Shown here piece by piece: positions 1 to 64,000 of a DNA stretch of 64,000 bases. Positions within the stretch are counted from its first letter, which is position 1. Every line of letters starts with the position of its first letter. The notes beneath the pieces were generated by a model. The model saw nothing but the letters and a program-made list of their open reading frames with translations, did not search any database and was not told the DNA's origin. The translations under genes and the position numbers were made by a program. Origin of the DNA: Xanthomarina gelatinilytica (lineage in GTDB: Bacteria; Bacteroidota; Bacteroidia; Flavobacteriales; Flavobacteriaceae); the NCBI RefSeq assembly GCF_000348685.1, contig NZ_ANLA01000002.1:1-64000 (forward strand), in the 5' to 3' direction.

Positions 1-54
1 AATTAGAATTTATAACTGTCCTATTTTTGGGGAAGCCTACAAGTTTTTGCCGAT

Positions 55-459
55 TTGGTCAATGCTGAAAAAAAAGCATTGGTAGTGGTCAATGCAGATG
101 TAACCATTGCATACGACTTAAGTAAAATTGAATATCAAATTGATGAAGCAACCAAAACACTAAACATTACAAGTGTTCCAGAAGAAGAAATAAAGATCAA
201 TCCCGATTTTGAGTATTATGATGTCCAGGCAGATTACCTAAATCCTTTTGAAGTCAAAGACTACAATGCCATTAAAGAAACAGTAACTAAATCTTTAATG
301 AAAAAGGTAAACGCTTCAACCTTTAAATTAAATGCCAAAAACAGATTGATCAGTGAATTGTCAAAATTCTATATCCTTACCAATTCATTGGGTTGGACAC
401 TGCAGTACAATCACAACCCCATTGATTCTTCCAACGGATTTCAAAATCTAGAAGTCTAG
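55..459 (+). CDS. DUF4230 family protein, 3' part
   Basis: This is the C-terminal part of a DUF4230 protein, an envelope-anchored family of unknown function in Bacteroidota. The segments KKALVVVNADVTIAYDLSK and EEEIKINPDFEYYD are the family core. The frame is open back to position 16, where a TAA (13-15) ends it, and there is no ATG: TTG at 55 is only the first usable start codon. Family members normally carry an N-terminal membrane helix and about 70 more residues, which are missing here. Either the 5' part lies in another frame upstream (frameshift, perhaps in the T-run near 42-46) or the gene is truncated. The family call is fairly sure; the start is not. Confidence 0.6.
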   Translation: MVNAEKKALVVVNADVTIAYDLSKIEYQIDEATKTLNITSVPEEEIKINPDFEYYDVQADYLNPFEVKDYNAIKETVTKSLMKKVNASTFKLNAKNRLISELSKFYILTNSLGWTLQYNHNPIDSSNGFQNLEV

Positions 460-512
460 AAAAATTAAATGGCCTTGCCTCAAGAGAGGCTGACTTGCTT
501 TGAGAAAAAGAC

Positions 513-818
513 CTAAAGTTTTTTTTGCAAACTGCTCCAGCCTCCACCATTAACGGCTTCAATACCATGCTTGTTTAAAACAGAAGCTGCACTGGCAGAA
601 CGCATGCCACTGGCACAACAGGCAATAACAGGTTTGTTCATTTTTTTAATGTCTTCAATTTTATCATTAAGCATTTGCAACGGAATATTCCTAGAACCAG
701 GAATTGCGCCTTGGCTAAATTCAGCTTTGGTTCTTACATCTATAATAATGGCTTTTCTAGATTGAAAATCCTTAATTTTATCAGTTTTGTTACCTGTTAA
801 AAAATCCAATAATCCCAT
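513..818 (-). CDS. Single-domain rhodanese-like protein
   Basis: This 101-residue protein is one rhodanese domain with no signal peptide, so it is cytoplasmic. It shows the IIDVRTKAEF motif near residues 25-34, the GSRNIPL segment and the active-site loop ACCASGMRS, whose second Cys-Ala-Ser-Gly stretch is the persulfide-carrying loop. Such proteins move sulfane sulfur. It converges on the DUF4230 gene and lies divergent to the TetR gene, with an operator-like palindrome 44 bases upstream of its start. Sulfur donor and acceptor cannot be told from sequence. Confidence 0.9.
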   Translation of the reverse strand: MGLLDFLTGNKTDKIKDFQSRKAIIIDVRTKAEFSQGAIPGSRNIPLQMLNDKIEDIKKMNKPVIACCASGMRSASAASVLNKHGIEAVNGGGWSSLQKKL

Positions 819-861
819 AATTTATTTTTTTACAAAGTACTTTAATTTATTTCAAAATAAA

Positions 862-877
862 TGTAACAAGAGTTACA
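862..877. promoter_or_regulatory. Operator-like palindrome upstream of the TetR gene
   Basis: TGTAACAAGAGTTACA is a perfect 6-bp inverted repeat with a 4-base spacer, between the divergent rhodanese and TetR genes. Its core TAACAAGNGTTA is the same as that of the palindrome at 1686-1703 on the other side of the TetR gene. I infer a binding site for the TetR protein, allowing autoregulation. Confidence 0.6.
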
Positions 878-998
878 ACTTATTTTTTAAGTATCTTCAG
901 CCTCTATTTTGAAACATCCTTGATCAAAGCTTATATCGCTAAGTTGTCTGAAAGTAGGGTGTTCCATGTGACTGTTAATAGATAATAGATGTAAGCAC

Positions 999-1565
999 AT
1001 GAAAGAGATTACACGTAAAGACGAAATTATTAAAACGGCAGCCAAACTTTTTAAAGAAAAGGGTTATAGCGCTGTAACCATGAGAGATTTGGCAACAGCC
1101 ATGGGAATAAAAGCTGCAAGTTTGTATAACCATATCAGTTCCAAACAGGAAATCCTGAAAGAGATTATTATTTCTTTGGCTGAAGCATTTACGCAAGGCA
1201 TGGAACAAATTAAGATGTCCAATAATACTTGTGTGGAAAAATTAAACAAAATTGTAGAACTGCACGTGTCCATTACGAGCCAAAATACCTTTGGTATGGC
1301 GTCCCTAAATAACGACTGGATGCATCTGGAAGAACAATTGGATTATTATCTTGAATTACGCTTGAATTATGAAGAAAATTTTAGAAGTATTTTAAAATCT
1401 GGCATACAAAATGGCGAAATTTCAAACAAAAACGTTGAGGTTATGTTGTTTTCCATGTTGTCCACATTACGTTCCTTATATATTTGGATCCCGAACAAAG
1501 ATGCTATCAACGTAAAAAAACTTAGTGCCCAATTAAGCAATGTGCTTATTGAAGGTATTCGCTAG
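999..1565 (+). CDS. TetR/AcrR family regulator, probable paa operon repressor
   Basis: This 188-residue protein has a TetR-type helix-turn-helix at residues about 6-52 (DEIIKTAAKLFKEKGY, then TMRDLATAMGI and SLYNHISSK). The C-terminal two thirds is the helical ligand-binding region and carries no recognisable signature. It lies just upstream of the phenylacetate operon in the same direction. PaaR-type TetR repressors that release DNA on binding phenylacetyl-CoA are known from Thermus and other bacteria, so this role is likely. Matching palindromes flank the gene. The ligand is an inference. Confidence 0.85.
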   Translation: MKEITRKDEIIKTAAKLFKEKGYSAVTMRDLATAMGIKAASLYNHISSKQEILKEIIISLAEAFTQGMEQIKMSNNTCVEKLNKIVELHVSITSQNTFGMASLNNDWMHLEEQLDYYLELRLNYEENFRSILKSGIQNGEISNKNVEVMLFSMLSTLRSLYIWIPNKDAINVKKLSAQLSNVLIEGIR

Positions 1566-1568
1566 TAA

Positions 1569-1585
1569 TACAACCTATGGTTGTA
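1569..1585. other. Short hairpin after the TetR gene
   Basis: TACAACC-TAT-GGTTGTA is a perfect 7-bp inverted repeat right after the TetR stop codon. It has no T-tract, so it is not a standard intrinsic terminator. Confidence 0.4.
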
Positions 1586-1670
1586 ATGTTTATTTTCATA
1601 AAAGACCAACCCATTCCTTAACTTAAAACTAAGGGGCGGAAATAGGCAAAAAAGATTCAAATTTATTTTG

Positions 1671-1678
1671 TAAATTTG
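1671..1678 (+). promoter_or_regulatory. Likely paa operon promoter, -7 element
   Basis: TAAATTTG matches the Bacteroidota -7 consensus TAnnTTTG. I see no clear -33 TTTG at the usual spacing. Transcription would start near 1685, exactly where the operator palindrome begins, leaving a leader of about 125 bases before paaE. Confidence 0.5.
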
Positions 1679-1685
1679 TAAACCT

Positions 1686-1703
1686 AACTAACAAGCGTTA
1701 GTT
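1686..1703. promoter_or_regulatory. PaaR-type operator palindrome at the paa promoter
   Basis: AACTAACAAGCGTTAGTT is a perfect 7-bp inverted repeat with a 4-base spacer. Its centre CTAACAAGCGTTAG differs at one defined position from the Thermus PaaR site as I recall it (CNAACGNNCGTTNG). It lies about 8 bases downstream of the -7 element, where a bound repressor would block transcription. Confidence 0.65.
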
Positions 1704-1705
1704 GG

Positions 1706-1742
1706 CTTTCCCTTAAGGAAGATGGCGCAAGGCGTCGGAAAG
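1706..1742. repeat. Inverted repeat in the paaE leader
   Basis: CTTTCC (1706-1711) and GGAAAG (1737-1742) enclose a GC-richer centre. It lies inside the predicted 5' leader of paaE. A loosely similar GGGCTTTCCCCTAAAGG stretch lies at 17646, suggesting a dispersed intergenic repeat. Confidence 0.35.
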
Positions 1743-1811
1743 TGTTTTATTAAACTTAAAAAGATGTCTGTAGCAAGCTAATTTGCGCAGAGTCTTAAGT
1801 CAGACATAATT

Positions 1812-2885
1812 ATGGCAGATTTTTTTAAATTAAAAGTTGCAGACATATATAAGGAAACAAAAGATACAGTTGTTATATCTTTTGAAGTTCCAGACCATTT
1901 AAAAGAAAAATTCAAATTCAAACAAGGTCAACATCTTACACTACGAAAAAACATTAACGGTCAGGACATACGCAGAAACTATTCTCTGTGTACCAGCCCC
2001 TTTGACAACCAATGGAAAGTAGCGGTAAAAACCATTCGTCAAGGTGTTTTTTCAAATTATGCCTTCAATGAATTAAAAAAAGGGGACGAGTTGGAGGTGA
2101 TGCCGCCACATGGAGAGTTTTATGTGGAGTGCGAACCCGAAAGTTCAAAAAATTACATAGCCTTTGCAGCAGGTAGTGGAATAACACCCATGATATCCAT
2201 TATAAAAACACATCTGCATTTGGAACCAAATAGTACATTCAAGCTGTTTTACTTGAATCGCACTGTAAAATCCATTATCTTTAAAGAAGAAATTGAGCAG
2301 CTTAAAAATGAATTTTTCGATCGCTTTCAGGTTTTCTATTTTTTAACCAAAGAGCAACGAGACATCCCGTTTTTAAATGGACGCTTTGATGAGGAAAAAC
2401 TGGCTATATTAACAAAAACCTTCATAGATATTCCAGATACGGCTCATGCGTTTATTTGTGGTCCTCAAAACATGATATTCTTGATTCGCAACGAGCTTGA
2501 AAAAGCAGGACTGTCTAAAGAAAAAATACATTATGAGTTGTTTTTCTCTGGAAGCAGCGAAGAAGAGAATAAACATATAGCTGAAATTTTAGAAGAAAAA
2601 ACAGATGGAACCGAAGTGACCATAATAGATGGAGGAAAAGAATTCCATTTTGTTATGGACGATGATTTCGACAACATATTGGATGGTGCACTTGCTGCTG
2701 GAGCCGATTTGCCTTTTGCCTGTAAAGGTGGCGTTTGCAGTACTTGTAAATGTCAAGTGAAGGAAGGCTCAGTAAAAATGAAAATAAATTATGCGCTAGA
2801 GGAAAAAGAAGTGGCACAGAATTTTGTGTTAAGTTGTCAAGCTGTGCCAACCAGTAAAAAAGTAGTGGTAGATTTTGACGTATAA
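1812..2885 (+). CDS. paaE: Phenylacetyl-CoA epoxidase reductase subunit PaaE
   Basis: PaaE passes electrons from NAD(P)H to the PaaAC oxygenase core. The 357-residue protein has an FAD domain at about 1-105 (RNYS at 55-58), an NAD(P) domain starting near GSGITPM at 121, and a C-terminal plant-type 2Fe-2S ferredoxin domain with Cys304, Cys309, Cys312 and Cys342. The length is normal for PaaE. It is the first gene of the operon here, whereas in E. coli it follows paaD. No Shine-Dalgarno sequence precedes the ATG, as is usual in Flavobacteriia. Confidence 0.95.
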   Translation: MADFFKLKVADIYKETKDTVVISFEVPDHLKEKFKFKQGQHLTLRKNINGQDIRRNYSLCTSPFDNQWKVAVKTIRQGVFSNYAFNELKKGDELEVMPPHGEFYVECEPESSKNYIAFAAGSGITPMISIIKTHLHLEPNSTFKLFYLNRTVKSIIFKEEIEQLKNEFFDRFQVFYFLTKEQRDIPFLNGRFDEEKLAILTKTFIDIPDTAHAFICGPQNMIFLIRNELEKAGLSKEKIHYELFFSGSSEEENKHIAEILEEKTDGTEVTIIDGGKEFHFVMDDDFDNILDGALAAGADLPFACKGGVCSTCKCQVKEGSVKMKINYALEEKEVAQNFVLSCQAVPTSKKVVVDFDV

Positions 2886-2928
2886 ATGAAATTGTAGCTG
2901 TTGATGGAAAGCAGCATAATAGAAAGTT

Positions 2929-2968
2929 CCTGCAAGATTTTCAATCCCGAAGCGTTGGGACTTGTAGG
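2929..2968. repeat. Intergenic hairpin repeat, copy 1
   Basis: CCTGCAAG (2929-2936) pairs with CTTGTAGG (2961-2968), and TCCC (2945-2948) pairs with GGGA (2957-2960). Almost the same element occurs at 9217-9254 in the same operon, sharing the central TCCCGAAGCGTTGGGA. It is a dispersed intergenic repeat able to fold as RNA. Confidence 0.7.
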
Positions 2969-3001
2969 TTTATAATACTAATTTAAAAACAAATCCTAGT
3001 A

Positions 3002-3020
3002 AACTCTTTAAGAAAGAGTT
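3002..3020. other. Hairpin just before paaA
   Basis: AACTCTTT-AAG-AAAGAGTT is a perfect 8-bp inverted repeat ending 12 bases before the paaA ATG. It could shield the paaA 5' end or affect translation. There is no T-tract. Confidence 0.5.
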
Positions 3021-3032
3021 GAGGTGAGTCTT

Positions 3033-3989
3033 ATGGGAGAAGAACAAATAAAGAATTTAGAAGCTCAATTTGAGGCACGTATTGCGCGTGACGAGAAAAT
3101 TGAACCAAAAGATTGGATGCCAGAAAAATATCGTCAAACACATATCAGGCAGATATCCCAGCACGCACATTCTGAAGTGGTTGGAATGCTTCCAGAAGGA
3201 AATTGGATCACCAGAGCACCTTCATTAAGAAGAAAAGTAGCCTTATTGGCTAAAATTCAAGACGAAGCTGGTCATGGTTTGTACCTGTACTCTGCTTGCG
3301 AAACCCTAGGGGTTTCCAGAGACGAACTCTACGAGCAATTACATTCAGGAAAAGCAAAATACTCTTCAATTTTCAATTATCCTACCATCACATGGGCAGA
3401 TATGGGAGCCATTGGTTGGTTGGTAGATGGAGCAGCCATTATCAATCAAGTACCATTGTGCAATACCTCCTATGGTCCATATGCTAGAGCCATGGTTCGT
3501 GTTTGCAAGGAAGAAAGTTTTCACCAACGTCAAGGGTATGAAATCATGCTTAAGTTGGCTAATGGAACACCAGAACAAAAAGCTATGGCACAAGATGCCC
3601 TTAACCGTTGGTGGTGGCCTAGTTTAATGATGTTGGGACCTACTGATGCAGAATCAGTTCATACAGAGCAGTCCATGAAATGGAAATTAAAACGAAAATC
3701 CAATGACGAATTGCGTCAGCAATTTATAGATCAAACGGTTCCTCAAGCAGATATTTTAGGTTTAACCATACCAGATCCAGATTTAAAATGGAATGAAGAA
3801 AAAGGAAGTTATGATTTTGGCGAAATTGATTGGGATGAATTCTGGCAGGTTGTTAAAGGCCATGGACCATGCAATAAAGAACGTATGAAAGCAAGGGTTG
3901 GAGCTTGGGAGCGTGGCGAATGGGTTCGTGATGCAGCCATGGCGTATGCCGAAAAACAACAAAAAAGAAAAGAAAAACAAGTCGTATAA
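3033..3989 (+). CDS. paaA: Phenylacetyl-CoA 1,2-epoxidase catalytic subunit PaaA
   Basis: PaaA is the diiron subunit that converts phenylacetyl-CoA to the ring-1,2-epoxide. The 318-residue protein has the ferritin-like fold with the helix motifs [11 protein letters not shown] and [12 protein letters not shown], whose Glu and His residues are the expected iron ligands. I chose ATG 3033 ([10 protein letters not shown]) over an in-frame GTG at 3024, because known homologues start with this short sequence. The next genes encode the other epoxidase subunits. Confidence 0.95.
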
Positions 3990-4026
3990 TAATTTATGAT
4001 TGAAGATTATCGATTTGAGATTTTAA

Positions 4027-4068
4027 AATCAACAATCAACAGTCAACAATCAGCAATCAACAATAATC
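4027..4068. repeat. Heptamer tandem repeat (AATCAAC) before paaB
   Basis: Five consecutive 7-base units, AATCAAC, AATCAAC, AGTCAAC, AATCAGC and AATCAAC, run from 4027 to 4061. A degenerate unit ends at 4068, right against the paaB ATG at 4069. Two other heptamer arrays in this window sit in the same position relative to a start codon. Confidence 0.75.
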
Positions 4069-4359
4069 ATGTCAACAACAAAAAATTGGCCACTTTGGGA
4101 AGTCTTCGTAAGAAGTAAAAACGGATTAGAACATCGCCATTTTGGAAGTCTACATGCTGCCGATGCTGAAATGGCATTAGAAAACGCAAGGGATGTATAT
4201 ACTAGAAGAAATGAAGGTGTAAGTATTTGGGTTGTAGAGTCCAAACATATTACAGCCTCAAATCCAGAGCATAATGGTGAAATGTTTGAACCAGCTCAAG
4301 ATAAAGTGTATCGTCATCCAACATTTTATGAATTGCCTGATGAGGTAAAATATATGTAA
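4069..4359 (+). CDS. paaB: Phenylacetyl-CoA 1,2-epoxidase subunit PaaB
   Basis: PaaB is the small bridging subunit of the epoxidase complex and has no metal centre. The 96-residue length is normal. WPLWEVFVRSKNGLEHRHFG at the start and the stretch with ENARDVYTRRNEG are typical of the family. It lies between paaA and paaC. Its ATG abuts a heptamer repeat with no recognisable ribosome-binding site. Confidence 0.95.
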   Translation: MSTTKNWPLWEVFVRSKNGLEHRHFGSLHAADAEMALENARDVYTRRNEGVSIWVVESKHITASNPEHNGEMFEPAQDKVYRHPTFYELPDEVKYM

Positions 4360-4360
4360 A

Positions 4361-4380
4361 ATTCCTCAGAAAGCAGGAAT
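4361..4380. other. Short inverted repeat after paaB
   Basis: ATTCCT (4361-4366) and AGGAAT (4375-4380) form a 6-bp inverted repeat at the paaB stop. It is weak and lacks a T-tract. Confidence 0.3.
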
Positions 4381-4459
4381 CTTAAACTTAATGGTTTGTG
4401 TTACATGTGGTATTCCTGTTTTTTTAAAAACTAGGGATAACAAGAATTAAAAATATAAA

Positions 4460-4485
4460 TTGAAGTTTTTCAAGTTAAACTTCAA
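4460..4485. other. Hairpin before paaC
   Basis: TTGAAGTTT and AAACTTCAA form a perfect 9-bp inverted repeat with an 8-base loop, ending 12 bases before the paaC ATG. Three hexamer units TTCAAA, TTCAAG, TTCAAA overlap its end and reach the start codon (4481-4498). Confidence 0.55.
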
Positions 4486-4497
4486 ATTCAAGTTCAA

Positions 4498-5250
4498 ATG
4501 AAAGAAAACTTATATAAATATATCTTGGGTATTGCAGATAATTCCTTAATTCTTGGGCAAAGGTTAGGAGAATTAACTGGTCATGGACCAAGTCTTGAAA
4601 CAGACATAGCTTGCACTAATTTATCATTGGATTTGTTAGGGCAAGTAAGAAGCTACTATCAGTATGCGGCAAAAATATTAGGGAATGGAAAAACTGAAGA
4701 TGATATAGCAATGCTTCGATTGGAACATGAGTATTTAAATGTATTATTGGTGGAACAACCAAATACAGACTTTGCTTATAGTATGGGACGTCAGTTTTTA
4801 TTCGATGTGTATCACTTCCTCTTTTTAAATGAACTTCAAAAAAGTACAGATATTACTTTATCTGCCATTGCCATAAAATCTATAAAAGAAGTAAGCTATC
4901 ACCAACGTTTTTCTTCAGATTGGATAAAACGTTTGGGAGATGGTACAGAAGAAAGCCATCAAAAAATGCAAACAGCTATAGATGATTTATGGACATATAC
5001 AGACGAATTGTTTCGTCAAACAGAAGCAGATATCGCAATGGTTACTGAAGGAGTTGGGGTAGATGTTACTAAACTTAAGGACACATATTATAAAAAAGTA
5101 GCTGAAGTTTTGGAAGAAGCAACCCTAAAAATCCCTGAATCCAAATATTTTCAAAAAGGAGGAAAACACGGAATTCATACAGAACACATGGGTTATTTAT
5201 TGGCAGATCTGCAATATATGCAACGTACCTATCCTAATATGGAATGGTAA
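4498..5250 (+). CDS. paaC: Phenylacetyl-CoA 1,2-epoxidase structural subunit PaaC
   Basis: PaaC is the non-catalytic ferritin-like partner of PaaA and holds the heterotetrameric core together. The 250-residue length fits. RLGELTGHGPSLETDIA near the start and SYHQRFSSDWIKRLGDGTEES are family segments. The C-terminus has the HTEHMGYLLADLQYMQRTYP stretch common to PaaC. It lies between paaB and paaD. Confidence 0.95.
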   Translation: MKENLYKYILGIADNSLILGQRLGELTGHGPSLETDIACTNLSLDLLGQVRSYYQYAAKILGNGKTEDDIAMLRLEHEYLNVLLVEQPNTDFAYSMGRQFLFDVYHFLFLNELQKSTDITLSAIAIKSIKEVSYHQRFSSDWIKRLGDGTEESHQKMQTAIDDLWTYTDELFRQTEADIAMVTEGVGVDVTKLKDTYYKKVAEVLEEATLKIPESKYFQKGGKHGIHTEHMGYLLADLQYMQRTYPNMEW

Positions 5251-5287
5251 GGAATTCATGCACAGACAGAAATCCCTTAAAAAAAAC

Positions 5288-5315
5288 ATCATGCTGAACT
5301 TGTAGAAGCATCTCA
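5288..5315. repeat. Dispersed-repeat remnant before paaD
   Basis: The sequence CATCATGCTGAACTTG followed by an AAGCATCTCATT arm has ATGCT and AGCAT as short pairing arms. It resembles the intergenic repeat TCATGCTGAA...TTCAGCATCTCA common in Flavobacteriia genomes, from memory. Confidence 0.4.
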
Positions 5316-5318
5316 TTA

Positions 5319-5819
5319 ATGGTAACAGAAAAACAACATATCGACCAAATTCTAATTCCAATTCTAGAACAGGTTTCAGATCCTGAAATTCCGGTTCTTT
5401 CAATTATGGATATGGGAGTGGTTCGTTCTGCTGTCATTCAAAACAACGTTGTAAAGGTTCAAATAACACCAACCTATAGTGGCTGTCCAGCTATGGATGT
5501 CATTGGGGACGATATAAAAGTTGCTTTAAAAAAAGCAGGATACCATTCTGAAATTGAATTGATTTTGGCTCCAGCCTGGACAACCGATTGGATTACTCCA
5601 AGAGGTAGAAAAGCTTTGGAAGAATACGGTATTGCAGCTCCTTTAAGTCCAGAGGCTGATAAAGAAGCTCTTTTGGGAAATAAAAAAATAGTGGCATGTC
5701 CACAATGTGGATCTACAAACACAAGATTAGTTAGTCAGTTTGGTTCAACAGCTTGTAAAGCACAGTTTCAATGTGAAGACTGTCAGGAACCTTTTGACTA
5801 TTTTAAATGTTTAAAGTAA
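5319..5819 (+). CDS. paaD: Phenylacetate degradation protein PaaD (MIP18/DUF59 family)
   Basis: PaaD is needed for an active epoxidase and is thought to mature the iron-sulfur or iron sites of the complex. The 166-residue protein has an N-terminal MIP18/DUF59 domain with SDPEIPVLSIMDMGVV at about 20-35. A C-terminal zinc ribbon carries CPQC at about 127 and CEDC near 153. Both parts are expected for PaaD. It follows paaC. Confidence 0.93.
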   Translation: MVTEKQHIDQILIPILEQVSDPEIPVLSIMDMGVVRSAVIQNNVVKVQITPTYSGCPAMDVIGDDIKVALKKAGYHSEIELILAPAWTTDWITPRGRKALEEYGIAAPLSPEADKEALLGNKKIVACPQCGSTNTRLVSQFGSTACKAQFQCEDCQEPFDYFKCLK

Positions 5820-5820
5820 A

Positions 5821-5886
5821 TGTCATTCAGAACGAAGCGAAGAATCTTATTTTGAGATTGCCACGTCCTTCGTCCTTGCAATGACA
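5821..5886. repeat. Long imperfect inverted repeat before paaG
   Basis: TGTCATT (5821-5827) and AATGACA (5880-5886) are the ends of an imperfect hairpin whose inner arms include AATCT and AGATT. The same ends occur at 15064-15096, and one arm occurs at 15454 and 16528. It looks like a degraded REP/MITE-like element. Confidence 0.6.
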
Positions 5887-5899
5887 AATAAAATAAGGT

Positions 5900-6685
5900 A
5901 TGAGCAATAATTCAATACTACTAAAAATTGAAAACAATATAGCGTTCATTACGCTTAACAGACCAGAAGTATTTAATAGTTTCAATCGGGATATGGCTTT
6001 AAGTTTACAAAGCATATTAGATGATTGTGAATCCAATAACACTGTTAGAGCCATTGTTTTAACTGGAAATGGTAAAGCTTTTTGTGCAGGTCAAGATTTA
6101 AAAGAAGTAACATCTCCAGAATTAAACCCAGGATTTAAAAAAATTCTGGAAGAACATTATAATCCCATAATAACTCGAATCAGAAACATTGAAAAACCAA
6201 TCATAGGAGCTATCAATGGTGTGGCAGCAGGAGCTGGAGCAAACATAGCCTTGGCTTGTGATGTGGTTGTTGCTCATGAAAAAGTGAGCTTTATACAAGC
6301 ATTTAGTTTAATAGGACTGATACCGGATAGTGCTGGAACCTTTTTTTTGCCTAGACTCATAGGTTTTCAAAAAGCATCGGCTTTAGCCATGTTGGGAGAT
6401 AAAATCCCTGCAGATGAAGCTGAGCGTTTGAGCATGATTTACAAAGTGATCCCTTTAGAAACTTTCGAAGACGAAGTAAATAAATTGGCTTATAAAATGG
6501 CGAATATGCCAACCAAAGCCTTGGGATTAATCAAAAAAAGTTTAAACCAGTCTCTTACCAATAACCTAGATCAGCAATTGGCTTTAGAATCAAAATATCA
6601 AATAGAGGCAGCAGGAACAGAAGATTATGCCGAAGGTGTCGCAGCTTTTATAGAAAAAAGAAAACCAAATTTTATCGGTAAATAA
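5900..6685 (+). CDS. paaG: Crotonase-family 1,2-epoxyphenylacetyl-CoA isomerase PaaG
   Basis: PaaG isomerises the ring epoxide to oxepin-CoA and is used again in later beta-oxidation. The 261-residue protein has the crotonase oxyanion-hole motifs AFCAGQDL (about 69-76) and NGVAAGAGANIAL. IGLIPDSAGTFFLPRL matches the PaaG type: its Asp sits where hydratases carry a second Glu. That is why I call it PaaG rather than PaaF. It follows paaD and is followed by paaH. Confidence 0.88.
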   Translation: MSNNSILLKIENNIAFITLNRPEVFNSFNRDMALSLQSILDDCESNNTVRAIVLTGNGKAFCAGQDLKEVTSPELNPGFKKILEEHYNPIITRIRNIEKPIIGAINGVAAGAGANIALACDVVVAHEKVSFIQAFSLIGLIPDSAGTFFLPRLIGFQKASALAMLGDKIPADEAERLSMIYKVIPLETFEDEVNKLAYKMANMPTKALGLIKKSLNQSLTNNLDQQLALESKYQIEAAGTEDYAEGVAAFIEKRKPNFIGK

Positions 6686-6728
6686 ATTTATTGTCCAACC
6701 TGCAAGGTTTTTTAAGAAAAGAAAAGAT

Positions 6729-7904
6729 ATGAACATAGGAATAATCGGAAGTGGAACCATGGGAAGTGGCATTGCTCAAGTGGCTGCAACTTCTGGATGC
6801 AAAGTAAAGTTATTCGATACCAACCAAGCAGCTTTGGATAAAGCCAGAGTTGCCTTGGAAAAAATATTGGCAAGATTAGTTGAAAAAGGTAGAATTGTCA
6901 CCTCTGAAAAAGATAGAATCCAAGCAAACATTTCTTATGTAGAAACGTTAAAAGATTTGTCAGATTCCAATCTTACAATAGAAGCCATAGTTGAAAATCT
7001 TGAAATAAAGAAAAACTTGTTTTCAGAACTGGAAAGTTATGTGTCTGATGCTTGTATTATAGCATCAAACACTTCCAGCTTGTCCATAGCGTCCATAGCC
7101 TCTTCATTGCAAAAACCAGAGCGTTGTATTGGAATTCATTTTTTCAATCCTGCGCCATTAATGAAATTGGTGGAGGTGGTTCCTGCTATTCAAACCTCGC
7201 AGGAAGTCCTTGAAACATCAGTGAAAATCATTAAGGATTGGAAAAAAACCGTTGCTGTGGCTAAAGACACACCTGGTTTTATAGTCAACCGGGTGGCCAG
7301 GCCATTTTATGGTGAAGCCTTACGTATTTATGAAGAAGGGATAGCGAGTTTTGAAACTATAGATTCAGCCATGAAAAATATAGGAGGTTTCAGAATGGGA
7401 CCTTTTGAACTTATGGATTTTATTGGAAACGATGTCAATTATACTGTAACTGAAACCGTTTTTACAGCCTTTTATTTCGATCCAAGATATAAACCAGCGT
7501 TCACACAAAAACGCTTTGCAGAAGCTGGATATCTAGGGAGAAAATCAGGTAAAGGCTATTATGATTATGATAAAAACGGACATCTCATTCAGCGTGATTC
7601 TGTCATTCAGCCAGAAAACGAAGAACCTCTTAAACAACTTATATTCAATCGTATTTTGGTCATGCTCATCAACGAAGCAGCCGATGCTTTGTTTTTAAAT
7701 ATCGCATCGGCTGAAGATATTGATAATGCCATGACCAAAGGGGTCAATTACCCAAAAGGACTGTTGGCTTGGGCAGACGAAAAAGGCATGGATTGGTGTG
7801 TTTCAAAAATGGATGAATTATACAATGAATATCATGAAGATAGGTATCGTTGTAGTCCGTTGCTGAGAAAAATGAACAACGAAAATAAAACTTTTTTTAA
7901 ATGA
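6729..7904 (+). CDS. paaH: 3-hydroxyacyl-CoA dehydrogenase PaaH
   Basis: PaaH oxidises 3-hydroxyadipyl-CoA to 3-oxoadipyl-CoA with NAD. The 391-residue protein has the Rossmann motif GSGTMGSG at 7-14, IHFFNPAPLMKLVEVV with the catalytic His, and DTPGFIVNRVARPF at the start of the first C-terminal helical domain. A second, shorter C-terminal domain follows (ILVMLINEAADAL). It is shorter than the roughly 475-residue E. coli PaaH. The stop overlaps the next start by 4 bases. Confidence 0.92.
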   Translation: MNIGIIGSGTMGSGIAQVAATSGCKVKLFDTNQAALDKARVALEKILARLVEKGRIVTSEKDRIQANISYVETLKDLSDSNLTIEAIVENLEIKKNLFSELESYVSDACIIASNTSSLSIASIASSLQKPERCIGIHFFNPAPLMKLVEVVPAIQTSQEVLETSVKIIKDWKKTVAVAKDTPGFIVNRVARPFYGEALRIYEEGIASFETIDSAMKNIGGFRMGPFELMDFIGNDVNYTVTETVFTAFYFDPRYKPAFTQKRFAEAGYLGRKSGKGYYDYDKNGHLIQRDSVIQPENEEPLKQLIFNRILVMLINEAADALFLNIASAEDIDNAMTKGVNYPKGLLAWADEKGMDWCVSKMDELYNEYHEDRYRCSPLLRKMNNENKTFFK

Positions 7905-8308
7905 AAGGCAAACTCATCCCAAACAAAATGTTATCACAAGATGCTTTCAGCCAATGGCTAGGTATCGAAATCCTGGAATGTGAAATAGGACGTTGTAAAG
8001 TTGGTATGACCATTAGAAAAGAGATGCTAAACAGTATGTATAAAGCCCATGGAGGTATTAGCTATGCCTTAGCAGATACAGCTTTCGGGTTTGCTGCAAA
8101 CACACATGGGAAATATGCCGTTTCAATTGAAACAAGTATCAATCACATCGAAGCATTAAACGAAGGCGATTATATTGTGGCAGAATCTGTTATAGAAAAT
8201 GTTAAAAATAAATTAGGTTTCAATATTATTGAAGTTAAAAGAGGTCAGGAGCTTGTAGCTTTATTTAAAGGCGTCGTTTATAGAACAAGTAAAGACTGGC
8301 AAGAATAA
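7901..8308 (+). CDS. paaI: Hotdog-fold acyl-CoA thioesterase PaaI
   Basis: PaaI hydrolyses stray phenylacetyl-CoA and ring-hydroxylated CoA esters, freeing trapped CoA. The 135-residue protein has the hotdog helix MYKAHGGISYALADTAFGFA, where HGG and the downstream Asp are the catalytic region of PaaI. The ATG overlaps the paaH stop (ATGA), so the two are probably translationally coupled. Confidence 0.92.
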   Translation: MKGKLIPNKMLSQDAFSQWLGIEILECEIGRCKVGMTIRKEMLNSMYKAHGGISYALADTAFGFAANTHGKYAVSIETSINHIEALNEGDYIVAESVIENVKNKLGFNIIEVKRGQELVALFKGVVYRTSKDWQE

Positions 8309-8332
8309 AAGCAATCATTAAATAGTGTAATT

Positions 8333-9193
8333 ATGAAATGGCAAGGAAGAAGACAAAGTAAAAATTTAGACGATCGTCGTGGCATGGGAACCAAAGGTAA
8401 ACTAGCTGCAGGTGGAGGCATTGTTGCAGTAATTGTGATACTCTTGCAACTTTTTGGTGGCGAAACAGGTCAGCAAATAGCTCCTATTATAGAACAAATT
8501 AACCAAGGACAAACCACACAACAGGTTCAAGAAAGAGAACTCACAGCCCAAGAAAAGGAAGTAGGGGATTTTGTAGCAACTGTTTTGGCAGACACTGAAG
8601 ACGTATGGAACCAAATTTTTAGAGACAATAATCTAGGAGATTACAAAGAACCAACCATGGTACTTTTTTCTGATGCTGTAAGAAGTGGCTGTGGAAATGC
8701 AAGCTCTGCCTCTGGGCCTTTTTACTGTCCAGCAGATCAAAAATTATATATGGATTTAACTTTTTTCGATGAACTTAAAACACGTTTTGGCGCTCAAGGT
8801 GGCGATTTTGCCATTGCTTACGTTACAGCTCACGAGATTGGACATCATATTCAAACCCTACTTGGAACCTCACAAAAAGTAAGACAATTGCAACAACAAA
8901 CCAATAAAGTTGAAGCCAATAAACTTTCGGTCGCTCAAGAACTTCAAGCTGATTTTTATGCTGGTGTTTGGGCGCATCACAACCAAGAATATCTAGAAGC
9001 TGGAGATATTGACGAAGCACTAAGTGCGGCCAATGCTGTTGGAGACGATGCCATACAAAAGAGAGTTCAAGGAGATGTTGTGCCAGATAGTTTTACTCAT
9101 GGAACATCGCAACAGCGTATGGAGTGGTTTATGAAAGGTTATCATACTGGAGATATAAGATTGGGAGATACGTTTTCGGTAATATTAAACTAA
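8333..9193 (+). CDS. Membrane-anchored neutral zinc metallopeptidase (YpfJ family)
   Basis: This 286-residue protein has a short basic N-terminus, one membrane helix at about 23-42 and a long extracytoplasmic part. HEIGHH at 167-172 is an HExxH zinc motif, and Glu203 in QELQADFYAG is the likely third ligand. CPADQKLYMDLTFF is another family segment. The family is called putative neutral zinc metallopeptidase (YpfJ/KPN_02809). The substrate is unknown. It lies between paaI and paaJ, 24 bases after paaI, which is unusual: no link to phenylacetate is known to me. Confidence 0.88.
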   Translation: MKWQGRRQSKNLDDRRGMGTKGKLAAGGGIVAVIVILLQLFGGETGQQIAPIIEQINQGQTTQQVQERELTAQEKEVGDFVATVLADTEDVWNQIFRDNNLGDYKEPTMVLFSDAVRSGCGNASSASGPFYCPADQKLYMDLTFFDELKTRFGAQGGDFAIAYVTAHEIGHHIQTLLGTSQKVRQLQQQTNKVEANKLSVAQELQADFYAGVWAHHNQEYLEAGDIDEALSAANAVGDDAIQKRVQGDVVPDSFTHGTSQQRMEWFMKGYHTGDIRLGDTFSVILN

Positions 9194-9216
9194 CTAAAAT
9201 CTAAAAATCAACAAAT

Positions 9217-9254
9217 CCTGCAAGGTTTTATCCCGAAGCGTTGGGACTTGTAGG
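9217..9254. repeat. Intergenic hairpin repeat, copy 2
   Basis: CCTGCAAG (9217-9224) pairs with CTTGTAGG (9247-9254), and TCCC (9231-9234) with GGGA (9243-9246). It is nearly the same as the element at 2929-2968, which shows that this is a repeat family and not a chance hairpin. Confidence 0.7.
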
Positions 9255-9309
9255 GTTAAAATAGAATACATTTTAATAAGATTCCCATTTTAGGGGAAAT
9301 ATAAAACTT

Positions 9310-10524
9310 ATGAAAGAAGCATATATCATAGATGGAGTTCGTACTCCAATAGGAAGTTATCAAGGCACATTATCAGCAGTTCGTACAGACGATCTAGCTG
9401 CCTTGGTCATTGAAGAAATAGTAAAAAGAAACCCAAACATCCCCAAAGAAGCCTACAACGATGTGATATTGGGTTGTGCCAATCAAGCTGGGGAAGACAA
9501 TCGGAATGTGGCTAGAATGGCATCACTCTTAGCAGGATTGCCATATACAGTTCCTGGAGAAACAGTTAACAGATTGTGCAGTTCTGGACTTTCCGCTATC
9601 ATACATGCCAATAGAGCCATAAAAGCTGGAGATGGCGATGTGTTTATTTCTGGAGGTGTAGAAAACATGACACGTGGCCCATACGTTATAGCAAAACCTT
9701 CAAAAGGTTTTGGAACTGATGCCAAAATGTACGATTCCAGTTTTGGCTGGCGCTTTGTCAATCCGAAAATGCAAAAAATGTATGGAACAGATGGCATGGG
9801 AAATACTGCTGAAAATCTGGTGGAAAAATATAATATCTCTCGCGAAGATCAAGATAAATTTGCTTATTGGAGCCAAATGAAAGCTTCAAAAGCACAAGAA
9901 AACGGTCGTTTAGCCAAAGAAATTGTAACAGTTGAAATTCCACAAAGAAAAAAAGATCCAATACTGTTTTCAAAAGATGAATTTGTGAAACCAGGAACAA
10001 CTTTAGAGGTTTTGGCCAAATTAAGAGGAGCTTTTAAAGCTGAAGGAGGAAGCGTCACAGCTGGAAATTCTTCAGGATTGAATGATGGAGCTGCTGCAAC
10101 AATCATTGCTTCAGAAGCAGCTGTAAAAAAATACAATTTAAAACCATTGGCAAGAATTGTCAGTTCAGCAGTAGTTGGTGTAGAACCCAGGATTATGGGA
10201 ATTGGACCAGTAGAGGCTTCAAATAAAGCATTGGAAAAAGCAGGGTTGACCATGGACAACATGGACATTATAGAATTAAACGAAGCCTTCGCTGCTCAAG
10301 CATTGGCTTGTACAAGAGCTTGGGGACTTGCCGACAATGATCCAAGATTAAACCCTAATGGTGGTTCCATTGCGATAGGTCATCCTCTTGGTGTAACTGG
10401 TACAAGAATCGCATATTCTGCAGCTTTGGAATTGCATGAACAACAAAAACGTTATGCATTAATTACCATGTGTATTGGTGTTGGCCAAGGCTATGCTGCT
10501 ATAATTGAAAATGTAACTTTATAA
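9310..10524 (+). CDS. paaJ: 3-oxoadipyl-CoA / 3-oxo-5,6-dehydrosuberyl-CoA thiolase PaaJ
   Basis: PaaJ performs the two thiolytic cleavages of the pathway, giving acetyl-CoA and succinyl-CoA. The 404-residue protein has the nucleophile Cys90 in NRLCSSG, the active-site His in GGSIAIGHPLG and the second Cys in CIGVGQG. The N-terminal DGVRTPIGSYQG is the thiolase start. Length and context fit PaaJ; a general acetyl-CoA acetyltransferase could look similar. Confidence 0.9.
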   Translation: MKEAYIIDGVRTPIGSYQGTLSAVRTDDLAALVIEEIVKRNPNIPKEAYNDVILGCANQAGEDNRNVARMASLLAGLPYTVPGETVNRLCSSGLSAIIHANRAIKAGDGDVFISGGVENMTRGPYVIAKPSKGFGTDAKMYDSSFGWRFVNPKMQKMYGTDGMGNTAENLVEKYNISREDQDKFAYWSQMKASKAQENGRLAKEIVTVEIPQRKKDPILFSKDEFVKPGTTLEVLAKLRGAFKAEGGSVTAGNSSGLNDGAAATIIASEAAVKKYNLKPLARIVSSAVVGVEPRIMGIGPVEASNKALEKAGLTMDNMDIIELNEAFAAQALACTRAWGLADNDPRLNPNGGSIAIGHPLGVTGTRIAYSAALELHEQQKRYALITMCIGVGQGYAAIIENVTL

Positions 10525-10525
10525 T

Positions 10526-10556
10526 AGATCTCATCTCGATCATGGTCGAGAGATCT
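10526..10556. repeat. Strong hairpin before paaZ
   Basis: AGATC (10526-10530) pairs with GATCT (10552-10556), and TCTCGA (10534-10539) pairs with TCGAGA (10546-10551). This gives 11 bp with a 3-base bulge and the loop TCATGG. It lies between paaJ and paaZ and includes an ATG at 10542 that I do not take as the paaZ start. Confidence 0.65.
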
Positions 10557-10568
10557 CAATTGAATACT

Positions 10569-13070
10569 ATGAAAAAAATACAGAATTACGTCACAGGGCA
10601 ATGGATGGAAGGTAAAGGACAAGGGGTCCCAATGTTTGATGCTATCACTGGTGAAGTTGTAGGGCTTTCAGATACAGAAGGTTTGGATTTTGCTGAAATT
10701 TTGCATTACGGAAGAACCATAGGAAGTGAAAAATTACGCAAAATGACCTTTCAAGAACGTGGTAACATGCTTAAAAAATTAGCACTGTACCTGGTTAAAA
10801 AGAAAGCCGATTTTTATGAGATAAGTTATAGAACAGGAGCAACAAAAATAGATAGCTGGATTGATATTGAAGGAGGATTTGGGAACTTGTTTGCCAACGC
10901 ATCTTTAAGAAAATTATTTCCTAACCAAGCCTATCACGTAGAAGGAGATCCTATCGATTTATCTCGTGGTGGACGTTTTATGGCACATCATATTATGGTG
11001 CCAAAACGTGGTGTAGCCATACATATCAACGCCTTTAATTTCCCGGTTTGGGGCATGCTTGAAAAATGCGCTGTAAACTGGATGGCAGGTGTGCCAGCAG
11101 TTGTAAAACCAGCAACAAACACCTCGTTTTTAACCGAAGCTGTGGTACGTGAGATTATTACTTCTGGTATTCTTCCTGAAGGCGCCTTACAGTTAATAAC
11201 AGGGTCTGCAAGAACCATTTTGGATACCGTGGAATCCCAGGATGTCGTAACCTTTACAGGTTCGGCAAGCACAGGTAGATTATTAAAATCACATAAGCGT
11301 ATTATCGAGGAATCTGTGCCATTTAATATGGAAGCCGATTCTTTAAATGCATCTGTTTTAGGCGAAGACGCTATTCCTGGAACACCTGAATTCGATTTAT
11401 TCATAAAAGAGGTAAGAAATGAAATGACCGTAAAATGCGGACAAAAATGTACGGCAATCCGTAGAATTATTGTGCCACAGGATCTTGTGGAAGATGTTCA
11501 AATAGCATTAGGAAAAGCCTTGGAAAAAATCACTATAGGAGATCCACGTCTCAAAGAGGTGAGGATGGGAGCCTTGGTGAGTAAAGAACAAGTAACAGAA
11601 GTTAAAGATCGTGTTCAGGAACTGGCTAAGACTGCCAGTATCGTTTATGGCGATTTAGATAAAATTGAAACTATTGGAGCCGATGCTAAAAAAGGCGCAT
11701 TTTTAAGTCCTATTTTGCTTCGTGAAGACCATCCTTTTAAAAATTTATCTGTTCACGAAACAGAAGCATTTGGTCCAGTAAGTACCATCATGCCTTATAA
11801 GAACCTTGACGAAGCCATTACTTTGGCGCAAATGGGGAAAGGCTCCTTGGTATCATCCATCGCAACCAACAATGATAGAATTGCCAAAGAATATGTGATC
11901 AATGCAGCAAGTCATCATGGACGTATTTTAGTTATTAATCGTGATATGGCAAAAGAAAGTACAGGTCATGGTTCCCCATTGCCCAATCTGGTACATGGAG
12001 GTCCTGGTCGTGCTGGAGGAGGAGAAGAAATGGGAGGTATGCGAGGCATCAAACATTATTTACAACGAACAGCCATCCAAGGTACACCAACTACTTTAAC
12101 TGAAATCACGGGAATTTATCAACAAAATGCAACATATAAAGAGGCAGAACAACATCCATTTAAATACCATTGGGAAGACATTCAGCCAGGGATGTCGCTT
12201 AAAACACATAACCGAACTTTTACGGATACAGATATCATCAATTTTGCCAATCTAACCTGGGATCATTTTTATGCTCATACAGATATCACGTCGTTAGACG
12301 GAAGTATTTTCGAAAAAAGGACAGCTCATGGCTATTTTATTATTTCTGCAGCTGCAGGATTGTTTGTTTATCCAAATAAAGGGCCAGTAGCAGCAAATTA
12401 TGGACTGGAAGAGTGTCGTTTCTTACGTCCTTTGTACCATAATGATACTGTTTACGTGCGTTTAACTTGTAAACAAAAGGTGGATAGAGATGTCGCTTCT
12501 GCTGAACACCCAAGTGGTATTGTAAAATGGTATGTAGAGGTATTTGATGCGTTAAACGACGAATTGGTTGCTTTTGCTACCATTCTAACCATGGTACAGA
12601 AAAAACAACAGGTTTTTGTTGAAATGACAGAAGATAAAATCAATGACTGTTTATCAAAATTAACCGATAATGTTAAGCCAAAATGGGGCATTATGACACC
12701 ACAGCATATGATAGAGCATTTGGAATTTACCTATAAAATTGCTTCAGGCGAGATTCAGGATTTTGAAGTGGCTACACCTGAAAAGATTTTAGAAAAAGTA
12801 CATGCCAGTTTGTATAACTATGAAAAATTTCCAAAAAACACCCATTTTCCTCTTTTGGAAAAAGATAAACTAGAGGATTTAAAACATCCTGATTTAGCTA
12901 CAGCCATTGAAAAATTCAAGGCTCAAAGAGAAAAATATTTAGAGTATTTTAAGGATCGTCCAGATGCTAAATTAAACAATATGGTTTTTGGAGAGTTGAA
13001 TAGATACGAGTGGTATTTATTGGAAAGAAAACATTTAAATCATCATTTTGAACAGTTTGGGTTAATATAA
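10569..13070 (+). CDS. paaZ: Bifunctional PaaZ with an extra C-terminal DinB-like (DUF1569) domain
   Basis: PaaZ opens the oxepin-CoA ring with its MaoC hydratase part and oxidises the resulting semialdehyde with its NADP aldehyde dehydrogenase part. The aldehyde dehydrogenase covers residues about 1-520, with catalytic Cys294 in KCGQKCTAIRR and a Glu in the NMEADSLN segment. The MaoC domain spans about 535-675. Residues about 690-833 form an added domain with KWGIMTPQHMIEHLEF and HHFEQFGL, as in DUF1569/DinB proteins. E. coli PaaZ (681 residues) lacks it. I start at ATG 10569 (MKKIQNYVTGQW) because ATG 10542 lies in a hairpin loop. Confidence 0.9.
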   Translation: MKKIQNYVTGQWMEGKGQGVPMFDAITGEVVGLSDTEGLDFAEILHYGRTIGSEKLRKMTFQERGNMLKKLALYLVKKKADFYEISYRTGATKIDSWIDIEGGFGNLFANASLRKLFPNQAYHVEGDPIDLSRGGRFMAHHIMVPKRGVAIHINAFNFPVWGMLEKCAVNWMAGVPAVVKPATNTSFLTEAVVREIITSGILPEGALQLITGSARTILDTVESQDVVTFTGSASTGRLLKSHKRIIEESVPFNMEADSLNASVLGEDAIPGTPEFDLFIKEVRNEMTVKCGQKCTAIRRIIVPQDLVEDVQIALGKALEKITIGDPRLKEVRMGALVSKEQVTEVKDRVQELAKTASIVYGDLDKIETIGADAKKGAFLSPILLREDHPFKNLSVHETEAFGPVSTIMPYKNLDEAITLAQMGKGSLVSSIATNNDRIAKEYVINAASHHGRILVINRDMAKESTGHGSPLPNLVHGGPGRAGGGEEMGGMRGIKHYLQRTAIQGTPTTLTEITGIYQQNATYKEAEQHPFKYHWEDIQPGMSLKTHNRTFTDTDIINFANLTWDHFYAHTDITSLDGSIFEKRTAHGYFIISAAAGLFVYPNKGPVAANYGLEECRFLRPLYHNDTVYVRLTCKQKVDRDVASAEHPSGIVKWYVEVFDALNDELVAFATILTMVQKKQQVFVEMTEDKINDCLSKLTDNVKPKWGIMTPQHMIEHLEFTYKIASGEIQDFEVATPEKILEKVHASLYNYEKFPKNTHFPLLEKDKLEDLKHPDLATAIEKFKAQREKYLEYFKDRPDAKLNNMVFGELNRYEWYLLERKHLNHHFEQFGLI

Positions 13071-13080
13071 AAACGAAACA

Positions 13081-13177
13081 AACTTTTCAGTCCCGACGGT
13101 TCTGGATTCAAAAAACCGAAAGGCCTAAATTAAAATATGAGATTAACAACCTGCAAAGTTTATAAAAACTAGTAGGT
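13081..13177. repeat. Repeat-derived intergenic sequence before the paaF-like gene
   Basis: The stretch AACCTGCAAAGTTT (13147-13160) faces AAACTAGTAGGTT (13165-13177), an imperfect hairpin related to the CCTGCAAG repeats at 2929 and 9217. A TCCCGACGG fragment lies just before it at 13091. Confidence 0.45.
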
Positions 13178-13197
13178 TCAATAAAAAAAGCAAAATT

Positions 13198-13950
13198 ATG
13201 ACTAACCCTTATGTTAAATTAGATATAATAAACCAAGTAGGGTACATAGAGTTTTTTCATCCTGCCCACAACTCCTTACCAGGAGATTTATTGACAAAAT
13301 TAGCTCAAACCATTACCGAAGCAGGAAACAATAAAGACATTAAAGTTTTGGTGCTGAAGAGTGGTGGCGAGCGCACGTTTTGTGCTGGAGCCAGTTTTAA
13401 GGAACTTATTAACATTAACGATGACGCAACTGGAAAAATTTTCTTTTCAGGTTTTGCCAACGTTATAAACGCCATGCGTAAATGTCCAAAATTCATTATT
13501 GGACGCATACAAGGTAAAACCGTTGGAGGAGGCGTTGGATTGGCAGCTTCAACCGATTATTGTATGGCCACACAATATGCAGCCATAAAGTTAAGTGAAT
13601 TGAACATTGGGATTGGTCCATTTGTAGTTGGTCCAGCCATAGAACGAAAAATGGGTTTAAGTGCCATGTCGCAAATTGCTATAGACGCTAACTCATTTTA
13701 TCCGGCAAAATGGGCTAAACAAAAAGGCTTGTTTACTCAGGTTTACGATAGCACTGAAGAATTAGATGAAGCTGTAAAAGAGTTTACTGAAAATTTGTGC
13801 ACCTATAATGTTGAAGCCATGAAAGAGATGAAAAGTATTTTTTGGCAGGGAACAGAAGATTGGGATGCTTTATTAGCCGATCGCGCAGCTATCAGTGGAC
13901 GTTTAGTATTAAGTGAGTTTACAAGGGAAAAACTAAAAGGGTTTAAGTGA
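13198..13950 (+). CDS. Enoyl-CoA hydratase/isomerase family protein, probable PaaF role
   Basis: This 250-residue crotonase-family protein has FCAGASFKEL (oxyanion hole) and VGGGVGLAASTDY. The Glu in KLSELNIGIGPF is at the usual first catalytic position. The second Glu and GGT segment of classic hydratases is replaced by FVVGPAIERKMG. The pathway needs a 2,3-dehydroadipyl-CoA hydratase (PaaF), and this is the only other crotonase in the cluster, so PaaF is the likely role. A methylglutaconyl-CoA hydratase for leucine breakdown is an alternative, given the branched-chain genes downstream. Confidence 0.75.
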   Translation: MTNPYVKLDIINQVGYIEFFHPAHNSLPGDLLTKLAQTITEAGNNKDIKVLVLKSGGERTFCAGASFKELININDDATGKIFFSGFANVINAMRKCPKFIIGRIQGKTVGGGVGLAASTDYCMATQYAAIKLSELNIGIGPFVVGPAIERKMGLSAMSQIAIDANSFYPAKWAKQKGLFTQVYDSTEELDEAVKEFTENLCTYNVEAMKEMKSIFWQGTEDWDALLADRAAISGRLVLSEFTREKLKGFK

Positions 13951-14027
13951 TTTGAAAGTAGATTTTAGAGGGAAGTAAAGACTAATAGGTAATAAGGACT
14001 AGTAGTTTAATTGAAAATATATTCCAA

Positions 14028-14402
14028 ATGAAAAGTCAATATCATTTTAATTTTGAAGAGTTGATAGTGTATCAGAAGGCTATTGAATATGGTGAATTGG
14101 TGCATAAATAACTTAATAATTTTACTAAAATTGAAGATTATAGACTATCATTTCAGTTTGCACGTGTTGCAGATTCAGTTACCTTTAACATTGCTGAAGG
14201 TTCAGGAAGTTCAGATGCTGGTTTTTTAAATTATTTGAAGATTGCAAGGGATAGTTCTCGCGAATGTGAGGAAGCAACAACAAAAGCGTATTTACGAAAT
14301 TATATTACCTATAAAGAAAGTGAAAATAATTGGTCATTACTTGTTGAAATTAATAAAATGTTATCAGCTTTAATGAAACATCTTAAGGATAAAAATACAT
14401 GA
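14028..14402 (+). pseudogene. Four-helix-bundle (S23/IVS family) gene broken by one in-frame TAA
   Basis: From ATG 14028 the frame reads 27 residues (MKSQYHFNFEELIVYQKAIE...), hits TAA at 14109-14111, then stays open to TGA at 14400. It encodes DYRLSFQFARVADSVTFNIAEGSG and a helical tail. The Y-x-L-x-x-Q and N-I-A-E-G segments are the hallmark of the four-helix-bundle S23 family (TIGR02436). Without the stop it would be 124 codons, the normal family length. No ATG follows the stop closely. It was probably inserted between the paaF-like gene and paaY. The 77 bases before it hold only degenerate ACTAATAGG-like repeats. Confidence 0.8.
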
Positions 14403-14463
14403 ATTATTATAGCATGGAAGGAGGGTTTGATACTTATTCTCTGCCAACTAAAAACTTTTTATT

Positions 14464-15060
14464 ATGATTTACAGCTTCAAAGGTTACACACCAGTTGTTC
14501 ACGAATCCAGTTTCGTGCATCCATTGGCTGCCGTAACTGGAAATGTTATTATAGGTAAAAACTGTTACATAGGTCCTGGTGCTGCCATTCGTGGTGACTG
14601 GGGACAAATTATTTTGGAAGATGGCGTAAATGTGCAGGAAAACTGCACAGTACACATGTTTCCAGGAAAATCCATCACACTTAAAGAAAGTGCACATGTT
14701 GGTCATGGAGCTATTATCCATGGAGCAAATCTGGGTAAGAATTGTTTAATAGGAATGAATTCCGTAATTATGGATGATGCCGAAATTGGCGACGAAAGTA
14801 TTGTTGGAGCCATGGCCTTTGTGAAAGCCGAAACCATGATCCCAAAACGAAGTTTGGTGGTTGGCAATCCAGCAAAAGTAATTAAAGAAGTTTCAAATGA
14901 CATGATAGCATGGAAAACCAAAGGCACACAATTATATCAACAATTACCAGCAGATTGCCATGAGACTCTAAAAGAAGTAGAGCCTTTAAGAGAGGTTCCG
15001 GAAAATATGAAAATGCAAGAATCATTTTATGATACTTTGCGAGATTTTATGAAGAAATAA
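14464..15060 (+). CDS. paaY: Hexapeptide-repeat protein PaaY (gamma carbonic anhydrase-like)
   Basis: PaaY is a left-handed beta-helix protein of the gamma carbonic anhydrase fold, reported to act as a thioesterase that spares CoA in phenylacetate breakdown. The 198-residue protein has repeated hexapeptides (VIIGKNCYIGPGAAIRGDWG, then NLGKNCLIGMNSVI). His residues at VHMFPG, HVGHGAIIHG are the metal ligands. It is in the same direction as the paa genes, beyond the broken S23 gene. Confidence 0.88.
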   Translation: MIYSFKGYTPVVHESSFVHPLAAVTGNVIIGKNCYIGPGAAIRGDWGQIILEDGVNVQENCTVHMFPGKSITLKESAHVGHGAIIHGANLGKNCLIGMNSVIMDDAEIGDESIVGAMAFVKAETMIPKRSLVVGNPAKVIKEVSNDMIAWKTKGTQLYQQLPADCHETLKEVEPLREVPENMKMQESFYDTLRDFMKK

Positions 15061-15063
15061 TAA

Positions 15064-15096
15064 TGTCATTTTGAAGATAGCGAGCTCACAATGACA
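15064..15096. repeat. TGTCATT/AATGACA inverted repeat
   Basis: TGTCATT (15064-15070) and AATGACA (15090-15096) enclose 19 bases. The ends match those of the longer element at 5821-5886. Confidence 0.55.
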
Positions 15097-15109
15097 GAAT
15101 AAAATATGT

Positions 15110-16435
15110 ATGTCCAAGTTTGAATTAAAAATGCCCAAAATGGGCGAGAGTATTACAGAAGGAACTATCATTAACTGGTTGGTCTCCGAAGGCGATTCAT
15201 TTGAAGAAGGCGATATCATCCTAGAGGTTGCAACCGATAAAGTGGATAATGAGGTACCAGCTCCAGCATCTGGAACCTTGGTAAAAACCATGTATCAAGC
15301 CAAAGATGTAGTGCCTGTTGGAGAAGTGATTGCAATGTTGGAAGTTTCAGATGAAGTAAAACCTTCAAAAAAACAGCCTGCCCTAGAGAGTCCCGATAAC
15401 TATAGGGACGAAGAACGCCTTAAAGTAAAAAAAGAAATTAAAAAGAAACCTGCTGTCATTCCAAGTGCAGCCAAGGATTCTCATGCAAAGTCCTTTTCGG
15501 AATCGAACAAAAACATCTTTTTTTCACCCTTAGTTATAAAAATTGCTAAAGAACATCATATCAGTTTTGAAGAGTTGGCCCGAATTCCTGCAACAGGACA
15601 TGAGGGCAGATTGCGTAAAAGCGATGTGTTTAATTATATAGAAGATGGGAGGCCATACAAATTTGCACAAACTGTAACCCAAGATCCTACGGCTTATAGA
15701 ATTCCACAGTTAACTTTCGATAAAGGCAAAGGGAAAGTTGTGGAAATGGATAGAATGCGCCAAATGATAGCAGATCATATGGTGTATTCCAAACACACGT
15801 CGCCACATGTAACAGCTTATGTGGAAGCAGATTTAACCAATATGGTCAATTGGCGAAACACCAATAAAAAAGCATTTCAGGAAACATATGGCGAACGCCT
15901 AACCTTTACACCTTTATTTGTTGAAGCAATTGCCAAAGCCGTAAAAGATTTTCCCAACATCAATGCTTCGGTCGATGGCAATAACATCATTGTAAAGGAA
16001 GATATAAACATAGGTATGGCCACGGCCTTGCCAAGTGGCAATTTAATTGTTCCAGTGGTAAAAAACGCAGATACCAAAAATTTAAAGGAGCTTGCAGAAA
16101 CTGTCAATAAACTTGCCGAAAAAGCTAGGGAAAATAAATTGGGAGCCGATGATATTAAAGGAAGCACCTTTACCATTTCCAATGTAGGAACCTTTGGAAG
16201 TGTGATGGGAACACCCATAATCAATCAACCAGAAGTGGCTATACTTGCTTTAGGAATTATTAAAAAACGACCAGAAGTGATAGAAACCGAAAAAGGTGAT
16301 GAATTAGCCATTAGAAGTATGATGTACTTATCCTTGTCTTTTGACCATAGAGTGGTAGACGGCTTTTTGGGAGGAAGCTTTGTGCGTCGTGTAGCCGATT
16401 ATTTTGAACAGTTTGACATCAATAGAAAAATATAA
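15110..16435 (+). CDS. Dihydrolipoamide acyltransferase E2, probable branched-chain 2-oxoacid dehydrogenase
   Basis: E2 transfers the acyl group from the decarboxylase to CoA. The 441-residue protein has a lipoyl domain at 1-78, with the lipoylated Lys44 in EVATDKVDNE. An E3-binding domain lies at about 138-180 (SPLVIKIAKEH, IPATGHEGRLRKSDV). The catalytic domain ends with SFDHRVVDG. The ilvE and fused E1 genes downstream point to branched-chain acids. The linker at residues about 94-132 contains two pieces of intergenic-repeat sequence read in frame. Confidence 0.9.
   Translation: MSKFELKMPKMGESITEGTIINWLVSEGDSFEEGDIILEVATDKVDNEVPAPASGTLVKTMYQAKDVVPVGEVIAMLEVSDEVKPSKKQPALESPDNYRDEERLKVKKEIKKKPAVIPSAAKDSHAKSFSESNKNIFFSPLVIKIAKEHHISFEELARIPATGHEGRLRKSDVFNYIEDGRPYKFAQTVTQDPTAYRIPQLTFDKGKGKVVEMDRMRQMIADHMVYSKHTSPHVTAYVEADLTNMVNWRNTNKKAFQETYGERLTFTPLFVEAIAKAVKDFPNINASVDGNNIIVKEDINIGMATALPSGNLIVPVVKNADTKNLKELAETVNKLAEKARENKLGADDIKGSTFTISNVGTFGSVMGTPIINQPEVAILALGIIKKRPEVIETEKGDELAIRSMMYLSLSFDHRVVDGFLGGSFVRRVADYFEQFDINRKI
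15390..15409. repeat. Palindromic repeat fragment inside the E2 linker
   Basis: GTCCCGATAACTATAGGGAC is a near-palindrome of the TCCCGATA...TATCGGGA type found between genes in Flavobacteriia. Here it is translated in frame within the flexible linker of E2. Confidence 0.5.
15454..15482. repeat. TGTCATTCC repeat arm inside the E2 linker
   Basis: It begins TGTCATTCCAAGT and ends GGATTCTC. The intergenic arm at 16528-16555 begins with the same 13 bases and ends GGAATCTC. It lies between the lipoyl and E3-binding domains and does not break the frame. Confidence 0.55.
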
Positions 16436-16527
16436 CTTATTTCTGTAATACCAGGAATCTTTTATAACGAGAGAAAGAACATAAGAATATCAATAATCAA
16501 AGTATAAGTTCTGATTTAATAATTTTT

Positions 16528-16555
16528 TGTCATTCCAAGTTTGTCTAGGAATCTC
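16528..16555. repeat. TGTCATTCC repeat arm before ilvE
   Basis: The arm reads TGTCATTCCAAGT... to GGAATCTC. It is one half of the TGTCATT...AATGACA repeat family seen at 5821 and 15064. Confidence 0.5.
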
Positions 16556-16577
16556 AAATCAAAAAAATATAAAAAAA

Positions 16578-17645
16578 ATGTCTAACAACATTTCAATTAC
16601 CAAAGTAAAAAAATCAAAAGTGGATGCTTTAGATTTCAACAACATTCCATTAGGAACCACCTTTACAGACCATATGTTTGTTTGTGATTATGAACAGGGT
16701 CAATGGATTAACCCAAGAATAGAGCCATTGCAACCCATTGCAACCCATCCTGCTGCTATGGCTTTGCATTATGGACAAGCTATTTTTGAAGGCATGAAAG
16801 CCACTGTAGACCAACATGGAAACCCTATGTTGTTCAGACCTCAAAAAAATGCTGAACGCTTAAACTTTAGTGCAGATAGAATGGGCATGCCAGATTTTCC
16901 AGAAAAGCTTTTTGTGGAAGGTTTAAAACAATTGGTAGCCTTGGAGAAAAATTGGATTCCACCCCAGGATGGAAGTGCTTTGTATCTACGCCCTTTTATG
17001 TATGCCGATGAACCATTTATTGGTATGCGGGCAGCCACACACTATAAATTTATCATTATAGCCTCACCAGCTGGACCCTTTTTTAGTAAAAGAATTAAAT
17101 TATGGGCAGAAAAAAAATACATAAGAGCTGTTGCAGGAGGGACTGGCGAGGCTAAGGCAGCAGGAAATTATGCAGCAGCCATTCGGCCAACAGAATTGGC
17201 AAAAGCCAAAGGTTACGACCAAGTATTGTGGTTGGATGCCATCGAACACAAATACATTCAAGAAGTTGGGACCATGAATATTTTTTTCAAAATAAACGGT
17301 AAAATAATCACTCCAGGACGAGATGGAGCTATTTTAGACGGGATTACACGTATTAGTGTCATGGAACTATTAAAGTCCAAAGGCTTTGAGGTAATAGAAC
17401 GCCCAATCTCCATAGACGAAATAAAAGAAGCCTCAAAAAACGGTACTCTGGAAGAAGCCTTTGGTACTGGAACAGCAGTAGGAATTGCCTATATTCAAGA
17501 AATTGGTTTAAATGGACACGTAATCCATGTTTCCAACGAAAGTCCAGTGGGCTTGGACATAAACAATACCTTAAATGCTATAAAAACAGGAAAAATTAAG
17601 GACACCTTCCATTGGATGGTGAAAGTAAACGAGGTTTTGGTTTAG
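16578..17645 (+). CDS. ilvE: Branched-chain amino acid aminotransferase
   Basis: IlvE moves the amino group between branched-chain amino acids and 2-oxoglutarate with PLP. The 355-residue protein has ALHYGQAIFEGMKA near the start, QEVGTMNIFF at the phosphate-binding region and GTGTAVGI near the end. The usual fold-type IV PLP lysine is in KYIQ of the segment IEHKYIQEVG. I start at ATG 16578 (MSNNISITK), not at an upstream TTG, because the earlier codons read through intergenic repeat. It lies between E2 and E1, pointing to catabolic use. Confidence 0.92.
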   Translation: MSNNISITKVKKSKVDALDFNNIPLGTTFTDHMFVCDYEQGQWINPRIEPLQPIATHPAAMALHYGQAIFEGMKATVDQHGNPMLFRPQKNAERLNFSADRMGMPDFPEKLFVEGLKQLVALEKNWIPPQDGSALYLRPFMYADEPFIGMRAATHYKFIIIASPAGPFFSKRIKLWAEKKYIRAVAGGTGEAKAAGNYAAAIRPTELAKAKGYDQVLWLDAIEHKYIQEVGTMNIFFKINGKIITPGRDGAILDGITRISVMELLKSKGFEVIERPISIDEIKEASKNGTLEEAFGTGTAVGIAYIQEIGLNGHVIHVSNESPVGLDINNTLNAIKTGKIKDTFHWMVKVNEVLV

Positions 17646-17770
17646 GGCTTTCCCCTAAAGGGTCAGGCTTTCGGCAGTCGCTCTTTTCAAGGAGCTCCAA
17701 CAATGCCTCAATCCTTAAAGCAAAGTAACTGAATCAAATTAGTGTAAAAACATCAATAAAAACACAACCC
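17646..17770. other. Gap between ilvE and the E1 gene
   Basis: The first 60 bases (GGCTTTCCCCTAAAGG and following, GC-richer) loosely match the leader repeat at 1705. The rest is AT-rich and leads into the E1 ATG. I see no promoter match here. Confidence 0.3.
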
Positions 17771-19858
17771 ATGGCAAAAAAAATAAATAAAAATACACTC
17801 AAAAAAGGGTTTTTAAATATGTATACTGCCAAAACCATGGCAGAACTATATGAGGATAACTTTAAACAGGTTTCCAAATATGTACATGCTACTTCCAGAG
17901 GGCATGAAGCAGTGCAAACAGCGTTAGGCATGCTATTGCTACCTCAAGATTATGCATTTCCATATTATCGGGACGACGCCATGCTGCTGTCTTTTGGTTT
18001 ACAGCCTTATGATTTAATGTTGCAACTTTTAGCTAAAAAAGAGGACCCTTTTTCAGGAGGAAGAACCTATTATTCACATCCCAGTTTAAAAGACCAAGAT
18101 AAACCAAAAATCCCTCACCAATCTTCGGCAACAGGAATGCAAGCCATTCCAGCAACAGGAGTGGCCATGGGAATACAATACCTTGAAAAACAAAATTTAA
18201 GCAATCCCAATATCACCTTAAGCACAGTCCAAGACTCACAGGAAAAACCAATAACCGTTTGCTCATTAGGCGATGCCTCTGTTACAGAAGGTGAAGTTGC
18301 TGAAGCCTTCCAAATGGCAGCTTTAAAACAAATGCCCATTTTATATTTAGTGCAGGATAACGGTTGGGATATTTCGGCTAATGCAGCTGAAACCAGAGCG
18401 CAAAATGCCTTTGAGTACGCTAAGGGATTTAAAGGTTTGGAAGCTATTTCCATAGATGGAGCCAATTTTACGGAAAGTTACCTCGCACTGGAAAAAGTTA
18501 TTAAAACCATACGCGAAGAACGTCGTCCATTTTTGGTACATGCAAAAGTACCGTTGTTAAATCACCACACATCTGGTGTTAGGATGGAATGGTATCGAGA
18601 CGATTTAGAAGAAGCTCGCTCTAGAGATCCTTACCCAGTAATCAAACAACAGTTGTTGGATAACGGATTCACTTCAGAAGAAATAGATCAATTGGAACAA
18701 TCAGTAAAAGCAAAGGTACAATCGGATTTTGAAAAAGCATTAAAAGCAGAAGAACCCAAACCAGAAGACTTGTTCACTAACGATTTTGCACCAACACCCA
18801 TAACAGAAGAAACAGGGGAACGTTCGCCAAAAGGAGCCGAAAAAGTAGTGATGGTAGATTGTGCCTTGTTCGCAGTTGAAGAACTTATGAAAAAGCATAA
18901 AGAGTGCTTGCTTTATGGACAAGATGTGGGAGGAAGACTTGGAGGTGTCTTTAGGGAAGCTGCCACTTTAGCTCAAAAATTTGGAGACGATAGGGTTTTT
19001 AATACACCTATTCAAGAAGCATTCATAGTAGGTTCAACTGTTGGGATGAGCGCTGTTGGCCTAAAACCCATAGTTGAGGTTCAGTTTGCCGATTATATTT
19101 GGCCAGGATTAAATCAGTTGTTTACAGAAGTCAGCAGAAGTTGTTATTTAAGCAACGGAAAATGGCCTGTAAGCATGATTTTACGTGTGCCTATTGGTGC
19201 CTATGGAAGTGGAGGCCCTTATCATTCGTCTTCCGTTGAAAGTGTAATTACAAATATTCGAGGGATAAAAATAGCCTATCCAAGCAATGGTGCCGATTTA
19301 AAAGGTTTGATGAAGGCTGCGTATTACGATCCAAATCCAGTGGTTATTCTTGAGCATAAAGGCTTGTATTGGTCTAAAGTCCCAGGAACACAAGGTGCTA
19401 CTTCTGTAGAGCCAGCAGAAGATTATGTACTGCCTTTTGGCAAAGCATGGGTGTTACAGGAAATATGGAAACAGGAACAGGAAGAAACCCTAACCATTGT
19501 CTCTTATGGAATGGGAGTGCATTGGGCCATGAATGCTTCTAAAGAGCTGGATATGAAAACTCAAATTGAGATCATAGATTTGCGTACCTTATTCCCATTG
19601 GATGAAGATACCATAATGAAATCGGTTAAAAAAACAGGCAAGTGTTTGGTAGTGACAGAAGAACCTAGCAATAACAGTTTTGCGAGTGCTTTGGCTGGAA
19701 AAATTCAAGAAAAATGTTTCAAATTCCTAGATGCTCCAGTCATGACCATTGGAAGCGAAAACATGCCTGCCATTCCATTAAATGCCACTTTGGAACAGAC
19801 CATGATCCCTTCCACAGAAAAAGTGATGTTAGCAATAAATGAGTTATTAAATTATTGA
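17771..19858 (+). CDS. Fused E1 alpha-beta subunit of branched-chain 2-oxoacid dehydrogenase
   Basis: E1 decarboxylates the 2-oxoacid with thiamine diphosphate and loads the acyl group on E2. The 695-residue protein joins both subunits. The alpha part covers residues about 1-340, with GDASVTEGEVAEAF and the QDNGWDIS end of the TPP motif. The beta part covers about 355-690, with LLYGQDVGGRLGGVFR, TPIQEAFIVG and VEVQFADYIWPG. Separate genes are more usual outside Bacteroidota. With E2 and ilvE nearby, branched-chain oxoacids are the likely substrates. Confidence 0.9.
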   Translation: MAKKINKNTLKKGFLNMYTAKTMAELYEDNFKQVSKYVHATSRGHEAVQTALGMLLLPQDYAFPYYRDDAMLLSFGLQPYDLMLQLLAKKEDPFSGGRTYYSHPSLKDQDKPKIPHQSSATGMQAIPATGVAMGIQYLEKQNLSNPNITLSTVQDSQEKPITVCSLGDASVTEGEVAEAFQMAALKQMPILYLVQDNGWDISANAAETRAQNAFEYAKGFKGLEAISIDGANFTESYLALEKVIKTIREERRPFLVHAKVPLLNHHTSGVRMEWYRDDLEEARSRDPYPVIKQQLLDNGFTSEEIDQLEQSVKAKVQSDFEKALKAEEPKPEDLFTNDFAPTPITEETGERSPKGAEKVVMVDCALFAVEELMKKHKECLLYGQDVGGRLGGVFREAATLAQKFGDDRVFNTPIQEAFIVGSTVGMSAVGLKPIVEVQFADYIWPGLNQLFTEVSRSCYLSNGKWPVSMILRVPIGAYGSGGPYHSSSVESVITNIRGIKIAYPSNGADLKGLMKAAYYDPNPVVILEHKGLYWSKVPGTQGATSVEPAEDYVLPFGKAWVLQEIWKQEQEETLTIVSYGMGVHWAMNASKELDMKTQIEIIDLRTLFPLDEDTIMKSVKKTGKCLVVTEEPSNNSFASALAGKIQEKCFKFLDAPVMTIGSENMPAIPLNATLEQTMIPSTEKVMLAINELLNY

Positions 19859-19864
19859 ATTGAG

Positions 19865-19914
19865 TTAAATTTTAAGGAGCATGATGGTTACATTTAACCA
19901 ACACTAAAATTTAA
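19865..19914. other. Nested inverted repeats after the E1 gene
   Basis: The outer arms TTAAATTTTA (19865-19874) and TAAAATTTAA (19905-19914) are perfectly complementary. Inside them TGGTTA (19885-19890) and TAACCA (19895-19900) form a second perfect pair. No T-tract follows. It could end or stabilise the E1 mRNA, or act as an operator for the lipoprotein gene starting at 19919. Confidence 0.45.
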
Positions 19915-19918
19915 TATT

Positions 19919-20176
19919 ATGAAAAAAGTAATTTTTATGGCATTTATGGCATTGTTTATGGCCATTTCTTTAACATCCTGTAGAGATGAGAATAAAACCC
20001 AAAAAGAGGAATTAATTGAAGAGATGCAAGAAAAAGATGCAGATATTGAAGTAAAAGATCGTGCCAATGATACTAAAATCAAAATGGAAACCGAAGACAA
20101 AAAGGTGAAAATTAAAGAAGGCGACGATGGCGATACCAAAATAAAGGTCAAAGAAGATAATCCTGATGAAATGTAG
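19919..20176 (+). CDS. Small highly charged lipoprotein
   Basis: This 85-residue protein has a lipoprotein signal (MKKVIFMAFMALFMAISLTSC) with the lipidated Cys at 21. The mature part is almost entirely Lys, Glu and Asp in short alternating repeats (IKMETEDKKVKIKEGDDGDTKIKV). I do not recognise a family. It is probably an envelope lipoprotein exposed to solvent. A strong terminator follows. Confidence 0.8.
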   Translation: MKKVIFMAFMALFMAISLTSCRDENKTQKEELIEEMQEKDADIEVKDRANDTKIKMETEDKKVKIKEGDDGDTKIKVKEDNPDEM

Positions 20177-20220
20177 ATACAGGAATTATACTTGATTTTT
20201 ATACAACTATATGTTAAAAC

Positions 20221-20255
20221 AAAGAGCCTATCACATTGTGATAGGCTCTTTTTAA
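20221..20255. terminator. Bidirectional intrinsic terminator
   Basis: AAAGAGCCTATCACA and TGTGATAGGCTCTTT form a stem of about 15 bp with T-rich tracts on both sides. It separates the convergent lipoprotein and cold-shock genes. Confidence 0.92.
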
Positions 20256-20277
20256 TTAAGTCTTAAAAAGTATATAA

Positions 20278-20469
20278 TTAGATAACTTTTACGTTTATCG
20301 CGTTTAATCCTTTTTTACCTTCTGTTAAATCGAATTCAACTTGGTCGCCTTCTCTTACTTCGTCGATTAAGCCAGAAATGTGAACAAAATGCTCTTTATT
20401 GTTTCCTTCTTCTGTTATGAATCCAAAACCTTTAGAGTCATTAAAAAATTTTACTGTACCAGTACTCAT
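20278..20469 (-). CDS. Cold-shock domain protein (CspA family)
   Basis: This 63-residue single cold-shock domain binds single-stranded nucleic acid and acts as an RNA chaperone. It has GTVKFFNDSKGFGFI with RNP1 and HFVHISGL with RNP2. The start MSTGTVKFFN is typical. A -7 element lies 26 bases upstream, so the leader is short, unlike the long leaders of E. coli cspA. Confidence 0.95.
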   Translation of the reverse strand: MSTGTVKFFNDSKGFGFITEEGNNKEHFVHISGLIDEVREGDQVEFDLTEGKKGLNAINVKVI

Positions 20470-20494
20470 AATAATAATTTATTTAATTAAGCGA

Positions 20495-20502
20495 CAAAGG
20501 TA
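20495..20502 (-). promoter_or_regulatory. -7 promoter element for the cold-shock gene
   Basis: On the minus strand this reads TACCTTTG, matching TAnnTTTG, 26 bases before the ATG. No -33 element is clear. Confidence 0.5.
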
Positions 20503-20707
20503 ATCTAATATTCTGATAATTAATGCTTTTTTGGTTTTTGTTTTGATTTTTTCTTGAATTGTCATTAAAAGTCCATGCAGACTGGGTAAATTTTAAGTGA
20601 AATAATTAAATACTTCAGTTTTATTATGAGATAATGAAGAAGGAATGAATGTATATTGATAATTTTTGTATATTTATTTTTTAAAACAATTTTAACTAAA
20701 AACTATC

Positions 20708-21061
20708 ATGAAAAAATATTTTTCTTTACTTAGCTTTATAGCTATTTTTTTTATCGGCATGCAGTTTTCATTAGCTCAAGAAGCAGATAGACAGGATAAT
20801 CCTGAAGTTGTTGCAAAACAAAAAACATATGAATTGCATCAGCTTTTAAAATTAACAGGAAAACAGCAAGGTGCTATGTTTGATGTATTGGTAGACGCTG
20901 AAAAAAATATCATTGAGTTGAATAAAAATAAAGTTTCAGAGTCTGTTGAGCATGAACGTATGAAGGCCATTAACGAAAAGGTTCAGGCAAATTTCAAAAA
21001 AATATTAACTCCAGAACAATTCCAAATGTATCAAGCATCTCTGGTCACAGATAAAAAATAG
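20708..21061 (+). CDS. Small secreted protein, unknown function
   Basis: This 117-residue protein has a signal peptide ending near LAQEA (residue 24). The mature part is helical and charged, with ELHQLLKLTGKQQGAMFDVL and ILTPEQFQMYQASL. The LT-x-x-Q pattern and the closing LTPEQF-x-x-Y resemble Spy/CpxP-like periplasmic proteins that sense or chaperone misfolded envelope proteins. The similarity is weak. A terminator follows the stop. Confidence 0.75.
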   Translation: MKKYFSLLSFIAIFFIGMQFSLAQEADRQDNPEVVAKQKTYELHQLLKLTGKQQGAMFDVLVDAEKNIIELNKNKVSESVEHERMKAINEKVQANFKKILTPEQFQMYQASLVTDKK

Positions 21062-21080
21062 ATGTTTTATATATCATAAA

Positions 21081-21115
21081 AAAAAAGGACTCAAAAATAT
21101 TTGAGTCCTTTTTTT
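21081..21115. terminator. Bidirectional intrinsic terminator
   Basis: GGACTCAAA (21087-21095) and TTTGAGTCC (21100-21108) are flanked by A6 on the left and T7 on the right. It serves both the gene ending at 21061 and the minus-strand gene ending at 21117. Confidence 0.92.
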
Positions 21116-21116
21116 G

Positions 21117-21704
21117 TTAGTTTTGTTCAGCTCCAGGAGGATATTTTTCCATAATGGAGGCTACAAATTCATTAATGCGTTCTTCTTTTTTGCTGGTGTT
21201 CTGACTTAAATAACCTGTGCCTACGCCTTGCCAAACAAGTTCTTTTTTGTTGGCATCAATTAAATCTATGTATAAAACACCTTCGGTTGAAGTTGTAACG
21301 GTATTGTAATTGCCCCAATAATAAGGGCTCCAGCCCCAACCATAACCATATGGGTAATAACCTGAACTTTGTACGTTTACTTTCTCTCTTGATTTGGTAA
21401 AAATACTCACCAATAAATCTGGGGTTTCAGATTTTGTAAATCCTTTAGCTAACATTTCAGATTCTATGGCACGAAGCATTCTTCGTTTGTCTAAATCGTT
21501 TATTTCTGCTTTATCAATTCCGGGTTTATAAAAAGCAAAAGTTTTGTATTTGGTAAAATCAGCTTCTTTATCGTAATCAGATGCCACTCTTACAGAAGAA
21601 CAAGAAGTGAGTAATAAAAGTGAGGCAAAAAGTACAAATAAAAAATGTTTGTTTAAAAGACTTGAAACGCTCAATTCTTTTGGAGTTTCACATAGGGTTT
21701 TCAT
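21117..21704 (-). CDS. DUF4136 family lipoprotein
   Basis: This 195-residue protein has a long N-terminal segment and a lipobox LLLTSC at about residue 30-35. The mature part matches DUF4136: SDYDKEADFTKYKTFAFYKPG, then DLLVSIFTKSREKVNV and VLYIDLIDANKKELVWQGVG. The function is unknown; it is an envelope lipoprotein. No other ATG lies before the lipobox, so the first Met stands even though about 17 residues precede the hydrophobic part. It lies 18 bases downstream of hutU. Confidence 0.88.
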   Translation of the reverse strand: MKTLCETPKELSVSSLLNKHFLFVLFASLLLLTSCSSVRVASDYDKEADFTKYKTFAFYKPGIDKAEINDLDKRRMLRAIESEMLAKGFTKSETPDLLVSIFTKSREKVNVQSSGYYPYGYGWGWSPYYWGNYNTVTTSTEGVLYIDLIDANKKELVWQGVGTGYLSQNTSKKEERINEFVASIMEKYPPGAEQN

Positions 21705-21722
21705 AGCTTGAATGTTTTTAAG

Positions 21723-23717
21723 TTATAACGAATTTAGTAACTTTTCATCAACTAAGTTTGGAAGTGTGATTTTTAAATTAGGTTCTACTTCCATAGCTCT
21801 TTTAATGGCAAAAATAGCTTCGTTGTTTCTTGCCCAACTACGTCTGGAAATCCCATTGTTGACATCCCAGAAAAGCATTGATTTTAAGCGTCTTTCTGCA
21901 TCTTTACTACCATCAAGAACCATACCAAATCCGCCATTGATAACTTCTCCCCAACCTACACCTCCACCATTATGGATACTTACCCAAGTGGCTCCTCTAA
22001 AGCTGTCTCCAATTACATTATGTATGGCCATGTCTGCAGTAAAGCGTGAACCATCATAAATATTACTTGTTTCTCTATAAGGCGAATCTGTTCCAGAAAC
22101 ATCATGATGGTCCCGACCCAAAACCACATAACCAATGTCTCCTTTTGCAATTGCGTTATTGAAAGCTTCTGCAATTTTCATTCGTCCTTCAGCATCAGCA
22201 TATAAAATTCTTGCTTGAGAACCAACTACCAATTTGTTTTCTTGAGCTCCTTTGATCCAATGGATGTTGTCTGCCATTTGTTGCTGGATTTCTTTAGGGG
22301 AATTCATCTTAATCTCTTCCAGAACTTGACAGGCAATAGCATCTGTTTTTTCTAAATCTTCAGGTTTTCCGGAGGCACAAACCCAACGGAACGGTCCAAA
22401 ACCATAATCGAAACACATAGGTCCCATAATGTCCTGTACATAGCTAGGGTATTTAAATTCACGACCTATACTTGGGTTTGTTGCCATGACATCTGCTCCT
22501 GCCCGAGAAGCTTCCAATAGAAAAGCATTTCCATAATCGAAAAAGTAAGTTCCTTTTTCTGTGTGTTTGTTAATGGCTTTGGCATGTCTGCGTAGAGTCT
22601 CCTGAACTTTTTCTTTAAAAAGTTCTGGGTTGTTTGCCATCATATGGTTGGATTCTTCAAATGATAGACCAACAGGGTAATAGCCTCCAGCCCAAGGGTT
22701 GTGAAGTGAAGTTTGGTCGCTACCTAAATCTATGCTAATATTTGCTTCATCGAATTTTTCCCATACATCCACAACATTTCCTAAATAGGCGATGGAAACT
22801 GTTTCTTGTTCAGCTTTTGCTTTTTTAACTCTATTAACTAAAGTGTTTAAATCTGTTATTTTTTCGTCTATCCATCCTTGATCCAAGCGCACTTGGGTTA
22901 TTTTAGGATTTACTTCGGCACAAACCGTTATACAACCAGCAATATTACCAGCTTTTGGTTGTGCACCACTCATACCACCTAAACCAGAAGTTACAAACAA
23001 ATGTCCTTTAGGAGGTTTGTTAATTTTTCTAAACCCATTTAAAACGGTTATGGTTGTTCCATGAACAATACCTTGAGGACCAATATACATATAGCTTCCA
23101 GCTGTCATTTGTCCATATTGTGTGACACCCAAAGCATTGAATTTTTCCCAATCATCTGGTTTGGAATAATTAGGGATCATCATGCCATTGGTAACCACAA
23201 CCCTTGGAGCGTCTTTATGGCTTGGAAACAATCCCATTGGGTGACCAGAGTACATAACAAGAGTTTGTTCATCTGTCATTTCCGCTAGATACTTCATGGT
23301 AAGCCTGTATTGGGCCCAATTTGAAAAAACAGCTCCATTCCCACCATAGGTAATCAACTCATGAGGATGTTGTGCTACGTCATGATCCAAATTGTTTTGA
23401 ATCATGAGCATGATGGCTGCTGCTTGTTTGGATTTTGCAGGATATTGGTCTAATGGTCTAGCGTAGATTTCGTAATCAGGACGAAACCGATACATATAAA
23501 TTCTACCGTAAGTTTCTAATTCGTTTTTAAATTCAGGAAGTAATGTTTCGTGATGTTTTTTATCGAAATAGCGAAGGGCATTGCTAAGTGCCAATTTTTT
23601 TTCCTCAACCGTTAGAATGTTCTTTCTATTTGGTGCATGGTTGATATTTGGATTGTATGCTTTTTCTTTTGGTAAGTTTTCTGGGATACCTTCAAGTATT
23701 TGGTCTTTAAATGTCAT
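21723..23717 (-). CDS. hutU: Urocanate hydratase
   Basis: HutU adds water to urocanate, the second step of histidine breakdown, using a tightly bound NAD. The 664-residue protein has the urocanase core segments MYSGHPMGLFPSH, GLGGMSGAQPKAGNIAGC, DQTSLHNPWAGGYYPVG and GPMCFDYGFGPFRWVC, which holds the active-site Cys. It is about 100 residues longer than the enterobacterial enzyme, as in other Bacteroidota. hutH, hutI and hutG are not in the window. The start is just downstream of a heptamer repeat (23721-23734). Confidence 0.95.
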   Translation of the reverse strand: MTFKDQILEGIPENLPKEKAYNPNINHAPNRKNILTVEEKKLALSNALRYFDKKHHETLLPEFKNELETYGRIYMYRFRPDYEIYARPLDQYPAKSKQAAAIMLMIQNNLDHDVAQHPHELITYGGNGAVFSNWAQYRLTMKYLAEMTDEQTLVMYSGHPMGLFPSHKDAPRVVVTNGMMIPNYSKPDDWEKFNALGVTQYGQMTAGSYMYIGPQGIVHGTTITVLNGFRKINKPPKGHLFVTSGLGGMSGAQPKAGNIAGCITVCAEVNPKITQVRLDQGWIDEKITDLNTLVNRVKKAKAEQETVSIAYLGNVVDVWEKFDEANISIDLGSDQTSLHNPWAGGYYPVGLSFEESNHMMANNPELFKEKVQETLRRHAKAINKHTEKGTYFFDYGNAFLLEASRAGADVMATNPSIGREFKYPSYVQDIMGPMCFDYGFGPFRWVCASGKPEDLEKTDAIACQVLEEIKMNSPKEIQQQMADNIHWIKGAQENKLVVGSQARILYADAEGRMKIAEAFNNAIAKGDIGYVVLGRDHHDVSGTDSPYRETSNIYDGSRFTADMAIHNVIGDSFRGATWVSIHNGGGVGWGEVINGGFGMVLDGSKDAERRLKSMLFWDVNNGISRRSWARNNEAIFAIKRAMEVEPNLKITLPNLVDEKLLNSL

Positions 23718-23720
23718 AGG

Positions 23721-23734
23721 TTCAGTATTCAGTA
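23721..23734. repeat. Heptamer repeat (TTCAGTA, two units) before hutU
   Basis: TTCAGTATTCAGTA, two identical 7-base units, lies 3 bases upstream of the hutU start. Read on the hutU strand the unit is a rotation of AATACTG, which is also found before queE at 63622-63628. Confidence 0.5.
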
Positions 23735-23735
23735 A

Positions 23736-23888
23736 TCAATGTTTTTTATTGTTAAATCCATAAGGACAGTGTCTGCAGCCACTCTCGCAACAATAGCCTC
23801 TTTTTAGGTGATATTGTTCTGTAAAACAGCGATAACCTTCAGGTGTTAGGTAATAATCGCCTTCTTCTATTGGAACAAATTTTTTCAT
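23736..23888 (-). CDS. Small cysteine-rich DUF5522 protein
   Basis: This 50-residue protein starts MKKFVPIEEGDYYLTPEGYR and ends with a compact Cys cluster GYCCESGCRHCPYGF. The GYCC-x-x-GCRHCPY motif is that of DUF5522, a small family of unknown function, probably metal-binding. It lies 18 bases upstream of hutU on the same strand, so the two are probably co-transcribed. The -7 element is only 4 bases before its ATG. Confidence 0.85.
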   Translation of the reverse strand: MKKFVPIEEGDYYLTPEGYRCFTEQYHLKRGYCCESGCRHCPYGFNNKKH

Positions 23889-23892
23889 GTTG

Positions 23893-23900
23893 CAAAGATA
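23893..23900 (-). promoter_or_regulatory. -7 element for the DUF5522-hutU unit
   Basis: On the minus strand this reads TATCTTTG (TAnnTTTG), ending 4 bases before the DUF5522 ATG. That would give an mRNA with almost no leader. Confidence 0.5.
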
Positions 23901-23990
23901 ATGTATTTTAGAAAAGTTATCGTGTATTAAGCTAAAAGTAACTTGTTTGGTTTCTAGCAGATGTTTTATAATTGGAAATTTATTTTTTTA

Positions 23991-23998
23991 TAGCTTTG
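23991..23998 (+). promoter_or_regulatory. -7 promoter element
   Basis: TAGCTTTG matches TAnnTTTG, 29 bases before the ATG at 24028. TTG at 23972-23974 is a possible but closely spaced -33 element. Confidence 0.45.
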
Positions 23999-24027
23999 AA
24001 TAGCTCTTGTGATTAAATGGTTCGAAT

Positions 24028-24351
24028 ATGGTTGTAGTTTCAAAATATATAGTACCAAGAGGTTTTACTGGAATTGCCCTGTTCCCTTTTGTGTTTTTAA
24101 GACATGCCAGCTTAAAAGAAGATGTTTTGTTAATGAATCATGAACGGATTCATTTAAGGCAGCAACTGGAATTATTGATTTTTCCTTTTTTTGTGTTTTA
24201 TGTTTTAGAGTTTATTTGGAGGTTCCTACAATATAGGTCTTGTTATTTAGCTTATAAAAATATTTCTTTTGAACGGGAAGCCTATACAAATGAAAAAGAC
24301 CTTAACTATATGGAGTCAAGGTCTTTTTGGGGTTTTGTTGGTTATTTGTAA
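24028..24351 (+). CDS. Small conserved membrane protein with an HExxH motif
   Basis: This 107-residue protein has NHERIHLRQQLELL, an HExxH motif followed by a hydrophobic helix (LLIFPFFVFYVLEFIWRF). A conserved-looking ISFEREAY comes 30-40 residues later. HExxH plus a downstream Glu is a possible zinc site, and the layout resembles a very short gluzincin at the membrane. Similar proteins occur in Bacteroidota as conserved hypotheticals; the function is unknown to me. It ends 3 bases before the convergent CUB protein. Confidence 0.75.
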   Translation: MVVVSKYIVPRGFTGIALFPFVFLRHASLKEDVLLMNHERIHLRQQLELLIFPFFVFYVLEFIWRFLQYRSCYLAYKNISFEREAYTNEKDLNYMESRSFWGFVGYL

Positions 24352-24354
24352 TCT

Positions 24355-27300
24355 TTACTTTAATATAATTTTTTGTGTTTTTTGGAGACCATTGCTTAAA
24401 GTGGCCCTTACAATATAAGTGCCATTGGAGAATGAAGGGTTGTTTATAATAAGTTCCTTTTGGTTAACACTCATATCTTGATACAGGATACGACCTAAGA
24501 CATCAAAAATAGAAATGGTTTTAATTTGCTCCAGTTCAGAAGTAACTTTAATAAAATTGTTATTTGGTGCTGAAATGAGTAAGCCATTCAACAGGGTTTC
24601 TTCTGTAATGTTTAAAGCATTATTGGTGTATCGTAAAATAAATCGATTGTTGAAAGTCCCAATGTTTGAATTAAAACTGTAAGGGGTATTTCTTAAATCG
24701 TGAATGATGTTTAAATAAGTGTCTTCTAAAAAGATGTCCTGGTTAGTATTGCTAAATAAACCATCTATTGAATTTATGGCAATGGTATAGTTTCCGTTTT
24801 CAGGAATTACCAGTCCTAAAGGAACAGTATCACTTACATCAAAAGGAAGACTTCGACCTTGAATGGACATTTTGTCTTCATTGATTAAAGAGTAGAATCT
24901 GATGGAAGTTTTACTTAAATCAAAACCATCAAAAAGTCTATCTTCACCATTGGTGGCGTTTTCAACATAGCCAACTAAAATGGAATTGGCATGATTGTTA
25001 GGTGCAATTAAATCCAACCAAATCCTGTGCCTTTCAATAGTATTTCTGTTTACATGAGGTTTTGGTCTTTGCATGACTCTGAAAAATTCATTGTTTGCGT
25101 AAGGAGAAGGATTCAGTGGATCTGTATCGTCGTAACGCATGTTGTTGTTGAAAACGACACTGGACCCAGTTGTTGATGCATTATGGTCCATAAGTACAAA
25201 AAAGGCTTGTCCAGAAGCTATGTTGCCGTTAAAACCTGGAGGATTAGCTCCTGTATTATTAAATGCTATATAGTTATTTGGATTATAATTATACACATAA
25301 TCACCATAAAAAGGGTCATTGACTAAATTACTTGGTAAATTAAGATGGTTCCACAAATAAATTGTGCCTGTGATGGCAGGATTTGGGTTGTCTGTACTGA
25401 TAATGCTGGCGTTTTGAGTTATAAACTTGGTAGCAGAAATGGATGAAGGATATGGGTTTCCTACCAAGTTCCAGTTATCATCCAATTCGGTTGCCATGGT
25501 ATTTCCAGCTCCTGGGTAATCACCTCCACTATAATTGCCATGTGTAATGTTGTGAGAAATAATGCCATTTCTGGCAATACCAGTGAATTCGACAGTGTTT
25601 AAAGCAGGAGTTGTTTCTGGTGATGTTCCTGAAATACCTCTAACAATATACCCTTTTCCTGGTAACATTACTTCGGTAGTGTTTTGCCAAGTGCCATAAT
25701 GACCGATGCCATTGCTGGCAACAGTAGGAATCCAGTTCCAAATTAGGTTATTGTTTGTGCCTGGTGAAACATTGGTGACGTTAAAACCATTTACAGGAGA
25801 AGACCAGTACACATAGTTTAAATTGGTAAGGCTATTTACATTTCGTTGCATTTGTATGTTGCCTACATTATTGTTAGGAGGCGAGTTGTTTATCTGAATT
25901 AAATTTCCGTCGTCCCTAATAATGATCTTACCATAAGGAGCTATGGCATCTTCAATATAAATATTGTCTGTTACAATTAAATTTGATTCAGAAGTTAATT
26001 CTAAATAGCCATTTGACATGACCCTCAAAGATCTGGCAAGTCCAGGAGGTGGAGGGGTTGGTGGCCCACCAATAACAATAGGAGAATTGTTGTTCGTTGT
26101 ATTTAAGTCTGGAATAATAACGCAATCCGATGAGGTAGGTATGGCGTTATCGGACCAGTTGGCAGGAGTATACCAATCTGTATTGACGGTTCCTCTCCAT
26201 ACTTTTCTGTTTCTGGTAACAGTTACATCTGCTGCGCAGCCATTTTGATCTGTAGCTGTATAAGTTACTGTGCCATTTGGAGCTGCATAAACGGTATCTG
26301 TAAAACTTCCCGATATATATGCAGTAGTAAGTCCTGGGTCAGTGTATAGACCAGCAATTGGTAACCAGGTTATTTGAGGTGCTATAGGTGGTGAGTCTCC
26401 AGTAATAATAATATCGTCTATCGACCAACTAAACAAATCGAATGAATCTCCAGTAAACCTAAACCTAAAATAAAGCGTATTATTACCATCTTCAGCTGAA
26501 ACATCAACATTTCGAGTTTCAGTTAAATCAGGTGGGTTTGCATAAGTATATCGTGGTGTCCATGTTGTCCCATTTGATGACGTTTCCAAAAATATTGTAA
26601 AATCTGTTCCAAATTGCCATAAATCCTGTTTAAAGCTTAACTGTAGATTTGTATAACCAGTAATTGGTATAGCTGGAGATGAAAGAGACCATGAAGTAAT
26701 ATTGCTTCCGGTTGTCCAATCTAACATGGCTTCATTTGTTGTTCCGCCTGCATTATTTGAATTGGATATTATCCATTGTGCACTTGCTGCACCATTTACT
26801 ATATTCCAACCTGCTGGAAAAGAGGCACCATTAAAATTTTCTGAGAATATTGTAGCTGTACTTCCAGGATTTCCAGAAGAACTCGCTAAAAGTTGAGAGT
26901 AATTTAATGTGCAATTATCTGCACCAATTGGGTCTAGAGTTTGGGTAATAGACATATTGCACAAAATATTACAGGTAACATCTGCTGTCCAGCCACTTTC
27001 TCTAACACTTCCATCACTTGTAAAAACAAAGGTTAAACTGCCAGAAGGATCTGTTGAAGTATATGGTCCAGGCAGAGCAGTTGTTAAGTTTCCTGAAAGC
27101 GTGGCTAAAAGCGGCGCAGTTGCATCAGGACCATTGTAAACTAAAAGCACATCGTTGTTAGCTTGGGTGTTAAAATCACTAAAAGTAACAGTTACTGCAT
27201 CACCAATGTTAATTGGAGCAATAACAGTTGTTTCGTTTTCATTGTTTCCATAATTTCCTGCGCCACCACCACTATCGTAGAATGTATCACCACAAGTTGG

Positions 27301-28866
27301 AGAGATGGGAGCACAAGTAATATCGGCAGCCCAACCAAGACGAGTGATAGAGCCATCACTTGTAAAAACAAATGTTAGAGCGCCAGTGGGGTCGCTTGAT
27401 GTGAAGGTGGGAGGGAGTGTATTTCCTGTAAAAGCCCCTAATAGAGGCGAGCCTGTGTTAGGGCCATCATAAATAGTTAAAGAGTCACAGCAAGATTCAA
27501 TATCAAAAGCCGTAAAAGTTGCAGTAATAGTTGTGCCTGCAATATCAGGAACAAGTGTTGTTGTTTGGTTTTGATTATTGAAATAGTTTCCTGTTGCACC
27601 ACCACTATCATAGAATGTAGTACCACAAACGGCAGGAGGAACATAAGGTGCGCATGATATACTAGCTTCCCAACCGGCATGAGTTACAGAGAAGTCACTA
27701 TCAAAAACGAATGTTAATGCGCCAGTGGCATGTGTAGATGTAAATGGGCCAGGAATGGTTGTACCATTAAAAACACCTAATAGTGGCGATGCTGCATCAG
27801 GTCCATTATATATGTATAAATCGTCAGCAAATTCTACATCAAATAGTGTAAAAGTAACAGTAACAGCATCACCAGCTGTATCTGGGAAAAATGTTGTGGT
27901 CTGAAACTCGTTGTTAGAATAATTGCCACCAGCACCACCACTATCATAGAAGGTAAGACCGCATGTTGGAGGTGTTGGAGGAGGTGTACATGAAATATCA
28001 CTAGCCCATCCACTTGCAACACCAGAGGCATTACTGGTAAATACAAAAGTTAACGCTCCAGATGGATTAAGAGCATTAGTAGAAGAGAAAGAAGAAGGAG
28101 CTCCAGTAACTGTTCCTAATACTGGAAAAGATGCATTGGGACCATTGTAAACTGTTAAAATATCACCAGTATTAACATTAAAAGTAGTGAAATCTACGGT
28201 AACAGTTCCACCTGCAAAGTAAGGATAAATAGTAGTTGTCTCTGTTTCATTATTGTTATAATTGCCTCCTATGCCTCCAGTGTCATAAAAATTACTTCCA
28301 CAAATAGGTGAATTTTCACAAGTTGTAGTGCCAGTTCCACCTGTTTGTTGAAAAGTGATATTGCCTTGTGTACCATTGTAATTAGTTATTAAAACGACAT
28401 AAATCTGTCCTTGTAGTGCGTTTGTAATGGACATGGTTTCTGTTGGGGCAATATCAAAACTACAATCAGTTATCTGATCTGGAGCATAAGGATAAAACGT
28501 TGGGTTTGTAGTGTTGTTAGGGCAAGTTGGACAGTCTGTAAAAGATATATTAGCATTGGCATCGTTTATATCTATGAAAGGTCCCCAAGCTATAAAATCC
28601 ACATCAATGGGTGTTCCAGCTGTATTTTCCTGAGATATTGTAAAAATAAGATTGCCAGGGTTATCAATCTGCATAAAGAAATATGCGGCATTTGGTGTAG
28701 AGCCTAGACATCCTACAGGACTTGTACTAGTTCCTCCATAGACATTTGGAAACAATAATTGAGATGTTCCAGAGCAAAACTGTTCAGCAGATAATACATC
28801 TATGCCTTGTGAATAATTTTTACTTATAAAGATACAGAAAGTAATAAAGAGTATGATTTTTTTCAT
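24355..28866 (-). CDS. Large secreted multi-CUB protein with a T9SS type A sorting domain
   Basis: This 1503-residue protein is exported by Sec and then by the type IX system. It has a signal peptide (MKKIILFITFCIFISKNYSQG) and an N-terminal domain of about 160 residues. Four tandem CUB domains lie at about 186-290, 300-402, 409-515 and 522-630, each starting CG-x-x-FYD(S/T)GG and ending GW-x-(A/S)D(I/V)-(S/T)C. A MAM/jelly-roll-like domain (ENFNGASFPAGW) follows at about 672-812, then a WRGTVNTDWYTPANWSDN region and a C-terminal sorting domain at about 1425-1503 (VLGRILYQ, GTYIVRATLSNG). I start at 28866; the upstream ATG adds non-signal residues. It is probably a cell-surface adhesin. Confidence 0.9.
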   Translation of the reverse strand: MKKIILFITFCIFISKNYSQGIDVLSAEQFCSGTSQLLFPNVYGGTSTSPVGCLGSTPNAAYFFMQIDNPGNLIFTISQENTAGTPIDVDFIAWGPFIDINDANANISFTDCPTCPNNTTNPTFYPYAPDQITDCSFDIAPTETMSITNALQGQIYVVLITNYNGTQGNITFQQTGGTGTTTCENSPICGSNFYDTGGIGGNYNNNETETTTIYPYFAGGTVTVDFTTFNVNTGDILTVYNGPNASFPVLGTVTGAPSSFSSTNALNPSGALTFVFTSNASGVASGWASDISCTPPPTPPTCGLTFYDSGGAGGNYSNNEFQTTTFFPDTAGDAVTVTFTLFDVEFADDLYIYNGPDAASPLLGVFNGTTIPGPFTSTHATGALTFVFDSDFSVTHAGWEASISCAPYVPPAVCGTTFYDSGGATGNYFNNQNQTTTLVPDIAGTTITATFTAFDIESCCDSLTIYDGPNTGSPLLGAFTGNTLPPTFTSSDPTGALTFVFTSDGSITRLGWAADITCAPISPTCGDTFYDSGGGAGNYGNNENETTVIAPINIGDAVTVTFSDFNTQANNDVLLVYNGPDATAPLLATLSGNLTTALPGPYTSTDPSGSLTFVFTSDGSVRESGWTADVTCNILCNMSITQTLDPIGADNCTLNYSQLLASSSGNPGSTATIFSENFNGASFPAGWNIVNGAASAQWIISNSNNAGGTTNEAMLDWTTGSNITSWSLSSPAIPITGYTNLQLSFKQDLWQFGTDFTIFLETSSNGTTWTPRYTYANPPDLTETRNVDVSAEDGNNTLYFRFRFTGDSFDLFSWSIDDIIITGDSPPIAPQITWLPIAGLYTDPGLTTAYISGSFTDTVYAAPNGTVTYTATDQNGCAADVTVTRNRKVWRGTVNTDWYTPANWSDNAIPTSSDCVIIPDLNTTNNNSPIVIGGPPTPPPPGLARSLRVMSNGYLELTSESNLIVTDNIYIEDAIAPYGKIIIRDDGNLIQINNSPPNNNVGNIQMQRNVNSLTNLNYVYWSSPVNGFNVTNVSPGTNNNLIWNWIPTVASNGIGHYGTWQNTTEVMLPGKGYIVRGISGTSPETTPALNTVEFTGIARNGIISHNITHGNYSGGDYPGAGNTMATELDDNWNLVGNPYPSSISATKFITQNASIISTDNPNPAITGTIYLWNHLNLPSNLVNDPFYGDYVYNYNPNNYIAFNNTGANPPGFNGNIASGQAFFVLMDHNASTTGSSVVFNNNMRYDDTDPLNPSPYANNEFFRVMQRPKPHVNRNTIERHRIWLDLIAPNNHANSILVGYVENATNGEDRLFDGFDLSKTSIRFYSLINEDKMSIQGRSLPFDVSDTVPLGLVIPENGNYTIAINSIDGLFSNTNQDIFLEDTYLNIIHDLRNTPYSFNSNIGTFNNRFILRYTNNALNITEETLLNGLLISAPNNNFIKVTSELEQIKTISIFDVLGRILYQDMSVNQKELIINNPSFSNGTYIVRATLSNGLQKTQKIILK
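26970..28320. repeat. Coding region of four CUB repeats
   Basis: Four units of roughly 320-350 bases encode the CUB domains of the T9SS protein. The stretch for CG-x-x-FYDSGG recurs at about 27265, 27600, 27940 and 28290 with high DNA similarity, suggesting recent tandem duplication. Confidence 0.7.
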
Positions 28867-28895
28867 TTTAATTAATTCATTAGAGGGATTCATAA

Positions 28896-29357
28896 TTACA
28901 GAAAACTAGCAAATTGCCAGTCTGTAAAACTTTCAATACCATTTACAGTATTGGTTGTTTTAACTCGCCATTTAAAGCATTTGGTGTTGTATTCGGCAAA
29001 TGTTAAGTGGAGTTTTCCAATAGGGTGTTTTGAAATATCTTTAATTGGTTTTAAAATTTTTTCAGAACGATCAGTACCATCAAGACCATTCCAGCATGCA
29101 TTTAAAGGTTGAATTTCAATTTCTAATTTTGTATTGGTTCTGTAGGAATAAGCTGAATAATCCCAAGTAATTTCAATATCTTTAATTTTAGAGTTTTCAA
29201 TTTCTATCATTTCAGATTTAATAGTAAACTCTTTTGCATTGGATTGTGTCTGCCCAAATCCTTCTAATGAAAACAGTGATATAAAAATTATTAAGTAAAA
29301 AACCTTGAAGGGTTTAACTAATGACAATAAGCCAAGCAGAGTGTCTTTTTTTTTCAT
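28896..29357 (-). CDS. Secreted protein of unknown function upstream of the CUB protein
   Basis: This 153-residue protein has a signal region with its hydrophobic core at about 18-33, followed by GFGQ. The mature part is beta-rich and has two Cys. I recognise no family. It lies just upstream of the CUB protein on the same strand, with 29 bases between its stop and the CUB start I chose, so the two are probably expressed together and may act together at the surface. Confidence 0.75.
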   Translation of the reverse strand: MKKKDTLLGLLSLVKPFKVFYLIIFISLFSLEGFGQTQSNAKEFTIKSEMIEIENSKIKDIEITWDYSAYSYRTNTKLEIEIQPLNACWNGLDGTDRSEKILKPIKDISKHPIGKLHLTFAEYNTKCFKWRVKTTNTVNGIESFTDWQFASFL

Positions 29358-29373
29358 ATGCTATTAATTTCTT

Positions 29374-29394
29374 AACAAGTATGTTTTACTTGTT
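29374..29394. promoter_or_regulatory. Inverted repeat upstream of the CUB operon
   Basis: AACAAGTA-TGTTT-TACTTGTT is a perfect 8-bp inverted repeat 17 bases before the 29357 start. It is either an operator or a 5' leader hairpin. Confidence 0.45.
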
Positions 29395-29421
29395 TTATTA
29401 TTAGTTAGGGAACATAAAGTC

Positions 29422-29433
29422 GCACTTAAGTGC
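29422..29433. promoter_or_regulatory. 12-base palindrome upstream of the CUB operon
   Basis: GCACTTAAGTGC is perfectly self-complementary. It is a possible dimeric-regulator site. Confidence 0.35.
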
Positions 29434-29731
29434 TTCTTGTTAATAACATAAATTGAGCGTGTAGATTCTGGGAAATCTTTATAATGTATTATTCAATATA
29501 TTTTTACAAAATAAATATTGATTACGCATAAAATTAACATTTAAAATGTTGAAATCAATAATGATATCTTGTTTTTATTAAATAATTATTAACATAAAAA
29601 TAAATATTTTATTCAGCCAATATATGAACCAAGGGCCTTTTCGATAAAATGTACTAAAAACAAGACAAGATGGGTTGATTAATGAAAATAAAATCAATTT
29701 TGTAAACCCTGATTTAACAATTAGCTATTGC

Positions 29732-29739
29732 TATATTTG
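29732..29739 (+). promoter_or_regulatory. -7 promoter element for the PLP deaminase gene
   Basis: TATATTTG fits TAnnTTTG, 30 bases before the GTG start. TTTTG at 29698-29702 is too far for a standard -33 element. Confidence 0.45.
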
Positions 29740-29769
29740 TAATTGGTAAAATTTAAAGTTAAGCTATAG

Positions 29770-30660
29770 GTGTATTTCATTAAAGATCAAGAGAACATTC
29801 ATGTTAGGGAACAGGTTTTTATTAAACCAGATTATTTAAACCATCCATTTATTTCGGGTAATAAATACAGAAAGTTAAAATATAACATTCTTGAAGCACA
29901 ACGGTTTCAAAAAACAAGATTATTAACTTTTGGTGGCGCTTATTCCAATCATATTGCTGCAGTGGCAGCTGCTGGATCCGAGTTTGGTTTTAAAACGATA
30001 GGAGTTATTAGAGGTGAAGAATTGGTAGCTAAAGTCGCTGACAATCCAACCTTGTCTTTTGCAAAAAAGCAAGGGATGCACTTTCATTTTGTGTCAAGGG
30101 AATCCTACAGACTTAAAGCTACAAATGATTTTATTGAGTCACTAAAATCCAAGTTTGGGGATTTTTACCTTATTCCAGAGGGAGGCACCAATACATTGGC
30201 TATAAAAGGTTGTGAAGAAATATTAACAGAGAATGATAAAAATTTCGATTTCATATGTTGTTCAGTAGGAACTGGAGGTACTATTAGCGGTCTTATAAAT
30301 TCAAGTGGTTCCTCGCAGAAAATTCTTGGTTTTCCTGCTCTTAAAGGTGAATTTTTGAAAGAAGAAATTAGTAAGTTTGCAAATAATCCCAATTGGGATT
30401 TAATTTCGGACTATCATTTTGGAGGTTATGCCAAAATAAATACCGAATTAATCAGTTTTATTAATGAATTCAAAGCTCAATATGGTTTGCCTTTAGATCC
30501 GGTTTATACTGGAAAAATGATGTATGGCGTTTTCGATTTGATGCGTCAAGGATATTTTCCGAAAGGAGCTAAAATTTTAGCCATTCATACAGGTGGCTTG
30601 CAAGGAATTCAAGGAATGAATGATGCATTAAGAAAAAAGAAATTACCAATACTTAATTAA
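29770..30660 (+). CDS. PLP-dependent deaminase/desulfhydrase (ACC deaminase or D-cysteine desulfhydrase family)
   Basis: This 296-residue fold-type II PLP enzyme has HPFISGNKYRKLKYN, whose first Lys is the PLP Schiff base. It also has TFGGAYSNHIAAVAAAG, which binds the substrate carboxylate, and the phosphate loop CSVGTGGTISGL. The family covers ACC deaminase and D-cysteine desulfhydrase, and sequence reading alone does not separate them. A TAG lies in frame just upstream, so the GTG at 29770 is the earliest possible start. The N-terminus looks about ten residues short. Confidence 0.85.
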   Translation: MYFIKDQENIHVREQVFIKPDYLNHPFISGNKYRKLKYNILEAQRFQKTRLLTFGGAYSNHIAAVAAAGSEFGFKTIGVIRGEELVAKVADNPTLSFAKKQGMHFHFVSRESYRLKATNDFIESLKSKFGDFYLIPEGGTNTLAIKGCEEILTENDKNFDFICCSVGTGGTISGLINSSGSSQKILGFPALKGEFLKEEISKFANNPNWDLISDYHFGGYAKINTELISFINEFKAQYGLPLDPVYTGKMMYGVFDLMRQGYFPKGAKILAIHTGGLQGIQGMNDALRKKKLPILN

Positions 30661-30666
30661 AGATTG

Positions 30667-31485
30667 ATGAAAAAAATTATATGGCTTTTGGTTGTTAGTA
30701 TGTTTGTGTTTAGTTGTGGTTCAAGTAAAAAAACAAGTTCCAAGCGTGTTAAAGGCAGTACAAAAACGGAACGGGTTGTAAAAGATACCAGGACCAAACC
30801 AAATAGTCCAAAAGAAACACCCAAAGAAACAGTGGTAATTGAAAAAACTCCAGAGAGAGTTCCTACTTCCACAGATGATTATATAGCCATTTTTGCTCCT
30901 ATTGCTCAAGAAGAAATGCGTTTATATGGTATTCCTGCCAGTATAACCTTGGCTCAAGGAATTTTGGAATCTGCTTCTGGTAAAGGGCGTTTGGCTGTGG
31001 AAGCCAACAATCATTTCGGGATTAAATGTCACGAATGGACTGGAGCTAGAATTTATCATGATGACGATGCCTCTCAAGAATGTTTTAGAAAATACAACGA
31101 CGCTAAATATTCGTACAGGGACCATTCATTGTTTTTAACAGGAAGGTCCCGTTACCAAAAATTATTTCAATTAAATATTAACGATTATCAATCCTGGGCC
31201 AAAGAATTGCGTGCAGCAGGTTATGCTACCGATAGAAGGTATCCAGAAAAACTTATCAGTTTGATAGAACGCTATCAACTTTACAAATACGATGAAGTGG
31301 TTACTGGCCAAACAGCTTCTAGAGTAGCTGTTAAAGCAGAAGATACCCATATAATCATTAAGGGTGACACCTTGTATTCTTTGTCCAAAAGATATCAAAC
31401 AACAGTCGAAGAACTAAAAAGATTAAACAATTTAACCAGTAATGATTTAACTATAGGCGAGGTCTTAATAGTAAAATCCAATTAA
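30667..31485 (+). CDS. Lipoprotein glucosaminidase with a C-terminal LysM domain
   Basis: This peptidoglycan hydrolase (GH73 type) cleaves beta-1,4 bonds next to N-acetylglucosamine. The 272-residue protein has a lipobox VFSC near residue 18 and a Lys/Thr-rich spacer. The glucosaminidase domain lies at about 75-215 ([16 protein letters not shown], where E is the catalytic residue, and [11 protein letters not shown]). A LysM domain lies at about 227-271 ([19 protein letters not shown]). I start at ATG 30667 rather than TTG 30664. hemL follows 8 bases later. Confidence 0.92.
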
Positions 31486-31493
31486 TAGTACAT

Positions 31494-32780
31494 ATGTTAT
31501 ACAAAAGAAGCAGTGCTTTGTTTGCCGAAGCAGAAACGGTTATTCCAGGAGGTGTCAATTCGCCTGTAAGGGCTTTTAAAGCTGTTGGGGGAACTCCAAT
31601 TTTTATAAAAAAAGCAATGGGAGCCTATTTAATTGATGAAGATGACAATCAATACATAGATTATATAAATTCTTGGGGACCCATGATATTAGGTCATGCT
31701 CACAAACCGGTTGTGGATGCAGTTATTGAGAAAACAAAGCTTGGGACTTCCTTTGGAACTCCAACGGAAATAGAAACAAAAATTGCTCAATTGGCTGTGT
31801 CCATGGTTCCAAATATTGAAAAAATTAGATTTGTAAACTCCGGAACCGAAGCTTGTATGAGTGCCGTAAGGCTGGCCAGGGGTTATACTGGAAAAGACAA
31901 AATAATAAAGTTTGCTGGTTGTTATCATGGTCATAGCGATTCGTTTTTAATTCAAGCAGGAAGTGGGGCCGTTACTTTTGGAAGCCCAAATAGTCCTGGC
32001 GTTACTAAAGGTACAGCTCAAGATACTTTGTTGGCAACCTACAATAATATTGCCCATGTTGAAGAGCTTTTGGAAGCTAATAAAGGTGAAATTGCCTGTG
32101 TGATTTTAGAGCCTGTTGCAGGAAATATGGGATGTGTACCACCAAAAGATGGGTTTTTAAAAAAACTGAGAGACCTATGTACAGCACATGATGTACTGTT
32201 GATTTTTGATGAGGTCATGACCGGTTTTAGACTTGCAAAAGGTGGTGCTCAAGAACTCTATGGGATTCAAGCAGATCTTGTTTGTTTTGGAAAAGTTATA
32301 GGAGGAGGTTTGCCTGTTGGTGCTTTTGCAGGGAAAGCAGAGATTATGGATCATCTAGCACCTTTGGGGCCAGTGTATCAAGCTGGAACTTTAAGTGGAA
32401 ATCCATTGGCTATGGCAGCTGGACTCGCCATGCTTTCGGAATTAAATCAGGATAAAGATATATATGCCCGTTTGGCTGACAAAACCGCATATTTGCATAA
32501 AGGATGTGCCGAAGTCTTGAAAAAACATCGCATTTCACATACCATAAATCGTGTTGGTTCCATGATTTCCATACATTTTTCTGAAACTGAAGTGGTTGAT
32601 TTTGATACGGCAGCCGAAGGAAACAACGCTCGCTTTAAAGCTTTTTTCCATGGCATGTTAAAACAAGGAGTTTATATAGCACCAAGTGCTTTTGAAACTT
32701 GGTTTATTACAGATGCTTTAACTTACGACGACTTAGATAAAACCATTGTTGCATGTGATAAGGTATGCAGTGAGCTATAA
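31494..32780 (+). CDS. hemL: Glutamate-1-semialdehyde 2,1-aminomutase
   Basis: HemL makes 5-aminolevulinate from glutamate-1-semialdehyde, the committed step of C5-pathway heme synthesis. The 428-residue length is normal. It has [15 protein letters not shown] at the start, [17 protein letters not shown], the cofactor Asp in [12 protein letters not shown] and the PLP lysine in [15 protein letters not shown]. It follows the glucosaminidase closely and ends at a terminator. Confidence 0.96.
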
Positions 32781-32819
32781 AAAAAAGCTATCTAATTTGT
32801 TTAGATAGCTTTTTTTTTA
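32781..32819. terminator. Bidirectional intrinsic terminator after hemL
   Basis: AGCTATCTAA (32786-32795) and TTAGATAGCT (32801-32810) form a stem with an A6 run before it and T8 after it. It serves hemL and the convergent gene at 32817. Confidence 0.92.
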
Positions 32820-33278
32820 ATTGTTTTTTTGCTCGTTCATGCTAGCTTTCTTTTTATTGTGCATTCTTTTTTTTCGATGTTCTTTTTTCTCTTTGCTCAT
32901 TTTTTCCCATTTAGCATATTGGTCTTCATTAAGAATCTCTTTCATTTTTTTCTTCATTTCAATCTGCTTGTCAAGCATGTCGTTTTTCATTTGAAGTTTT
33001 TCTTCTTTGGTCCATTCTTTTTTAGAGGCCTTGCCTTTATTTTCATTTCTTCTTAGCTCTTGCTTTTCTTTTCTTGCTTTGGCATTTTCAAGATGTAATT
33101 GTTCCACTTGTTTTTGTTGAGATTCATCTAAATCTAAATCTAACGTAAGCTGCTTGGTTTGTAATTGAGCTATTTCTTCAGGCGTGTAATCCTGCATGTT
33201 TTGTTTGCTCAGCATTTTTTCTTGTGCTTGTGTCAGGCTTGCTATGAATACCAATGTGATAAATGCGATTGCTTTCAT
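32817..33278 (-). CDS. Secreted Spy/CpxP-like helical protein
   Basis: This 153-residue protein has a signal peptide ending SLTQAQ (about 19). The mature part is helical and very rich in Lys, Glu and Met. LTLDLDLDESQQKQVEQLH and EILNEDQYAKWEKM are the two LT-x-x-Q-like segments typical of the Spy/CpxP or DUF4890-type group. A periplasmic chaperone or metal-stress role is plausible but unproven. Confidence 0.75.
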   Translation of the reverse strand: MKAIAFITLVFIASLTQAQEKMLSKQNMQDYTPEEIAQLQTKQLTLDLDLDESQQKQVEQLHLENAKARKEKQELRRNENKGKASKKEWTKEEKLQMKNDMLDKQIEMKKKMKEILNEDQYAKWEKMSKEKKEHRKKRMHNKKKASMNEQKNN

Positions 33279-33399
33279 TTTAATTATTTTTTATGTTTAT
33301 GATAATAAGACTCTTAAAACACAAAATGGTTTAATTCCTTTAGAAATTTGCTTCCTAAAAGATAGTTCCAATAATAAAATAAAAGAGAGATTTTAAAAC

Positions 33400-34389
33400 C
33401 TATAAGGTATTTAAATAATCCCTCACTAAATCGTAGCCTTCTGGGTGCATCATGGTAGTGCCAATTAAAGGCATGCTAACGCCACTGAAATACATGGACA
33501 TTCTTGCATCAATATTTAATTTGGATTCAAAAATATAAGAGTTGGCAAAAGGGGTCTCATAAGAGAGTCTTAAGTAAGATTGGTCGCCACAAAAACCACC
33601 ATCGCTATGGCAATGTGCGCAATTCATGTCAAAATAAGCTCTGGCACGTTCTTCCAAAGTATAATTTACAGCATCTTCCCAATTTGGTAACACAGAAACT
33701 TGAGATGCATCGGTTAAACCAGTTAGGTAATTGTTGGAAATCCAATTTTCCAATTGGTTATTACCATTTAAAGCTCTAAGTCTGGGGCCTATAGGTGTAA
33801 TAACATTGCTGCTGTTGTGACAATCTATGCAATCTTGCGCCGAAGGGATAACATAATCCACAGTTTGAGTATTTCCGTTAGCATCTAAATAGTTTACAGG
33901 TACATTGCTGGTGGTATTGTCTAATACGGCATCGGTTTGCTCGGCATTCCATTTATAATTGCCCAATTCCCAAACACCATTTTTCTTGATTAAAATACGG
34001 GTTTCAATAAGTTGTTTTCCTAGGGTTGCATCTCTTTCATCGTTAAGGTAATAAAATGTTTTTGCCATAACCGTGTTATCTGGAAAGATAGGGAAACCAT
34101 CATCCACATATTCCATGGATGTGCCTTCAGGAAGCGCCAGGAGCCTTTGTTTATGGGCATAATCTGTAAAAAGGGTTGTGTTTAGGTTGTACACAAAAGC
34201 CCGATCGCTTGGTGTTAAATCGTTTAAGTTTTCAGTAAACAAATTAAGTTCAGATAAATTAGGCAAAAATTCTGGAACGACTTCAGGTGTTGGTTCTGGT
34301 GGTATTGGAGAATATATTGTATCGTCTGCTTCATCGGAGCAAGACAGGAAAAATAAGCTAATGGTTGCAAAATAAAGAAGCTGTTTCAT
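33400..34389 (-). CDS. Diheme c-type cytochrome lipoprotein (SO_2930/TIGR03806-like)
   Basis: This 329-residue lipoprotein (lipobox FLSC at about 12-15) has two heme c sites, DCIDCH and NCAHCH, about 70 residues apart. PSDRAFVYNLNTTLFTDYAHKQRLLALP and FPDNTVMAKTFYYLND are characteristic of the TIGR03806 family of predicted periplasmic electron carriers. I start at 34389 (MKQLLYFATIS), since the upstream Met would put hydrophilic residues before the signal. Its redox partner is not nearby. Confidence 0.85.
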   Translation of the reverse strand: MKQLLYFATISLFFLSCSDEADDTIYSPIPPEPTPEVVPEFLPNLSELNLFTENLNDLTPSDRAFVYNLNTTLFTDYAHKQRLLALPEGTSMEYVDDGFPIFPDNTVMAKTFYYLNDERDATLGKQLIETRILIKKNGVWELGNYKWNAEQTDAVLDNTTSNVPVNYLDANGNTQTVDYVIPSAQDCIDCHNSSNVITPIGPRLRALNGNNQLENWISNNYLTGLTDASQVSVLPNWEDAVNYTLEERARAYFDMNCAHCHSDGGFCGDQSYLRLSYETPFANSYIFESKLNIDARMSMYFSGVSMPLIGTTMMHPEGYDLVRDYLNTL

Positions 34390-34564
34390 AGTATGATTAT
34401 GATGTTTGGAAAAGTGAAAATAGTAAAAATGTTTTATTGACAAATAAAAATGTCGATAAAAATCTGATATTTACTGTGTAAGCTTCGTCAAATCTGTTTT
34501 TTCAGCATCATATCATTTTCCATATTATCACTGGACTTAGTTCAATAACTTTGGAATAAAATAC

Positions 34565-34572
34565 TATTTTTG
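34565..34572 (+). promoter_or_regulatory. -7 element directly before the SprT-like gene
   Basis: TATTTTTG (TAnnTTTG) ends 4 bases before the ATG at 34577, implying a leaderless or nearly leaderless mRNA. Confidence 0.5.
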
Positions 34573-34576
34573 CCTC

Positions 34577-35176
34577 ATGCAGCATCCTATTAAACCGTAT
34601 ATAAACGAGCATGTTTTTGAACAAGTCTTAAAACTTTTAAACCACGATCGTTTAACGGTTAAAGTAAAAAGTGAACGAAAAACCAAACATGGAGATTACA
34701 AGCGTTTGCCCAACGGAAATCATGAAATTACGGTTAATTCCAATTTAAATTCGCATCGGTTTTTAATCACCTTAATACATGAGATTGCTCATTTTGAAGC
34801 TTTTAATACTTATGGCAAATGGATTAAACCACATGGAAAAGAGTGGAAGCATACGTTTCAAAGGTTGATGCTCCCTTTTTTGAATCCTCAAACCTTTCCT
34901 AAGGATTTATTGCCGCTTTTGGCCAAACATTTTAAAAACCCTAAAGCAAGTAGCGATACAGATGCAGCTTTATCCCTAGCTTTGAAACAGTACGATGCTC
35001 CAAACGATAAAACCTTTGTGTTTGAAGTCCCAAATGGCGCCTTGTTTAAGTTGTACAACGGTAAAGTTTTTAAAAAGGGAAATACAAGAACAAAACGCAT
35101 AGAATGTATTGAGATAGATAGCGGAAAATTGTATCTTTTCAATCCGAATGCTGAAGTGGAGTTAATGGATTTATAA
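34577..35176 (+). CDS. SprT-like zinc metalloprotease domain protein
   Basis: This 199-residue protein has TLIHEIAHFEAFNTYGKW, an HExxH motif, and KPHGKEWKHTFQRLM with the third His, as in SprT-like/SPRTN proteins. No signal peptide is present, so it is cytoplasmic. SprT-like proteins in eukaryotes cut DNA-protein crosslinks; the bacterial role is unsettled. It is followed by the mannose-1-phosphate gene on the same strand. Confidence 0.85.
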   Translation: MQHPIKPYINEHVFEQVLKLLNHDRLTVKVKSERKTKHGDYKRLPNGNHEITVNSNLNSHRFLITLIHEIAHFEAFNTYGKWIKPHGKEWKHTFQRLMLPFLNPQTFPKDLLPLLAKHFKNPKASSDTDAALSLALKQYDAPNDKTFVFEVPNGALFKLYNGKVFKKGNTRTKRIECIEIDSGKLYLFNPNAEVELMDL

Positions 35177-35236
35177 AACAAATCCTTTACATTTTGTCAA
35201 TAGACAAGGTTTAAGGGAATGAAAATAACATATTCA

Positions 35237-36316
35237 ATGAATAAAAATTATTATGCCATCTTAATGGCAGGAGGAGTCGGTTCTAGATTCTGGCCTATTA
35301 GTACACAAGAGTTTCCTAAGCAGTTTCATGACATGCTGGGAACTGGCGACACACTCATTCAAAAAACCTTTCAACGTTTATCTAAGCTTATTCCAAAAGA
35401 GAATATTTTTATATTAACCAACGAACGTTATAACGATTTGGTCTTTGAGCAACTGCCAGAGGTTACCAAGCGTCAGGTGGTCTTGGAGCCTGCCATGAGA
35501 AACACAGCACCATGCATTTTATATGCTGCATTAAAAATACAGAAAGAAAATCCAGATGCTGTAATGATTGTGGCACCCAGTGACCATTGGATAGAAGACG
35601 AGCAGGCCTTTACTGATAATGTGCAACAAGCCTTTGATTATTGCTCAAAAAATGATGCCTTAATGACTTTGGGTATTAAACCTACTTTTCCAAATACTGG
35701 TTATGGGTATATAGAATACAATACCACTTTTGAAACAGACATAAAACAAGTAAAACAGTTTAGGGAAAAACCAGATTACCAAACTGCAAAAAAATTCTTG
35801 GAACAAGGCAATTTCCTATGGAATGCAGGTATTTTTATGTGGCATGTAAAACATGTGGTAGATGCATTTAAAAAGAACCAAGAGCAGTTATATAAACTTT
35901 TTGAAAAAGGAATTCCTGTATACAATACCGAAGATGAAGTTCATTTTATTAATGAAAATTATGAAAAAGCAGAGAATATTTCGGTTGATTATGCCATTAT
36001 GGAAGCTTCAAAAAATGTGTATGTTATTCCAGCCACTTTTGATTGGAACGATTTGGGAACTTGGGGAAGCTTATACGATAAATTGGAAAAGGACCAAAAC
36101 CAAAATGCCATTGTAAATGCCAGAACTTTATTGGAAGATGCTTCAGGAAACATGATAAGGACCCAAAAAAACAAAGTGGTTGTAGTGGATGGCTTGAACA
36201 ATTATATCATAGTTGATAAGGACGAAGTGTTGCTTATTTACCCAAAAGCCAAGGAACAAGATATTAAAATTGTGCTCAATAAAGTAAAAAACATCTTTGG
36301 GAACTCTCTGGGATAA
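35237..36316 (+). CDS. Mannose-1-phosphate guanylyltransferase
   Basis: This enzyme makes GDP-mannose from GTP and mannose-1-phosphate for surface glycans. The 359-residue protein has the pyrophosphorylase motif LMAGGVGSRFWP near the start with FPKQF, the metal-binding APSDHWI, and the sugar-binding FREKPD with NAGIFMW. It lacks the C-terminal isomerase domain of the two-domain enzymes. I use ATG 35237 (MNKNYYAIL), as homologues start there, rather than 35219. Confidence 0.92.
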   Translation: MNKNYYAILMAGGVGSRFWPISTQEFPKQFHDMLGTGDTLIQKTFQRLSKLIPKENIFILTNERYNDLVFEQLPEVTKRQVVLEPAMRNTAPCILYAALKIQKENPDAVMIVAPSDHWIEDEQAFTDNVQQAFDYCSKNDALMTLGIKPTFPNTGYGYIEYNTTFETDIKQVKQFREKPDYQTAKKFLEQGNFLWNAGIFMWHVKHVVDAFKKNQEQLYKLFEKGIPVYNTEDEVHFINENYEKAENISVDYAIMEASKNVYVIPATFDWNDLGTWGSLYDKLEKDQNQNAIVNARTLLEDASGNMIRTQKNKVVVVDGLNNYIIVDKDEVLLIYPKAKEQDIKIVLNKVKNIFGNSLG

Positions 36317-36404
36317 GCATAAAAAATACCTAAAAGAAAATATTAAAATATATGCTTCAATAATATATATTTACATCTTGTATAGAGGTTTTAACTAACA
36401 AAAC

Positions 36405-37892
36405 ATGGAAGAAAACAAATTTAATTTTTCTGAAGAAGAAGCTAATAAAAATCAAACTTCAGAGCACGCTAAAAAAGATCAAGCTGTTGAAGCTTCTAAA
36501 GAGGCTGTAAGAAAAGATGCTAAAGGACTGTTTCAGAATATTAAAAAGTTTTTAAATGAACTTCTCGATTTTAGGGACGATACAGATAGAGATGAAACTA
36601 TTGAAGCTATTAAAAAGGACATTTCTTTTAAAGGGGCAACAGCTTGGATATTGGTTTGTTCTATATTTGTGGCTTCCATAGGTTTAAATGCCAATTCTAC
36701 TGCAGTGGTTATTGGAGCCATGTTAATTTCTCCATTAATGGGTCCTATTTTGGGTGTTGGTCTTTCGGTTGCCGTTAACGATATTGATACCATGAAAAAG
36801 TCGTTGATAAACTTGGCCATCATGATTGTGTTGAGTTTGTTAACAGCATTTTTGTTTTTTTGGTTGTTTCCATTAAGTGAAGATACTTCTGAGCTTTTAG
36901 GAAGGGTAAAACCAGACATACGAGATGTTTTAATTGCCTTTTTTGGTGGTTCGGCATTGATAATTGCTAAAACAAAAAGAGGTACCATTGCTTCTGCCAT
37001 CTTTGGTGTAGCCATTGCAACAGCTTTAATGCCACCTTTGTGTACAGCAGGTTATGGCTTGGCAAAGGCAAATTGGCCTTACTTTTTTGGAGCCATGTAT
37101 TTGTTTATTATCAATACCATATTTATCGCTCTGGCAACGTTTATTATTTTAAAAGCTTTACGTTTTCCAATGCTAAAATATGCCAATTCCAAAAAAAGAA
37201 AACGTATAGCAAGAATTGCGTCTGTTTTGGCAATTATAGTTATGGTTCCTGCTGTATGGACCTTTGTGGAAGTTTTAAAGGAAAGTAATTTTTATGCCGA
37301 CGCCAGAAATTATGTGGATAAAGAGTTAAGTGGTTTGCCAGATTATGAGTACATAAAAAAGAACATTATTTATAAATACGACAAAAACGAACCTTATATA
37401 GTCTTTAACACCTATGGTTTGAACGAAATGCCACAGTCAACCATCGATTTGCTAAAACATAGAAAAAATGCTTATCCGGCTTTGGCAAACACCAGGATAG
37501 TTTTCAATCAAAGTAGAGGCGATCAATTCGACAATTTGAAATATATGGAGCAAATTAGATACAGGGATTCTGTGGATTTAATTTCCCAAACCCAAAAAAT
37601 TGAATTCCTGGAGAACCGTGTCAAAACGCTATCTGCATTGGAAAAAAACACCATCCCTTTTAATGATGTGGTTCAAGAAGTGAAAATAAATTACGAGAAT
37701 ATTTCAGCCTTTAGTTATGCCAATTTAATTAGGACCAATTTTAAAACCGTTGATACCATTCCAGAATTTTTAGTGGCTTGGGACAGTGAAAAATTAAAAG
37801 AAAAGGACATAGCCAAAGAGCAAGACAAACTGGAACGTTGGTTAAAAGTTAAATTAAAACTGGATACTTTGGTGGTTAAACGTACCAACTAG
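36405..37892 (+). CDS. DUF389 integral membrane protein
   Basis: This 495-residue protein has a charged N-terminus (residues 1-75), about six membrane helices at about 80-290 and a soluble C-terminal half. The first helix pair carries NSTAVVIGAMLISPLMGPILGVGLS, the DUF389 (TIGR00341) signature. TALMPPLCTAGYGLA follows. Function and substrate are unknown. The C-terminal half (LPDYEYIKKNIIY and after) is probably extracytoplasmic. It converges on mlaF. Confidence 0.88.
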   Translation: MEENKFNFSEEEANKNQTSEHAKKDQAVEASKEAVRKDAKGLFQNIKKFLNELLDFRDDTDRDETIEAIKKDISFKGATAWILVCSIFVASIGLNANSTAVVIGAMLISPLMGPILGVGLSVAVNDIDTMKKSLINLAIMIVLSLLTAFLFFWLFPLSEDTSELLGRVKPDIRDVLIAFFGGSALIIAKTKRGTIASAIFGVAIATALMPPLCTAGYGLAKANWPYFFGAMYLFIINTIFIALATFIILKALRFPMLKYANSKKRKRIARIASVLAIIVMVPAVWTFVEVLKESNFYADARNYVDKELSGLPDYEYIKKNIIYKYDKNEPYIVFNTYGLNEMPQSTIDLLKHRKNAYPALANTRIVFNQSRGDQFDNLKYMEQIRYRDSVDLISQTQKIEFLENRVKTLSALEKNTIPFNDVVQEVKINYENISAFSYANLIRTNFKTVDTIPEFLVAWDSEKLKEKDIAKEQDKLERWLKVKLKLDTLVVKRTN

Positions 37893-37948
37893 TTGGTTGG
37901 AGGTTTAGAGAGATAAACACCATTCATTTATAAAAAGTCAATTAAGGT

Positions 37949-38716
37949 TTATTGCCTTTCCTCTAAATACATTTGGCGTACTTTTTTGAAAAGTTCAGAG
38001 GAGTAAACAAAATCGGTTACCACTTCGTTATCGGTTTTAAATATGGTTTCTTTGGAGCCTTCCCAGGCTTTTAGACCATCTTTTAAAAACACAATTTTTT
38101 CACCTATTTGCATCACAGAGTTCATGTCATGCGAATTAATGATGGTTGTAATGTTGTATTCGTCTGTAATCTCATGAATTAAATCGTCTATAACAATGGC
38201 AGTTTTAGGGTCCAATCCAGAGTTGGGTTCGTCACAAAACAAATACTTGGGTTTGTTAACTATTGCTCGAGCAATAGCAACCCTTTTTTGCATACCTCCA
38301 GAAGCTTCACTGGGCATTTTGTTGTGTGCATCGGCAAGATTTACACGTTTTAGTACAAAATCTGCACGATCTTGCATTTCACTTTTACTTTGTTTTGTGA
38401 ACATACGTAACGGAAACATAACATTTTCCAAAATTGTCATGGAATCAAACAAGGCACTGCCTTGAAAAACCATTCCCATTTCGGAACGAAGGTTTCTTTT
38501 TTCATCGGCATCCAATTCAGAATATATTTTACCATTGTAAGAAATACTGCCTTCTTCGGGTTGGAACAAACCTAACAAACATTTTAAAAACACGGTTTTA
38601 CCAGAACCACTTTGCCCAATGACCAAGCTGGTTTTTCCTTTTTCAAACGTGGTTGATATGCCTTTTAAAATATGGGCATCGCCAAAAGATTTATGGACAT
38701 TGTTTACTTCTATCAT
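37949..38716 (-). CDS. ABC transporter ATPase, MlaF-type phospholipid transport
   Basis: This ATPase powers lipid movement between membranes. The 255-residue protein has Walker A GQSGSGKT, signature ASGGMQKRVAIARA and Walker B YLFCDEPNSGLDP, where PNSGLDP is typical of MlaF. I start at 38716 (MIEVNNVHKSF): upstream codons belong to the permease end. The ATG overlaps the permease stop by one base (TAATG), so the two are coupled. Confidence 0.92.
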   Translation of the reverse strand: MIEVNNVHKSFGDAHILKGISTTFEKGKTSLVIGQSGSGKTVFLKCLLGLFQPEEGSISYNGKIYSELDADEKRNLRSEMGMVFQGSALFDSMTILENVMFPLRMFTKQSKSEMQDRADFVLKRVNLADAHNKMPSEASGGMQKRVAIARAIVNKPKYLFCDEPNSGLDPKTAIVIDDLIHEITDEYNITTIINSHDMNSVMQIGEKIVFLKDGLKAWEGSKETIFKTDNEVVTDFVYSSELFKKVRQMYLEERQ

Positions 38717-39453
38717 TAGCTTAGCAGGAGTTGGGTTAAAATATAATTTAAAAGGATAATAACCACACTTGTCCAAACAAAGGCAGTGGTACTAGCTTTA
38801 CCTACCTCCAGAGCACCTCCTTTCATAAAAAAACCATGATAGGACGGAATGGTTGCCAATATAAAAGCAAAAACAATGGTTTTAATAAAGGCATAGGTAA
38901 TATGAAATGGTATAAAATCCAACTGAATACCAGTAATGTAATCGTTTAAAGTGCTAAACCCTCCATAAATACAGGCAGCCATCCCTCCAATAATCCCCAA
39001 GAACATGGCAATGGAAATTACAAAAGGATACAGCATCAAAGCAATGAATTTTGGAAACACCAGGTAGTTAATGGCGTTAATCCCCATAACCTCAAGGGCA
39101 TCAATTTGTTCGGTAACACGCATGGTACCTATGCTGGAGGTTATAAAAGAACCTACCTTACCAGCCATGATAATGGAAATAAAAGTTGGGGCAAACTCTA
39201 AAATAATGGATTGTCTGGTAGCAAAACCAACCAAGTATTTTGGAATAATGGGACTTGTGATATTTAAAGCTGTTTGTATGGTTACAACGCCTCCAACAAA
39301 AAACGAGATAAAGGCCACGATACCTAACGAGCCGATAATTAAATCGTCTATGTCTTTAAAGATAAGTGTTTTCATAACAGACCATTTGGTAGGCTTGCGA
39401 AACATATCTTTAATCATTATAAAATAAGCACCAATATTGTGTAGGTATTTCAT
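38716..39453 (-). CDS. MlaE-type ABC transporter permease
   Basis: This 245-residue inner-membrane protein has the MlaE family segments LEFAPTFISIIMAGKVGSFITSSIGTMRVTEQIDALEVMGINAINYLVFP (about 90-140), with five or six membrane helices. It pairs with the downstream MlaF-type ATPase. The MCE-domain partner (MlaD) is not in this window. Confidence 0.92.
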   Translation of the reverse strand: MKYLHNIGAYFIMIKDMFRKPTKWSVMKTLIFKDIDDLIIGSLGIVAFISFFVGGVVTIQTALNITSPIIPKYLVGFATRQSIILEFAPTFISIIMAGKVGSFITSSIGTMRVTEQIDALEVMGINAINYLVFPKFIALMLYPFVISIAMFLGIIGGMAACIYGGFSTLNDYITGIQLDFIPFHITYAFIKTIVFAFILATIPSYHGFFMKGGALEVGKASTTAFVWTSVVIILLNYILTQLLLS

Positions 39454-39533
39454 ATTTTAATTTGTAATTGCTAAAGTATAAAAAACTAAGACTTTTTTAA
39501 CCTTAATTTTAAATTATGATGTTTTAAAATGCC

Positions 39534-39541
39534 TATTTTTG
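39534..39541 (+). promoter_or_regulatory. -7 promoter element for pafA
   Basis: TATTTTTG matches TAnnTTTG, 22 bases before the ATG at 39564. Confidence 0.45.
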
Positions 39542-39563
39542 AACTTTAAATAGAATTCCTGTA

Positions 39564-41228
39564 ATGAAAAAAATAGTTCTTGTACTTAGTCTCGCAATAA
39601 TAAGCATTGCATGTAAGTCTCAAAATGAAACGGTTGTTTTAAACAATAAAATTCCGGTTGCTCAAGACAATCCAAAGTTAATCATTGGGATTGTTGTAGA
39701 CCAAATGCGTTACGATTATTTAACGCGTTTTTATAACAAGTACTCTGAAGGTGGATTTAAACGCCTAATGCGTGAAGGGTTTAATTGTAAAAACAATCAT
39801 TACAATTATGTACCTACTTTTACTGGACCTGGACATGCTTCCATATATACAGGAACCACTCCAAAATATCATGGTATTATAGCAAACAGTTGGTACGATA
39901 AAGAATTAAAGGACTATGTATATTGCGCTGGAGATTCTACCGTAAATTCTATTGGAACAGAATCTAAAGCAGGAAAAATGTCTCCACATAGAATGACTAC
40001 AACAACCTTTGCAGATGAAAATAGACTTTTTACTCAAATGCAAGGAAAGACCATAGGTATAGCCATAAAAGATAGAGGTGCCATCTTACCAGCTGGCCAT
40101 ACAGCAAACATGGCTTTTTGGTTTCAGGGAAAAGATGAAGGACACTGGATTACCAGCTCGTTTTATACTGAAACATTACCAGATTGGGTAAAACAATTTA
40201 ATGCATCTAACAAGGCAGCTTCATATTTAACTACTTGGGACACATTTTATGATATTGATAGTTATACAGAAAGTGGACCAGATTTAAATACATTTGAAGG
40301 AGGTTTTAAAGGTAAAGATACAGCTACGTTTCCCTACGATTTAAAGGCCTTGAGTAAGGACAATAAAGGTTATGATATTTTAAAAGCAACACCTCAAGGA
40401 AATGCCTTGACTACAGATTTTGCAATTGCAGCCATAAATGGAGAACAGCTGGGACAGGATGCGATAACAGATGTGTTAACAATAAGCTATTCCAGTACAG
40501 ATTATGTTGGACATAATTTTGGTGTGAACTCTAAAGAAATTCAGGACACCTATATTCGATTGGATAAAGACCTTGAACGTCTTTTCAACGTTTTAGATAC
40601 CCAAGTAGGAAAAAATGCTTATACCGTTTTTTTAACAGCAGATCATGCAGCTGTAGACGTGCCTTCTTATCTTAAAAGCACTGGAATACCTGCAGGATAT
40701 GTGGATAATGACATGTATAAAGAGCGTTTAAATGATTTTATGGTTAAAACGTACCAAGCCTCAGATTTGATTGAGAATGTGAGTAATTTTCAGATTTTCC
40801 TAAATAAGGATAAAATAGATTTATTAGGACTTGATATTGCTCATGTGCAAGAGCGCATCGCTCAAGAGTTAATTCAGTATCCTCATATCTATAAAGTATA
40901 TACGTCTTCCCAGCTAACAGCATCCAACTATGTGGATGGCATTGAGAATTTGTTGGAAAAAGGTTATAACCAAAAGCGCTCTGGAGATGTATTGGTTGTA
41001 TACGATCCTGCTTTTATATCCTACAGTAAAACAGGTTCCACGCATGGTTCTGGTTTAAACTACGATACTCATGTGCCTTTGTTGTTTTATGGTAAAGGCA
41101 TTATAAAAGGCTCTACCTTACAAAGAACCGAAATTGTAGATATAGCTCCAACCATGTCTGCGTTGTTGGGTATTAGTTTTCCTAATGGTTCCATAGGTAT
41201 GCCTTTGGAATTTGTTTTAAAAAACTAA
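39564..41228 (+). CDS. pafA: PafA-type alkaline phosphatase lipoprotein
   Basis: PafA hydrolyses phosphate monoesters outside the cytoplasm and is a main phosphatase of Bacteroidota. The 554-residue protein has a signal region ending ISIAC (Cys17). It shows IGIVVDQMRYDYL with the first metal ligand, the nucleophile Thr in the TFTGPGH segment (about 85-91), and IKDRGAI, whose Lys-x-Arg pair distinguishes PafA from related diesterases. FLTADHAAVDVP carries later metal ligands. Confidence 0.9.
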   Translation: MKKIVLVLSLAIISIACKSQNETVVLNNKIPVAQDNPKLIIGIVVDQMRYDYLTRFYNKYSEGGFKRLMREGFNCKNNHYNYVPTFTGPGHASIYTGTTPKYHGIIANSWYDKELKDYVYCAGDSTVNSIGTESKAGKMSPHRMTTTTFADENRLFTQMQGKTIGIAIKDRGAILPAGHTANMAFWFQGKDEGHWITSSFYTETLPDWVKQFNASNKAASYLTTWDTFYDIDSYTESGPDLNTFEGGFKGKDTATFPYDLKALSKDNKGYDILKATPQGNALTTDFAIAAINGEQLGQDAITDVLTISYSSTDYVGHNFGVNSKEIQDTYIRLDKDLERLFNVLDTQVGKNAYTVFLTADHAAVDVPSYLKSTGIPAGYVDNDMYKERLNDFMVKTYQASDLIENVSNFQIFLNKDKIDLLGLDIAHVQERIAQELIQYPHIYKVYTSSQLTASNYVDGIENLLEKGYNQKRSGDVLVVYDPAFISYSKTGSTHGSGLNYDTHVPLLFYGKGIIKGSTLQRTEIVDIAPTMSALLGISFPNGSIGMPLEFVLKN

Positions 41229-41253
41229 GTTAAGTTTGTCTTAAGCCTTAGGA
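41224..41253. terminator. Weak hairpin between pafA and the acyl-CoA-binding gene
   Basis: CTAAG/CTTAG and TTAAG/CTTAA form an imperfect stem between these convergent genes, with no strong T-tract. It is a possible terminator. Confidence 0.3.
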
Positions 41254-41258
41254 ATTGG

Positions 41259-41525
41259 TTACTTTCTGTACAGAAAATAATTTTTAACAAGTTCTATATA
41301 GGCTTTTTTTGCTTCTTCTGGAGTAATGTTTTGCGTTTGAAAAAGCGCGTTTGTCTTAAAAGCCGTAATTAAAGGCTTGCTACTACTAGGTCTGCTGTAA
41401 TCGTTTGTGGCTTTTTTGTAGTATGCGTATAAACGCAACAAAAAATCTGCTGGAAAAGGTTCTGTATATTCGTTGATGAGATCTACAGCTTCTTTAAATT
41501 CAATATCTAATTCTTCTGAAGTCAT
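41259..41525 (-). CDS. Acyl-CoA-binding protein
   Basis: This 88-residue protein is a single ACBP domain that carries acyl-CoA in the cytoplasm. It has FLLRLYAYYKKAT, the acyl-CoA-binding helix, a Lys-Pro-containing loop and AKKAYIELVKNYF. Its ATG overlaps the psd stop by one base (TAATG). Being last in a phospholipid gene cluster suggests a role in supplying acyl chains. Confidence 0.9.
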   Translation of the reverse strand: MTSEELDIEFKEAVDLINEYTEPFPADFLLRLYAYYKKATNDYSRPSSSKPLITAFKTNALFQTQNITPEEAKKAYIELVKNYFLYRK

Positions 41526-42175
41526 TATTTTTCAGCAATGATGGTTTCACCACCACGAACTTTTTGATTTAATTGTACTTTAATGTTTGTGTTCAAAGGT
41601 AGAAACACATCTACTCTTGAGCCAAATTTTATAAACCCAGAATCTTCACCTTGCAAGACCATTTGATCTATTTTGGCGTAATTTACAATACGCTTGGCTA
41701 ATGCGCCAGCAATTTGCCTATGAAGCACTTTTCCAAAGCTTGCGTTTTCAACAACTACTGTGGTACGTTCGTTTTCTTCGCTTGCCTTAGGATGCCAGGC
41801 AACCAAATATTTCCCTTTATGGTATTTGCTGAACAATACTTTTCCACCAATAGGATAACGCGTAACATGAACATTGATTGGAGACATGAATATGCTTACC
41901 TGTAAGCGTTTGTCATTAAAATATTCTTTTTCAAACACCTCTTCAATAACCACCACTTTGCCATCTACAGGAGACACAACTGTATCGTCATTTCTATGGG
42001 TAAAACGTTTGGGATTTCTAAAAAATTGTAGAATTAAAATTAGAAAAACTAAAAAAACAATCATTAATAGCGTACTCAGCCAAGGAATAGTTACAAAACT
42101 ATCCGTTAGTAGAAATAAGGCAACGATTACAATAAGTGTTACTAAAATGATTTTATGACCTTCTTTATGAAACAT
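41525..42175 (-). CDS. psd: Phosphatidylserine decarboxylase, short form
   Basis: Psd makes phosphatidylethanolamine from phosphatidylserine. The 216-residue protein has two N-terminal membrane helices (about 10-50), VVSPVDGKVVVIEEV, FMSPINVHVTRYPIGG and the C-terminal FIKFGSRVDVFLP. There the Gly-Ser bond is the self-cleavage site giving the pyruvoyl group. It overlaps the end of cdsA by 11 bases. Confidence 0.93.
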   Translation of the reverse strand: MFHKEGHKIILVTLIVIVALFLLTDSFVTIPWLSTLLMIVFLVFLILILQFFRNPKRFTHRNDDTVVSPVDGKVVVIEEVFEKEYFNDKRLQVSIFMSPINVHVTRYPIGGKVLFSKYHKGKYLVAWHPKASEENERTTVVVENASFGKVLHRQIAGALAKRIVNYAKIDQMVLQGEDSGFIKFGSRVDVFLPLNTNIKVQLNQKVRGGETIIAEK

Positions 42176-42986
42176 AATTTATAATACGTAAAAACAAATA
42201 TATAAAAGGCGCAGCAAAAATAATACTGTCAAACCTATCTAATAAACCACCATGTCCTGGCATGATTATACCGCTGTCCTTAACATTGGCCTGGCGTTTA
42301 AACTTGGATTCTATTAAATCGCCAAGGGTTCCAAAGACACTTATGATGATACTTAAAATCAACCAATGGTTAAAACTTAAAGTTTCTGTAAAGGTAGCAA
42401 TAAAATAACTTGCTACGCTAGCAAAAAACAATCCTCCTAAAAATCCCTCAACTGTTTTTTTTGGAGAGATGCTTGGAAACAATTTTTGTTTGCCAAAATT
42501 TTTTCCAACCAAATAGGCAAAGGTGTCGTTGGTCCAAACCAAAATAAAGGCTCCCAAAATAATTAATGGGCTAAAGGTTTGATGGTAATTGGCAATTAAA
42601 ACCAAAAACACAAATCCACTGGAAAGATAAAAAGTGGTAATGATTATTTTTTTTGAAATGAACAAAGGGATGTTCTTTTCTGTAAACAGATCCTTAATTA
42701 AAAACAGTTGCACAAATATGGTAATGACCTGAAGTATTTGTGTGGCTTCTATTAAGCCATCGTTTGATTTCATTACAAATTGCCAGTAACCAAAAACACC
42801 ATACAAAACGGTAAAGACTATAAAAGGAACAAACGATTTGTATTGAATGAGTTTTTTTAATTCGGCTAAACAGATTAAACCAAAGAGAAAAAACAACAGG
42901 ATGAAAACATGTTTATTGTAAAGTGAAAAAACCAACAAAGAAACATATAAAAGCCCAGAAAAGGATCTTACCAGAATTTCTTTCAT
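42165..42986 (-). CDS. cdsA: Phosphatidate cytidylyltransferase
   Basis: CdsA makes CDP-diacylglycerol from phosphatidate and CTP, the precursor of all phospholipids here. The 273-residue protein has several membrane helices, NDTFAYLVGKNFGKQKLFPSISPKKTVEGFLGG and the C-terminal signature KDSGIIMPGHGGLLDRFDS with its conserved Asp residues. It is followed by psd, which acts two steps later. Confidence 0.95.
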   Translation of the reverse strand: MKEILVRSFSGLLYVSLLVFSLYNKHVFILLFFLFGLICLAELKKLIQYKSFVPFIVFTVLYGVFGYWQFVMKSNDGLIEATQILQVITIFVQLFLIKDLFTEKNIPLFISKKIIITTFYLSSGFVFLVLIANYHQTFSPLIILGAFILVWTNDTFAYLVGKNFGKQKLFPSISPKKTVEGFLGGLFFASVASYFIATFTETLSFNHWLILSIIISVFGTLGDLIESKFKRQANVKDSGIIMPGHGGLLDRFDSIIFAAPFIYLFLRIINYVS

Positions 42987-43064
42987 ATGGTTGTAGTTGT
43001 TTTACTATCTAAAAAAAAGAAGATGTTTAAAAGCATGTTTAATTTTTAGAATAGGGTTGGTTTG

Positions 43065-43673
43065 TTATAAATCTTCTAATAAGAGCAAATATAAATTTTT
43101 TGAACTACTACCATAGGACATAAAGTCTTTTTCTTCTTGAGATTTAAAATGTTTTATGGTTGTAATGTTTGTAGGTATTTGTTTTTTGTTTTTGGATTTA
43201 ATGCCTTTAAGCCCTTCACCAATATTTTCAACTATTTGGCTGGTTGTAGCAAAAACAATAAAGTTTTCTGGAAGTTCTTTCAATCTTTTTTCTGCTATTT
43301 GGTTAGAAGAGATTAGCAAAGAACCATCATCTGCAATTAAATTCTCGCAGGTGGTTAAAAAATAAGTGGCCTCTTGTGTATAAGTGGAAGTGGGTAAATT
43401 AAAATCTTTAAATCTATCTTTTAAATTAGAATCAAATAGAAGTACTTTTTTCTCTTCCCAATTGTTTTCTTGAATAATGTTGTTGAGAGTATGGTAAATC
43501 TCATCCAAATTTTCGCAGTACAAAAACTTGCCACCATTAGCCTTGAAGTTTATGGTAAACCTCTCATCTACGGGTAGTTTTATTTCCGGCATGTATTTGC
43601 CTCTTTCGTTGGACTTTAATTCTTCTTCTGATTTTTCAGATTTGGAACCAAAAATTTTTCTAAAAAGACTCAT
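43065..43673 (-). CDS. LUD-domain protein (LutC/YkgG-like)
   Basis: This 202-residue protein matches the LUD domain of the lactate-utilisation proteins LutB/LutC. It has the segments TTCENLIADDGSLLISSNQ, LPENFIVFATTSQIVENIGEGLKGI and a C-terminal SKNLYLLLLEDL. LutA and LutB are absent, and the place next to cdsA is typical of Flavobacteriia, so lactate use is doubtful. The role is unknown. Confidence 0.82.
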   Translation of the reverse strand: MSLFRKIFGSKSEKSEEELKSNERGKYMPEIKLPVDERFTINFKANGGKFLYCENLDEIYHTLNNIIQENNWEEKKVLLFDSNLKDRFKDFNLPTSTYTQEATYFLTTCENLIADDGSLLISSNQIAEKRLKELPENFIVFATTSQIVENIGEGLKGIKSKNKKQIPTNITTIKHFKSQEEKDFMSYGSSSKNLYLLLLEDL

Positions 43674-43714
43674 TTAAGTTTTAGCTATTAATCTAAGCAT
43701 AGTAGGCTTTTTTT

Positions 43715-43722
43715 CAAATATA
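43715..43722 (-). promoter_or_regulatory. -7 element for the LUD-cdsA-psd-ACBP unit
   Basis: On the minus strand this reads TATATTTG (TAnnTTTG), 41 bases before the LUD ATG and directly after the ftsH terminator. It would start a separate transcript for the phospholipid genes. Confidence 0.5.
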
Positions 43723-43762
43723 AAAAATCTTAAATTAACCATAGGGTCAATTTAAGATTTTT
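43722..43762 (-). terminator. Intrinsic terminator after ftsH
   Basis: AAATCTTAAATT (43725-43736) and AATTTAAGATTT (43749-43760) pair over 12 bp. The inner ACC/GGT pairs extend this around the ATAG loop. On the minus strand it runs into a T6 tract. It separates ftsH from the LUD gene. Confidence 0.85.
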
Positions 43763-43793
43763 GCTTAACCTTAACAAATATATAAGAGATATT

Positions 43794-45782
43794 TTATTCT
43801 TCTTCTGTTTTGTTAAGTTCTTTGTTTTCTTTAACAGTTTCTTTCTTATTTTCAACAAGTTCCTCTTTTTCAAAAGGACGTTTGCCAAAAATCTTTTCTA
43901 AGTTGTCTTTAAAAATAACTTCTTTTTCAAGGAGTACTTCTGCTAGTTGCGTTAATTTATCTTTATTTTCAACAAGAAGCTTTACTGCTCTTTGATATTG
44001 TTCCTCTATAATATTAGAGATTTCTTGGTCTATTAACTCAGCTGTTTTTTCGCTGTAAGGTTTTGTAAAACCATATTCGTTTTGTCCAGAGGAGTCATAA
44101 TAGGTCAAGTTTCCTACTTTGTCGCTTAAGCCATATATGGTAACCATGGCTCTAGCTTGTTTGGTTACTTTTTCCAAATCGCTTAATGCTCCTGTAGAGA
44201 TTCTATCAAACATCACTTTTTCGGCAGCTCGACCACCTAAAGCAGCACACATTTCGTCCAGCATTTGCTCTGGGTGGACAATTAAACGTTCTTCTGGCAG
44301 GTACCAGGCAGCACCTAGGGAACGTCCACGAGGTACTATGGTCACTTTTACTAAAGGAGCAGCATGCTCCAGCATCCAGCTTACAGTTGCATGACCAGCT
44401 TCGTGATAAGCAATGGCTCTTTTTTCTGCAACGGTCATGATTTTGTTTTTCTTTTCAAGACCACCTACAATTCTATCTACAGCATCCAGGAAATCCTGTT
44501 TGTCCACTGCTTTTTTACCTTGTCTAGCGGCAATTAAAGCTGCTTCGTTACAAACGTTTGCTATATCTGCACCAGAGAATCCAGGGGTTTGCCTGGCTAA
44601 GAAGTCAATGTCCAGATCTTTGGCTTTTTTAAGAGGTCTTAAATGGACTTCAAAAATTTCTTTACGTTCACGAACATCTGGTAGGTCAACAAATATTTGT
44701 CTGTCAAAACGCCCAGCTCGCATTAATGCCTTGTCCAGCACATCTGCTCTATTTGTGGCAGCCAAAACTATTACATTGGTGTTGGTGCCAAACCCATCCA
44801 TCTCTGTTAAAAGCTGGTTAAGGGTGTTTTCTCTTTCGTCGTTGGAACCGGAAAAATTGTTTTTTCCTCTAGCACGACCAATGGCATCTATCTCATCAAT
44901 AAATATAATGGCTGGTGATTTTTCTTTTGCTTGTTTGAATAGGTCTCGAACTCGCGAAGCTCCAACTCCAACAAACATCTCAACAAAGTCTGATCCCGAT
45001 AGCGAGAAAAAAGGTACCTTGGCTTCTCCAGCTACAGCTTTTGCCAATAAGGTTTTTCCAGTTCCAGGAGGTCCTACTAGTAAAGCGCCTTTAGGGATTT
45101 TACCTCCCAAAGAGGTGTATTTTTCAGGGTTTTTAAGAAAATCCACAATCTCTTGCACTTCTTCTTTGGCACCTTCCAGACCAGCAACGTCTTTAAAAGT
45201 GGTTTTAACCTCTGTGTTCTCATCAAATAGTTTAGCTCGTGATTTCCCTATATTGAAAATTTGGCCACCTGCACCACCTGCGCCACCACCAGACATACGT
45301 CTCATGATAAAGATCCAAACGCCTATTAAAAGTATAAAAGGAAGTAAGCCTATAATGAAATCTCCCCAAAGGTTTTGTTCGGTTTTGTATTCAATTTTAG
45401 GTTGTGGATCTAAATTTTCTTCTGCAATAACTTTGGAAATATCGTCTTCAAAATTTTGAAGGTCGCCAAATTCAAACTTATAATTTGGTAATTGAGTAGC
45501 AGATGGTAATAAGGAAGTAGGTTTGGATTTTTTATGAACCTCTTTTTGTTCAGCTTCGGCAGTTAAATATACTTTAGCTTCGCGCCTATTTACAATTTCT
45601 ACTTTTTCAACATCTCCATTTCTTAAATAGGTCATAAATTGTGAAGGTGTTGTCAAGCTAGCATCTTGAAAACTACTTCCACTAAATAATTGCATAGTTA
45701 AGAAAATGACTATGATGATGCCATAAATCCAGTATGGACTGAATTTTGGTTTTTTAGGATTTACTTTTTTGTTATTTGCCAT
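43794..45782 (-). CDS. ftsH: ATP-dependent zinc metalloprotease FtsH
   Basis: FtsH unfolds and degrades damaged membrane and regulatory proteins. The 662-residue protein has a first membrane helix at about 15-32, a periplasmic segment and a second helix near 140-160. The AAA module has GPPGTGKT (about 234-241), FIDEIDAIGR (Walker B) and the SRH region. The protease site is HEAGH near residue 459. A charged Lys/Glu tail ends the protein. It follows rsfS by 9 bases. Confidence 0.97.
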   Translation of the reverse strand: MANNKKVNPKKPKFSPYWIYGIIIVIFLTMQLFSGSSFQDASLTTPSQFMTYLRNGDVEKVEIVNRREAKVYLTAEAEQKEVHKKSKPTSLLPSATQLPNYKFEFGDLQNFEDDISKVIAEENLDPQPKIEYKTEQNLWGDFIIGLLPFILLIGVWIFIMRRMSGGGAGGAGGQIFNIGKSRAKLFDENTEVKTTFKDVAGLEGAKEEVQEIVDFLKNPEKYTSLGGKIPKGALLVGPPGTGKTLLAKAVAGEAKVPFFSLSGSDFVEMFVGVGASRVRDLFKQAKEKSPAIIFIDEIDAIGRARGKNNFSGSNDERENTLNQLLTEMDGFGTNTNVIVLAATNRADVLDKALMRAGRFDRQIFVDLPDVRERKEIFEVHLRPLKKAKDLDIDFLARQTPGFSGADIANVCNEAALIAARQGKKAVDKQDFLDAVDRIVGGLEKKNKIMTVAEKRAIAYHEAGHATVSWMLEHAAPLVKVTIVPRGRSLGAAWYLPEERLIVHPEQMLDEMCAALGGRAAEKVMFDRISTGALSDLEKVTKQARAMVTIYGLSDKVGNLTYYDSSGQNEYGFTKPYSEKTAELIDQEISNIIEEQYQRAVKLLVENKDKLTQLAEVLLEKEVIFKDNLEKIFGKRPFEKEELVENKKETVKENKELNKTEEE

Positions 45783-45791
45783 TAATATATT

Positions 45792-46163
45792 TTAATATTT
45801 TGTTTCAACTACTGTTGTCTTTGCATCTCCCCAAAGGCTTTCTATGTCGTAATATTCCCTAATGTGTTTTTGAAACACATGTACAACAATATTCACATAA
45901 TCCATTAATACCCATTCGGCATTGTCTTCGCCTTCTATGTGCCAAGGTTTGTCTTTTAATTCTTTACTTACTTTTTTCTGAATGGAATTTACAATGGCAT
46001 TAACTTGTGTGTTAGAGTTACCTTCGCAAATGATAAAGTAGTCGCAAACCGTGTTTTCAATATCCCTAAGGTCCAGAATGTTGATATCTTCTCCTTTTAC
46101 ATCTTCAATTCCACTTAAGATAGTTGCTATAAGCAAGTCTGCGTTAGATTCTTTTTTCGCCAT
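45792..46163 (-). CDS. rsfS: Ribosomal silencing factor RsfS
   Basis: RsfS binds the 50S protein L14 and blocks subunit joining when nutrients fall. The 123-residue protein has IEDVKGEDINILDLRDIENTVCDYFIICEG and PWHIEGEDNAEWVLMDYVNIVVHVF, the family core. It lies upstream of ftsH and divergent to birA. Confidence 0.95.
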   Translation of the reverse strand: MAKKESNADLLIATILSGIEDVKGEDINILDLRDIENTVCDYFIICEGNSNTQVNAIVNSIQKKVSKELKDKPWHIEGEDNAEWVLMDYVNIVVHVFQKHIREYYDIESLWGDAKTTVVETKY

Positions 46164-46182
46164 TAATGATTTTTAATTTGTG

Positions 46183-46190
46183 CAAAGTTA
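46183..46190 (-). promoter_or_regulatory. -7 promoter element for rsfS-ftsH
   Basis: On the minus strand this reads TAACTTTG (TAnnTTTG), 19 bases before the rsfS ATG. Confidence 0.5.
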
Positions 46191-46257
46191 TTATTTTTTA
46201 GTTCTTTATACTTTAAAATTTTCATAAGATTTTTCAGTACGAATATAACCATTTATT

Positions 46258-46989
46258 ATGCGTATAATCAAACTTAATGCCATCGATTCCACAAATAGTT
46301 ATTTAAAGCAATTAAGTATGGAAGAGGCTTTGGTTGATAATACCATTGTGGTTGCAAACTACCAAACCCAAGGTCGTGGGCAAATGGGAACCGTTTGGCA
46401 GTCTGAAGGTTCTAAAAACCTTATGTTTAGTGTGTTAAAGGATGTTTCTTGGCTTCATGCCGATAAAGGTTTTTACATAAGCATGGTAACTGCGTTGTCT
46501 ATAATCAAGGCTTTGGAACGGTTTTCAATACCCAAATTAAGGATTAAATGGCCTAACGACATTTTGTCAGAAAACATGAAAGTATGTGGTATTTTAATTG
46601 AAAATGTCATAAAACAAAATCAATTGAATAGTACCATCATAGGCATTGGGTTGAATGTTAACCAAACAGGGTTTTCCAATTTGCCAAAAGCCTCTTCTTT
46701 GCGTTTGATTTCAGGACAGGTTTTTGTTTTGGACGAGCTCATGCTTGAAATTGTTGCACAGCTTACAGAATATGTTGATGCCCTAAAAGCTGGAAAATAT
46801 CAAGAGATAAAACATGCTTACGAAAAGCTACTGTTTAGAAAAGACAAACCTTCAACATTTAAAGATGCTGAAGGTTCCATGTTTTCAGGTTTTATTAAAT
46901 CGGTTTCAAATTCTGGGAACTTACAGGTCTTGTTGGAAGACAATGTTGTAAAGGAATTCGATTTAAAAGAAATAAGTCTACTGTATTAA
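46258..46989 (+). CDS. birA: Biotin--[acetyl-CoA-carboxylase] ligase
   Basis: BirA activates biotin with ATP and attaches it to carrier proteins. The 243-residue protein is the catalytic form without the N-terminal DNA-binding domain, so it is not a repressor. It has ANYQTQGRGQMGTVWQS, with the biotinyl-AMP loop GRGQ-x-G, and KWPNDIL with the catalytic Lys, then GIGLNVNQ. Its end overlaps the convergent SRPBCC gene by 4 bases. Confidence 0.94.
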   Translation: MRIIKLNAIDSTNSYLKQLSMEEALVDNTIVVANYQTQGRGQMGTVWQSEGSKNLMFSVLKDVSWLHADKGFYISMVTALSIIKALERFSIPKLRIKWPNDILSENMKVCGILIENVIKQNQLNSTIIGIGLNVNQTGFSNLPKASSLRLISGQVFVLDELMLEIVAQLTEYVDALKAGKYQEIKHAYEKLLFRKDKPSTFKDAEGSMFSGFIKSVSNSGNLQVLLEDNVVKEFDLKEISLLY

Positions 46990-47381
46990 ATAGACCCAGG
47001 AATGTTGCTGGCTAAGGTTTCAATAAATTTTGAAATAGGTCCTTTTATCATCATGGCCATCATGGCATTAAATTCGCCATGGAACAACAATTGTACGTCA
47101 CTTTTTTCTTCGCCTAGTTCAGTAATTAAACCAGTTAAAGAAAAATCTATTTTTCCACCAGCTGCTCCCAAAACAATTTTGTTTGGAGCTATTAGCTCTT
47201 TCTTTTTTAAGACTATTTCTGGCATGCCTTTTAAAGCAAACAGGAAGGTGTCGTCACTTAAAACCTCAAATTTGCTAATGTTTTCAGGCATGAGCTTTTT
47301 AAAGTTTTTAATGTTAGATAAAAAATTAAAAACGGCTTCAGGTGATTTTTCTACTGTAACTGTTGGTGATTCTAAATTCAT
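46986..47381 (-). CDS. SRPBCC-fold protein, unknown ligand
   Basis: This 131-residue protein starts MNLESPTVTVEKSPEAVFNFLSNIKNFKKLMP, the usual opening of the START/Bet v1-like SRPBCC fold. A buried-pocket layout follows and a final helix (SKFIETLASNIPG). I use 47381 since the longer upstream reading is Asn/His-rich and unlikely. It follows pyrE on the same strand. The ligand is unknown. Confidence 0.82.
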   Translation of the reverse strand: MNLESPTVTVEKSPEAVFNFLSNIKNFKKLMPENISKFEVLSDDTFLFALKGMPEIVLKKKELIAPNKIVLGAAGGKIDFSLTGLITELGEEKSDVQLLFHGEFNAMMAMMIKGPISKFIETLASNIPGSI

Positions 47382-47479
47382 GTTATTGTTGTTTTTGTGT
47401 GTCGTTTGGTCGTTATGGTTCAATAAAATATTATTTTGAGTATGTGTCTAACAACTTTTAAACGTCACATTAATCTATA

Positions 47480-48124
47480 TCAATTAGCGTTCCACTCACT
47501 AGGATTGGCGTTCCAATCAGATAATGTCTGTAGTTCTTTTTGTGTGATGTAGTTGGTTTCCAGAGCCTGTTCCAACAGGCTTTCATAATTGCTTAAAGTG
47601 TGTAGTTGAATGTTTTCGGTTTCAAAATTTTTTACAGCAACATCAAAACCATAAGAAAAAATGGCAATCATGCCCTTTACATTCAATTGTGCTTCTTTAA
47701 GGGCTTTAACGGCATTCAAGCTGCTGTTTCCAGTGCTTATTAAATCTTCTATAACCACAACGTTTTGGCCGCTTTCTGCATGACCTTCAATTTGGTTTTT
47801 TCTTCCATGGGATTTTGCCTCAGGACGCACATAAATAAAAGGAACTCCCAAATATTCGGCAACCAACATGCCAATACCTATGGCTCCTGTAGCCACTCCG
47901 GCAATGACGTCTGGTTTGCCATATTGTTTTTCAATTTGTTTCGCCATGGTTTCACGAATGTAATTTCGAATGGTAGGATAAGACAATACAATCCTATTAT
48001 CGCAATATATTGGCGATTTCCATCCTGAAGCCCATGTAAATGGATTGTTTGGGCTTAACTTAATAGCGTTTATTTGCAATAAAACTTCAGCTGTTTTTCT
48101 TGCGGTATGTTTGTTAAAAATCAT
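47480..48124 (-). CDS. pyrE: Orotate phosphoribosyltransferase
   Basis: PyrE makes orotidine monophosphate from orotate and PRPP in pyrimidine synthesis. The 214-residue protein has FTWASGWKSPIYCDNR, YGKPDVIAGVATGAIGIG, VRPEAKSHGRKNQIEG, and VVVIEDLISTGNSSL, the PRPP-binding motif. The -7 element lies 5 bases before its ATG. Confidence 0.95.
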   Translation of the reverse strand: MIFNKHTARKTAEVLLQINAIKLSPNNPFTWASGWKSPIYCDNRIVLSYPTIRNYIRETMAKQIEKQYGKPDVIAGVATGAIGIGMLVAEYLGVPFIYVRPEAKSHGRKNQIEGHAESGQNVVVIEDLISTGNSSLNAVKALKEAQLNVKGMIAIFSYGFDVAVKNFETENIQLHTLSNYESLLEQALETNYITQKELQTLSDWNANPSEWNAN

Positions 48125-48129
48125 AGGCG

Positions 48130-48137
48130 CAAAATTA
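48130..48137 (-). promoter_or_regulatory. -7 element directly before pyrE
   Basis: On the minus strand this reads TAATTTTG (TAnnTTTG), ending 5 bases before the pyrE ATG and pointing to a leaderless mRNA. Confidence 0.5.
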
Positions 48138-48250
48138 CACTTTTTTAATTAAATTTTTAATTTGAAATTGTATTTATAATTACTAATGAAATCTATTGTT
48201 ATGAACTAAAAGTTTTTATTTTTACATTTCATAATAGCTTTAAACACATT

Positions 48251-48832
48251 ATGCACAAAGTTTTTGTAAACGATAAGCCTATTATTTTAACTACCAAAGT
48301 TGAAAAAGAAAAAGGGTTTAAAAACTATTCTTTAAAAACGGTTAACCTGAACAAGGTGGTTAAAGAGCTTAACAAAACCTCTTTGAAAGAAGTTAGGCTA
48401 ATTCATGAAAACGAAGAAAAGCTATTGAAAAAATTTCTAAAAAAACTTCCAAACGTCGTTGCAGGAGGAGGAAAGGCCTTTAATGAAAAAGGGGATATTT
48501 TATTTATTTACAGAAACGATAAATGGGATTTACCCAAAGGCAAAACCGAAAAAAAGGAGTCCATAGAAAAAACAGCTTTAAGGGAAGTAGAAGAGGAAAC
48601 AGGTGTTAAAAACCTGGAAATTGTTAAACCCTTGGAAACCACTTATCATATTTTTAAACGCAATGGCAGAAATAGGATTAAAATAACTTATTGGTTTGAA
48701 ATGAAAACATCCTATAGTGGCAAGTTGGAGCCAGAAGAAACAGAAGGGATTACCAAAGTGGCATGGTTAAACAAGGAAGAGGCCTTAAAAGCCTTGGAAA
48801 ATTCTTACGCAAACATTAAATTACTTTTTTAA
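48251..48832 (+). CDS. NUDIX hydrolase
   Basis: This 193-residue protein has an N-terminal extension of about 70 residues and a NUDIX domain. The box is GKTEKKESIEKTALREVEEETG, of the form GX5EX7REUXEEXG. The preceding WDLPKG and the following TYHIFKRNGRNRIKITYWF are typical. It hydrolyses a nucleoside diphosphate linked to something; the substrate is unknown. It is divergent to pyrE, a common order in Flavobacteriia. Confidence 0.9.
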   Translation: MHKVFVNDKPIILTTKVEKEKGFKNYSLKTVNLNKVVKELNKTSLKEVRLIHENEEKLLKKFLKKLPNVVAGGGKAFNEKGDILFIYRNDKWDLPKGKTEKKESIEKTALREVEEETGVKNLEIVKPLETTYHIFKRNGRNRIKITYWFEMKTSYSGKLEPEETEGITKVAWLNKEEALKALENSYANIKLLF

Positions 48833-48928
48833 TCTACCCAAAAAATCAATTTCTCTATTTGGTTTTTTTGAATTGGTTGTTAAATATTAGCTTTTTAGTT
48901 GTTATATTTATAACTAAAAAGGTTTTTA

Positions 48929-50103
48929 GTGGTCAAACAAGTACTTACAAATTTCTTAAATAAGCTCTTTTTGTTTCTATTTTAGGTGTTTCCATGAACA
49001 GTTGTTCCTTGCTAAAAATAGAAACTGCCCAAGAGCCACTTTCCAGGCAAGAATTAAACATTAGGTTGCTTACTCAGTCTTTGGTGCAGGAAGCAACCAA
49101 TAGAGTGGAATTTGCTGCTGATAGTATTATTCTAACCACAACCAGTACCGACTTGCAAAAACACGCTTACCGTTGGAAAATAGAAACCTTAAACACCTTT
49201 AAAAACACTGCGTTTCAAAGCTCACCCAAATTGTCTTTAATGGATACTTGGACCTATATGTTGCAGGTGCGTAATTTTATGGAAACTCCCGAAGCGCAAG
49301 ATTATTTTGGAACTTATACCACTTATGTCTTGCAAGTCTCTCAGAACAATGTGGAAGACATAGAACGCAAAGCCAGCCAGTTCTTTAAACCTGAAATCTT
49401 TCAAAAACATAAAGAATTTGCTTTGCAATACGCAGAAGAACACCCATTATCTGCACAAAATTTAAAACACAATTCAGTAAGAAGCGACTATGTCGCGTTT
49501 TTAAAAGTGCCAGATAGTTTGGCATTTTCCACGGTTGGTTCGCTATCGGAAGTAATGTCTAATTTTTCCGATAAATTAAGTTATTCCACAGATGCTGCTG
49601 GCAAGCAATTTAAATGGAACACCTAGTTGCTAATGAAAGAAAAGGGGTTTGATTCTGTGCAAATAAAGGAGGTAATGACAACCATAGAAATGAAAGTGGA
49701 TCGTTTGAGCGATATTGCCGAAAACACTCCAGATAAATTAAACGATGCTTTGAAATCTTTTTCAAACGATATGCGTTTTTTGTTTTTTCAGCTTAACAAG
49801 GAAATAGCTTTTGTTAGTGAACGCATGGCCTTAGAGCGTCAAGCCATAGATACCATTATAAGACGTGAGCGCATTGCTCTGGATAATATAATTTTAAGGG
49901 AACGGCAAGCAGTGGCAGACGAAGCTGGGCAGATTTCTGTAAGAATTGTAGATGAAGCCATGATTCATGTTAAGGACCTAACTGGCACCATTTTATTGTA
50001 TGTGGTTTTGTTGTTTACTGTGCTCTTGTTCCTTCCGTTTGCCTTAGGTTATTTTGCGGGTAAAATACATCAAAAAAACAAACACCATAAAAATAAAGAG
50101 TAA
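48929..50103 (+). pseudogene. Broken lipoprotein/membrane-protein gene: frameshift plus in-frame TAG
   Basis: Two open stretches lie in the same frame, 48964-49623 and 49627-50103, parted only by TAG at 49624. Joined, they give a protein of about 390 residues. It has a lipobox-like MNSC, a helical middle, an amphipathic Arg/Glu-rich part (SERMALERQAIDTIIRRERI) and a C-terminal membrane helix (about 20 residues, LLYVVLLFTVLLFLPFALGY). The signal peptide is split: GTG 48929 reads VKQVLTNFLNKLFLFLF then stops. One extra T in the run 48980-48983 would join it to LGVSMNSCS. I do not recognise the family. Each part could still be translated from ATG 48994 or 49633. Confidence 0.65.
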
Positions 50104-50107
50104 TTTC

Positions 50108-52411
50108 TTAAAATATGACACGTAACGATACATTGGGAGTAAAGCCCAACGACACATTTTCTACATGAATCACTTGGTTGTTGGCATCCATAACATAATA
50201 ACTGTTTATGATGTTTTTGGTGTTAAATATGTTCCAGAAAGAAGCCCCAATCTGTGCTTTGGTATGATTTGAAATCAAAATATCATAAATGGCAGAAATG
50301 TCTGTTCGCCAATAATCCGATACATTGTTTGCGTTGGGTTGACCATAGATTAAACTGTTTGTTGCTTCAGAAGCTGACACATCTATGAAAGTGGTTGGTT
50401 TTCCAGTATGCCAATTAAAGCCTAAAGCCAGTTTTAATCGGTTTATTGTGTAAGTGCCTGAGGCATTTAATTGATGTCTTATATCCACATTGTTTGGAAA
50501 TTTTTCGCCTTGATTTAAATTGGTAAAACTGTAGTTGTTTTTGCTGAAAGAATAACCCAACCAGGTACTGATGTGTTTAAATTGCTTGTTTATTAAAAAA
50601 TCCAGTCCAGTAACCCTGTAGGAACCAATGCTGTTGGAGTATTGAAACTGATTTTGGAACCCTTGGCTTCTGGACGTGATGTTGTCCACATTTTTAAGAT
50701 AACCTTCCAGACTGAGTAGCCAATTGTTTTTGTTATAATGGATGCCAGTAGAAAACTGTTGGCTTTTAATTACAGGAATATTGTTGTTGTTGGCTAATAC
50801 CCAACGTTTTTTTTCGATGCCCAAAAAATCGTTTTGCAAATCGATAATTTGAGAAGTGGTTTGGCTTTTTAGTTCGGCAAGAACTTCCACTCTAAAGTTT
50901 TCAGCAAAAATTTGATTGAAACTCACACGAGGTTCAAAATAAATCTCGGAAAACTTTTCAATATAATTTGCACGAAACCCAAATCTAGCCCTTGTGTTTC
51001 CGGATTTTGACTTAAAAGATAATTCGTTAAAAAAACCATGTGTTCGCAATACTTCTTTAATGTAGCGCCTATAATCTGGATTGCTAACGTCTTCCAGGTT
51101 GCCAATGCCAATTTCAGAATATTGGTAACCACCTTCATAATTTAATTGAGGGTCTACATTGTAACGTAAGTGAGCTTTAAAACTTCCATCTGTAACTTCG
51201 TTTTCTTGAATAAGTTTTTGATTGTTACTTAGGTCTTGATGGGTTGCATACAAATCGTAGCTTGAAAAATACGCTTGAACTATGGTCTGAAGTTTGTCGC
51301 TCCAATTTCTGGTATATTTGGTGTTTAGTGCCAAGCTTCCCTGGGTTAATTGGCTCTTGCTTAGAGAGCTTGTGTTATTAATCTTGGCCGTTTCTTCGTA
51401 ATCCAAAGCATTATCAATGGACAGGAAGCTTATTTCAATTTTATCGTTTTTAGTAACATCGTAAACAAGTTTACCGGAAATATCGTAAAAGTAGAAGTTT
51501 TCACTATTAGTTATAACAGTTTCGTTGGGGTTGTTTAAATCGGAATCTTGAAAAATGCGTTTAAAATACTGTTTGTAAGTTGGTGTGGTGAAAAAGTCTG
51601 TAATGGCGCGTCGTCCAGCCACCTGAAGACTTATTTTTTCTGATACGGGAATCATGGCATAAGCATCGGCTGCCAACATATTGACGCCAAGGCTTCCAGT
51701 AAACTCTTGTGAAACCTCATGAGATGTTTGCATGTCTATTATACCAGAAACACCATCTCCAAATTGGGCACGAGACCCATTTTTTGAAACTACCACTTGA
51801 TCGATAAGTGCAGGGTTGAAAGCAGAAATAAGCCCAAAAAAATGACCGGTTTGATACATTTTAACCCCATCCCAAAGAATGAGGTTTTGATCGTTGGTGC
51901 CACCACGTATGTTCAAGCTGGAGACGCGTTCGTCTATACTGGTTATTCCGGGTAAAGCTTGAACGGTTTGTAAAACATCGGGTTCAATCAAACCAGGCAA
52001 AATACCAAAGGTCTTCAGGTTCACGTGAGAGGTTCCATCGGCTTGTAGAGAAATCCCTTCGGTTAAATAATTGGTAAGTAACACTTCTTCCAGATATTGG
52101 GTTTTGGTAATGTCGGCAAATGCCATGGGTCTTATAGCAAAATTTTTAGCATCCAAGATTTCAAAAACCAAATGGGTTTCGGTTTCTAGATAGGTAATCA
52201 ATTTGTCTTGCGAAAGGTCCTTTGCTGGAGGTATGAGTTTTACATTGGCAATGGTTGCATCGGCATAAGAAAAAGACAGGTTGTATTCTTGTTCTATGTT
52301 TTTGAGAACGATAGCAAGTGACTCTTTGGTCTTATAGGTTTTTTGAGCTTGAAGAAAACTACAAGCACTCAGGAAAAAACACCAAAAAATAAGAATATGT
52401 TTACTTGTCAT
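50108..52411 (-). CDS. TonB-dependent outer-membrane receptor with a signalling (STN) domain
   Basis: This 767-residue protein has a signal peptide ending LQAQ and an STN domain at about 25-75 (IEQEYNLSFSYADATIANV), the region that talks to FecR. A plug domain lies at about 110-225 (TFGILPGLIEPDVLQTVQALPGI, SSLNIRGGTNDQNLILWDG), followed by the beta-barrel to a C-terminal aromatic residue (RVIF). The substrate is unknown. I start at ATG 52411 (MTSKHIL). It overlaps the FecR gene by about 11 bases. No SusD partner is nearby. Confidence 0.9.
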   Translation of the reverse strand: MTSKHILIFWCFFLSACSFLQAQKTYKTKESLAIVLKNIEQEYNLSFSYADATIANVKLIPPAKDLSQDKLITYLETETHLVFEILDAKNFAIRPMAFADITKTQYLEEVLLTNYLTEGISLQADGTSHVNLKTFGILPGLIEPDVLQTVQALPGITSIDERVSSLNIRGGTNDQNLILWDGVKMYQTGHFFGLISAFNPALIDQVVVSKNGSRAQFGDGVSGIIDMQTSHEVSQEFTGSLGVNMLAADAYAMIPVSEKISLQVAGRRAITDFFTTPTYKQYFKRIFQDSDLNNPNETVITNSENFYFYDISGKLVYDVTKNDKIEISFLSIDNALDYEETAKINNTSSLSKSQLTQGSLALNTKYTRNWSDKLQTIVQAYFSSYDLYATHQDLSNNQKLIQENEVTDGSFKAHLRYNVDPQLNYEGGYQYSEIGIGNLEDVSNPDYRRYIKEVLRTHGFFNELSFKSKSGNTRARFGFRANYIEKFSEIYFEPRVSFNQIFAENFRVEVLAELKSQTTSQIIDLQNDFLGIEKKRWVLANNNNIPVIKSQQFSTGIHYNKNNWLLSLEGYLKNVDNITSRSQGFQNQFQYSNSIGSYRVTGLDFLINKQFKHISTWLGYSFSKNNYSFTNLNQGEKFPNNVDIRHQLNASGTYTINRLKLALGFNWHTGKPTTFIDVSASEATNSLIYGQPNANNVSDYWRTDISAIYDILISNHTKAQIGASFWNIFNTKNIINSYYVMDANNQVIHVENVSLGFTPNVSLRVIF

Positions 52412-53303
52412 GCAATACAATCAAGCCATTTTTAGTTGTGTACTCAATATTTAAAGGAATGGTAATAGCCTTTAGGGCCAAATTTAAATCATTATGTACA
52501 AACCTACCAGTAAATAGCCTGTTGCTATTTATGTTTTGTGCATCAAACCTTACTTGATACTGTCTTTCCAGCTCGTTTAGCACGTATTTGTAAGGCATGC
52601 TTTTAAACACGCTTTCATTTTGTAACCAAGCAGGAGCCGAGGATTCTTCTTTTTCTTTGGTTATTAACTTTCCATCCAGGACTAAAAATTGGTCGCCTGG
52701 TTTTAAAATTTTATCAGCAATACCTGAAGTTACTTTTACGGAGCCTTCGTAGCAAATCACTTCAAAAATACCGTTCCTGTTTTCAACTAAAAACTGGGTG
52801 CCTAAAACGGTTATGGTTCCAAATGAGGTCTCAACACTGAATTTGGATCCTTTTTCAACCTTAAAATAAGCTTCCCCTTCCAATGTTAGCTTACGCGTGT
52901 CTTTCCATTGTTTTTTCTTATAGCTGATTTGGGACTTGGCATTTAAAGTCACTTCTGAATGGTCTGGCAACGTTATGGTTGTTTTTTCGGTAGTTAAAGT
53001 TGAGACATCTGTGGTTAAGGTAGTTGTGTAATAATAAACACTAAAGCATATAGCCAATAGGGCAGCTATGCGCAAGACAGGTTTTAACCAGGAGGTTTTA
53101 GGTTTTTGAACAGGTTTTTGTGATATGGTTTTGGAAATTTGTTCAAACACACCTTTCTCATCAAACTTTGGAGCCTTAAAATGCTTTAAGCCTTCAGATA
53201 GTTTCATGAGAGCATCATAATCTTCCAACGCTTTGAAAGCCTCCAGTTCTTGAGGGTTCAAGTCGTCTTGTAACCATTTCTGTATGAGTTTGTCTTTAGT
53301 CAT
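52401..53303 (-). CDS. FecR-family anti-sigma factor
   Basis: This 300-residue inner-membrane regulator holds the ECF sigma factor until the TonB receptor signals. The cytoplasmic N-terminus (residues 1-75) is followed by a membrane helix at about 78-96 (VLRIAALLAICFSVYYYTT). The FecR domain is at about 110-205 (TLPDHSEVTLNAKSQISY, GSKFSVETSFGTITVLGTQF), with a C-terminal DUF4974-like domain near 230-300. It lies between sigma and receptor genes. Confidence 0.92.
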   Translation of the reverse strand: MTKDKLIQKWLQDDLNPQELEAFKALEDYDALMKLSEGLKHFKAPKFDEKGVFEQISKTISQKPVQKPKTSWLKPVLRIAALLAICFSVYYYTTTLTTDVSTLTTEKTTITLPDHSEVTLNAKSQISYKKKQWKDTRKLTLEGEAYFKVEKGSKFSVETSFGTITVLGTQFLVENRNGIFEVICYEGSVKVTSGIADKILKPGDQFLVLDGKLITKEKEESSAPAWLQNESVFKSMPYKYVLNELERQYQVRFDAQNINSNRLFTGRFVHNDLNLALKAITIPLNIEYTTKNGLIVLHDK

Positions 53304-53358
53304 AAATCAGCTATTCATATATATAACAAGTAAGGTCTTGTTTTTCCTACCTTTGGTT

Positions 53359-53874
53359 TTAAATATCTTCAATGTCTTTTCGTAATTGTTTTAAGGCTCC
53401 GTAAATACGTTTTTCCACAGCTTTGGTGGAAATGTCCAGCATATCGGCAATTTCTTTATGTTTTTTGCCTTCTATTCGGTTTAGTAAAAAAGCCACACGT
53501 TGGGCTTCTGTTAAATTGGCAATGGCCTTTTGGAGCTTATGCATGTATTCACTTTCTTCCAATAAAAATTCAGGGGTCTCATTGGTAAACGATTTGGGTC
53601 TGGTTTCCTGAAATTTCAGCACCACTTTTTCATGAGCCACAGCATTGAGCATTAAATTGTTCGCAACTGTAAACAAAAACGATTTTGCCTTGGAAGGCTC
53701 CACATTTTTACAGTTTTCCCAAAGTTTTATAAAAGCCTCCTGGACTTTGTCTTGAGGATTTAAACGTTCCCCAAACTTATAATATAAAAAGTCATGCAAG
53801 TTCTTGGCATGTGTTTTAAATAGCTTTGCAAAAAGCGCTTCATTGCAAATATGATTGTTTAGATCTTTGGGCAT
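53359..53874 (-). CDS. ECF-type RNA polymerase sigma factor
   Basis: This 171-residue protein has sigma region 2 (NLHDFLYYKFGERLNPQDKVQEAFIKLWE) and region 4 (LTEAQRVAFLLNRIEGKKHKEIADML and STKAVEKRIYGALKQLRKD). It is the FecI-like partner of the FecR gene 55 bases downstream. I start at 53874 (MPKDLNNHI), since the upstream reading is mostly basic and aromatic leader sequence. Confidence 0.92.
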   Translation of the reverse strand: MPKDLNNHICNEALFAKLFKTHAKNLHDFLYYKFGERLNPQDKVQEAFIKLWENCKNVEPSKAKSFLFTVANNLMLNAVAHEKVVLKFQETRPKSFTNETPEFLLEESEYMHKLQKAIANLTEAQRVAFLLNRIEGKKHKEIADMLDISTKAVEKRIYGALKQLRKDIEDI

Positions 53875-53979
53875 TTTTTTAATTTTCGGCCTATAAATGT
53901 ATAAAAAAACCAATGGTAAGGTAGGAGTTTTTAAATTTAAACTGTTTTATAAGAAATGAGTTTAATTAAAATATATATT

Positions 53980-56025
53980 ATGAGAGCACCAATCAAATTT
54001 TTCTACCTACTTATTGGAGTTTTGTTTTTTACTTTTACTTCTTGTCAAGATGAAGTAATTGAAGAAACACCTCCTAACGAACAAGAAATTATTCAGCCAG
54101 AATCCAATTTGGCGAATCTTATGAGATATACTTCTGCCAATGACGGAAGTGTTGATGATCTTTTGGATAATAGCGATTGCTTTACAGTTAATTTACCCGT
54201 TACCATTGTGGCCAATGGCATAACCCTTACCATTGAAACTTTAGACGATTTGAATGTGTTGCAGGCTATTTTTGATGCCAGCAATACAGACGACGATGAT
54301 CTGGAATTTTTATTCCCGATCACTATTATTTTAAACGATTATACAGAAGTGAATATTGAAACTGTTGATGCTTTGGAAGATTTTATTGAAACCTGCATTA
54401 GCGATGAAGACATTATTGAATGTGCCGATTTTGTTTACCCTATTTCATTCTCTATTTACAATACGGATTTTCAAGTGATAGATACTGTGGTAATAGACAA
54501 CGATTACGAACTTTATATCTTTTTGGAAGGCTTGGATGATGATGATAATGGCGTTGTTTTAGCTAGTTTGAATTTTCCAGTTACCATAGCATATGCAAAT
54601 GGTTCAACGGTTGAAGTAAACAATAACCAAGCTTTAGAAGAAGCCATTAATGCTGCTGATGAAAATTGTGAGGATGATTGTGACTTAGAGGATGTGTTAG
54701 AAAACTTACAGGAATGTCATTGGGTAATTGCAGCCCATAATGTAAATAATGACTATTTAGGCTACCATTTTTATTTTAATGATAATAATTTATTGCAAAT
54801 TATATTTGGTACAGGTTCTGTAACTGTTGGAGGGGAATGGTATGCTTCAGAAGTTGATGGAACTGTTGTGGTAACAATTAGTGGCTTAACCGATTTTACA
54901 GAATTAGAAGGAGATTGGATGGTAGTTGATTGTGATGATGATCGCTATGTTTTAACTCAGGAAACAGCCAATCAAACCGTAGAAATGGTCTTGGAACAAG
55001 ATTGCTCGTCCCAACCAAACCCGTTTGAGTGTTTTGAAGATGTTGAAGAGATTAATGCCAATATTATATTAACTGTTTGCGATAGTACAGACAACATCCC
55101 GAATAATGGCGTAGGACTGTTTAATTTAACTACGGTTTATGCCAATTGCGAGAGCCCAAATCAATTTAATGTAAGCTATCATGTAAGCGAAACGAATGCG
55201 CAGGCCAATGTAAATGCCATAGCAAATCCAGAGGCTTATTTAAACATGTCTGTTCCAGCTGAAATGATTTATGTAAGAGTAGAGCTTATAAGCAACCCAT
55301 CAAACTTTGATATTTTCACCATAGATTTGTTTGTGGAAAATTGTAATCCTACAGGATGTTCTGAAGCAGATGTGGATGCCTTTTTACAAAACTGTTTATG
55401 GTATGTGGTTAATTTTAATGGAGACGACCATTTAATCATGTACGAGTTTGATTTTGTTTCAGATTCCGAAGTGGTTATCACTGGAAATGGCATGACCATA
55501 ACGGTAAATTATACCACATCTCAGTCTGCCAATGGGGTAATATTGGAGTTTATAAATGTTGCAGCACCAAACATTCAGGCCATTACTGGAGAATGGTTGG
55601 TAGTTGATTGTCAAGAAGGCCGTTTGGAGTTTGAAGCTTTAAACAATTCCAATACCATGGTTATGGAACGTGAGTGCAACAACACTGGTATGTGTACACC
55701 AGGAGATGTGGAAGGCATGCTTTTAGATTGCGAATGGACAGTTACAAGTTATGCAGGAAGTGATTTCAGTATGTTTAATATTGCTTTTAACACCAATAAT
55801 GAAGCAGTGATCTTTATGCCAAACGGAACAGAGGAATATACTGCAAACTGGTCTGTATCGCAAGGAAATAATGCCGTAGAAGTTATCATATCCAATGTTT
55901 CTGGAGGTAATGTGCAAATTATCAATGGCACCTATTTGGTAGTGGAATGTACCAGCAATCAGTTAATTTTGCATGATGTTACCAATAGTGATAATGAACT
56001 GGTATTGGATAAGGATTGTGGTTAA
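53980..56025 (+). CDS. Large acidic lipoprotein with two sets of internal repeats
   Basis: This 681-residue lipoprotein (lipobox FTSC near residue 19) is very acidic. Residues about 60-230 hold three degenerate units of the pattern FPVTI-x-x-x-(N/D)-x-x-x-x-(I/V)-x-x-x-x-x-L. Residues 232-345, 459-567 and 570-681 are three copies of a domain of about 110 residues. Each starts C-x-x-x-DV-x-x-x-L-x-x-C-x-W and ends in (M/L)V-x-(E/D)-x-(D/E)C. The fold may be lipocalin-like. I know no function. It is divergent to the ECF sigma gene. I start at 53980 (MRAPIKFF). Confidence 0.8.
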   Translation: MRAPIKFFYLLIGVLFFTFTSCQDEVIEETPPNEQEIIQPESNLANLMRYTSANDGSVDDLLDNSDCFTVNLPVTIVANGITLTIETLDDLNVLQAIFDASNTDDDDLEFLFPITIILNDYTEVNIETVDALEDFIETCISDEDIIECADFVYPISFSIYNTDFQVIDTVVIDNDYELYIFLEGLDDDDNGVVLASLNFPVTIAYANGSTVEVNNNQALEEAINAADENCEDDCDLEDVLENLQECHWVIAAHNVNNDYLGYHFYFNDNNLLQIIFGTGSVTVGGEWYASEVDGTVVVTISGLTDFTELEGDWMVVDCDDDRYVLTQETANQTVEMVLEQDCSSQPNPFECFEDVEEINANIILTVCDSTDNIPNNGVGLFNLTTVYANCESPNQFNVSYHVSETNAQANVNAIANPEAYLNMSVPAEMIYVRVELISNPSNFDIFTIDLFVENCNPTGCSEADVDAFLQNCLWYVVNFNGDDHLIMYEFDFVSDSEVVITGNGMTITVNYTTSQSANGVILEFINVAAPNIQAITGEWLVVDCQEGRLEFEALNNSNTMVMERECNNTGMCTPGDVEGMLLDCEWTVTSYAGSDFSMFNIAFNTNNEAVIFMPNGTEEYTANWSVSQGNNAVEVIISNVSGGNVQIINGTYLVVECTSNQLILHDVTNSDNELVLDKDCG

Positions 56026-56064
56026 AAATTTAGTTTTGAGTTAATTGATAAGATTAACAGAGTT

Positions 56065-56094
56065 AAAAAGCTGTCTATAAAGGCAGCTTTTTTT
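56065..56094 (+). terminator. Intrinsic terminator after the repeat lipoprotein
   Basis: AAAGCTG (56067-56073) and CAGCTTT (56084-56090) form the stem, followed by T7. Confidence 0.85.
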
Positions 56095-56140
56095 ATGGAA
56101 TTAATTCTAAACTAAACTTTATAAATACGCTTGAAATTGC

Positions 56141-56148
56141 TATTTTTG
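56141..56148 (+). promoter_or_regulatory. -7 promoter element for ffh
   Basis: TATTTTTG matches TAnnTTTG, 25 bases before the ffh ATG. Confidence 0.5.
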
Positions 56149-56173
56149 TGCCTCTTAAAACAGAAAGAAGACT

Positions 56174-57502
56174 ATGTTTAATAATTTAAGTGAAAAATTA
56201 GATAAAGCTTTACACGTACTTAAAGGACACGGAAGCATTACAGAAGTAAACGTTGCCGAAACCTTAAAAGAAGTTCGTAGAGCGCTTTTAGATGCCGATG
56301 TTAACTTTAAAATAGCCAAGGAATTTACTGTTCGAGTAAAAGAAAAAGCACTTGGACAAAACGTATTGACTACCCTTCAACCTGGACAGTTAATGGTTAA
56401 AATCGTTAAAGACGAATTAACCGAACTTATGGGTGGCGATGCAGCTGGTCTTAATTTATCTGGTAACCCTAGCATTATTTTAATGTCTGGTTTGCAAGGT
56501 TCAGGTAAAACCACTTTTTCTGGAAAACTGGCCAATTACCTTAAAAACAAAAAAACAAAAAAACCTCTACTGGTAGCTTGTGATGTGTATCGTCCTGCAG
56601 CAATCGATCAATTACATGTAGTAGGAGAGCAAATAAATGTTGAGGTTTATAGCGATAAAGGAAATACAGATCCCGTGGCAATTGCTCAAGCAGGTATCGC
56701 TCATGCCAAAGCCAATGGTCATAACGTTGTGATTATAGATACGGCTGGTCGTTTGGCTGTAGATGAAGTCATGATGACCGAAATTTCCAACATTCATAAA
56801 GCCATACAGCCTCAGGAAACACTGTTTGTGGTCGACTCCATGACTGGTCAGGATGCCGTTAACACAGCCAAAGCTTTTAACGATGTCTTGAATTTTGATG
56901 GTGTTATATTAACTAAATTAGATGGTGATACTCGTGGTGGTGCTGCAATTTCCATTAAATCTGTAGTTAATAAGCCTATTAAATTTATAGGTACTGGCGA
57001 GAAAATGGAAGCTATTGATGTGTTTTATCCATCTCGTATGGCAGATAGAATTCTGGGCATGGGAGACGTTGTGTCCCTTGTGGAAAGAGCTCAAGAGCAA
57101 TACGATGAGGAAGAGGCAAGAAAAATCCAAAAGAAAATTGCTAAAAATCAATTTGGTTTTGACGATTTCTTGAAGCAAATCCAGCAAATCAAGAAAATGG
57201 GGAATATGAAAGACCTTATTGGGATGATTCCTGGAGCTGGAAAAATGATGAAAGATATTGATATAGACGATGATGCTTTTAAAGGTATTGAAGCCATTAT
57301 CCATTCCATGACACCTTTGGAGCGCAGTAACCCGTCGGTTATTAATGCCAGCAGAAAAAAACGTATTGGAAAAGGGTCTGGAACCTCTGTTCAAGAAGTG
57401 AATCAGTTGTTAAAACAATTTGATCAAATGAGCAAGATGATGAAAATGATGCAAGGAGGCAAAGGAAAAGCCATGATGCAGGCTATGAAAGGGATGAGGT
57501 AG
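56174..57502 (+). CDS. ffh: Signal recognition particle protein Ffh
   Basis: Ffh binds signal sequences and 4.5S RNA and delivers ribosomes to FtsY. The 442-residue protein has the N domain, the GTPase domain with GLQGSGKTT (G1), DVYRPAAIDQL, DTAGRLAVD and TKLDGDTRGGAAIS, and a Met-rich M domain (MSKMMKMMQGGKGKAMMQAMKGMR at the end). Length and start are normal. Confidence 0.97.
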   Translation: MFNNLSEKLDKALHVLKGHGSITEVNVAETLKEVRRALLDADVNFKIAKEFTVRVKEKALGQNVLTTLQPGQLMVKIVKDELTELMGGDAAGLNLSGNPSIILMSGLQGSGKTTFSGKLANYLKNKKTKKPLLVACDVYRPAAIDQLHVVGEQINVEVYSDKGNTDPVAIAQAGIAHAKANGHNVVIIDTAGRLAVDEVMMTEISNIHKAIQPQETLFVVDSMTGQDAVNTAKAFNDVLNFDGVILTKLDGDTRGGAAISIKSVVNKPIKFIGTGEKMEAIDVFYPSRMADRILGMGDVVSLVERAQEQYDEEEARKIQKKIAKNQFGFDDFLKQIQQIKKMGNMKDLIGMIPGAGKMMKDIDIDDDAFKGIEAIIHSMTPLERSNPSVINASRKKRIGKGSGTSVQEVNQLLKQFDQMSKMMKMMQGGKGKAMMQAMKGMR

Positions 57503-57569
57503 TTTTTAGTCTCATTTTTCAGTCTCAGTAAGCAGTGTTTTAATATTTTAATCACGAAATCATTAGTAA

Positions 57570-57941
57570 ATGGATTTTAAAAAACTAATAGCGTACCAAA
57601 AAGCATTTGATTTTGCTATGTCTGTTTTTAAAATTTCAAAATCATTTCCAAATGAAGGAACCTACTCACTAACTGATCAAATTAGAAGAAGTCCACGTTC
57701 ATTAAATACTAACTTAGCTGAAGCTTATAGAAAAAGAGTATATCCAAAACAATACAATGGTAAACTAACTGATGTTGATGCAGAAAATTCTGAAACAAAT
57801 ACTTCGTTAGATTTTGCTTTAGCTTGTAATTATATTTCGAAAGAGCAACACATTGATTTATCAAATCGCGGAATTGTAGTTGGTAAATTAATAAATTTTA
57901 TGATAAATAATCCAGTGAAATTCGGGGTAAATACTGATTGA
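57570..57941 (+). CDS. Four-helix-bundle protein (S23/IVS family)
   Basis: This 123-residue protein is an intact member of the family broken at 14028. It has LIAYQKAFDFAMSVFKISKSF, SLTDQIRRSPRSLNTNLAEAY and a C-terminal helix. The family was first found encoded in 23S rRNA insertion sequences. In Bacteroidota its members are scattered between unrelated genes, and the function is unknown. It lies between ffh and folD on the same strand. Confidence 0.9.
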   Translation: MDFKKLIAYQKAFDFAMSVFKISKSFPNEGTYSLTDQIRRSPRSLNTNLAEAYRKRVYPKQYNGKLTDVDAENSETNTSLDFALACNYISKEQHIDLSNRGIVVGKLINFMINNPVKFGVNTD

Positions 57942-58015
57942 TTTTTAATTGAATTAATCTTAAAACCGCGACAGAAAACCAATCTCGCAAGAGCAAACAC
58001 TGAAAACTAATACTT

Positions 58016-58891
58016 ATGGTCATACTAGACGGAAAAAAAGTAAGCAACGACATTAAGAACGAAATTGCTGCAGAAGTAAAAAAAATGAAGGCCAAAGGCG
58101 AAAAAGTACCTCATCTAGCTGCTATTATTGTTGGGAATGATGGCGCTAGTTTAACCTATGTGGCCAGTAAAGTTAAAGCTTGCGAACGTGTTGGTTTTGA
58201 GTCTACCATGATCAGGATGTCCAATACTACCAGTGAAATAGAATTGTTGGATAAAATAGATGAGCTCAATAACAATCCAGATATTGATGGATTCATCATT
58301 CAACTTCCTTTACCTAAACAAATAGATACCCAAAAAGTTTTAATGGCTGTAGATCCAGACAAAGATGTTGACGGGTTTCACCCAATGAACTTTGGTAAAA
58401 TGGCCTTGGATATGTCTACCTTTATTCCTGCAACACCTTTTGGGATTTTGGAACTATTGGACAGGTATAATGTAGAGACCAAAGGCAAGCATACCGTTGT
58501 TATTGGACGTTCTCATATTGTAGGCAGACCCATGAGCATTTTAATGGGACGTAAAGGGTTTCCTGGTAATTCAACAGTAACAGTCACGCATAGTCATACA
58601 AAAAACATCACTCAAATAACCTCTCAGGCAGATATTATTATTTCTGCATTGGGAGTTCCTAATTTTCTAAAAGCTGAAATGGTTAAGGATGACGCCGTTA
58701 TTATCGATGTTGGTATTACACGTGTTGCAGACGAAAATTCCCCTAAAGGATATGTGATTACTGGAGATGTAGATTTTGAAAATGTTAGTAAAAAAGCCAG
58801 TTTTATAACGCCAGTTCCTGGAGGTGTTGGTCCTATGACCATAGCTATGTTGTTAAAAAACACCTTATTGGCTAGAGAGTTGCGCCACTAA
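58016..58891 (+). CDS. folD: Bifunctional methylenetetrahydrofolate dehydrogenase/cyclohydrolase
   Basis: FolD interconverts methylene- and formyl-tetrahydrofolate with NADP. The 291-residue protein has [14 protein letters not shown] with the catalytic Tyr and Lys, [22 protein letters not shown] and [16 protein letters not shown], then [16 protein letters not shown] near the end. These are the two FolD signatures in order. Length is normal. Confidence 0.96.
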
Positions 58892-58898
58892 AATTTTA

Positions 58899-59315
58899 CT
58901 ATTTCGCAAATAATTGATTCCTGTCTTTAAACGCTTTAAACTCTAATGCGTTACCATCTGGATCATAAAAAAACATGGTAGCTTGTTCGCCAACCAAACC
59001 TTCAAATCGAATATAAGGTTCAATAATAAAATCAATTTCTTTTTGTTTAAGGGAATCTGCAAGTGCATGGAACTCGTTCCAAGGTAAAACCACGCCATAA
59101 TGAGGTACGGGAACGTTTTATCCATCTACAGAATTGGTATGTAAATCCTCTTCTGGTTTTGGTTTGTAATGGATTACCAACTGATGCCCAAAAAAATTGA
59201 AATCCACCCAATGATCGCTGCTTCTGCCTTCTTCACAAAGCAACACATCTTTGTAAAAGCGTCTACAGGCTTCTAAATTGTGAACAGGAATGGCTATATG
59301 AAATGGAGAAATCAT
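58899..59315 (-). pseudogene. VOC-family (glyoxalase-like) gene cut by an in-frame TAA
   Basis: From ATG 59315 the frame reads [23 protein letters not shown] to TNSVDG, then TAA at 59118-59120, then continues [23 protein letters not shown] to the end [13 protein letters not shown]. The two halves are in the same frame and together make the full 138-residue double beta-alpha-beta-beta-beta fold, with HIAIPV, VIHY and NALEFK at metal-ligand positions. AAA to TAA (Lys to stop) is the simplest lesion. It is convergent with folD and 5 bases downstream of rluF on the same strand side. Confidence 0.82.
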
Positions 59316-59320
59316 GAGGT

Positions 59321-60076
59321 TTATTTTTTTCTGTTAGGTTTGGTTTTTGTTCTAAATTCCTTAGTGGAACTTTCCAGCAATTGAGACAGTTCTTGAAATT
59401 CTTTGGCTGTTAACTCTCTGTATTCGCCAACGGGAATATCCAGTTTAATGTTCATGATACGAACACGTTTTAAGGTTTCAACTTCATAATTCAAATATTC
59501 ACACATTCTTCGGATTTGTCTGTTTAAACCTTGTGTTAAAACAATCTTGAATTCGTAGGTTCCCAATTTTTCAACCACACACTTTTTGGTAATCGTATCT
59601 AAAATAGGCACGCCTTCGCTCATGTGTTTTATAAACGTTTGGGAAATGGGTTTGTCTACCGTTACAATGTATTCTTTTTCGTGGTTGTTGCTCGCTCTTA
59701 ATATCTTATTTACAATATCGCCATCGTCAGTTAAGAGAATTAAGCCTTCACTCGGTTTGTCCAACCTACCAATTGGGAAAATACGTTTCGGATAATTTAT
59801 AAAATCGATGATGTTGTCCTTTTCAACGCGAGTATCAGTGGTACAAACAATGCCTACAGGTTTATTGAAAGCCAAATAAACAAATTCTTCTTTTGTGTTT
59901 TTAATTAATTTTCCATCAACATGTACCACATCGGTTGGAGCTATTTTGGTTCCCATTTCAGGGATTTCACCATTAATGGTCACACGTCCAGCTTCAATGA
60001 GTTTGTCTGCTTCGCGACGGGAACAATAACCAACTTCACTTAAAAATTTATTGATGCGTTTTAAATTTTCTTCCAT
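59321..60076 (-). CDS. rluF: 23S rRNA pseudouridine(2604) synthase RluF
   Basis: RluF isomerises a uridine of 23S rRNA to pseudouridine. The 251-residue protein has an N-terminal S4 RNA-binding domain ([23 protein letters not shown]) and the RsuA-family catalytic domain with [18 protein letters not shown], where the Asp is catalytic. [20 protein letters not shown] follows. [12 protein letters not shown] and [12 protein letters not shown] are typical of RluF over RluB. The tail is basic. A TATCTTTA element 4 bases upstream is a near match to -7. Confidence 0.9.
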
Positions 60077-60094
60077 AGTGTAAAGATAGCAACT

Positions 60095-60922
60095 TTAGTT
60101 GTCTATAAAATCGTAAATGTAGTTGGAAACTTCTTCGGTTGCTAAAGAATGGCCATATCCTTCAGTTGAAACCAACATGCTGTTCTTGTATTTTGTTTTA
60201 ATAAGAAGTGCATCATTATAGGGAATGATATTGTCTTTTTTGTCATGAATAATCAATCCTTTTGAAGTAATATGTTCTGAATAGGTTGCCGTGGAGAAAG
60301 CTTCAGGGTAATCGCCAAAACGTTCTTTGATCATTGAGTTAAGATGTTTTTTAACGCGTTTGCTATAGCCAAGCATGTTGGTGTATCTTTTTAAAACATC
60401 GGTAAATTCTGAAGGTGCTCCAAGTAAAATCATTTTTTGCACATGTTCTTTTTGGTATTTGTATTGAAAATAAGCAGAAGCCATACCTCCAACCGAATGT
60501 CCAATAATGATGTTGGGTTCAAAACGGTCTGAAACAACTTTAATAAATTCCGAATACATTATGGCATTGAACCTGTTGCTGCCGGAACGTCCATGTGCAG
60601 GAGCATCTAATGCAACAACGCCAAAGCCTTTTTGTTTTAAATTTGTAATCAATTCTTTCCATCTAGCCGAGTTGCTTTCCCAGCCATGAGCCAATAATAC
60701 AGTCTGTTTTTTTCCAAGCCATCGATAGGTCATAATGGGCATGTTGTTAAAGGACAGTTCTTCCCTAAAGGCCGTGTCCAAAAAATCGGATTGCTTTTCG
60801 TCTGGCCTACCTTTTAAGGGTTTTGTGAATAAAAACAAAGCCATTCTAGCTGCCAATTTGGGGAAAAACATGCCAATACTGTTTATAAAAAATCCTATGG
60901 TTTTTTGTAAGATGGTTTTCAT
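60095..60922 (-). CDS. Alpha/beta hydrolase
   Basis: This 275-residue protein has VLLAHGWESNSARW, the oxyanion loop, and GHSVGGMAS with the nucleophile Ser. DKKDNIIPYNDA carries the Asp and GYGHSLATEEV the His, a complete catalytic triad. The substrate is unknown. The N-terminus (about 1-30) is hydrophobic. Its ATG overlaps the stop of the cupin gene (ATGA), so the two are coupled. Confidence 0.88.
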   Translation of the reverse strand: MKTILQKTIGFFINSIGMFFPKLAARMALFLFTKPLKGRPDEKQSDFLDTAFREELSFNNMPIMTYRWLGKKQTVLLAHGWESNSARWKELITNLKQKGFGVVALDAPAHGRSGSNRFNAIMYSEFIKVVSDRFEPNIIIGHSVGGMASAYFQYKYQKEHVQKMILLGAPSEFTDVLKRYTNMLGYSKRVKKHLNSMIKERFGDYPEAFSTATYSEHITSKGLIIHDKKDNIIPYNDALLIKTKYKNSMLVSTEGYGHSLATEEVSNYIYDFIDN

Positions 60923-61293
60923 TCGCTTTCCCTGTTAACTAAATTCATGGAAAAAGCAGGTAAACAAATGGCCAAATATTCGCAAGGTTCTGTAAACGGA
61001 TTGGAATATTGAACTCTTGTGTTTTTTTCAATTTTTATGGATTGTCCTGCCTCCAACACAATTTCTTCACCATCTATTATAAACTGTTTTTTGCCTTTAA
61101 TGATAAAGGTGTACTCGTCGAATTCTGGGGTTTGAAAAGGTTCGCTCCAACCTGCTGGTGCTATCATGTGCGCCACACTTATATTGGAATCTTTATTTGT
61201 TGCATTTCCAAAATGTTCCCTTATTATTTTCCCGTCGGTTGTTGGAACAACAAACGGGCTCTCTTGAATGGTGTATTTTTTATTTTCCTGCAT
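60919..61293 (-). CDS. Small cupin-domain protein
   Basis: This 124-residue protein is one cupin barrel. It has the first motif region (EPFQTPEFDEYTFIIKGKKQFIIDGEEIVLEAGQSIKIEKN split across about 50-92) and the second (YSNPFTEPCEYLAICLPAF). The usual His-rich metal ligands are mostly absent, so a metal site is uncertain. The 4-base overlap with the hydrolase gene suggests a joint job. Confidence 0.82.
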   Translation of the reverse strand: MQENKKYTIQESPFVVPTTDGKIIREHFGNATNKDSNISVAHMIAPAGWSEPFQTPEFDEYTFIIKGKKQFIIDGEEIVLEAGQSIKIEKNTRVQYSNPFTEPCEYLAICLPAFSMNLVNRESE

Positions 61294-61340
61294 TTTATTT
61301 GCTTCAACTACTAAGTGTTATTAAGAGATTGCTTTCTAAA

Positions 61341-61892
61341 TCACCAACCTATCATAAAATATTTAATTTTAGCTTTTTCCGGAATTTGAACAGCTTCTAT
61401 TTTGGCATTGGTATCAAATTGCAATTCGGCAGGCAATTCACTTTTGGATATGGTAAAAAACGCATTGATGTCGTTTACAAAAACCACTATGTTTTTAAGC
61501 GTATTTTGAATGCTTGAAATTTTATAATGTGTTTCAATATCCCCAAAAGTACTTTTTGTGCTTATACCTTTTTCCGTTTTAAACCTGCTGTCCAATACTT
61601 TTATGGTTTCTATGGTTGAGGTGGAATCCTGGACTGTTTTAGGTGTTAGCGTTAGCAACTTGTTTCCTGACTTATCAAAAACATCAATGTCTGTTCTGTT
61701 AAATGTAAACTCATTATCCAGAAGTCTAGACACAACCGAATCGTTGGCAAAAACAGCTTTTAAGTCTTTAACTTGAGTGGAATCTGTTAGCAATCCAACA
61801 TGTTGTTTTCCTATTTGAAACGGATTTTGTTCTTTTTTACAACCAATACACAATAGGCTTATGAATACGAGGCTGAAAATGGTTTTTTTCAT
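61341..61892 (-). CDS. Lipoprotein of unknown function
   Basis: This 183-residue protein has a lipobox CIGC (Cys18) and a beta-rich mature part starting KKEQNPFQIGKQHVGLLTD. I recognise no family. It lies between the cupin gene and the HerA-like gene, all on the minus strand. Confidence 0.75.
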   Translation of the reverse strand: MKKTIFSLVFISLLCIGCKKEQNPFQIGKQHVGLLTDSTQVKDLKAVFANDSVVSRLLDNEFTFNRTDIDVFDKSGNKLLTLTPKTVQDSTSTIETIKVLDSRFKTEKGISTKSTFGDIETHYKISSIQNTLKNIVVFVNDINAFFTISKSELPAELQFDTNAKIEAVQIPEKAKIKYFMIGW

Positions 61893-61917
61893 ATAAATAT
61901 TTGGGTTAAATTATGGG

Positions 61918-63450
61918 TTATTTTTTCATGACTTTGGTTAAAATTCCAAATACACTTCTAATAAATGTAGCACTTGTAAGTACTTTTACAATTGGGTTCA
62001 TCCTAGTGCTTTTTCTACTGGAAGTACTTTTGGATTTCGCTTTTTCAAGAGCTTCTTTTTCCTTTCGTGCTTTTTCTTTAAGCTCTTCGGCTTCAGCTTG
62101 TTCAATTTTTTCATTGAGCATTTCATAGGCACTTTCCCTATCAACTTCTTCGTTGTATTTTTTTACAAGTTTTGAGTTGTTAAGTAAATTTTCCAATTCC
62201 GTATCGGTTAAAATGTCCATTCTGCTCATTGGAGCACGCATCATGGTTGCAGCCAATGGTGTTGGTCTGCCTTTTTCATTTAAAGCAGAAACCAAGGCTT
62301 CACCTGTTCCTAAAGAGGTAAGAACGCTAGCAGTATCATAATATTCTGTGTCTGGATAATTTTGTGCTGTCAGTTTTATGGCTTTTCTGTCTTTGGCAGT
62401 AAAGGCTCTTAATGCGTGTTGGACTTTTAGCCCTAGTTGACTTAAAACGGCTTCAGGAACATCTGTAGGGTTTTGGGTAACAAAATACAAACCAACTCCT
62501 TTACTTCTAATCAGTTTTACAATGCTTTCAATTTGATTCAATAAGGCTTTGGATGCTTCGTTAAAAATTAAATGTGCCTCGTCTATAAACATGATTAGTT
62601 CTGGCCTTCCCGTATCTCCTTGTTCAGGAAATGTGGAATAAATTTCTGCCAACAAACTTAGCATAAAGGTTGAAAACAATTTAGGTTTGTCTTGAATATC
62701 CGTTAATCGAATGATGTTTATGTAGCCTCTACCGTTTTCATCAACTCTAAGCAAATCTTGAGGATCAAACGATTTTTCACCAAAAAACAAGTCGCCTCCC
62801 TGTTGTTCCAGCTCTACGATTTTTCTTAAAATGGCTCCAGTGGAAGCTGTGGAAATTCGGCCATAAGCTTCTTCAAACTCTTTTTTGCCTTCGTCTGTGG
62901 CATATTGCAGGATTTTCTTGAAATCTTTTAAATCGAGTAGTGGTAGTTTGTTGTCGTCGCAATATTTAAAAATAACGGAAATAATACCAGCTTGGGTTTC
63001 GGTAACGTCCAGAATCCTTGAGATTAAAACAGGTCCAAATTCGCTAATGGTGGCACGAAGCCTCACACCATTTTGTGCAGAGAGCGTTAAAATTTCTACA
63101 GGAAAAGCTTTAGGTTCAAATGGCAGCCCTATGGCTTCATGGCGTTCATCAATTTTTGCATGTCCAGGACTTGGTTGGGCCAATCCACTTAAATCACCTT
63201 TTATGTCCATAAGAATCACTGGAACGCCTTTTTCCGAGAGGTTTTCTGCAAGCACTTGCAAGGTTTTGGTTTTACCAGTTCCTGTTGCTCCAGCAATTAA
63301 ACCATGTCTGTTCATGGTTTTTAATGGAACGTTTACAAAAGCATTTTTTATGGTCTTTCCATCTAACATGGCAGAGCCTAAAGTAATGTATTCCCCTTTG
63401 TTGGTATTACCTTCCGTGATATGGTTAAAGAACGCTTCCTGTTTATTCAT
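61918..63450 (-). CDS. HerA-like ATPase (DUF853 family)
   Basis: This 510-residue ATPase has Walker A GATGTGKTKTLQ, VILMDIKGDLSGLAQPSPGH, Walker B ELIMFIDEAHLIFNEASK and KGVGLYFVTQNPTDVPEAVLSQLG. This is the FtsK/HerA P-loop type of DUF853 (YjgR). A Lys/Glu coiled segment (about 450-490) and a basic tail follow. No NurA-like nuclease is nearby, so a repair role is only a guess. Confidence 0.9.
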   Translation of the reverse strand: MNKQEAFFNHITEGNTNKGEYITLGSAMLDGKTIKNAFVNVPLKTMNRHGLIAGATGTGKTKTLQVLAENLSEKGVPVILMDIKGDLSGLAQPSPGHAKIDERHEAIGLPFEPKAFPVEILTLSAQNGVRLRATISEFGPVLISRILDVTETQAGIISVIFKYCDDNKLPLLDLKDFKKILQYATDEGKKEFEEAYGRISTASTGAILRKIVELEQQGGDLFFGEKSFDPQDLLRVDENGRGYINIIRLTDIQDKPKLFSTFMLSLLAEIYSTFPEQGDTGRPELIMFIDEAHLIFNEASKALLNQIESIVKLIRSKGVGLYFVTQNPTDVPEAVLSQLGLKVQHALRAFTAKDRKAIKLTAQNYPDTEYYDTASVLTSLGTGEALVSALNEKGRPTPLAATMMRAPMSRMDILTDTELENLLNNSKLVKKYNEEVDRESAYEMLNEKIEQAEAEELKEKARKEKEALEKAKSKSTSSRKSTRMNPIVKVLTSATFIRSVFGILTKVMKK

Positions 63451-63607
63451 TTTTTAAATTTTTTATAAAAATACTAATCTTCAACCAATCTGCTGGAAAA
63501 TCTTTTCAACAAATAAGTGGAAGGTGTATTTAATGATATGATCTATAAAAATTATATTTGGTACTAATAATGATTTTTGTAAATCATTATCGAAAAACTG
63601 TTTGTTG

Positions 63608-63628
63608 CATACTGCATACTGAATACTG
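63608..63628. repeat. Heptamer tandem repeat (CATACTG) before queE
   Basis: CATACTG, CATACTG and AATACTG stand in tandem, ending 19 bases before the queE ATG. Confidence 0.6.
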
Positions 63629-63633
63629 TTTCC

Positions 63634-63641
63634 TATCTTTG
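63634..63641 (+). promoter_or_regulatory. -7 element directly before queE
   Basis: TATCTTTG (TAnnTTTG) ends 6 bases before the queE ATG, implying a leaderless mRNA. Confidence 0.5.
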
Positions 63642-63647
63642 CAAACT

Positions 63648-64000
63648 ATGACTAGAAGTGAAAGACAAGAGTTGATTGATAAAGGGTTGTTGTTGCCTTT
63701 AATGGAAGAGTTTTACACCATTCAAGGTGAAGGTTTCCATAAAGGCACTGCTGCTTATTTTGTGCGAATTGGAGGTTGTGATGTGGGTTGCCATTGGTGT
63801 GATGTAAAAGAAAGCTGGTTAGCAGAATTGCATCCTCCCACTGAAACCGAAAAAATAGTTGCAAACGCTGTTAAATATAGTAAAACCATAGTGGTTACTG
63901 GAGGAGAGCCCTTAACTTGGAATATGACACCTTTGACCACGCAGCTAAAGGAAAAAGGTTTGCAAACACATATTGAAACCTCAGGAGCTTATAAGCTCAC
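63648..64000 (+). CDS. queE: 7-carboxy-7-deazaguanine synthase QueE, partial
   Basis: QueE is the radical SAM enzyme that makes 7-carboxy-7-deazaguanine for queuosine. The 117 codons visible give EEFYTIQGEGFHKGTAAYFV at about 20-39 and then GGCDVGCHWCDVKESW. Its three Cys bind the 4Fe-4S cluster in the short spacing typical of QueE. VVTGGEPLTW follows. The 3' end lies outside the window. Confidence 0.92.
   Translation, partial: MTRSERQELIDKGLLLPLMEEFYTIQGEGFHKGTAAYFVRIGGCDVGCHWCDVKESWLAELHPPTETEKIVANAVKYSKTIVVTGGEPLTWNMTPLTTQLKEKGLQTHIETSGAYKL

What the first reader, a model, noticed from the sequence alone, without database searches (positions are those of the whole stretch)
862..1703. Two matching palindromes flank the TetR gene and predict the paa regulon
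TGTAACAAGAGTTACA (862-877) and AACTAACAAGCGTTAGTT (1686-1703) share TAACAAGNGTTA, including the unpaired spacer bases. The second starts about 8 bases after a TAAATTTG -7 element, and it differs at one defined position from the Thermus PaaR site as I recall it (CNAACGNNCGTTNG). A TetR gene next to a paa operon with such sites suggests a PaaR-like repressor of the operon and of itself, and perhaps of the rhodanese, in Flavobacteriia. The palindromes are seen; binding is inferred.
Basis: partly seen in the sequence, partly recalled or inferred. Interest (0 to 1): 0.7.

Follow-up and report, generated by a model that had tools for sequence, protein, structure and literature searches.

The report
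One PaaR operator, one sulfur-regulon site
Two look-alike DNA palindromes beside a regulator gene in a Flavobacteriaceae bacterium belong to two different control circuits: one is the conserved switch of the phenylacetate-degradation genes, and the other follows a sulfur-handling gene and most likely answers to another regulator.

Summary
The shared 12-mer is no commoner in this genome than its reversed control; conservation decides.

Site 2 (1686-1703) is very probably the operator of a PaaR-type repressor. Of 199 family genomes 70 have this TetR, and all 70 carry the site 17-150 nt before paaE. It stays with paaE in four genomes whose TetR lies apart; 19 of 27 examined loci outside the family keep it. 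Its form, CTAAC-RNNY-GTTAG just after a TANNTTTG element, is the Thermus PaaR consensus with two spacer-edge positions relaxed.

Site 1 (862-877) is something else. It lies 49-59 nt from the rhodanese start, but 25-2639 nt from TetR; it occurs without PaaR and recurs around a Crp/Fnr gene beside sulfur genes (25 of 30 loci). Its flanking pair is G..C, PaaR's C..G. Autoregulation (1 of 70) and rhodanese control by PaaR are not supported.

In passing: most of these clusters lack PaaK and carry a 2-oxoacid dehydrogenase. Binding and ligands are inferred.

The parts
1686..1703 (.). Site 2: AACTAACAAGCGTTAGTT, PaaR operator of the paa operon
   Evidence: only exact CTAACN4GTTAG in the genome; present in 70 of 70 PaaR genomes; RNNY spacer in 151 of 151 oriented sites
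1671..1678 (+). TAAATTTG, -7 element of the paaE promoter (Bacteroidota promoter type, recalled)
   Evidence: at this distance from the operator in 135 paaE sites T, T, T, G are the commonest base in 82, 98, 97 and 92%
999..1565 (+). TetR-family regulator, PaaR-like
   Evidence: Pfam TetR_N and TetR_C_24; ortholog (E <= 1e-45) in 70 of 199 family genomes, all 70 with PaaA
1812..2885 (+). paaE, first gene after the operator
   Evidence: TIGR02160 421.1 bits, cut-off 420.8
3024..5819 (+). paaA, paaB, paaC, paaD
   Evidence: TIGR02156, TIGR02157, TIGR02158, TIGR02159, each over its cut-off
5900..13070 (+). further paa genes: hydratase-, dehydrogenase-, thioesterase- and thiolase-like ORFs (names by inspection) and paaZ (10542-13070)
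   Evidence: paaZ TIGR02278 890.7 bits, cut-off 562.8; other ORFs, not scanned
14464..19858 (+). PaaY-like gene, 2-oxoacid dehydrogenase E2 (15110-16435), branched-chain aminotransferase-like gene (16527-17645), fused E1 (17771-19858)
   Evidence: an E2-like ORF (by inspection) directly follows a PaaR-type site in two relatives, G010 and G079
862..877 (.). Site 1: TGTAACAAGAGTTACA, probable Crp/Fnr-type site of the rhodanese promoter
   Evidence: 49-59 nt (centre) from the rhodanese ATG in the 34 of 98 upstreams that have the exact motif; same motif at a Crp/Fnr sulfur gene cluster
833..839 (-). TACTTTG, probable -7 element of the rhodanese promoter; its last G is 36.5 nt from the centre of site 1
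   Evidence: in the 34 loci T, T, T, G at offsets +40 to +43 in 34, 34, 31 and 30
513..818 (-). single-domain rhodanese gene, divergent from TetR
   Evidence: Pfam PF00581 59.5 bits

Best explanation
Two independent control points share one neighbourhood. (1) The TetR protein (999-1565) is a PaaR-type repressor. Its dimer binds AACTAAC-RNNY-GTTAGTT at 1686-1703, directly downstream of the -7 element of the paaE promoter, and blocks transcription of the paa operon. A CoA thioester of the pathway, by analogy phenylacetyl-CoA, would release it. In this family the repressor gene normally has no such site of its own. (2) The palindrome at 862-877 belongs to the divergent rhodanese gene. Its fixed distance from the -7 element suits an activator bound near -41.5. 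The best candidate is the Crp/Fnr protein encoded beside sulfur genes at G000:C21, whose only cysteines (77, 83, 84) are invariant and could sense sulfane sulfur. Shown: gene identities, site conservation, positions, co-occurrence. Inferred: binding, direction of control, ligands.
For: PaaR: ACTAACN4GTTAGT in 70 of 70 PaaR genomes and in 13 of 129 others; 17-150 nt before paaE in 70 of 70. In G010, G054, G074 and G174 the paa operon lies apart from TetR and the site is with paaE; in G010 further sites precede paaZ and an E2-like gene. Spacer RNNY in 151 of 151. 19 of 27 examined loci outside the family, at 32-50% protein identity, keep CTAACN4GTTAG, 18 if L294, where it is not next to regulator or paaE start, is dropped; five of these sites fit CNAACGNNCGTTNG exactly. 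Site 1: distance to rhodanese 49-59 nt in 34 loci, to TetR 25-2639 nt in the 25 of them that contain TetR; exact site in 9 of 13 rhodanese loci from PaaR-less genomes; 25 of 30 Crp/Fnr loci carry GTAACN4GTTAC, 42 sites in 108,831 bases against 7 in the 3.05-Mb genome, and none of the 30 carries CTAACN4GTTAG. Flanking pair C..G in 131 of 131 palindromes before paaE and G..C in 35 of 35 before rhodanese.
Against: No binding data. The relatives are not independent samples. Only one paa operon without PaaR has its upstream intact (G027); it lacks the site, but that is one case. Eight of 138 distinct paaE upstreams, all from distant loci with TetR at 32-39% identity, have no such palindrome within 160 nt, and 8 of the 27 loci outside the family have no exact site. 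Site 1 is not universal: exact in 34 of 98 rhodanese upstreams, and 9 of 17 rhodanese loci from PaaR genomes have nothing like it. Five of 30 Crp/Fnr loci lack the motif within 1.5 kb, and only the 30 best of 157 Crp/Fnr genomes were examined. Of the seven GTAACN4GTTAC places in the genome, one (C15) lies inside a long ORF and those on C4 and C9 have no sulfur gene that I could recognise. Orthology to the Thermus protein was not tested.
Confidence: 0.86

Rival explanations
1. One reading: PaaR binds both palindromes and controls the paa operon, itself and the rhodanese.
For: The two 12-mers agree in 11 of 12 positions; site 1 also lies upstream of TetR, as a GTAAC-type site does in 10 of 70 family genomes. 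Cross-binding at low affinity is not excluded.
Against: Site 1 tracks the rhodanese, not TetR; it is present without PaaR; the TetR loci of G010, G054 and G074, away from paa, have no TAACN4GTTA at all; the flanking base pair differs without exception between the paaE and rhodanese palindromes.
Confidence: 0.08
2. Site 2 works as RNA: a hairpin, terminator or attenuator in the paaE leader.
For: A 9-bp stem is predicted, the leader folding better than shuffles (z -2.06); a terminator-like pattern is scored at 1684-1705, one of 2 found against 0.2 expected. At the second pair of the arms 3 of 33 distinct 18-mers have C-G instead of A-T, a double change.
Against: The outermost pair is broken in 20 of 33 distinct 18-mers and the second in 5 of 33, with one G-T; the inner pairs were fixed by the search pattern and say nothing. 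The T-rich tail is interrupted by CCC. The spacer obeys an RNNY dyad rule, and the site recurs before TetR, paaZ and an E2-like gene at other distances.
Confidence: 0.03
3. Site 1 is bound by another regulator than the C21 Crp/Fnr protein, for example a second Crp/Fnr paralog.
For: The first look found 5 candidates for Crp/Fnr relatives in the own genome; the motif form is generic for the superfamily (recalled).
Against: The motif lies beside this gene and its neighbours in 25 of 30 loci, in L250, L263, L265 and L273 directly upstream of the gene itself.
Confidence: 0.15

Closest known systems
PaaR of Thermus thermophilus HB8 (TTHA0973)
   Same: TetR family, linked to paa genes, operator consensus CNAACGNNCGTTNG (PMC6651687, passages); DNA binding relieved by phenylacetyl-CoA (review PMC9493321, passages and a title in its reference list)
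   Different: The window site has A, not G, at position 6. In Flavobacteriaceae the operator follows the regulator gene, so the regulator is normally outside that control; in Thermus TTHA0973 is gene 1 of the operon (table seen). Ligand untested here
PaaR of Burkholderia cenocepacia (BCAL0210)
   Same: TetR-type repressor of paa promoters acting through an inverted repeat (PMC2770484 and PMC9493321, passages)
   Different: 15-bp repeat ACCGACCGGTCGGTT between -10 and -35: different sequence and place
PaaR recorded next to paa clusters in Flavobacteriia (PMC13186573)
   Same: The survey already notes a strong association of full Flavobacteriia pathways with PaaY-PaaR (passages)
   Different: Its main text holds no occurrence of operator, binding site or palindrom; its counts concern genomes with a phenylacetate-CoA ligase, which most genomes here lack at the threshold used
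Sulfide/persulfide regulators FisR, BigR, CstR, SqrR
   Same: FisR and BigR operons hold persulfide dioxygenase, SQR and TauE-type genes (PMC7315123, passages); CstR, SqrR and FisR sense through cysteines (PMC9774590, passages)
   Different: In the passages seen none of them is a Crp/Fnr protein; the protein here has cNMP_binding and HTH_Crp_2 domains

Membership tests
PaaR (TetR-type paa repressor) | TetR-family DNA-binding domain with a ligand domain | tested here: met
   TetR_N 53.7 bits, TetR_C_24 51.4 bits
PaaR (TetR-type paa repressor) | Linked to and co-occurring with paa genes | tested here: met
   70 of 70 PaaR genomes have PaaA; 3 of 73 PaaA genomes lack PaaR
PaaR (TetR-type paa repressor) | Palindromic operator of the Thermus type in paa promoters | tested here: met
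   CTAACRNNYGTTAG in 151 of 151 oriented CTAACN4GTTAG sites; exact Thermus form in 5 distant loci; the window site is off by one position
PaaR (TetR-type paa repressor) | Operator upstream of its own gene (autoregulation; seen in Thermus, not demanded of every member) | tested here: not met
   1 of 70 family genomes; 12 of the 27 examined loci outside the family do have it
PaaR (TetR-type paa repressor) | Sequence orthology to Thermus or Burkholderia PaaR | not tested
   Their sequences were not fetched; best PDB match is 3vpr, a TetR regulator, E 3.6e-20 (recalled as Thermus PfmR)
PaaR (TetR-type paa repressor) | Phenylacetyl-CoA as effector; repression of paa | not testable with these tools
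   needs biochemistry and genetics
Crp/Fnr family (candidate binder of site 1) | cNMP-binding fold and Crp helix-turn-helix | tested here: met
   PF00027 38 bits, PF13545 38.4 bits, both over cut-off
Crp/Fnr family (candidate binder of site 1) | A common dyad at its own locus and at the rhodanese promoter | tested here: met
   GTAACN4GTTAC in 25 of 30 Crp/Fnr loci and 34 of 98 rhodanese upstreams
Crp/Fnr family (candidate binder of site 1) | The protein binds the dyad and answers to a sulfur signal | not testable with these tools
   C77, C83 and C84 invariant in 31 of 31 aligned rows from 30 genomes; suggestive only

The most novel reading that the evidence does not exclude
A cysteine-based Crp/Fnr activator, with relatives in 157 of 199 family genomes, senses sulfane sulfur through C77/C83/C84 and activates a persulfide-detoxification regulon (rhodaneses, a persulfide dioxygenase-like protein, TauE, efflux genes) from GTAACN4GTTAC sites at about -41.5. 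Its sites differ from the PaaR operator in one discriminating base pair, which lets the two systems sit 800 bp apart in this genome without cross-talk.
Probability: 0.5. Interest if true: 0.62.

Novelty: new member of a known kind. Interest (0 to 1): 0.5.

Why it matters
It gives Bacteroidota a testable operator for PaaR, usable to map paa regulons in other genomes, and suggests that a recognition sequence close to the Thermus one is kept across phyla. It separates a second motif that points to a Crp/Fnr-controlled sulfur regulon in a group where my paper searches found no such regulator. It is also a caution: two palindromes alike in 11 of 12 positions, 800 bp apart and flanking a regulator gene, probably belong to different circuits.

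Tried and rejected
Autoregulation: a CTAAC-type site lies within 250 nt upstream of TetR in 1 of 70 family genomes (G087); GTAAC-type sites lie there in 10 of 70. 69 of the 70 loci reach the full 250 nt, one (G062) only 43 nt. I read the ten as sites of the rhodanese; I did not check all ten one by one for a divergent rhodanese.

Genome-wide enrichment of the motif as evidence: rejected, the pooled count is below the reversed control.

RNA hairpin or terminator: folded and scanned, judged less likely from the broken outer pairs, although three double changes are compatible with it.

PaaR-less paa operons as negative control: three genomes (G027, G089, G112), none with the site, but in G089 and G112 the contig ends inside paaE, so only G027 counts.

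The 13 PaaR-less genomes with ACTAACN4GTTAGT: taken as chance. Sites of 8 of them are shown, and in 7 of these 8 no spacer fits RNNY (the exception is G072); five genomes are not shown. L202 (G072) lies among genes that look unrelated to paa, L208 (G099) has no paa match, L209 (G145) has a 35% PaaE-like match beside its site that I did not pursue. L207 is a second site of the PaaR genome G096, beside unrelated genes.

The site at C4:25219 lies upstream of a 128-aa ORF of unknown function; not resolved.

Literature: searches gave no paper; two searches listed none that from title and abstract start is about a Crp/Fnr sulfide regulator in Bacteroidota; searches listed none about a flavobacterial PaaR operator. 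Only openly licensed PMC papers were searched, and lists are capped.

Thresholds: I counted as PaaR the 70 genomes with E <= 1e-45; the other 13 of the 83 matches have E of 2.1e-31 or worse and were dropped. Of 69 matching genomes in the class search, 39 came without a locus and were not examined; three of the rest are family genomes, leaving 27. Of the 86 genomes with a rhodanese match the 30 best were tabulated.

Full report
What is there. The window starts at the beginning of contig C2 of genome G000 (47 contigs, 3.05 Mb), whose nearest named relatives are Flavobacteriaceae. Reading rightwards: a rhodanese gene on the minus strand (513-818), the palindrome 862-877, a TetR gene (999-1565), the palindrome 1686-1703, then paaE, paaA, paaB, paaC, paaD and further paa genes to paaZ. 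Both palindromes and the shared TAACAAGNGTTA are as described. By count they are not unusual in the genome, although each exact dyad is expected only 0.04 times in the window.

Site 2 is conserved with the regulator. A protein search found the TetR at E <= 1e-45 in 70 of 199 family genomes; 13 weaker matches, at 2.1e-31 or worse, were dropped. A DNA search of the same genomes for ACTAACN4GTTAGT gave 83 genomes: 70 of 70 with PaaR and 13 of 129 without (Fisher 8e-41, ignoring kinship). In all 70 the site lies 17-150 nt before paaE, median 31; likewise in all 79 genome-contig loci in which paaE was found, of 80. The two sets overlap.

Site 2 belongs to the paa operon rather than to the TetR gene. 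In G054, G074 and G010 the TetR gene lies far from paa, its fetched locus has no TAACN4GTTA, and the paa operon has the site just before paaE; in G174 the site is beside paaE, 3.8 kb from TetR. G010 has further copies before paaZ and before an ORF that reads like a 2-oxoacid dehydrogenase E2; G079 has one before a similar ORF. All 70 PaaR genomes have PaaA; the three PaaA genomes without PaaR lack the site, but only one (G027) has the region intact.

Form of the operator. Across 151 distinct oriented sites the spacer is RNNY without exception; the one non-RNNY site comes from the PaaR-less genome G145. In the 135 paaE sites a TANNTTTG element ends ten bases before CTAAC, counted from its last G to the C, with T, T, T, G commonest in 82, 98, 97 and 92%. 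The operator would therefore cover the transcription start: a repressor position (inferred). In a wider search of 395 class genomes I examined 27 loci outside the family: 19 keep CTAACN4GTTAG, one of them away from regulator and paaE start; 8 do not. In 12 of the 27 the site precedes TetR, which mostly leads the operon there. Five TetR-side sites fit the Thermus consensus CNAACGNNCGTTNG exactly (consensus from PMC6651687). So autoregulation seems to go with lineages where TetR leads the operon; in this family the operator sits behind TetR and autoregulation is the exception (1 of 70).

Site 1 is something else. In 34 of 98 distinct rhodanese upstreams an exact GTAACN4GTTAC is present, its centre always 49-59 nt from the rhodanese ATG; in the 25 of these loci that contain TetR its distance to the TetR start ranges from 25 to 2639 nt. 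Where the rhodanese is 2.3 kb from TetR (L036, L037), the site is with the rhodanese. Of 13 rhodanese loci in genomes without PaaR, 9 carry it exactly. With the flanking base left open, TAACN4GTTA palindromes before paaE are C..G in 131 of 131 and before rhodanese G..C in 35 of 35. Against universality: 9 of 17 rhodanese loci in PaaR genomes have nothing like it, and loci with less than 58% rhodanese identity seldom do (10 of 54, against 24 of 44 above that).

Whose site is it? The own genome has seven GTAACN4GTTAC places. Three fall in one 7-kb stretch of C21: before a TolC-like gene (by inspection) next to a protein weakly like SQR, before a second rhodanese, and before a metallo-beta-lactamase/rhodanese protein that I read as persulfide dioxygenase-like (NCBIfam matches far below cut-off), in a cluster with TauE and a Crp/Fnr gene. 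I had written down the Crp/Fnr guess from the dyad before that look-up. Taking the 30 best of 157 genomes with that Crp/Fnr protein, the own genome included, 25 carry the motif within 1.5 kb, 14 at least twice, 42 sites in 108,831 bases, and none carries CTAACN4GTTAG. The protein's only cysteines, 77, 83 and 84, are invariant in all 31 aligned rows, one genome appearing twice. At rhodanese promoters the site is in register with the -7 element: T, T, T, G at +40 to +43 in 34, 34, 31 and 30 of 34 loci; a strict TAn(n)TTTG ending 36.5 nt from the centre was the first match in 14 of 34. If transcription starts about five bases after the -7 element, the centre lies near -41.5, an activator position (inferred).

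What is known. TetR-type PaaR is established in Thermus, Burkholderia and Corynebacterium (review passages), with phenylacetyl-CoA as effector in Thermus. A 2026 survey records PaaR with full Flavobacteriia pathways (passages). So site 2 makes this a new member of a known kind, with an operator I did not find in print. For a Crp/Fnr sulfide regulator in Bacteroidota, searches listed nothing; the papers looked into name FisR, BigR, CstR and SqrR instead.

A side finding. The paa cluster here runs on into a PaaY-like gene (241.8 bits, below the curated 319.6), a 2-oxoacid dehydrogenase E2, an aminotransferase and a fused E1. That E1 (E <= 1e-200) occurs in 70 of 199 genomes, 68 of them among the 73 with PaaA, and in 62 of 68 within 12-29 kb on the same contig. 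A phenylacetate-CoA ligase match at E <= 1e-100 is found in only 4 of 199 genomes, all four with PaaA, none over the curated cut-off, and not in this genome, whose best match has 166.8 bits against a cut-off of 646.3. Together with the PaaR-type sites before E2-like ORFs in two genomes this suggests that phenylacetyl-CoA is made from phenylpyruvate, so that the operon serves phenylalanine rather than phenylacetate. The substrate is inferred.

Noticed in passing
window 14464-19858: The paa cluster has no PaaK at the threshold used but carries 2-oxoacid dehydrogenase E2, an aminotransferase and a fused E1; E1 co-occurs with PaaA in 68 of 73 genomes, a PaaK-like ligase (E <= 1e-100) in only 4 of 199. 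Possible phenylpyruvate-to-phenylacetyl-CoA route.
   Followed up: partly
L211 (G000:C21:18000-36000): Sulfur cluster: Crp/Fnr, TauE, metallo-beta-lactamase/rhodanese, second rhodanese, cytochrome-like, thioredoxin-like, SQR-like and TolC/HlyD-like genes with three GTAACN4GTTAC sites.
   Followed up: partly
L306:6302-8071 and L186:3735-5495: A gene with a biopterin-dependent aromatic amino acid hydroxylase domain (scanned in L306 only; L186 by resemblance) lies divergent from paaE or TetR in some relatives, another link of paa to phenylalanine.
   Followed up: partly
window 8333-9193: An ORF with a zinc-metallopeptidase-like HExxH motif (by inspection) sits inside the paa operon between the thioesterase-like and thiolase-like genes.
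   Followed up: no
L186 (G087): The only one of 70 family genomes with PaaR-type sites on both sides of TetR, so possibly autoregulated.
   Followed up: no
L021 (G195) and L090: Two tandem PaaR-type operators 50 bp apart before paaE.
   Followed up: no
window 1569-1585: Terminator-like stem just after the TetR stop, suggesting that TetR and paaE are separate transcripts here.
   Followed up: no
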